DNA from: a virus
Length of the DNA: 22,507 nt
Direction: 5' to 3' (one strand)
Virus record (IMG/VR): IMGVR_UViG_3300049855_000028
Location: 1-22,507 of that record
Shown: positions 1 through 22,507 of the stretch, one piece after another
Layout: each line of letters starts with the position of its first letter
Numbering within the stretch: the first letter of the stretch is position 1
The notes under the pieces: generated by a model
What the model was told of the DNA's origin: nothing
The model's database searches: none
What the model saw: the letters and a program-made list of their open reading frames with translations, nothing else
Translations under genes and position numbers: made by a program

Positions 1-996
1 GAGGGTAGCCTGCGTGGTGAGGGTGTGGAGTATGTACTCAGCGAACCTTGCCGTGAGGATGAAGTAGGCCCCCTCCTTGAGCTTCTCTGGGGTACCTTCG
101 AGGCGAACAAGACTGTCCTCCGTCCCAGCAACCGCTGCTCTGTGCATGTCCACATCAATGTGCAGCGGCTGACTGAGTTGCAAGTGTTCAACCTCATCGT
201 CCTCTACCTCATCGCCGAGGATGCCCTTGTCCGCTGGTGCGGGGAGGGGAGGGTTGGTAACTTGTTCTGCCTCCGAGCACGGGACGCTGAGTTCGTGATC
301 GACAGTCTTGAGGAGACTAGCGTGGATGGTATGTGGGCACGTCTCCACACCAATGACCTGCGCTACGCAGCATTGAACTGCAAGGCCCTTGGGGATTTCG
401 GTAGCTTGGAGTTCCGATCCCTCCGGGGGACTGATGAGCCCGGTATCATCAAGACGTGGGTGTCCATACTGATGCGGTTAAGGGAGGCAGCGTTGCGGTA
501 TGACTTCCCCAACAATATCCTCGACGGCTTCTCCGCTGGTGGTGAGGAAGCCTTCTGTCGTGAGACATTTGGGGATCACTTCGAGGAGTTGTTCGACTAC
601 CCCGAGTGGAGGGAGGATGTCCGCAGTGGGATGCGTCGCTGTCAGTGCATCGCCTACTCAGGAAACTGGTCGGCTCTCTCCGACAACGAACCCGAGGTGA
701 AGAAGAAAAAGAAGCGGGTGTCTGCACCCCCCGAGTGGCAGAATATGAATCTCGGTGAGCAACGTATCGGTGCTGCTATCCCTATGCCCCCCGGCGCTGA
801 TGGGAGGGTCGAGTGGAATCTGGGTCAGTGGGTAGATGAGTTTGTCAATGGAAGAATGGCTGATCCCGGTATAGACCAGAGAGCTTTTCTGGAAGCCAAG
901 CGTCTCCTGAAGATAAAGCAGGAGCAGGTGTTGATGCAGCGTATGGCCCGTGAAGTTGAGGCCCGACGCAACGAGGCTAACCCCTTCGATGAATAA
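1..996 (+). CDS. Amidoligase-like (COOH-NH2 ligase) phage enzyme, 5' end cut by window
   Basis: The reading frame is open from base 1 and ends at TAA 994-996, giving 331 visible codons. A GTG at 25 could serve as a start. However, the residues just before it (GSLRGEG, running into VEYVLSEP) look like the N-terminal substrate/ATP-binding segment of the family, so the true start is probably upstream of the window. Family marks seen are RCSVHVHINV (a His-x-His strand, about residues 45-55 of the visible part) and the later Leu-Glu-Phe-Arg-Ser-Leu-Arg-Gly segment. The C-terminal third has a run of five lysines followed by a charged helical tail. Phage amidoligases are thought to form amide or peptide bonds using ATP, and often sit beside a glutamine amidotransferase and a gamma-glutamyl cyclotransferase. 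That module, if present, would lie to the left. The natural substrate is unknown. The family call is by motif recognition and fairly secure; the function is inferred. Confidence 0.75.
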   Translation, partial: EGSLRGEGVEYVLSEPCREDEVGPLLELLWGTFEANKTVLRPSNRCSVHVHINVQRLTELQVFNLIVLYLIAEDALVRWCGEGRVGNLFCLRARDAEFVIDSLEETSVDGMWARLHTNDLRYAALNCKALGDFGSLEFRSLRGTDEPGIIKTWVSILMRLREAALRYDFPNNILDGFSAGGEEAFCRETFGDHFEELFDYPEWREDVRSGMRRCQCIAYSGNWSALSDNEPEVKKKKKRVSAPPEWQNMNLGEQRIGAAIPMPPGADGRVEWNLGQWVDEFVNGRMADPGIDQRAFLEAKRLLKIKQEQVLMQRMAREVEARRNEANPFDE

Positions 997-1001
997 AGTT
1001 T

Positions 1002-1025
1002 GGGGGCTTGTCCCCCCTTTCTTTT
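1002..1025 (+). terminator. Rho-independent terminator after the amidoligase gene
   Basis: Five Gs (1002-1006) and five Cs (1012-1016) pair across the loop CTTGT. They are followed by a T-rich tail, TTT-C-TTTT (1018-1025). It begins six bases after the amidoligase stop codon, and it separates that gene from the primase-helicase operon. The stem is short but all G-C. Function is inferred from structure only. Confidence 0.65.
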
Positions 1026-1067
1026 AAAAAGAGTATACTATTATGAATACAACATAAGGAGGGAGGT
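1026..1067 (+). promoter_or_regulatory. AT-rich leader with -10-like box and strong ribosome binding site before primase-helicase
   Basis: This short leader follows the terminator directly. It contains TATACT (1034-1039), a good match to a bacterial -10 element, but there is no recognisable -35 box at the right distance, where the terminator C-run lies. A very strong Shine-Dalgarno sequence, AAGGAGGGAGG (1056-1066), sits just before ATG 1068 and fixes the start. The promoter is tentative; it could be read by the host sigma factor or by a phage-specific factor. The ribosome binding site is secure. Confidence 0.3.
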
Positions 1068-2726
1068 ATGGCATGTGTTGAGAAGGTTCATTGCGGTAAG
1101 TGTGGGGGCAACAACCTCCAGATCTTTTACGATGGTGAGAAGTACAGCGGTTTCTGCTTCAACCCCCGCTGTCTCCAGTATGTGGCTGACCCCTATAAAG
1201 ATCAACCTGCCGACTTCGTCCCACCCAAGAAGAAGCTGGGTAAGTCAAAGGAGGACAGGGAGAGGGACATCCGTGAGATACAGGGTGAGTGGGGTGTCTG
1301 TGATATACCCGACCGTTTCCTTAAGAAGGAATACCTAGACTACTTCGGTGTCAAGGTGGGTGTCAGTGAGGTAGATGGTGTCACCCCAGCGGTAGCTGCC
1401 TTCCCTGTCAAACGGGGGGGTGAGTTGGTAAGCTACAAGCTACGCCTCCTTGATGAGAAAAGGATGTGGAGTCTGGGAGACTCAGGTCAAGCAGACTTGT
1501 TTGGTTGGGAGCAGGCACTGGAGTCGGGTGCCCCTCGGTTGATCATAACAGAGGGGGAGTTCGATGCCGTTGCCCTGTTCCAAGTCCTGAAGGAGGGGAA
1601 CAAGGACCCAAGGTACGAGCACTTCAACCCCGCTGTTGTCAGCCTAGCCAATGGCTCTGTCACTGCTGCTCATGGTATCAAGCAACACTTGCAGAAGATC
1701 AAGGCCCACTTCAAGGATGTAGTGCTAGCCTTTGACATGGATGAGGCAGGAGAGAAGGCCGCCGAAGAAGCGACCAAGCTCTTGCCAACAGCGATGAGGG
1801 CACAGCTCCCAGCACATGACCCCAACGATTGCCTCAAGGAGGGCAAGTCTAAGGCATTGAAGAATGCTGTGCTGTTCAAGGCAGAGACAAGGAAGAACTC
1901 GCGTCTGGTCTACGGTAGCAGCCTTGCTGGGGTTGCAAGGAAGGAGGCAGAGTGGGGTAGGACTTTCCCTTGGAAGCGCCTGACGGAGCTTACACGAGGT
2001 GAGAGGTGGGGTGAGACATATTACTGGGGGGCTGGTGTTAAGATGGGTAAGTCAGAGCTGCTCAATGCGCTGGCTGCACACAACATTATCAACAACAGGG
2101 AGAAGGTCTTTGTCGCTAAGCCAGAGGAGGCTAATGCCAAGACCTACAAGATGTTGGTTGGTAAGGCAGCGAACAGGATATTCCATGACCCAACCGTGCC
2201 GTTCGACTATGATGCGTTCGATGAACATGAACCCACCATAAGCGACAACGTGGTGATGCTGGACTTGTATCAGCACCTAACATGGGACCATGTCAGGGAG
2301 GATATTATCCACGCCGCAGGTGAAGGGTACCGCACTGTGTACCTAGACCCTATCACAAACTTCACCAATCAGATGTCAAGTGGTGACGCTAACGAGGCAC
2401 TTGTGGGGATCGCAGCGGAGGCGGCAGCTATGGCACATGACCACAAGCTGACCATCCACTTCTTCTGCCACCTGAATGCACCACCTCGTGGGTCAACACC
2501 GCATGAATTGGGAGGGCAGATATTCTCCAACCAGTTCGCTGGTAGCAGGGCGATGATGCGTTCATGTAACTATATGTTCGGGCTAGAGGGAAACAAGGAC
2601 CCCCATCTGGGCCTGAATGAAAGGAACTGTAGGCAGATCGTCCTCTTGGAGGACAGGGAGTTTGGTCAGGTGGGGTACGTACCCCTGTACTGGGACAACA
2701 AGACAGGTGCTTTCAATGAGAGGTAG
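1068..2726 (+). CDS. DNA primase-helicase (T7 gp4-like)
   Basis: A 552-residue replicative enzyme, close to T7 gp4 in length, that would synthesise RNA primers and unwind DNA at the fork as a hexamer. Domains in order: an N-terminal zinc ribbon with Cys9, Cys12, Cys30 and Cys35; a TOPRIM primase core with IITEGEFDAVAL (about residues 160-171, catalytic Glu) and the DMDEAG acidic motif (about residue 224); and a RecA-like helicase with a Walker A loop, GAGVKMGKS (about residues 321-329). The loop is closer to the DnaB form than to T7's. A Walker B strand, TVYLDP, lies near residue 426. The start is fixed by the strong ribosome binding site. It begins a tightly packed gene series that also carries the polymerase and exonuclease. 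A T7-type fused primase-helicase is the only reading I find reasonable. Confidence 0.95.
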   Translation: MACVEKVHCGKCGGNNLQIFYDGEKYSGFCFNPRCLQYVADPYKDQPADFVPPKKKLGKSKEDRERDIREIQGEWGVCDIPDRFLKKEYLDYFGVKVGVSEVDGVTPAVAAFPVKRGGELVSYKLRLLDEKRMWSLGDSGQADLFGWEQALESGAPRLIITEGEFDAVALFQVLKEGNKDPRYEHFNPAVVSLANGSVTAAHGIKQHLQKIKAHFKDVVLAFDMDEAGEKAAEEATKLLPTAMRAQLPAHDPNDCLKEGKSKALKNAVLFKAETRKNSRLVYGSSLAGVARKEAEWGRTFPWKRLTELTRGERWGETYYWGAGVKMGKSELLNALAAHNIINNREKVFVAKPEEANAKTYKMLVGKAANRIFHDPTVPFDYDAFDEHEPTISDNVVMLDLYQHLTWDHVREDIIHAAGEGYRTVYLDPITNFTNQMSSGDANEALVGIAAEAAAMAHDHKLTIHFFCHLNAPPRGSTPHELGGQIFSNQFAGSRAMMRSCNYMFGLEGNKDPHLGLNERNCRQIVLLEDREFGQVGYVPLYWDNKTGAFNER

Positions 2727-2728
2727 TT

Positions 2729-3229
2729 ATGAGTGTTAAGCGATACGATTTTTTTCCTGAGTATGGTTACGGGGAGATTATCCCAAACGACATAGATGGT
2801 GATTTTGTAAAATACAAAGACTACGCGGAGTTGGAGCAGAACTTCTTTAGCCGAGATATGGATTGTGCTGCTAAAGATATTCTCATCGCACAGCAGGCAG
2901 CGGAGATAGATGCGCTCAAGGAATCACGCAAGATAGAAATGAAAGCCTATGACGAGCTACAAGATGCCTTTATTGACCTGAACCTTGTTTGTGACGAGCT
3001 GCGCCAACAGGTGGCGACCCAATCAACGGCATTGCGGAAAATCGCAGCATGGGGTGGTTGGGGAGTGTTCCCTGAGAAATACAATCCAGAGTGGTGTGCG
3101 ATGGCAATCACGACAGCCAGAGAATTGTCGCCCATCGACCCGCCAGCAGCAGATAAGCAGCCTTGGATTAATGACGATGGGTCGCCTCAGTTTTATCGCC
3201 CGCCAGCAGCAGGGGAGGAGAAGGTATGA
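2729..3229 (+). CDS. Hypothetical protein with central coiled coil
   Basis: A 166-residue protein of unknown function. The N-terminus is aromatic and acidic (ending in DFVKYKDYAELEQ). A long helical, Glu/Lys/Gln-rich segment at about residues 45-105 is likely a coiled coil, followed by ALRKIAAWGG and a Pro-rich C-terminus in which Pro-Pro-Ala-Ala occurs twice. Small phage accessory proteins with a 'KYSDY' start, a coiled coil and a final ALRKI-like segment are common in tailed phages, but I know no function. It starts two bases after the primase-helicase stop with a GAGAGG ribosome binding site, and its end overlaps the next gene by ATGA. Its first bases are richer in A+T than the primase gene, consistent with an exchangeable cassette. 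Confidence 0.8.
   Translation: MSVKRYDFFPEYGYGEIIPNDIDGDFVKYKDYAELEQNFFSRDMDCAAKDILIAQQAAEIDALKESRKIEMKAYDELQDAFIDLNLVCDELRQQVATQSTALRKIAAWGGWGVFPEKYNPEWCAMAITTARELSPIDPPAADKQPWINDDGSPQFYRPPAAGEEKV
3134..3212 (+). repeat. In-frame direct repeat CCCGCCAGCAGCAG, two copies
   Basis: A perfect 14-base repeat lies at 3139-3152 and 3199-3212, exactly 60 bases apart. It is preceded by a near-identical ATCG in both copies (3134-3137 and 3195-3198). Both copies encode Pro-Pro-Ala-Ala in the 166-aa unknown protein. It probably arose by local duplication or slippage in its C-terminal tail. Confidence 0.8.
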
Positions 3230-3405
3230 GTTTAAGTCAACTACTTACGGAACCTTTAGAGGAAGAGATAGTCAAACTCAGAGCGGCCATTAAGGATGCT
3301 CTGGAGCACTGGGACCCTATACCCGAGGGAGAATATTACCACACTCCGGGGGAGTGTGCAGCCAAAGCACGTCTGGAGAAGCTAGCGGAGAGTTGGGATG
3401 AGTAA
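3226..3405 (+). CDS. Small hypothetical protein, 59 aa
   Basis: ATG 3226 overlaps the previous stop as ATGA, and TAA 3403-3405 ends it. The protein begins MSLSQLLTEPLEEEIVKLR and ends ARLEKLAESWDE. It is acidic and mostly predicted helical, with a short middle loop carrying Pro, Tyr, His and Cys. The upstream ribosome binding site GGGGAGGAGAAGG lies in the preceding gene. Its position, exactly filling the space between two neighbours with overlaps on both sides, is the main evidence that it is real. No function recognised. Confidence 0.75.
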   Translation: MSLSQLLTEPLEEEIVKLRAAIKDALEHWDPIPEGEYYHTPGECAAKARLEKLAESWDE

Positions 3406-3691
3406 CGAACTGAAAGATTGGTTGTGGGATAATGAGGAGGAGAAACGCCGAACAGGACTGAGGGCCTTCACGGATTATCCTTTTACCTCCCTCGGGGATA
3501 CTGTTGGGGAACTAGCACCGATCCGAGAGTGTATCGTCTTAGACTGGGATGGTGATAAATACTGCCGCATCCTTATAGAAGGCTTAACTGAGTACGTTAA
3601 GTTGGGTTACCTGTACCAGCAAGAAGGGCGGCTGGGGGAAGTGCGTTGTATTGATAGAAGTGAAATACCGGGGGAAGTATGTACGCAATAG
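3398..3691 (+). CDS. Small hypothetical protein, 97 aa
   Basis: A 97-residue protein, start ATG 3398, overlapping the upstream stop by 8 nt. The N-terminal part is charged (MSNELKDWLWDNEEEKRR). The middle, IRECIVLDWDGDKYCRILIEG, reads like beta-strands around an acidic turn, and may resemble a small SH3-like or beta-barrel fold; this is only an impression. It overlaps the sigma-like gene by 13 nt, so it is probably translated in the same coupled chain. No function recognised. It belongs to the small-gene cassette inserted between primase-helicase and sigma factor. Confidence 0.75.
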   Translation: MSNELKDWLWDNEEEKRRTGLRAFTDYPFTSLGDTVGELAPIRECIVLDWDGDKYCRILIEGLTEYVKLGYLYQQEGRLGEVRCIDRSEIPGEVCTQ

Positions 3692-4176
3692 AGCAGTTAG
3701 CATTCCTTGCCCAGAACAACTTCAACAAGTTGGTTAGTAAACTGGCAAGGCGTGTCCCTAACGTGGCTGATGCAGAGGATATTGTGCAGACAGCACTTGA
3801 ACGTGGGGTACGGTACGCCAACACTTACGATGAGAACCAAGCGTTTGATGCATGGTTCGGCAGGCTTATCCAGAATGCGTGGAAGGATTGGCTGAAGGAG
3901 AATCGTAGGGCTGGTATGACCGATGAAGTCAACGAGAAGAATGGGGGTGAGGTGCCTTGTACCAAGGAGGCTGCTGAGTTAGCAGAGCTACTGAAGCAGG
4001 AGATACTTTCACTACCGGATTCCTTCAAGAAGGATGTGATGTACCGAAGGTTCCTGATAGGGCTGCCCGTAGATGAGATAGCATTCGTCTTGGGTGTGGA
4101 TCGTGAGCGTGTGAAGAAGAGTATCCTCCGGTGGAGGGCACTGGTGTTTGACAAATATGGAGTACAATTACAATGA
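3679..4176 (+). CDS. ECF-type sigma-70 family RNA polymerase sigma factor
   Basis: A 165-residue protein with the two-domain layout of ECF (group 4) sigma factors. Region 2 is visible at about residues 12-78, with the characteristic VADAEDIVQTAL motif (core RNA polymerase binding) and then FDAWFGRLIQNAWKDWLKENRR. A variable acidic linker follows, then region 4 at about residues 112-160: LPDSFKKDVMYRRFLIG, PVDEIAFVLGVDRERVKKSI, a helix-turn-helix for -35 recognition. No region 1 or 3 is present. It would redirect host RNA polymerase to a subset of promoters, possibly the middle or late genes, including the minus-strand virion operon. The gene overlaps its upstream neighbour by 13 nt and the next gene by ATGA. 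The family assignment is good; the regulatory role is inference. A degenerate phage regulator of the same fold is the alternative. Confidence 0.8.
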   Translation: MYAIEQLAFLAQNNFNKLVSKLARRVPNVADAEDIVQTALERGVRYANTYDENQAFDAWFGRLIQNAWKDWLKENRRAGMTDEVNEKNGGEVPCTKEAAELAELLKQEILSLPDSFKKDVMYRRFLIGLPVDEIAFVLGVDRERVKKSILRWRALVFDKYGVQLQ

Positions 4177-4388
4177 TACTACTGAAAGAGAAAGATCTTG
4201 AGGACATAGCAGGTATACTCCGGCACGAGGGTGCTGAGAATCTTGCTACAGCAGTGGAGTCTCTCCTCCTCAGAGCGAGGAACAAGGAGCAGCAGGTGAA
4301 CCACCAAGAGGGTGCGTCTAAGGTGCTGCCTCCCATACAAGGTTCACCGAACCAAGGGTGCAATGCATCAAGGTACCCTTACAACTGA
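4173..4388 (+). CDS. Small hypothetical protein, 71 aa
   Basis: Start ATG 4173 overlaps the sigma factor stop by ATGA, and it ends 18 bases before the polymerase start. The first half is a charged amphipathic helix pair (MILLKEKDLEDIAGILRHEG, then AVESLLLRARNKEQQ). The second half is polar and low in structure, with several Asn, Gln and Pro, and ends SRYPYN. The coupling to the sigma gene could mean a functional partner such as an anti-sigma or co-factor, but nothing in the sequence proves it. The weak, disordered C-terminus leaves some doubt about the full length. Confidence 0.6.
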   Translation: MILLKEKDLEDIAGILRHEGAENLATAVESLLLRARNKEQQVNHQEGASKVLPPIQGSPNQGCNASRYPYN

Positions 4389-4406
4389 GTTAAGGGGCGC
4401 AAGCAC

Positions 4407-6338
4407 ATGAAAATATGTGTAGCCGATTTAGAAGCCAACGGATTCTTGGAGGATGCTGATCGTGTATGGTGCGGTGTGTTCATTGATGAAAAAACTGAGG
4501 AGGTCACTGAGTTCAGGCCCGACCAAATGCAAGACATGCTCCGATTCATGGAGACAATTGATGTTCTTGTCATCCACAACGGAACCGGGTACGATCATCC
4601 CCTTCTGCGAAAGCTGTATGGATTTGATTTCAAAGGGATACGGATTGACACCCTCATCATGTCTCGTTTACAAAGACCCGACAGGCAACTCCCATTTAAC
4701 TGTAAGGACAGATCAGCAGGTCCTCATAGTATTGAGGCTTGGGCCTACAGGGTTGGAAGGCGTAAGCCTGAGCACGCTGACTGGACCCAGTTCTCAGAGG
4801 AGATGCTAACAAGGTGCAGAGAGGATACATTTATCCTCCTCGACACATACAGAGAGTTAAAGAAGGAGGGAGGTAAGGACTGGAGGAGGGCTCATCCCCT
4901 AACCCACAAGTTGTTTGAGATACTTCACGAGCAAGAGCAGTATGGGTGGTTGGTTGATCAGGACTGGATGGCGTACTGTATCCAGACTCTCACTCGATGG
5001 ATGGATAGGATTGACAAAGTAGTTGTCCCCTCCCTCCCCCCAGTTGTAGTAGTAGATGAGGATAAGAAGCATGGCGAATACAGTTACGTTAAGAAGCCTT
5101 TTCTCAAATCGGGGAAGCATTCGCAAGCCGTTTGTGATTGGTGGGAGGATACTATTGGTGCTAGTGGTGGTGTTGGTTGTCCTGTTGCCGGTCCTTTTAG
5201 TCGGGTCAGCTTTAGGCCTGTCAATCTAAACAGCAACGCAGAGGTCAAGGACTGGCTGCTGCGTGAGGGGTGGATACCCGAGGCATGGAACTACAAGAAG
5301 GTTGATGGTAAGCTTGTCAAGGATGCTGATGGCAACTTGATACCAACATCACCCAAGCTGAACGAGGATGATCCTTTCCTCGGGGTGCAGGGTAAGGTGG
5401 GGATGTTGCTCGTTAAGCGAGTACAGTGTAGGCACAGGAGGTCACAGGTTGAGGGTTGGTTTAAGAACCTACGGCCTGATGGGCGCTTAGGTCAGGGCAT
5501 CGGAGGTATCTGCACCACGGCCCGATTAAGGCACAAGGTGATAGTCAACGTACCTAATGATGACAGCTTCTTTGGTAAGTGGATGAGGAAGTGTTTCATC
5601 TGCAAGCCCGGCTACAAGCTGGTGGGTATTGACTCGGCTGGTTGTCAGAACAGGATGTTGGCTGCACGAGTGGGCAACCCTGCTTTCACTAAGACGCTGA
5701 TCGAGGGTGACAAGAAGAAAGGTACGTCCATACATCAGGTGAACCAGAAGGCTATAGCTGAGATGGGTGTTGAAGTCAACTACCATCAGGCTAAGAATCT
5801 TAACTACGCCTTCATGTTTGGAGCAAGGGACCCCAAGCTAGGGGCCATCATAGGTAAGAGTAAGGAGGTTGGCGCTGTAGTAAGGGCTGCCCTGCTAGGT
5901 GTAGCACCGGGATTTGAACAGCTTGTTGCTAGCCTCACTGAGGAATGGCAGAGCAACGCTAAGTCACGGCTGAACAGGTGGGGCAAGAAGGAATACTATG
6001 ACGGTTGGGTAACAGGACTGGATGGTAGGCCGATCTACATAGAGACAGAGCACCAGATTCTGGTGTACGTTCTCCAATCAGATGAGGCCATCATGATGCA
6101 GACCGCACTTGTACTGCTGAAAGAGTGGCTTGATGATCTGGGTTGGACATTCGGGGAGGAGTACGGCTGGGTAGCTAATGTGCATGACGAGTTTCAAGCA
6201 GAAGTAAGAGAAGATTGTGTTGAGAAGTATTGCGAGCTAGGTGAGTTAGCTATCACCGAAGCAGCAGTACGGTTAGGAATCCAATGCCCACATGAAGGTG
6301 AGGCAAAGGTTGGTTGTAATTGGTACGAAACACATTGA
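4407..6338 (+). CDS. DNA polymerase, family A, with 3'-5' exonuclease (T7 gp5-like)
   Basis: A 643-residue replicative polymerase, somewhat shorter than T7 gp5. The exonuclease domain has Exo I DLE (Asp7, Glu9), Exo II IHNGTGYD (Asn58, Asp63) and Exo III ending at Asp140. The usual Exo III Tyr four residues earlier is Arg136. Polymerase motif A is GIDSAGCQNR (Asp409), motif B YHQAKNLNYAFMFG (Lys463, Tyr467) and motif C VHDEFQ (His593, Asp594, Glu595). Compared with T7, Glu480 is Gln414, Arg518 is Tyr459 and Tyr530 is Phe471, while Tyr526 is kept as Tyr467. The downstream blocks GLDGRPIYI and LQSDEAI align with T7 without gaps, so these changes are not alignment slips. Start ATG 4407 follows the ribosome binding site TAAGGGG. 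It would copy the phage genome together with the primase-helicase at 1068. Confidence 0.95.
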   Translation: MKICVADLEANGFLEDADRVWCGVFIDEKTEEVTEFRPDQMQDMLRFMETIDVLVIHNGTGYDHPLLRKLYGFDFKGIRIDTLIMSRLQRPDRQLPFNCKDRSAGPHSIEAWAYRVGRRKPEHADWTQFSEEMLTRCREDTFILLDTYRELKKEGGKDWRRAHPLTHKLFEILHEQEQYGWLVDQDWMAYCIQTLTRWMDRIDKVVVPSLPPVVVVDEDKKHGEYSYVKKPFLKSGKHSQAVCDWWEDTIGASGGVGCPVAGPFSRVSFRPVNLNSNAEVKDWLLREGWIPEAWNYKKVDGKLVKDADGNLIPTSPKLNEDDPFLGVQGKVGMLLVKRVQCRHRRSQVEGWFKNLRPDGRLGQGIGGICTTARLRHKVIVNVPNDDSFFGKWMRKCFICKPGYKLVGIDSAGCQNRMLAARVGNPAFTKTLIEGDKKKGTSIHQVNQKAIAEMGVEVNYHQAKNLNYAFMFGARDPKLGAIIGKSKEVGAVVRAALLGVAPGFEQLVASLTEEWQSNAKSRLNRWGKKEYYDGWVTGLDGRPIYIETEHQILVYVLQSDEAIMMQTALVLLKEWLDDLGWTFGEEYGWVANVHDEFQAEVREDCVEKYCELGELAITEAAVRLGIQCPHEGEAKVGCNWYETH

Positions 6339-6348
6339 GGAATACATT

Positions 6349-7029
6349 ATGAGTTTTAAAGCACCTAAAGGTAATGGTGGTGGGGATCGCGTAGCACAAG
6401 AAGTTATACCTGTGGGCAACTACCCAGCACGACTGGTCCAGCTAGTTGATCTGGGACTCCAGAAGCAGAACCCCTATCAGGGAAAGGAGAAGGCACCTGT
6501 CCACATGATCCGTTGTGTGTATGAACTACCCACAGAGTTCTGTGTAGATGAGGATGGTAACGAGGACAAGGAGAAGCCTCGCTGGATTGGTGAGGAGTTC
6601 CCCTTCTACAGCATTGACGCGGAGCGTTCCAAGGCGGCCCAACGGTACAAGGCGCTGGACCCCAAGATCGAGCACGATGGTGACTGGGAACCGCTGGTTG
6701 GTGGTGCGTGTACGCTGACTGTGGTACACAACCCCGACAAGAAGGACCCCAAGAAGGTGTACGCCAACATCGGTAGCACAGCGCCTCCGATGAAAGGCTT
6801 CGAGGTGCCTCCTCTGGTTAATCCGCCCACCATGTGGACGCTGGACGATCCAGACATGGAAGTGTTCGCTAAGTTCCCTGAGTTTATGCAGGAGAAGATC
6901 AAGAGTAACTTGAACTTCAAAGGCTCACTGTTGGAAGCGAAGCTGACAGGTAAGGAGTACGTACCAGCAGCAGATGCACCGGCTGAGGAAGGTGCTGAAG
7001 CAGATGTGGAGGAGAACCCGTATGGGTAG
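6349..7029 (+). CDS. Putative single-stranded DNA-binding protein
   Basis: A 226-residue protein. ATG 6349 is chosen over an in-frame ATG at 6292 because it lies after the polymerase stop and follows a GAGGA ribosome binding site. It starts MSFKAPKGNGGGDRV, has VGNYPARLVQLVDLG and mixed beta-type strands in the centre, then NPPTMWTLDDPDMEVF and IKSNLNFKGSLL. The last 25 residues are strongly acidic (GAEADVEENPYG), like the C-terminal tails by which phage SSBs contact polymerase and helicase. Proteins of this layout are found next to family A polymerases in many podoviruses and are usually labelled SSB or unknown. The call rests on the acidic tail, the position after the polymerase, and recall of similar proteins. 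An exonuclease or recombination partner is an alternative. Confidence 0.6.
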   Translation: MSFKAPKGNGGGDRVAQEVIPVGNYPARLVQLVDLGLQKQNPYQGKEKAPVHMIRCVYELPTEFCVDEDGNEDKEKPRWIGEEFPFYSIDAERSKAAQRYKALDPKIEHDGDWEPLVGGACTLTVVHNPDKKDPKKVYANIGSTAPPMKGFEVPPLVNPPTMWTLDDPDMEVFAKFPEFMQEKIKSNLNFKGSLLEAKLTGKEYVPAADAPAEEGAEADVEENPYG

Positions 7030-7372
7030 GTGTATCGTGGCTGGTGGTAGGGACTTCGCCGATCCAGCCCTTCTCGAAGAAGCACTAAGTAACTTCGATA
7101 AGTTAGTTGGTATCACCACGCTTGTTTCTGGAAATGCCCGTGGTGCCGACCGACTCGGGGAGGTATGGGCTCTTGACAATGAGGTGGATATTAAACGCTT
7201 CGTTCCTAACTGGGACCTAGGGAAACACGCAGGTTTTCTCAGGAACTCCCAGATGGCCGAGTATGCGGACTACCTCGTTGCCTTCTGGGATGGTAAGAGT
7301 AAGGGGACCAAGCACATGATAGACACAGCCCTTGAGAAAGGGCTACTCGTTAAGGTGGTGCGTTATGGGTAA
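7022..7372 (+). CDS. SLOG / DUF2493 (YspA-like) family protein
   Basis: A 116-residue protein. ATG 7022 overlaps the previous stop by 8 nt and follows GGAGGAGA. Family marks in order: RCIVAGGRDFAD (first strand and nucleotide-type loop, residues 3-14), TLVSGNARGADRLGE, VPNWDLGKHAGFLRNSQMA, and AFWDGKSKGTKHMIDTA. This is the YAcAr/DUF2493 branch of the SLOG (SMF/DprA-LOG) Rossmann-like superfamily, whose members bind nucleotides or nucleotide-derived ligands. The exact reaction is not known for phage members. It sits between the SSB-like protein and the exonuclease in the replication arm. A role in nucleotide metabolism or in binding a host signalling nucleotide is possible, but only inferred. 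The family call is secure. Confidence 0.85.
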   Translation: MGRCIVAGGRDFADPALLEEALSNFDKLVGITTLVSGNARGADRLGEVWALDNEVDIKRFVPNWDLGKHAGFLRNSQMAEYADYLVAFWDGKSKGTKHMIDTALEKGLLVKVVRYG

Positions 7373-7502
7373 GGGTAGCAAACGTAGGCCCGGCAAAGGT
7401 TACGAGGAGAACTATGACAAGATCTTCAAGAAGCCTAAGGACAAACCAAAGGAGTTGACCAAGGATGAAAGCACTGATAGACGCAGACGTACTGCTGTAT
7501 GA
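7365..7502 (+). CDS. Tiny basic phage protein, 45 aa (MGKGSK type)
   Basis: ATG 7365 overlaps the SLOG gene stop by 8 nt; TGA 7500-7502 lies 38 nt inside the exonuclease gene in another frame. The protein starts MGKGSKRRPGKGYEENYDK and goes on IFKKPKDKPKEL to an Arg-rich end. Short phage proteins beginning MGKGS-x-RP and carrying a 'W/YDKIF' segment occur in many unrelated tailed phages, so I take it as real. It has about one third basic residues and probably binds nucleic acid or another protein. No proven function. Confidence 0.7.
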   Translation: MGKGSKRRPGKGYEENYDKIFKKPKDKPKELTKDESTDRRRRTAV

Positions 7503-8313
7503 ATGCTCCAGTGTAGCTGAACCAAAGGAAGCCAAGGGGACGGAGGAGGCTCAGCCTCTGAAGTCCTTTGACTTTGTCAAGGAGGTTTTTGATGGTAGAG
7601 TCAGAGACATCCTTGAGGCTACCAAGAGCGACGAGTACACGCTGTACATCACAGGTAAGGGCAACTTCAGGTTCGACATAGCGGTGTCTCAACCCTACAA
7701 GGGTAAGAGGGATGAGAAGAAACCATACCACTATGACAACCTTAAGGCCTACATCCTCTCTCATGAGAATGCTGTTCTTGTGGAGGGGATGGAGGCTGAC
7801 GATGCAATGGCTATAGCTCAGGAGTTGAAGTGGTCCTGTGGTGAGGGGGATGTGTATGACCTAGACCCCCGCTTCTGTACCACAGTCATTTGCACAAGGG
7901 ATAAAGACTTACGTATCGTCCCCGGCTGGCACTATGGGTGGGAGTGTGGACGGCAGCCTGAGTTCAGGATGCAGTTCATAGACAAACTCGGCTGGCTCAC
8001 CTTATCTGGTGACAGGAAGAGTGTCAAAGGAGGTGGCCTGAAGTTCTTCTGGTCTCAGATGTTGACAGGGGATAAGACAGACAACATACCCGGTCTTCAT
8101 GGTACGGGGCCTGTGGCTGCATACGAGGCGCTACACCGCTGCACAACAGAGGGTGAGTTGTACCTCACAGTGAAGGCCATGTATGAGATGGAGCACCCAG
8201 ACGACTGGCGGGAGTACATGCTGGAGCAAGGTCGCTTGTTGTGGATGGTGCAGTGCTTGGACGACGAGGGTAAACCCGTCATGTGGGAGATACCAGATGC
8301 CTTTGATGGATAA
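7465..8313 (+). CDS. 5'-3' exonuclease (FEN-like, T7 gp6-type role)
   Basis: A 282-residue metal-dependent nuclease that would remove RNA primers and degrade host DNA during phage replication. The N-terminus, KALIDADVLLYECS, gives the first catalytic aspartates (Asp6, Asp8). VEGMEADDAMAIAQ near residue 110 provides the next acidic cluster, and CTRDKDLRIVPG (about 150) a further one. MLTGDKTDNIPGLHGTG (about 200-216) is the helix-hairpin DNA-binding element with two metal-binding Asp residues. An inserted segment before it (SGDRKSVKGGG) is lysine/glycine rich. The start follows AAAGGAG and overlaps the 45-aa gene. It is placed as expected in a T7-like set, after polymerase and SSB and before the HNH enzyme. 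Confidence 0.9.
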   Translation: MKALIDADVLLYECSSVAEPKEAKGTEEAQPLKSFDFVKEVFDGRVRDILEATKSDEYTLYITGKGNFRFDIAVSQPYKGKRDEKKPYHYDNLKAYILSHENAVLVEGMEADDAMAIAQELKWSCGEGDVYDLDPRFCTTVICTRDKDLRIVPGWHYGWECGRQPEFRMQFIDKLGWLTLSGDRKSVKGGGLKFFWSQMLTGDKTDNIPGLHGTGPVAAYEALHRCTTEGELYLTVKAMYEMEHPDDWREYMLEQGRLLWMVQCLDDEGKPVMWEIPDAFDG

Positions 8314-8731
8314 GAAGTATAACAATGGGGCTTGGACTCAGGGTAGGTACGATGCATTCATCAAGGGTGTCATCCGTGATGGATTGAAACGGTGGGGCCC
8401 CAAGCATGACTGCATTAAGCAGGCTCGAACCAAACGAGGTTACTACAGGTGTGGGGAATGTAAGGAGGAGGTCCCTGCCACGATACTGCGAGAGCTGAAG
8501 ACCAAGCCGGGTACGATGAAGAGGGTGCGTAACATCTACGCAGACCATATCATTCCAATTGTAGACCCAGCAGTGGGGAGGAGGAGTTGGGACGAAGTCA
8601 TAGAGAGGGCCTTTGTGGATACCACTGGGTACCAAGCCCTGTGCTATGACTGCCATGAGGTCAAGACGCAAGCGGAGAAGTTAGTCTCTCGTGAGCGTAT
8701 CAAGAAAGACTTGGAGTTGCCAGATGAATAA
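8306..8731 (+). CDS. HNH endonuclease
   Basis: A 141-residue protein. ATG 8306 overlaps the exonuclease stop by 8 nt; an in-frame upstream ATG (8183) is rejected because it lies deep inside the exonuclease. Marks: a zinc knuckle YYRCGECKEEV (about residues 43-53), the catalytic strand IYADHIIPIVDP, and YQALCYDCHEVKTQAEK with the second Cys pair and final His. This is the zinc-stabilised HNH (beta-beta-alpha-metal) type. In this position it may serve in recombination or DNA processing, as endonuclease VII or T7 gp3 do elsewhere. It could also be a free-standing homing-type nuclease. Its tight overlaps with both neighbours favour a settled role over a recent insertion. Confidence 0.85.
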   Translation: MDKKYNNGAWTQGRYDAFIKGVIRDGLKRWGPKHDCIKQARTKRGYYRCGECKEEVPATILRELKTKPGTMKRVRNIYADHIIPIVDPAVGRRSWDEVIERAFVDTTGYQALCYDCHEVKTQAEKLVSRERIKKDLELPDE

Positions 8732-8981
8732 GGATAACTATATGGGTTACAATCTGTTTTTGGACGTAGAAGATAAAGAGAGTCGTGATAGAAACCGTGG
8801 CCAAGTGATGCTCAACATATTCGAGGATCACTGTCAGGACCATAGGATCGGTCCTGCTGGTATGGTCGCCATCTTGGGGTACTTCAAGAGTCTCCCTGCT
8901 GATGAGCGTATCGCTGCCCTCGAATACTTCAGAGCAATGACAACAGCGGCGGGGTATAATGGACCCGTATTGGTGAACTGA
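8724..8981 (+). CDS. Conserved-looking hypothetical phage protein, 85 aa
   Basis: ATG 8724 overlaps the HNH stop by 8 nt, the same junction type seen at four other places. An alternative start at ATG 8742 has a closer AAGGA ribosome binding site and would give 79 residues. The body reads YNLFLDVEDKESRDRNRG, then VMLNIFEDHCQDH, GPAGMVAILGYFKSLPADER and a short helical end. It is likely a compact helical protein. I have the impression that similar proteins occur beside replication genes in other podoviruses, but no function is known to me. Confidence 0.75.
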   Translation: MNKDNYMGYNLFLDVEDKESRDRNRGQVMLNIFEDHCQDHRIGPAGMVAILGYFKSLPADERIAALEYFRAMTTAAGYNGPVLVN

Positions 8982-8982
8982 G

Positions 8983-9258
8983 ATGAGGAATTACATTAAT
9001 CAGAAGTTGGTAGTGCATCGTGGGGTAGGCGACAAGGAAGTGGCAGAGTTAAACTGTCTTCATTATCTGGCCGATGCAATCTTAATACGGGTGCAGAACA
9101 CACTGTCTTGTAACGGGGATCGTTTACATGAAGGAGTGGCAGAGGCATTCGAGGCTATGAAGTTTGTCGAGTACGAGATGCAGAAGCGGTGGGGCTTCGC
9201 CCAGTCTGAGCGGGAACATACCCACAAACACCGCCTCAAGAACATTATCGGAGAGTAA
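8983..9258 (+). CDS. Hypothetical protein, 91 aa
   Basis: ATG 8983 is one base after the preceding stop. The upstream ribosome binding site is weak (ACTGAG), so translation may depend on coupling. Predicted mostly helical: KEVAELNCLHYLADAILIRV, then GVAEAFEAMKFVEYEMQKRW, and a His/Arg-rich end (EREHTHKHRLKNIIGE). No motif recognised. It stops two bases before the metallophosphoesterase start. Confidence 0.75.
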   Translation: MRNYINQKLVVHRGVGDKEVAELNCLHYLADAILIRVQNTLSCNGDRLHEGVAEAFEAMKFVEYEMQKRWGFAQSEREHTHKHRLKNIIGE

Positions 9259-9260
9259 TC

Positions 9261-9938
9261 ATGGCTACAGTCGGTATAATTGGTGATACCCACATACCCT
9301 ATGAACTTGAAGGTTATCTGGAGTTCTGCCAGAAGATGTTCAAGGCTTGGCGGGTGGACAGGGTGGTACACATAGGAGACTTAGTGGACCATCATGCCCT
9401 TAGCTTCCATGACAATGAGCCTATGCTCAAGAACGCAGCAGGTGAGTTGGTAGATGCACGGGATAAGCTACAGGCTTGGTACAAGGCGTTCCCTAAGCTA
9501 CAGGTCTGTGCTGGAAATCATGATCTGATCCCTCAGAGGCAGCTCCACAAGATCGGCATGGAAGCCGAAGTGTGGATGCGCCCTCTCAAAGAGGTGTACG
9601 GTATGCCCAAGGGGTGGGAGATAGTGGATACTGTCGTGATTGATGGTGTCCTCTACCACCACGGGTACACAGCCAACGGTGTGAATGGTTTCCGTAATGA
9701 TGCGGTACGCAGGATGTGCCGCACTGTGACTGGTCACTCACATGGTAATGCAGGGATTGCTGCCTCCGCATCTGAGCACCGTCTGGTGTGGGGTATGGGT
9801 GTGGGGTGTGGTGTTGATGTAACCAGCATGGCTATGGTGTATGGGAAACACTTCTTACAGAAGCCCATCATCGCTTGTGGTATTGTACAGGAGGGCTCTC
9901 CTTTCATAGAGTACATGCAACTGGGAGAGAAACCATGA
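9261..9938 (+). CDS. Calcineurin-like metallophosphoesterase
   Basis: A 225-residue phosphoesterase with the complete metal-binding motif series: GDTH (Asp9, His11), HIGDLVDHH (about residue 37), AGNHDL (about residue 79), YHHGYT (about residue 134) and TGHSHG (about residue 156). This five-block pattern defines the two-metal calcineurin-like fold. Phage members are variously nucleases, phosphatases or cyclic-nucleotide phosphodiesterases, and the sequence alone does not choose between them. It lies between small unknown genes and the DUF3310/ribonucleotide reductase pair, which hints at nucleotide metabolism. ATG 9261 follows GGAGAG and is two bases after the previous stop. It overlaps the next gene by ATGA. 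Confidence 0.9.
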   Translation: MATVGIIGDTHIPYELEGYLEFCQKMFKAWRVDRVVHIGDLVDHHALSFHDNEPMLKNAAGELVDARDKLQAWYKAFPKLQVCAGNHDLIPQRQLHKIGMEAEVWMRPLKEVYGMPKGWEIVDTVVIDGVLYHHGYTANGVNGFRNDAVRRMCRTVTGHSHGNAGIAASASEHRLVWGMGVGCGVDVTSMAMVYGKHFLQKPIIACGIVQEGSPFIEYMQLGEKP

Positions 9939-10144
9939 GCGCATTGGATGTTCAACCGGGCGGCGATCACTACAAGAACCATGCTATCCAACCGATAGAG
10001 TACGTGGTTAAGAACCAACTCGGTTTCTGTGAGGGTAACGTCATCAAGTACGTCACCCGTCACAAACTTAAGAACGGTAAAGAAGATATACTAAAAGCAA
10101 TACACTACTTACAACTATTACTGGAGTTACAATATGGAGAATAA
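9935..10144 (+). CDS. DUF3310 domain protein (T7 gp1.7-related)
   Basis: A 69-residue protein, start ATG 9935 overlapping the upstream stop as ATGA; the longer in-frame form from 9875 would run inside the phosphoesterase. It contains QPGGDHYKNHAIQPIEYVV, then FCEGNVIKYVTRHKLKNGKE and DILKAIHYLQLLLE. These are the marks of DUF3310, which also occurs in the T7 gp1.7 nucleotide kinase. Here the domain stands alone and no separate kinase motif is visible. A role in nucleotide metabolism fits the ribonucleotide reductase just downstream, but this is inference. Confidence 0.85.
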   Translation: MSALDVQPGGDHYKNHAIQPIEYVVKNQLGFCEGNVIKYVTRHKLKNGKEDILKAIHYLQLLLELQYGE

Positions 10145-10373
10145 CACAACAGAAGTCGCCGAGGTTATGCCATCCTATTATGAGATAGACGTACAGTACG
10201 TTGGCGGTAATTTTCAATACACCAATGTGGTCGCCTTCCAAATAGAAGATAGGCTGCTACAGTTGTCGGACGGTACAGCCTCATTCATCATCCCAATAAA
10301 CGAGAACGTACTGTCTCTCAGGATCGAACCCATCTTCAAGTCAGAGGAGGAAACCTATGTCACGATTCCGTAA
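10134..10373 (+). CDS. Hypothetical protein, 79 aa
   Basis: ATG 10134 lies within the end of DUF3310 (11-nt overlap) after the ribosome binding site GGAG. The stop lies 17 nt inside the ribonucleotide reductase gene. The sequence is mostly beta-type: YYEIDVQYVGGNFQYTNVVA, RLLQLSDGTASFIIPINENV and LSLRIEPIF. It could be a small beta-sandwich or barrel. No family recognised. It is probably translated in a coupled way with both neighbours. Confidence 0.7.
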   Translation: MENNTTEVAEVMPSYYEIDVQYVGGNFQYTNVVAFQIEDRLLQLSDGTASFIIPINENVLSLRIEPIFKSEEETYVTIP

Positions 10374-11994
10374 CTCTTTTGGAGAAACAATCTTCCGCAG
10401 TAAGTATGCCCTGTCGCCCACCCAGACATGGGCTGAGAAGGCGTATGATCTGGTGCACTCAGTCACAGAGAACCTGATGACGAGGGAGCAGCAGGATGAG
10501 CTTGAGGATTACATAACACGGTTTGCCTTCATGCCGGGTGGTAGATACATCTACTACGCCGGTAGACAAGCCAGCTTCTACAACAACTGTTACCTGTTAA
10601 AGGGTGAGGAGGATACACGTGAGGAATGGGGAAGGCTCCTTAACAGGGCTAGTGATTGCCTCATGTCTGGTGGGGGTATTGGGAGCGACTACAGTGTATT
10701 TCGCCCAAGGGGAGCACCCCTCGGTAGAACAGGTGGCACAGCCTCCGGCCCCATACCTCTTATGCATTCCGTCAACGAAGTCGGACGTAATGTTATGCAA
10801 GGAGGTAGTCGTCGAAGTGCAATCTGGGCATCCCTTAACTGGCAACACAAGGACGTCCCCGAATTCTTACTGATGAAGAACTGGAAGGAGCAGTACATCT
10901 CCAAAGGAGTAACTGTGCATGATGCCAAGCAGTTCAACTTCAACTATCCAGCCCCTATGGACCAGACTAATATCAGTCTGAATTACGATAACAAGTTCCT
11001 TGACCACATCAGTCAGGGACACCTGCCACCAACGTTCATACAGAACTGCAGGCAGGCGATGGAGACTGGAGAACCCGGCTTCGCCTTTAACTTTGGAGAT
11101 AAAGAGAATGAAACCCTTAGAAACGCTTGTACAGAAGTTACATCATCTGACGATAGCGATGTATGCAATCTGGGGAGTGTTAACCTTGGGGCTATTAACA
11201 CGCTTAGTGAGTTTAGGGCAGTCGTTCGACTGGCTGCTGGTTTCCTCGTCTGTGGTACTATTACGGCTGACCTACCTTACGATAAGGTATACGCTGTTAG
11301 GAAGAAAAACCGAAGGCTAGGTTTGGGTTTGATGGGGATACATGAGTGGCTGCTCAAGCGTGGGTATCCCTACGGGATGAACCCTGAGCTGCGGCAGTGG
11401 ATGGAAGTATATCGGGAGGAGAGTGAACGTGCTGCTAATTCCCTGTGTGATCGCCTTAGTATCAGCCGTCCTGTTGCTTACAGGGCTATTGCACCTACTG
11501 GAACAATCGGCATCCTTGCGGGAACGACAACTGGCATTGAGCCTTTGTATGCTGTCGCTTATAAGCGTCGTTACCTCGTTGGCGGTGATCAGTGGCGTTA
11601 TGAATACGTTGTAGACAGTACAGCAGAGGAGTTGATACAACGGTATGGTTGTAATCCGGATGATATCGAAACAAGCCTATCTTTGGTGGGTAATTTTGAG
11701 CGTAGAATTGAATTCCAAGCCGACATACAGGACTATGTTGACATGGCTATCTCATCAACGATCAATCTTCCAGCATGGGGTTCGGAGCATAACAACGAGG
11801 ATAGGGTCATGGACTTCGCTAATGTACTGGCGAAGTATGCACCTAGGTTACGAGGCTTTACTGCGTACCCAGACAATGCAAGAGGCGGTCAGCCGCTTAC
11901 TTTGTGTAGCTACGCAGAAGCTAAGAAGCATAAGGGAGTATCTTTTGAAGAGAACTCCGAAGTGATATGTGGAAGTGGGGTGTGTGGCATCTAG
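10357..11994 (+). CDS. nrdJ: Ribonucleotide reductase, class II (adenosylcobalamin-dependent)
   Basis: A 545-residue enzyme converting ribonucleotides to deoxyribonucleotides for phage DNA synthesis. The first redox cysteine is in YNNCYLL (Cys78). The radical-site motif is NACTEV (Asn256, Cys258, Glu260), and the partner cysteine is in DVCNLGSVNLG (Cys270). IAPTGTIGILAG (about residues 378-389) is the phosphate-binding loop. The C-terminus carries CGSGVC (Cys538, Cys543) for re-reduction. No small radical subunit (NrdB) and no glycyl-radical motif are seen nearby, so class II, using vitamin B12, is the best reading. The start follows a strong GAGGAGG site inside the preceding gene. It is the last plus-strand gene, and its stop codon lies in a hairpin at the convergent junction. 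Confidence 0.9.
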   Translation: MSRFRNSFGETIFRSKYALSPTQTWAEKAYDLVHSVTENLMTREQQDELEDYITRFAFMPGGRYIYYAGRQASFYNNCYLLKGEEDTREEWGRLLNRASDCLMSGGGIGSDYSVFRPRGAPLGRTGGTASGPIPLMHSVNEVGRNVMQGGSRRSAIWASLNWQHKDVPEFLLMKNWKEQYISKGVTVHDAKQFNFNYPAPMDQTNISLNYDNKFLDHISQGHLPPTFIQNCRQAMETGEPGFAFNFGDKENETLRNACTEVTSSDDSDVCNLGSVNLGAINTLSEFRAVVRLAAGFLVCGTITADLPYDKVYAVRKKNRRLGLGLMGIHEWLLKRGYPYGMNPELRQWMEVYREESERAANSLCDRLSISRPVAYRAIAPTGTIGILAGTTTGIEPLYAVAYKRRYLVGGDQWRYEYVVDSTAEELIQRYGCNPDDIETSLSLVGNFERRIEFQADIQDYVDMAISSTINLPAWGSEHNNEDRVMDFANVLAKYAPRLRGFTAYPDNARGGQPLTLCSYAEAKKHKGVSFEENSEVICGSGVCGI

Positions 11995-12003
11995 CCACAC
12001 CCC
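11977..12003. other. Strong hairpin covering the ribonucleotide reductase stop codon
   Basis: GGGG-TG-TGTGGC (11977-11988) pairs with GCCACACCCC (11994-12003), with a two-base bulge and the loop ATCTA. The TAG stop (11992-11994) lies in the loop and first stem base. Neither strand has a T-run after it, so by itself it is not a standard intrinsic terminator. It may stabilise mRNA ends or add to termination between the two convergent operons. Confidence 0.55.
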
Positions 12004-12011
12004 TCACCCTA

Positions 12012-12332
12012 CTACTCAGGCTCATCCCATTGATGGGCCTTTTTTTCGTCCCTCATTTGATGGCGCAGGAGGATGCTCAGTATGCGGTCAAGATCACTCT
12101 TGATCTCAATATGAGATTCCTTCAGCGGGGCTACGGCATCTAAGATAAGTTGCCTCACCTTCTGCTCCTCAATAGTAGATTTCTCTACTGCCTGCACTCT
12201 CTTATCCAAAGCATCAATACGCTCAGCCGACTTCGTGTATACAACCCTGATCAACCAACCTATCAGGGCAGCAAACACTCCCGCTGCCCAAGTAAATAAC
12301 TCATCGGGAAACCCCTCTGTTACGATCTTCAT
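12012..12332 (-). CDS. Small membrane protein with coiled-coil tail (holin- or spanin-like candidate)
   Basis: A 106-residue protein, the last gene of the minus-strand operon. One hydrophobic segment, LFTWAAGVFAALIGWLIRVV (about residues 12-31), is followed by an Ala/Glu/Lys-rich coiled coil to about residue 95 (RIDALDKRVQAVEKS and so on) and an acidic end. A single N-terminal membrane anchor with a coiled-coil domain would fit an inner-membrane spanin, a holin-type or a Mu gp25-like (DUF2730-style) protein. I cannot choose between these. The gene ends with two TAG codons in tandem. Its start overlaps the stop of the large ejection protein by ATGA. No endolysin is visible next to it, which weakens a lysis assignment. 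Confidence 0.75.
   Translation of the reverse strand: MKIVTEGFPDELFTWAAGVFAALIGWLIRVVYTKSAERIDALDKRVQAVEKSTIEEQKVRQLILDAVAPLKESHIEIKSDLDRILSILLRHQMRDEKKAHQWDEPE
12019..12046 (+). terminator. Rho-independent terminator ending the plus-strand arm
   Basis: GGCTCATC (12019-12026) pairs with GATGGGCC (12032-12039) over eight base pairs including one G-T, with a five-base loop, followed by seven Ts (12040-12046). It is oriented to stop transcription arriving from the plus-strand replication genes. It lies inside the 3' end of the convergent minus-strand gene, so both coding and termination functions share these bases. Confidence 0.85.
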
Positions 12333-15300
12333 CCACCAACAACCTCGCTTAACGCTTCCCTGCTACCCATAATATTCGGGAGTATGTGCAAGCTCTTCTT
12401 AGTCAGCTCATCAACAACCTCCCCCGGATCTTTATCCCCGGACAGAATATCCGCAATTGACGCCCCTAGGTTCTTGACACCAGTGCCCACCATAGATAGG
12501 CCCGGACCAGCAACTACGTCAAGAGCTGACTTACCAAAGGAAGCAGCATTGAAGGGGTCGATAACCATACTTGCGCTACCCATACCCGATACAATACCCA
12601 TCCACTTCTGCCCGTCAGATTTCTCCTCATACGCCTCGTTGCTGCCTGTCCTTACAAAGGACTTCAGTTGGTCTATCATTGCGTAACCTAAAGAAGCTGT
12701 GGCTGCCATAGTAGCAGTCTTAGCGAGGTCTTGCACAGACCTTCCGGTTGCCTTAGACAACTTAGTCAGCACTGGCAGCGCTATCCTGTTGTTGAACTGG
12801 AGAGGGAACGTCTTCAAGTGCGAGAACATCTGCATTAAGAATCCCGGATTGCTAGACCACATAGGTTTATTAGTTGGGTTTGGTTCAAACACAACGTCTT
12901 CAGCCAGTGAGATAGCAGCCGCCCTTACATTCCTGTAATGAGGGTCCGTCTTCTTGGAGCCATTGGCCACCCACTCACTATGGGCCGCAACGTCAAGACC
13001 GGCTTCAGCCAGCCTCATCCCTGCTGCCCGCCTAGCACTGGCTGACTTTGTCACATCAATGGCGATGTTGGCTTCTTTAGCAAATGAATCCACAGCAGCT
13101 AACTGTGACCATATCTTAGTGAACTCCGTGAAGGGAGCCAGCAAGTTTAGGGTGAAGAAGTATGAGTCAAACTGACTGGGTGTGATTGTATCATCACCCC
13201 AACGAGCGGTCTGTATACCAACAGCCTCGGTGAAGCTGCTGTCCAGACTGGCCAGCACAGCCTCTCTCTCAGACTGCGGTACATTCTCATTGAAGATACG
13301 AGCCAACTTCCTTCCTGAAACACCTAGTGCCTGAAACAGGCCCTTTCCGGCAGACACAGCCCCAGTTTTGGGTACGATATACAGGGGTTCAATCAATGAG
13401 GGGATAAGAGCTGTTGGTAACAGCACGGTGTTCAGTGCTGACTTGATAGCCGCAGTCCTTTGCCGAGACTCAGGTGTCACCTTGGTAGAGGTGATCCTCT
13501 GTTGCAGATTAGCCAACTCATAGACTTTGTCAATAGCTTCCATAGACAGGGGCTTGCCCTTCTCGTAACCCTCCAGCACTGCCATCCTGACTCGCTCATT
13601 CAGCAACTCATTGTCAGCCCCGAACCTCTTAGCATATGCGATACGCTCTGAAGCTACTTGAGCATACTGCTCAAGGATGGAACTCAACGGCAAGTCCTTA
13701 GACCACTTCTGCATGATCTCCTCAGGGACCGCAGAGAGGGCCCTGTGCAACTCTAGGTTGTTAGTCTTGTTGATGGACCCCTTCTTCTTAACGTTCACCA
13801 GAGGCTTCCTGAGGGCGTCTACGTTGCCGTCGAACACAGCCTTCTCGATAGCTTCCTTCAGGTTGTCTGACATCTTAGCTTCGTCACCGAAGCGAGTGCC
13901 ACCATCAGCAAGGGACTCTTGGATGTAGGTGTTGACCTTCCTCGTGGCCTCCTCTACCCCGTGTTTAGGGGTGAGATATTCAACCATCTCGGTCCTGAAC
14001 CCCTCGGTGTTAGCCTTCAGCTTCTTGATATCAAGGAAGAACGGGAGGTAGTTCTCCCCCCTGTCCCCTAGCTTGATGCCAGCCTCGGTTGCACGGTCAT
14101 AGATGTGGCGCAGCATGGCGCGGACTTTATTAGCCTGAGGTGTATCCACCCCGTTGTAGACATCCTCCTTGACCTTGCGCTGCCCAGCATCGGACATCTT
14201 CTTCAGGTCGAAGTGACCCCCTATTTCGAGGGCATCGACCTTGTCCATCTTAGCTTCGGTGTTTACAGTGTGCTTACCTACGCGAGTGCCTCGCTCCACG
14301 AAGTTCATATCAAAGTCGGAGGTTATATCCCGGACAGTATCATTACCCTTGGCAATAGCATTGACTTGGTCAACAGCCCTACCAAACTTGATAGTGCCCA
14401 TTGCGTCGCTGAACACACCAGTGTCTGCCCTAGCAGCAGCGTTGGGCTGCTGATAGTAGATCTTACCTTCCTCGTCGAACTTGATGGGAGAGGTCTCGTT
14501 GTCCCTGATGTCTAACTTCTGCTGCGCCATTCTAGCTGCGTAGATGGATGGTGTGGCTGTTAAGCTCAAAGCCCCACCGAGAAGACTGGACACCGCTACG
14601 TTCTCCGCGTAGGCATCCAACCTCTCATCATCTATACCGATCTGGGTAGATACGTGAGCCCCGCCTAAGACTGATGCAGCAGACAAGCCAGCACCACCGA
14701 CAGCGACGGCTGTATTCTTAACCATCCTTTTGACAAAGGAGTCTTTTACCGCCTGCTTCAAGATATCCTTACCCACCTTGCCGGTGGCAGAAAACATACC
14801 TCCTGTCAGAACATCGGGTGCAGTAGCTAGTCCCGCGAATCCTAAGGATGCAAGATTAGACTTACTCTCAGGATCAAGAGACTCCTCGATCTGTTTGATA
14901 TCACCGAGGTTCATCCCGAAAGAGGTTAGACCAAGACCGATCAGACCACCTAATGCGGTGGTACCGGGGAGAGGGATAGGGGCTCCAATAGCAGCACCTG
15001 TGGCGGCACCAGCAGCCATAGCCCCCACCGAGGGCAGGGATTCTGTTATAGCATCCCCTAACCCACCCCAACTTAAGAGGTTCTGAATCTCAGGAGCAGC
15101 CTCATTAGCCTTGGCCTTGTTGCCTAGTCGCATTTCCTCGCCATACTGGGTCAGAGTCTCAGACCCGGTTATGTCACCCATAGCCTCAATGCCGCTACCG
15201 ATAGACGCACCAGTTTCGTAGAGACCACGCTCAAGGCGGTCACCGAAGGATACGTCTTCTTCAGGCATAGCCGTAGCTTTGGCATCCAGCTCAGCAAGTC

Positions 15301-15520
15301 TAGCTGCCATAGCGGAGGGTGACATTGGATCTGGGTGTTCGTAAGGAGAGGTGGCCTCATACTCCCCCTCGACATAAGAGGGGGTGTCCCCAGCCTTGAT
15401 GTCAAGCTCAGCTAGCCTTCGCTTGGCTTGCTCTTGAGTCATGTTATACTCTGACTCTTTAGCATCCAATTCTGCCAGCCGAGCTTGGGCTTGTTTAAGC
15501 TGTTCTGGTGTCAATGCCAT
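12329..15520 (-). CDS. Large internal virion / DNA-ejection protein candidate, 1063 aa
   Basis: The largest protein in the window. The N-terminus carries three copies of RLAELD(A/I)K (residues 14-21, 35-42 and 74-81) in helical surroundings. Gly/Ala-rich hydrophobic stretches follow at about 162-206, 223-246, 268-293 and 305-322. The long middle part is charged and helical and contains RGENYLPFFLD, and another hydrophobic region lies near residue 700. Size, Gly/Ala-rich helices and place at the end of the tail operon match podovirus ejection proteins (T7 gp15/gp16 in role) that form a channel through the cell envelope. I see no lytic transglycosylase motif. The middle region may relate to the large 'polyvalent' phage proteins. 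The start follows AAGGATATT. The role is inferred from architecture and position. Confidence 0.75.
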   Translation of the reverse strand: MALTPEQLKQAQARLAELDAKESEYNMTQEQAKRRLAELDIKAGDTPSYVEGEYEATSPYEHPDPMSPSAMAARLAELDAKATAMPEEDVSFGDRLERGLYETGASIGSGIEAMGDITGSETLTQYGEEMRLGNKAKANEAAPEIQNLLSWGGLGDAITESLPSVGAMAAGAATGAAIGAPIPLPGTTALGGLIGLGLTSFGMNLGDIKQIEESLDPESKSNLASLGFAGLATAPDVLTGGMFSATGKVGKDILKQAVKDSFVKRMVKNTAVAVGGAGLSAASVLGGAHVSTQIGIDDERLDAYAENVAVSSLLGGALSLTATPSIYAARMAQQKLDIRDNETSPIKFDEEGKIYYQQPNAAARADTGVFSDAMGTIKFGRAVDQVNAIAKGNDTVRDITSDFDMNFVERGTRVGKHTVNTEAKMDKVDALEIGGHFDLKKMSDAGQRKVKEDVYNGVDTPQANKVRAMLRHIYDRATEAGIKLGDRGENYLPFFLDIKKLKANTEGFRTEMVEYLTPKHGVEEATRKVNTYIQESLADGGTRFGDEAKMSDNLKEAIEKAVFDGNVDALRKPLVNVKKKGSINKTNNLELHRALSAVPEEIMQKWSKDLPLSSILEQYAQVASERIAYAKRFGADNELLNERVRMAVLEGYEKGKPLSMEAIDKVYELANLQQRITSTKVTPESRQRTAAIKSALNTVLLPTALIPSLIEPLYIVPKTGAVSAGKGLFQALGVSGRKLARIFNENVPQSEREAVLASLDSSFTEAVGIQTARWGDDTITPSQFDSYFFTLNLLAPFTEFTKIWSQLAAVDSFAKEANIAIDVTKSASARRAAGMRLAEAGLDVAAHSEWVANGSKKTDPHYRNVRAAAISLAEDVVFEPNPTNKPMWSSNPGFLMQMFSHLKTFPLQFNNRIALPVLTKLSKATGRSVQDLAKTATMAATASLGYAMIDQLKSFVRTGSNEAYEEKSDGQKWMGIVSGMGSASMVIDPFNAASFGKSALDVVAGPGLSMVGTGVKNLGASIADILSGDKDPGEVVDELTKKSLHILPNIMGSREALSEVVGG

Positions 15521-15548
15521 CTGAAATATCCTTACGTTTGTTTAACCA

Positions 15549-17234
15549 CTACTGACCTGCGAGTTGCCTGCGAAGCATCTCCCGCTCCTGTGCTTCTTGT
15601 GAGGAGAGGCCCCTTACTGCGGGTTGTGCAACCCGTGGGCCGGGGTTCTGAGAAGTATACCCACCGTTGAGCATACTAGGATCAACGTGCTTGTCGCTCA
15701 TCCAAGTGCTCGTCGTTACTCCTGCATCAAGCACAGGCTGAGCTACCTTTCGGGCAATGGCAATAGCATCGTCCCTAGTAAAAGGTTGTGGTATCCTATT
15801 CGCTGCTCGGTAGTTTCTTTCAGCAGCGATAGCCTGAGCCGTCGCCTCTACCAACGCCATATCCCCCACTCGTCCACTCTTCTTAGGGTCTGTCTTCAGG
15901 GTGTAGTCAGGGCCAAGGACCTCACTAACGTATTGCTGGGCTTCCCCTAACTGGGACCTGTTCATAGCCCCACCTACCAACAGTTTAGCAGAGGAGAGAG
16001 AACCGAGAGTACCTTGAGCCGCAGAAACCATAGCTGCTTGAGCTTGTTGCTGGCTCGCTACGGCCTTCATCCTGTCAATCTCCAGACCCACAGGAGTGTA
16101 GACTGCCTCGGTCTCTGCCCTTGAAGCAGCAGCATCAGCAGCCGTGACAGCAGCACCAGCCCTAGTCTCGTCAGCAGTAGCAGCACGATCCTTGATCTGG
16201 TTCTCAACCACCAACTGGTCACGCCCCTCCTTCTGTTTCAAGGCGGCTTGGAAGGCTAGGCCTACGTTCTGCCCTGCATTGATCTCACCGTTGTTATTGG
16301 CGAGCAATGCCATAGAGAAAGTCAAGAGATCAAGGTTGTTGATAGAAGCGAAGAAGTCTTTCTTCTGACCATCCGGGATGGTAGAGGCGATAGCGTCTGT
16401 AGTTTGCTTCTCCAAATCCTTGATGGATTTACCTGTGTCCCTCGCTAATTCATTCTTCTTACGAGCAATCTCTGCCTTAAGGCCCTCAGGCGTGGTCAAG
16501 TCCACAGGCACAGGGGACATCTGAGGTTGCTCTTCACCCGGTACTGGTGAGCTAAGGTCAGCTTCAGGGCCGAGCTGCCCAACACCATAAGGGCCGCCAG
16601 AGATACCCAACAGGCCTGCACCACCAGCTACACCGGCTGCAGTTAGCCCTGCAAGGCGAGCCTTGGACATACCGTTGGGGCCAGCCTGTGCTGCGTACAG
16701 GGCGTCCACCTCGGCTTTGGGTGTGTAAGGGCCAACAGCAGTACCTGTATCGTAGATGGTACCCATGTCCCGCTCTGTTCGGGGGTTGGGGAAACCTACT
16801 TCACCCCTGTTTGGGTTGAGAGGACCCAATTGGCTGCCGGGAGGTACACCGTCTGGGCCTCCTACGTCACCTGCCGTACCTCTGTTGGGGGGCATAGGCG
16901 GTTGACCACCAGCGCCACCAGCGCGAGGGGGTTCACCGTAGATCTCCCAAGGTGAAGGACCTCTTGGATTAGGAGGAAGGGCGGAGGGTACGCCTCTCGG
17001 GTCAGGAAGCAAAGTCTCCCAGCCAGCATCCCCGTAATTATCCAAACCCTGCGGGGCAGCCGTCCTCACAGGTCCGGGGTTGGTTCTAAATAAAGAAGCG
17101 GACCTCCGGTCTAGGCTAACAGGGGGGAGGGAAGGAACCCCAGAGAGATTGGGTGTTGGTAAGGCGGAGGCCCAACCCTCCTTAGCCAGCTTCTTAGCTT
17201 GCTGTTCTACTAGCATATCTAACAGACTTGCCAT
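15549..17234 (-). CDS. Internal virion / DNA-ejection protein candidate, Pro/Gly-rich N-terminus, 561 aa
   Basis: The N-terminal anchor MASLLDMLVEQQAKKLAKEG is followed by a long Pro/Gly-rich, probably unfolded segment (about residues 25-175). A Gly/Ala hydrophobic helix (LAGLTAAGVAGGAGLLGISG, about 190-210) follows. The second half is helical and Ala/Gln-rich, with AAVTAADAAASRAETEAVY and QQQAQAAMVSAAQGT typical of long virion helices. The C-terminus ends QEREMLRRQLAGQ. A protein able to unfold, pass through the tail and re-form a helical assembly would look like this, which fits an ejection protein. No enzyme motif is visible. It is placed between two other ejection candidates; its start follows AAAGGAT. 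A scaffold role is less likely given the position after the tail genes. Confidence 0.7.
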   Translation of the reverse strand: MASLLDMLVEQQAKKLAKEGWASALPTPNLSGVPSLPPVSLDRRSASLFRTNPGPVRTAAPQGLDNYGDAGWETLLPDPRGVPSALPPNPRGPSPWEIYGEPPRAGGAGGQPPMPPNRGTAGDVGGPDGVPPGSQLGPLNPNRGEVGFPNPRTERDMGTIYDTGTAVGPYTPKAEVDALYAAQAGPNGMSKARLAGLTAAGVAGGAGLLGISGGPYGVGQLGPEADLSSPVPGEEQPQMSPVPVDLTTPEGLKAEIARKKNELARDTGKSIKDLEKQTTDAIASTIPDGQKKDFFASINNLDLLTFSMALLANNNGEINAGQNVGLAFQAALKQKEGRDQLVVENQIKDRAATADETRAGAAVTAADAAASRAETEAVYTPVGLEIDRMKAVASQQQAQAAMVSAAQGTLGSLSSAKLLVGGAMNRSQLGEAQQYVSEVLGPDYTLKTDPKKSGRVGDMALVEATAQAIAAERNYRAANRIPQPFTRDDAIAIARKVAQPVLDAGVTTSTWMSDKHVDPSMLNGGYTSQNPGPRVAQPAVRGLSSQEAQEREMLRRQLAGQ

Positions 17235-17246
17235 AATTAATATCCT

Positions 17247-18215
17247 TTACATTGTACCGAGGACGCCAAGAACACCTCCGGCAACAGCACCAACTGCAGC
17301 ACCGGGGTATCCACCAATAGTTCCATACGCTGCCCCCGCTACGCCACCTGCGATAGCCCCAGATAATCCACCAACAGCAGGACTTCCTTTTCCGGGCTGA
17401 GAGGTTACAGTGTTAGGGCCGCCCTGACCAACAGCGATGATGCTGGCGTAATCCTTAAGATTTTGCCAGTTAGCATCCCTAGGTGCATTGAACTGTTGTA
17501 TAACATCGTCAAGCTCAGCCTGAGCACGAGCCGACCTATTCATACCGATACCCTCACGAATAGTTGAGGGCACTAACTGGCTACGCTGTGCATCTCCGTA
17601 CAGACCACTAGCGGTCAGGGCCCTGTTAAGGTCAGCCTCACGCTGGGTCAAGGCCCTGTTCAGGCCAGACTCCCTCAGCGCATCCTGACGTGTCAGGTCT
17701 TGCTGCAGTAAACCAGCTATCTGGTAGTTCATGTTGTCTTGCATGTCAGCCGCTGCCACACCTTGGGCAATACCAGCCTTACTGGATGAGAACTGACCTG
17801 CTGCAGCCGCTTGATCATTCAACCCCGGAAGGATATTCCTGTTGAAGGACCTCCCAGACTGGATACCGAGTTGCTCAAACAAACCCTGAAGCTGGGCTTG
17901 GGACCGAGCATTCTCGGCTGCATTGTTGCTGGTGAACAACTCATCTAGTCCCTGTACATTGGGGTTGAAGAAGCTGGTCACGTTGTTCATGTTAGCATCG
18001 GCTGTACCCTGCATACCGGGTGCTAGGGTGTTGAGCATGTAGTCTTCATTCTGCCGGATCAAGGGGTCTTGATCGGCAAGGCGTGTGCCTTGGTAGATCC
18101 CACTGGTTCCTTGAGCAAATGCCTTGTTAGCGGCAGGGAATAGAGTACCTGTTAACTGGTTGGCTGTTGCAACCTCTAAGGGACCCGGTTTAGTCTTAGC
18201 AGCTTTACCGCCCAT
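17247..18215 (-). CDS. Internal virion / DNA-transfer protein candidate with C-terminal glycine zipper, 322 aa
   Basis: A 322-residue protein. The basic start MGGKAAKTKPGP is followed by a polar helical body rich in Asn, Gln and Ala. Near residues 185-205 there is a short tandem repeat (LNRALTQREAD then LNRALTASG). The last 40 residues are a glycine zipper (GGLSGAIAGGVAGAAYGTIG, then PGAAVGAVAGGVLGVLG), which favours helix packing in membranes. P22 gp7-like and other ejected virion proteins share a polar helical body with a Gly/Ala-rich hydrophobic region. A good AGGAG ribosome binding site precedes ATG 18215, and the start overlaps the GNAT-like gene by 11 nt. Function is inferred from composition and neighbours. 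Confidence 0.7.
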   Translation of the reverse strand: MGGKAAKTKPGPLEVATANQLTGTLFPAANKAFAQGTSGIYQGTRLADQDPLIRQNEDYMLNTLAPGMQGTADANMNNVTSFFNPNVQGLDELFTSNNAAENARSQAQLQGLFEQLGIQSGRSFNRNILPGLNDQAAAAGQFSSSKAGIAQGVAAADMQDNMNYQIAGLLQQDLTRQDALRESGLNRALTQREADLNRALTASGLYGDAQRSQLVPSTIREGIGMNRSARAQAELDDVIQQFNAPRDANWQNLKDYASIIAVGQGGPNTVTSQPGKGSPAVGGLSGAIAGGVAGAAYGTIGGYPGAAVGAVAGGVLGVLGTM

Positions 18216-18630
18216 CTTCTTCTCCTATCGGGTCTATCAAGATGACCCTCTCATTCTTCAAGTCTGGGAAGATCTTAATCCAACCCTTCCTACCCATAAG
18301 CGATAAGCCGTCATAACCCAACCCTGCAGCCAGACCTCTCAGTTCTTTCCTCAGCAGATCAACCCACTCCTTCATCCGATCACCACCCAACAGGTGTACC
18401 GCTAGGTACCGCCTCCGTGGGTGTATCTCGTGGGTCACAACCGTGGCCCCTACAAAGGCTGAGCCATCATCAACAAGGAACAAGAGGCTTTCCCCTGACA
18501 GTAGCCCATTGATGATGTCTACCCACTTGTACTCGTCCGAGCCCTTCAAGGCCTCTTTGAGGTATCCTTCAACATCCGGCAGGACCTCATGCAAGGTCTC
18601 TATCCTAGCGTGGCTTACTGTGTACTTCAT
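18205..18630 (-). CDS. GNAT-like acetyltransferase-fold virion-operon protein, 141 aa
   Basis: ATG at 18630 is chosen because it overlaps the upstream stop as ATGA; an in-frame start five codons earlier lies inside the neighbour. The pattern resembles GNAT proteins: an N-terminal helix pair, LLSGESLLFLVDDGSAFVGA as paired strands, TVVTHEIHPRRRYLAVHLLG as the central strand, a helix (MKEWVDLLRKELRGLAAGLG) and YDGLSLMGRKGWIKIFPD. The classic acetyl-CoA loop Q/R-x-x-G-x-G/A is not clearly present. It may therefore be a structural or degenerate member. T7-like phages also carry a small protein (gp13) at this place before the large internal virion proteins. Moderate confidence in fold, low in activity. 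Confidence 0.6.
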   Translation of the reverse strand: MKYTVSHARIETLHEVLPDVEGYLKEALKGSDEYKWVDIINGLLSGESLLFLVDDGSAFVGATVVTHEIHPRRRYLAVHLLGGDRMKEWVDLLRKELRGLAAGLGYDGLSLMGRKGWIKIFPDLKNERVILIDPIGEEDGR

Positions 18631-18878
18631 ACGATAAACACCCAAGCTGAGCTCCGGTAAATGTAAAGCCCAGCGCCTGAGCCGGGGTTCCAGCCTGTGC
18701 CATCAGCCCTAACTAACAACCCCTCTTGCGCATTCTTAGGTTCCGCATAGAATAGGGGCGGTTTAGCTGACTCCAAGATAGCGTCAGACACCCGCTGAAG
18801 CTCCGACAGGAGGTAGGTACCAAGATGTCCAGCCTCTGCCGGGGGTGGTGTCGGGTTATAGATAAATTGGCCACTCAT
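18627..18878 (-). CDS. Small hypothetical virion-operon protein, 83 aa
   Basis: ATG 18878 overlaps the stop of the tail protein gene by ATGA; the upstream in-frame ATG at 18929 is rejected as it lies in that gene. It begins MSGQFIYNPTPPPAEAGHLG, then a helix (TYLLSELQRVSDAILES). A compact beta region follows, PPLFYAEPKNAQEGLLVRAD, with GTGWNPGSGAGLYIY and SSAWVFIV. The end looks like a small repeated beta-unit of the kind found in tail-associated proteins. No known function; presumed a minor virion or assembly protein from its position. Confidence 0.75.
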   Translation of the reverse strand: MSGQFIYNPTPPPAEAGHLGTYLLSELQRVSDAILESAKPPLFYAEPKNAQEGLLVRADGTGWNPGSGAGLYIYRSSAWVFIV

Positions 18879-20416
18879 CGTGTACCTCTTGTGGGTTTCC
18901 ACTGTACAGTGTAGCCGTGCAAGGCCCACAGTTCATCATCCGCTGAAGAGAAGCGAATACTCAGGTTCCTTCCGTATACCCGGCAATCCACCTTGCGGTC
19001 GATACCGATACGGAAGGGGTAAGGACCTTCCCATGTAGCACCAGAGAAGGGTGAGTCTTCGTAACCTATCTCCACATCCACGACAGATCCTAAAGTACCT
19101 GAGAGGTGAGGGAAGATTGCCTTAACCCTTTTCTTGGTGGAGTCGCTGTTAAAGTCTACACCCAACCTCTCCAAACGGGTGACATAAGGAACCCCATCCC
19201 AAGTGTTCCCTCTATTGAGTTCTAGGAACTTACTGTTGGTGTAGTCAACGGCCAATATCTTCTTGTTAGAGATACCAGCGGCCTGCTTGTTCCAGAGGGA
19301 AGGGTCACTATCCCAAGTGTCCGTATCATTGTCCCAGACATTAGAAGCTGTTTCGTCTATGGCACCTTCAGCTAAGAAGGCTATGTTTGGTAGGTCTCTC
19401 CTACCCCAACTGTTCGTCTCCCAGTTCCAAGTCAATGCCTCACGGGCTGTCTGTGTGGGATCGTTACTCGTAACAAAGTAGATGATTATCTCTTTACTGT
19501 TGTTATCGGCTATGACTTTGGTTCTTTCATACAATTCGTCGTCTATGGAGGCCAGTAGTTTCCTGACACGGTTCGTCATAACACTCTGCTTACTGATACC
19601 ATTATGGACATAGGCGTCGCTCTTAGTTAAGACGAAGTGCTTGCCCTCAAATGTGGCAACACAACCCTCAGCAAGGATACCGTTGTTGTCATCGAAGATC
19701 TTTCTGAAGTTGAATACGAAAGTACCACCTACGTAGGTCATACCCCAGACAGCGTCCTCTTTGTAAATGATGAAGGTGTTACCAAGGGCTTTACCATCTA
19801 CGATGATACCGGGTGTATCAGCCAGATCATTAATACCGGATCGGCTAGCTGGATCAGCGTAGTCCCAATCGTTGGGGACTGTCCCTACGTCCGCAGAGTC
19901 TGACCAATGGACACGGGAGCGGTTGTGCCCAGCACCTGTCTCGATGTTGAGGGCTATCAAATGGTTCTGGAAAGGTCGGACAACCTTGGCCGATTGACCC
20001 ACTGGCCACGCAGGGAGAGGGACCATTGTGGATACCGTGTTCGTGTAGTGCGGGGGGTTTACCCCATTGTTCATTACAGCCACACCGTTGAAAACATCTC
20101 CCTGCCAACCCCTTGGGAATGTCGAGGTCAAGCCGCTCACCATCGTGGTAGAGACCCCGCTTGCATTTATCTTGCGTATTGTGGCAAGGTTTGAGTACAA
20201 CCATGTGTCGCCCGATCCATCATTCCAAGGGAGGGCGAAGATCGGCTGTATGGGGAGGGTGGGGTACACTTGTGTGGCACCCATCACCCTCTTTGTTCCC
20301 GAAGAATCATAGTTGGCATTAACCACAGAACTCCACACAGTTGGAGGAAGCTCATACGGACTAATGTCTACGTTGAGATCTTGGGGGGCAGTGATCTCTA
20401 CTTCTTGGAAAGGCAT
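18875..20416 (-). CDS. Tail tube / DNA-stabilisation protein, probable beta-propeller (T7 gp12- or P22 gp10-like)
   Basis: A 513-residue protein made almost entirely of short beta-strands. It begins MPFQEVEITAPQDLNVDISP and ELPPTVWSSVVNANYDS, a start typical of podovirus tail-tube or packaged-DNA stabilisation proteins. Repeated Trp/Asp/Gly turns (WNDGSGDTWLYS, RGWQGDVFNGVAVMNNG, TWNWETNSWGRR) suggest propeller blades, and the C-terminus is a beta-domain (DVEIGYEDSPFSGATWEGPY). It would sit at the distal end of the short tail. A strong AAGGAG site precedes the start. The gene lies between tail fibre and small unknown genes. T7 gp12-type and P22 gp10-type proteins are hard to separate by eye. 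Confidence 0.75.
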   Translation of the reverse strand: MPFQEVEITAPQDLNVDISPYELPPTVWSSVVNANYDSSGTKRVMGATQVYPTLPIQPIFALPWNDGSGDTWLYSNLATIRKINASGVSTTMVSGLTSTFPRGWQGDVFNGVAVMNNGVNPPHYTNTVSTMVPLPAWPVGQSAKVVRPFQNHLIALNIETGAGHNRSRVHWSDSADVGTVPNDWDYADPASRSGINDLADTPGIIVDGKALGNTFIIYKEDAVWGMTYVGGTFVFNFRKIFDDNNGILAEGCVATFEGKHFVLTKSDAYVHNGISKQSVMTNRVRKLLASIDDELYERTKVIADNNSKEIIIYFVTSNDPTQTAREALTWNWETNSWGRRDLPNIAFLAEGAIDETASNVWDNDTDTWDSDPSLWNKQAAGISNKKILAVDYTNSKFLELNRGNTWDGVPYVTRLERLGVDFNSDSTKKRVKAIFPHLSGTLGSVVDVEIGYEDSPFSGATWEGPYPFRIGIDRKVDCRVYGRNLSIRFSSADDELWALHGYTVQWKPTRGTR

Positions 20417-20425
20417 AAAAACTCC

Positions 20426-21571
20426 TTATCGGTAGACGTACATCGTTGCGAAGCCGCTGTCAAAGACACCTGCTCCCGAGACTGACGTAATTGTCAGGGT
20501 ACCGGGAAAGGATGAGACCACAACGGAACCTGTGGCTATGCCATAACCCCCATTCGTTGATGCCCAAGCTCCAACTAAGGACTCTACAATCCAGCTTTGA
20601 TCGTTTATCTTTGTGAGGGTTATAGCCCCGCCCATTTTGTGGCTAGCAGCCATTGCGTTTGTTATGGCTACACGGCTAGCAGCGTTCCAAAGTACACCGA
20701 AGGTGTTCCCACCAACATCAGAGCCCACGGTCTTGCCGTTGTAGCTTGTGGTATTAGCCACAAGAAGGGCAAGGTCTTGCGCCCCTGTAAAGGATGCGTC
20801 TGCGAACACAATCTTGATCATCACCGCATCTGTCGGTATCCCGGAGAATGCGGTACTCGTGCCGTTTAGATTAAGCGTGTCGTCTGTACGGAAGCTCTTA
20901 AGCTGACCGCGACTGTCGGAAACATTACCCAGAGAAGCAACCACATTCCCTAAGGCATTCATATCCCCGTAGATGGCGGCATCGTTTGTTACGGTCAACG
21001 CGTCTCCAATAGACACGCTAGATGTGGTAGAGAGGGCTCCTGTTACAACTATACCGAAGCCGTTTGTGTTTAGGCGGAGTGTACCGTTACCGAACAAGAA
21101 AACATCGCCACTCCTTGTCCCTGTTATCCACGGTTTCTCGTATGCAGCAACAGATGAGATCTGTCCAAGGGTCATGTTGCCGCTGGCATCCACTCCCAGA
21201 GAAACACCACCGAACGTTTCGTTGTAAGAACGAAATACAGGGGACGCACCAGAGGCTAGCTTCGCGCTAACGATACCTGTGAAGGTTGCCCCCGACAGAC
21301 TAGCTTTGTTATCCAGAGAGGTCTGTACGTTGGCTGTTAGGCCCGTCAGAAAGTTAAGTTGGGTGGAGGTTACTGAAGAACTCAATCCAGCGAGGGCGTT
21401 AAGGTTGCCCTGTGTCGCGTTTACAGCCCCAGTTAAGGACGGGAAGGTGGCCTTGATAGTCCGCTTAAGCAGGCGCAGGTGGTTGTCCCCATCACTTTTG
21501 GGATCAACGGCCCCGTCCGGCCAGTTTATGTTCAGGTCACTAATGTAGTTTGCGCTACTTTCCACTGCCAT
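20426..21571 (-). CDS. Tail fibre / receptor-binding protein
   Basis: A 381-residue protein. The N-terminal ISDLNINWPDGAVDPKSDGD and HLRLLKRTIKATFPSLTGAV form a segment widely found at the virion-anchoring start of podovirus and siphovirus fibres. It continues as a Ser/Thr/Gly/Ala/Asn-rich beta-structured shaft (TGALSTTSSVSIGDALTVTN) and ends in a beta-rich tip (TITSVSGAGVFDSGFATMYV). The shaft has a loosely repeating pattern like trimeric fibres. No enzymatic (depolymerase) motif or chaperone autocleavage signature is seen. A GGAGG site precedes ATG 21571, one base from the adaptor stop. It is placed before the tail tube B-like gene, unlike T7, where the fibre gene is far downstream. Confidence 0.8.
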   Translation of the reverse strand: MAVESSANYISDLNINWPDGAVDPKSDGDNHLRLLKRTIKATFPSLTGAVNATQGNLNALAGLSSSVTSTQLNFLTGLTANVQTSLDNKASLSGATFTGIVSAKLASGASPVFRSYNETFGGVSLGVDASGNMTLGQISSVAAYEKPWITGTRSGDVFLFGNGTLRLNTNGFGIVVTGALSTTSSVSIGDALTVTNDAAIYGDMNALGNVVASLGNVSDSRGQLKSFRTDDTLNLNGTSTAFSGIPTDAVMIKIVFADASFTGAQDLALLVANTTSYNGKTVGSDVGGNTFGVLWNAASRVAITNAMAASHKMGGAITLTKINDQSWIVESLVGAWASTNGGYGIATGSVVVSSFPGTLTITSVSGAGVFDSGFATMYVYR

Positions 21572-21572
21572 A

Positions 21573-22208
21573 TCAGGCCTCCGGGTTTACTGAGAGCGTA
21601 TCACCGCTCCAGCTAGCTTTGTCGTCTATAGCCTGTATTTCCATAAGGGCTTGTGAGAACTTTGATTCGTACATGGCAGCAAACTCTTCGTCTGTGATGT
21701 ATACACCCAGTTCGACCAAGGCACCGTATAGGACACCTGTTGCATTATTAGTCAGAAACCAGTTAGAGTCTGTGTCGGCGATTAGGGTGGGTGGCTCACG
21801 CCAGTATATTAACTCGAAGACCAGTCCAACACCTGAGGGAGCCGTAACTAGGAGTTGTTGTCCACCAGCGGTTGTCTTCTTGGCAAAGTACAAAGGGTCC
21901 CCTGCGGAAGACCACTTCAACTCCTCTACAAAATCCAAAGACTTTGTTTCAAGGTAAATAGGCTGAGATGCGGAAAGTAGTTTCAGGCTTTTTGTTTCTA
22001 AGTAGTCTGTTGGGATAGTAATACCTTGGCCGTTATGGACGATTTGATCGTTAAACTCCATCTGCCTCACGCGGACTAACCGGGCCATCCTACCAATAGC
22101 TATGTTGATGAAGTCATCAATCACACCGTCCGATATGACAGCGGTATCCGCCCAGTCTCGTACCTTACCCCGCATCTCTGCGAGATTTGCTGCATATAGT
22201 CCTGACAT
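21573..22208 (-). CDS. Head-to-tail adaptor / tail tube A protein (T7 gp11-like)
   Basis: A 211-residue protein. The helical start LAEMRGKVRDWADTAVISDG and IDDFINIAIGRMARLVRVRQ, then a beta-region (ITIPTDYLETKSLKLLSA) and a helical C-terminus (YITDEEFAAMYESKFSQALM) match the build of podovirus adaptor/tail-tube A proteins that ring the portal. A seven-residue sequence, YLETKSL, occurs twice 15 residues apart (about 69-75 and 84-90). The ribosome binding site is weak (CAGGTTG). It sits next to the fibre and tail tube B-like genes, as expected. Confidence is fair; the precise type of adaptor cannot be set by eye. Confidence 0.7.
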   Translation of the reverse strand: MSGLYAANLAEMRGKVRDWADTAVISDGVIDDFINIAIGRMARLVRVRQMEFNDQIVHNGQGITIPTDYLETKSLKLLSASQPIYLETKSLDFVEELKWSSAGDPLYFAKKTTAGGQQLLVTAPSGVGLVFELIYWREPPTLIADTDSNWFLTNNATGVLYGALVELGVYITDEEFAAMYESKFSQALMEIQAIDDKASWSGDTLSVNPEA

Positions 22209-22210
22209 AT

Positions 22211-22504
22211 TTACAACCTGCTATTGTGTGTCCGTAGGTGTTTCCAATCTGGAGAGTTCAACTTAAGGAAGAGCCTTCGTTTGACATCGGGGTCATTGGC
22301 CATATCGAATATGTTCAAGCCCTCCTTCAACCACTGCTCTATTACAATGTTAGGAATGCTTGCAACCCTGCGGCCAAAGGCATTACGGTTCTGGTCTTCA
22401 TCATAAACTCTCTTGTTCTCTTCGAGGATGCCTTCTACATCCTGCACTCTTTCTATGGTAACATCTGTATCGCCACCATGATAGATAGTTTTTACATCAC
22501 TCAT
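22211..22504 (-). CDS. Small hypothetical virion-operon protein, 97 aa
   Basis: A 97-residue protein whose ATG (22504-22502) is three bases from the window edge, so its ribosome binding site is not visible; a longer form from outside is possible. It has TDVTIERVQDVEGILEENKR, an Asn-rich stretch, then VASIPNIVIEQWLKEGLNIF and PDVKRRLFLKLNSPDWKHLR. Small proteins with this 'RVQDVEPILE ... RKVASIPNVV ... W' plan are found after the major capsid protein in many phages, and I expect the capsid gene next on the right outside the window. Function unknown. Confidence 0.75.
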   Translation of the reverse strand: MSDVKTIYHGGDTDVTIERVQDVEGILEENKRVYDEDQNRNAFGRRVASIPNIVIEQWLKEGLNIFDMANDPDVKRRLFLKLNSPDWKHLRTHNSRL

Positions 22505-22507
22505 TAT

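Follow-up and report, generated by a model that had tools for sequence, protein, structure and literature searches.

A predicted ECF-type sigma factor in the replication arm of a mosaic phage genome

The stretch of DNA analyzed here (the window) comprises 22,507 nucleotides from a virus, positions 1 to 22,507 of IMG/VR record IMGVR_UViG_3300049855_000028. The record is a partial genome, and much of the genome lies outside it. Two oppositely transcribed arms meet within the window, with replication genes on the plus strand and virion genes on the minus strand. A terminator-like hairpin of 9 pairs with a T run is present on the plus strand at their meeting point (12018-12040). A sequence-only reading of this DNA had noticed an ECF-type sigma factor gene in the replication arm, a placement that agrees with the identities of the genes on either side. 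These encode a primase/helicase and a PolA-type DNA polymerase, and the interval between them is called the slot below. The main features are as follows.

1068-2726, plus strand: DNA primase/helicase, bounding the slot on the left (PHROG_239; about 51% identity to Zobellviridae phages)
3398-3691, plus strand: 97-aa open reading frame overlapping the sigma start (no family match)
3679-4176, plus strand: ECF-type sigma factor gene, 165 aa (PHROG_1740 and TIGR02937 matches; PDB sequence matches to SigW and RpoE)
3679-3915, plus strand: predicted sigma region 2 domain, residues 1-79 (Pfam Sigma70_r2; structural match to 4lup)
3916-3960, plus strand: predicted disordered linker, residues 80-94 (pLDDT < 50 at 79-81 and 83-94)
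3961-4173, plus strand: predicted sigma region 4 domain, residues 95-165 (model helices; match to 2h27)
4173-4388, plus strand: 71-aa open reading frame sharing 4 bases with the end of the sigma gene (unmatched in PHROGs and NCBIfam)
4407-6338, plus strand: PolA-type DNA polymerase, bounding the slot on the right (Pfam and PHROGs; up to 55% identity to Zobellviridae phages)
12012-22504, minus strand: virion arm, LUZ24-type (tblastn to Rembedalsseter and LUZ24)

No anti-sigma gene was recognized beside the sigma gene by searches with NCBIfam and PHROGs families, which a new or diverged anti-sigma factor would escape; the flanking 97-aa and 71-aa reading frames match no family in either collection. 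Farther along the replication arm, a gene for a SLOG-family (YspA-like) protein (6974-7372) begins within the last part of the gene before it. The PHROG of this protein bears the name GTP-binding domain, as does phiEco32 gp35, which adjoins the sigma factor of phiEco32.

The sigma gene begins with ATG, and the coordinates, strand, and reading frame assigned to it by the sequence-only reading are correct. Profile matches of its product are far above chance. The NCBIfam model for sigma70-ECF proteins (TIGR02937) scores 58.8 bits (E 5e-16; cut-off 42.9) over residues 15-153, a span that takes in both conserved regions, and PHROG_1740 (“RNA polymerase sigma factor”) matches with an E value of 5.1e-16. 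Thus, the similarity to sigma families on which the initial assignment depended is present. Pfam Sigma70_r2 reaches 40.5 bits (cut-off 24), and the segment ADAEDIVQTAL, residues 30-40, falls within this region. Two Pfam region 4 models score 18.2 and 14.7 bits, both below their cut-offs. Among the best 25 NCBIfam matches listed, no equivalog cut-off was reached. In a sequence search of solved structures, SigW and RpoE were the top relatives, and a 10-row profile retrieved 27 distinct sequences (E ≤ 0.01), almost all of them sigma factors.

An AlphaFold model of the protein (mean pLDDT 83.5, pTM 0.47) comprises four helices, a disordered stretch at residues 79-94, and four more helices (96-110, 115-127, 131-138, and 142-160) that correspond to region 4. 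For the first domain, the match is sigma-E region 2 with -10 DNA (4lup; Z 8.7, 2.5 Å over 80 residues), and for the second it is sigma-E region 4 on -35 DNA (2h27; Z 8.6, 3.0 Å over 68 residues). Chance alone can give helical proteins Z scores of about 8, but the sequence profiles agree with both matches. The best solved matches found by Foldseek are likewise ECF sigma factors. The fit holds only domain by domain, and superposition of the whole chain is poor (rmsd 12-19 Å), as expected if the model does not capture how the two domains are arranged relative to each other. The region 4 assignment, weak by Pfam, is therefore supported by the modeled helices and by the match to 2h27.

The protein has no room for regions 1.1 and 3 because it is just 165 aa long and only about 15 disordered residues separate its two domains. 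The earlier proposal that regions 2 and 4 alone are present is thus borne out by the model. Taken together, the profiles and the model indicate that the gene product is a sigma-70-family protein with the ECF plan. By homology, its region 2 domain would bind core RNA polymerase and recognize the -10 element, and its region 4 domain would recognize the -35 element.

Bacterial ECF sigma factors such as SigW, SigH, RpoE, and AlgU have the same two regions and the same domain folds. The window gene differs from them in having no recognized anti-sigma gene adjoining it, and in its position in an unrooted maximum-likelihood tree. In this tree of 21 phage and 36 bacterial ECF sigma factors (the latter chosen from at least 79 loci), all phage sequences, including that of the window, lie on one side of a branch supported at 97/93. 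Only this split is used here, given the weakly supported inner order and the long branches (L199, L200, L093, L003, and others). Among the matches listed, bacterial relatives are just 23-40% identical to the window protein over their best segments. Recent gain of the gene from a host was rejected as an explanation on the basis of this low identity and the grouping of the protein with phage sigma factors in the unrooted tree.

The relatives of this gene in other phages are numerous and highly divergent, at about 20-32% identity. With tblastn, they were found in 25 phage records, in 23 of which the identity is 24-32% over at least 80% of the query. Conserved residues in region 2 include E33, D34, Q37, W59, and N66. 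This divergence, together with the weak Pfam scores for region 4, would fit a protein that acts mainly as a competitor or inhibitor of the host sigma factor, occupying core polymerase and silencing host transcription while hardly activating promoters itself. We consider this very improbable. The fold of region 4 is kept in the model, the conserved residues of region 2 argue for retained function, and the two phage sigma factors of this kind that have been tested both direct transcription, according to the portions of the reports available to us (see below).

TIGR02937 matches occur at E ≤ 0.01 in 21 of 29 phage records, 12 of them above the cut-off, with the window record included. In 20 of these 21 (20/29 overall), the match sits in the slot between primase/helicase and polymerase. 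PQ867847 has its TIGR02937 match outside the slot, and its annotated slot sigma factor matches TIGR02985 instead (E 8.6e-7). The relatives found with tblastn in L002, L003, L004, L005, and L009 lie in this same slot. When reading frames from 34 sequences were searched with the family profile, 21 sigma genes were found, each upstream of a polymerase gene. A primase gene lies upstream of 18, and the other three (L093-L095) are identical sigma genes near contig ends.

Two phages of the Melvirus group seemingly carry two sigma-like genes each, one in the slot and one elsewhere: PQ867850 (L200; 18108-18494 and 7594-7875) and PQ867847 (L199; record positions 3981-4346). Slot reading frames in two further records (L016 3655-4173 and L017 9439-9957) resemble sigma factors only weakly (per-genome TIGR02937 E values of 2e-4 and 6e-4) and are perhaps strongly diverged sigma factors. 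The annotated sigma factor of RIO-1 was missed by the family profile, and TIGR02937 is weak there (E 0.0024).

A TIGR02937 match is absent from the remaining eight of the 29 records (LUZ24, Rembedalsseter, VpV262, SIO1, 172P1, G002, G009, and G014), among which the G records may be fragments. Because G002, G009, and 172P1 have no detectable sigma gene yet carry polymerases 46-49% identical to that of the window, replication arms of this type can do without the sigma gene, unless incomplete records or diverged copies hide it.

The initial view that compact ECF-type sigma factors have seldom been described in small podoviruses holds only in part. They are recurrent in the Zobellviridae, and many records of this family already annotate the slot gene as a sigma factor, with others calling it hypothetical. 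The slot sigma factors of PA11 (gp012), CW02 (gp21), CVT22, RIO-1 (RIO-1_19), and oyster-associated phages, which correspond to PHROG_1740, are homologous to the window protein and similar in size, and they occupy the same slot. The GenBank record of RIO-1 carries the note “a clear sigma factor in this position in related phages,” and a sigma transcription factor is listed in the portion of the CVT22 announcement available to us (PMC4505115).

In the literature, no paper on a Zobellviridae sigma factor was found by title among the matches listed, and a query combining Zobellviridae with sigma factor returned a paper on Xanthomonas jumbo phages. With the terms used, literature searches on CW02, RIO-1, and the oyster phages returned no paper, and the available part of PMC9348578 does not mention sigma factors. 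A search of viral contigs with the sigma sequence alone found nothing, and no near-match at the nucleotide level was found among the phages searched. The window gene is therefore ordinary of its kind, a Zobellviridae-type slot sigma factor whose annotation was already known and which is now found in one more phage. What is new here is its mosaic context.

The replication arm of the window (positions 1-12000) resembles that of the Zobellviridae, as the identities of its polymerase and primase listed above indicate. The virion arm has a different affiliation. Six of its proteins were tried with tblastn; five match Rembedalsseter, three match LUZ24, and none matches Zobellviridae loci. A 513-aa virion protein is 35-37% identical to those of the 20 best phages listed, which include Rembedalsseter, UFV-P2, NV1, and similar phages, and a 1063-aa virion protein is present in two of 18 records, both of them LUZ24-like. 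A search of viral contigs with the 513-aa protein found nothing.

Conversely, a search of the window with virion proteins of T5S1, KZY1, and PA11 (tail tube A and B, scaffold, capsid, portal, and terminase) gave no match below E 0.1. This comparison rests on tail-side genes, since the record does not extend to the genes for capsid, portal, and terminase in this phage. Judged on those tail-side genes, the phage would fall outside the Zobellviridae by the virion-protein criterion. The annotated genomes of that family that were compared have virion arms of the SIO1/PA11 type, whereas the window has one of the LUZ24 type. In turn, LUZ24 (Bruynoghevirus) shares a partly homologous and similarly arranged virion arm with the window but differs in its replication genes, with polymerase and primase only about 29-31% identical and with no sigma gene detectable.

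A chimeric assembly was rejected as the cause of this mosaic, given that an independent contig (L090) carries the same junction. On L090, the end of the polymerase gene and most of the gene for the 1063-aa virion protein (each 85% identical) are found together with a ribonucleotide reductase gene (98% identical); the contig starts inside the polymerase gene and so does not reach the sigma gene. The identity of the ribonucleotide reductase (window 10357-11994) exceeds the 76-85% seen for polymerase, exonuclease, and a virion protein, and other close copies (75-85%) reside in phages with distant polymerases. On both grounds, the ribonucleotide reductase gene may move by itself.

A third combination is represented by G005, which has a sigma gene in the slot and a different set of virion proteins as judged by PHROGs. 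Neither the 1063-aa nor the 513-aa protein was found in G005, nor was a Zobellviridae-type capsid. Our analysis of gene content thus depicts the window as a mosaic in which a replication arm like those of the Zobellviridae, carrying a sigma gene, is combined with a LUZ24-like virion arm. More generally, slot sigma genes keep to the replication arm and occur with various virion arms, of the SIO1/PA11 type, the LUZ24 type, or the G005 type.

Two podoviruses provide tested precedents for the function of such a protein. In the available portions of two papers (PMC4281155, PMC8948821), gp36 of phiEco32 is described as directing host RNA polymerase to middle and late promoters with the one-part motif tAATGTAtA, and gp47 of 7-11 as directing it to late promoters with the bipartite motif GTAAtg-(16)-aCTA. 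Both phages resemble the window in encoding an ECF-like sigma factor among replication-side genes, in having two oppositely transcribed arms, and in carrying homologs of the 513-aa virion protein (34% identity in 7-11 and 31% in phiEco32).

The sigma factors themselves are more distant. Similarity to 7-11 gp47 is detected by profile only: TIGR02937 scores 54.6 bits, above its cut-off, and the family profile matches positions 6-153 of 160 (E 1.8e-8), whereas direct BLASTP of the window protein against gp47 finds no similarity (E 76). Similarity to phiEco32 gp36 is marginal (23.1 bits with TIGR02937, below the cut-off; family profile at positions 5-47 only, E 0.007).

Phages of this kind also appear to lack an RNA polymerase of their own. 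No T7-type enzyme (PF00940) was found in 23 records, including the window, of which eight are IMG/VR records and possibly fragments; the polymerase of T7 itself was recovered as a positive control. In the portion of the Klyazma phage paper available to us (PMC9960094), the Zobellviridae are likewise said to have no RNA polymerase, and the sigma switching of phiEco32 is pointed to.

Given these precedents, we think it probable that the window protein redirects host RNA polymerase to phage genes. This is the likeliest function by homology and by analogy with the tested sigma factors, because both the family profile and TIGR02937 match 7-11 gp47 and because the 513-aa virion protein has homologs in both phages. 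Encoded among the replication genes, the sigma factor would bind host core RNA polymerase via region 2 and would recognize phage-specific promoters, presumably bipartite, through regions 2 and 4. Host polymerase would then leave early sigma-70 promoters in favor of phage genes of the middle and/or late class, and the sigma factor would stand in for the T7-type polymerase that these records seem to lack. A role at late promoters is plausible on the same analogy.

Several observations count against this redirection model. No promoter for the sigma factor was found, the published motifs of 7-11 and phiEco32 are not enriched in the window, and LUZ24, with a virion arm of the same type, has no detectable sigma gene. 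On the same side weigh the eight of 29 records without a TIGR02937 match, the lack of direct BLASTP similarity to gp47, the short profile match of gp36, and the poor whole-chain superposition on solved ECF sigma factors. Specifically, the 7-11 consensus has seven matches in the window versus 16.1 expected and the phiEco32 consensus has four versus 2.8 expected, with no enrichment in the replication arm either. The record ends inside the minus-strand virion operon, the start of which lies to the right of the record end, so that the promoter suggested by the sequence-only reading, driving this operon from the right of the window, would fall beyond the record. In the late-strand intergenic regions of the relatives PA11, CW02, and KZY1, no repeated exact k-mer (length 10-13) exceeded the largest shuffled value; the most marginal was one 11-mer in PA11 (1 versus a shuffled mean of 0.05 and a largest value of 1).

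Among relatives, the gap upstream of the scaffold gene is a weak lead to a promoter. It is A+T-rich in five of eight sigma-bearing records (121-163 bases, 12-29% G+C), as at 35805-35932 of L004 and likewise in L002, L003, L005, and L009, where it may hold a promoter. In VpV262, which has no detectable sigma gene, only 12 bases precede the scaffold gene. The gap is longer in G001 and G003 and holds tRNA genes there, for Thr and Gly in G001 (L177 19210-19367) and for Asn in G003 (L178 19842-19917). G008 bears a sigma gene without having such a gap, which counts against a tie between the two. K-mers common to the seven gaps (G008 left out) did not beat shuffled controls. All four sequences of the PA11 group share a conserved block that makes up the initial part of the gap. 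This block was not assigned as a phage sigma promoter, since no k-mer beats the shuffled controls and TATAAT lies inside it.

The constancy of the sigma gene in replication arms whose virion arms differ could also mean that the protein is a working sigma factor serving mainly the replication arm, namely its own operon and other middle genes, and that the host sigma-70 holoenzyme transcribes the LUZ24-type virion arm. LUZ24 itself fits this arrangement, since its late operon is preceded by predicted sigma-70-like promoters in the annotation and it has no detectable sigma gene. We nevertheless regard such a restricted role as unlikely. The sigma factor of 7-11 serves late genes and that of phiEco32 serves middle and late genes, as far as the available text of those reports goes, and both phages have a homolog of the 513-aa virion protein. 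In addition, the two published motifs are not enriched in the replication arm either.

With a replication arm and its sigma gene joined to differing virion arms, either the virion arms gain promoters for the sigma factor or the sigma factor serves mainly the replication arm. It can be proposed, as a tentative and rather doubtful idea, that the sigma gene is welded to the replication module as a portable transcription controller. The arm occurs with no fewer than three different virion arms, each of which must have gained promoters for the sigma factor unless its regulon is confined to the replication arm, and the window would represent a natural swap that put a LUZ24-type virion arm under the control of a phage ECF sigma factor.

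If this proposal is true, a virion arm that is apparently served by host sigma-70 in LUZ24 came under a phage ECF sigma factor. The timing of late gene expression in podoviruses that have no RNA polymerase of their own has been tested in few phages, such as phiEco32 and 7-11, to judge from the available parts of the reports. Because many Zobellviridae keep a sigma gene in one slot, the question could be addressed in cultured relatives such as PA11, CW02, and CVT22. The mosaic also offers a natural comparison, in which the same type of sigma factor and replication arm is combined with different virion arms, and this makes the window sigma factor somewhat more useful than another annotated copy would be.
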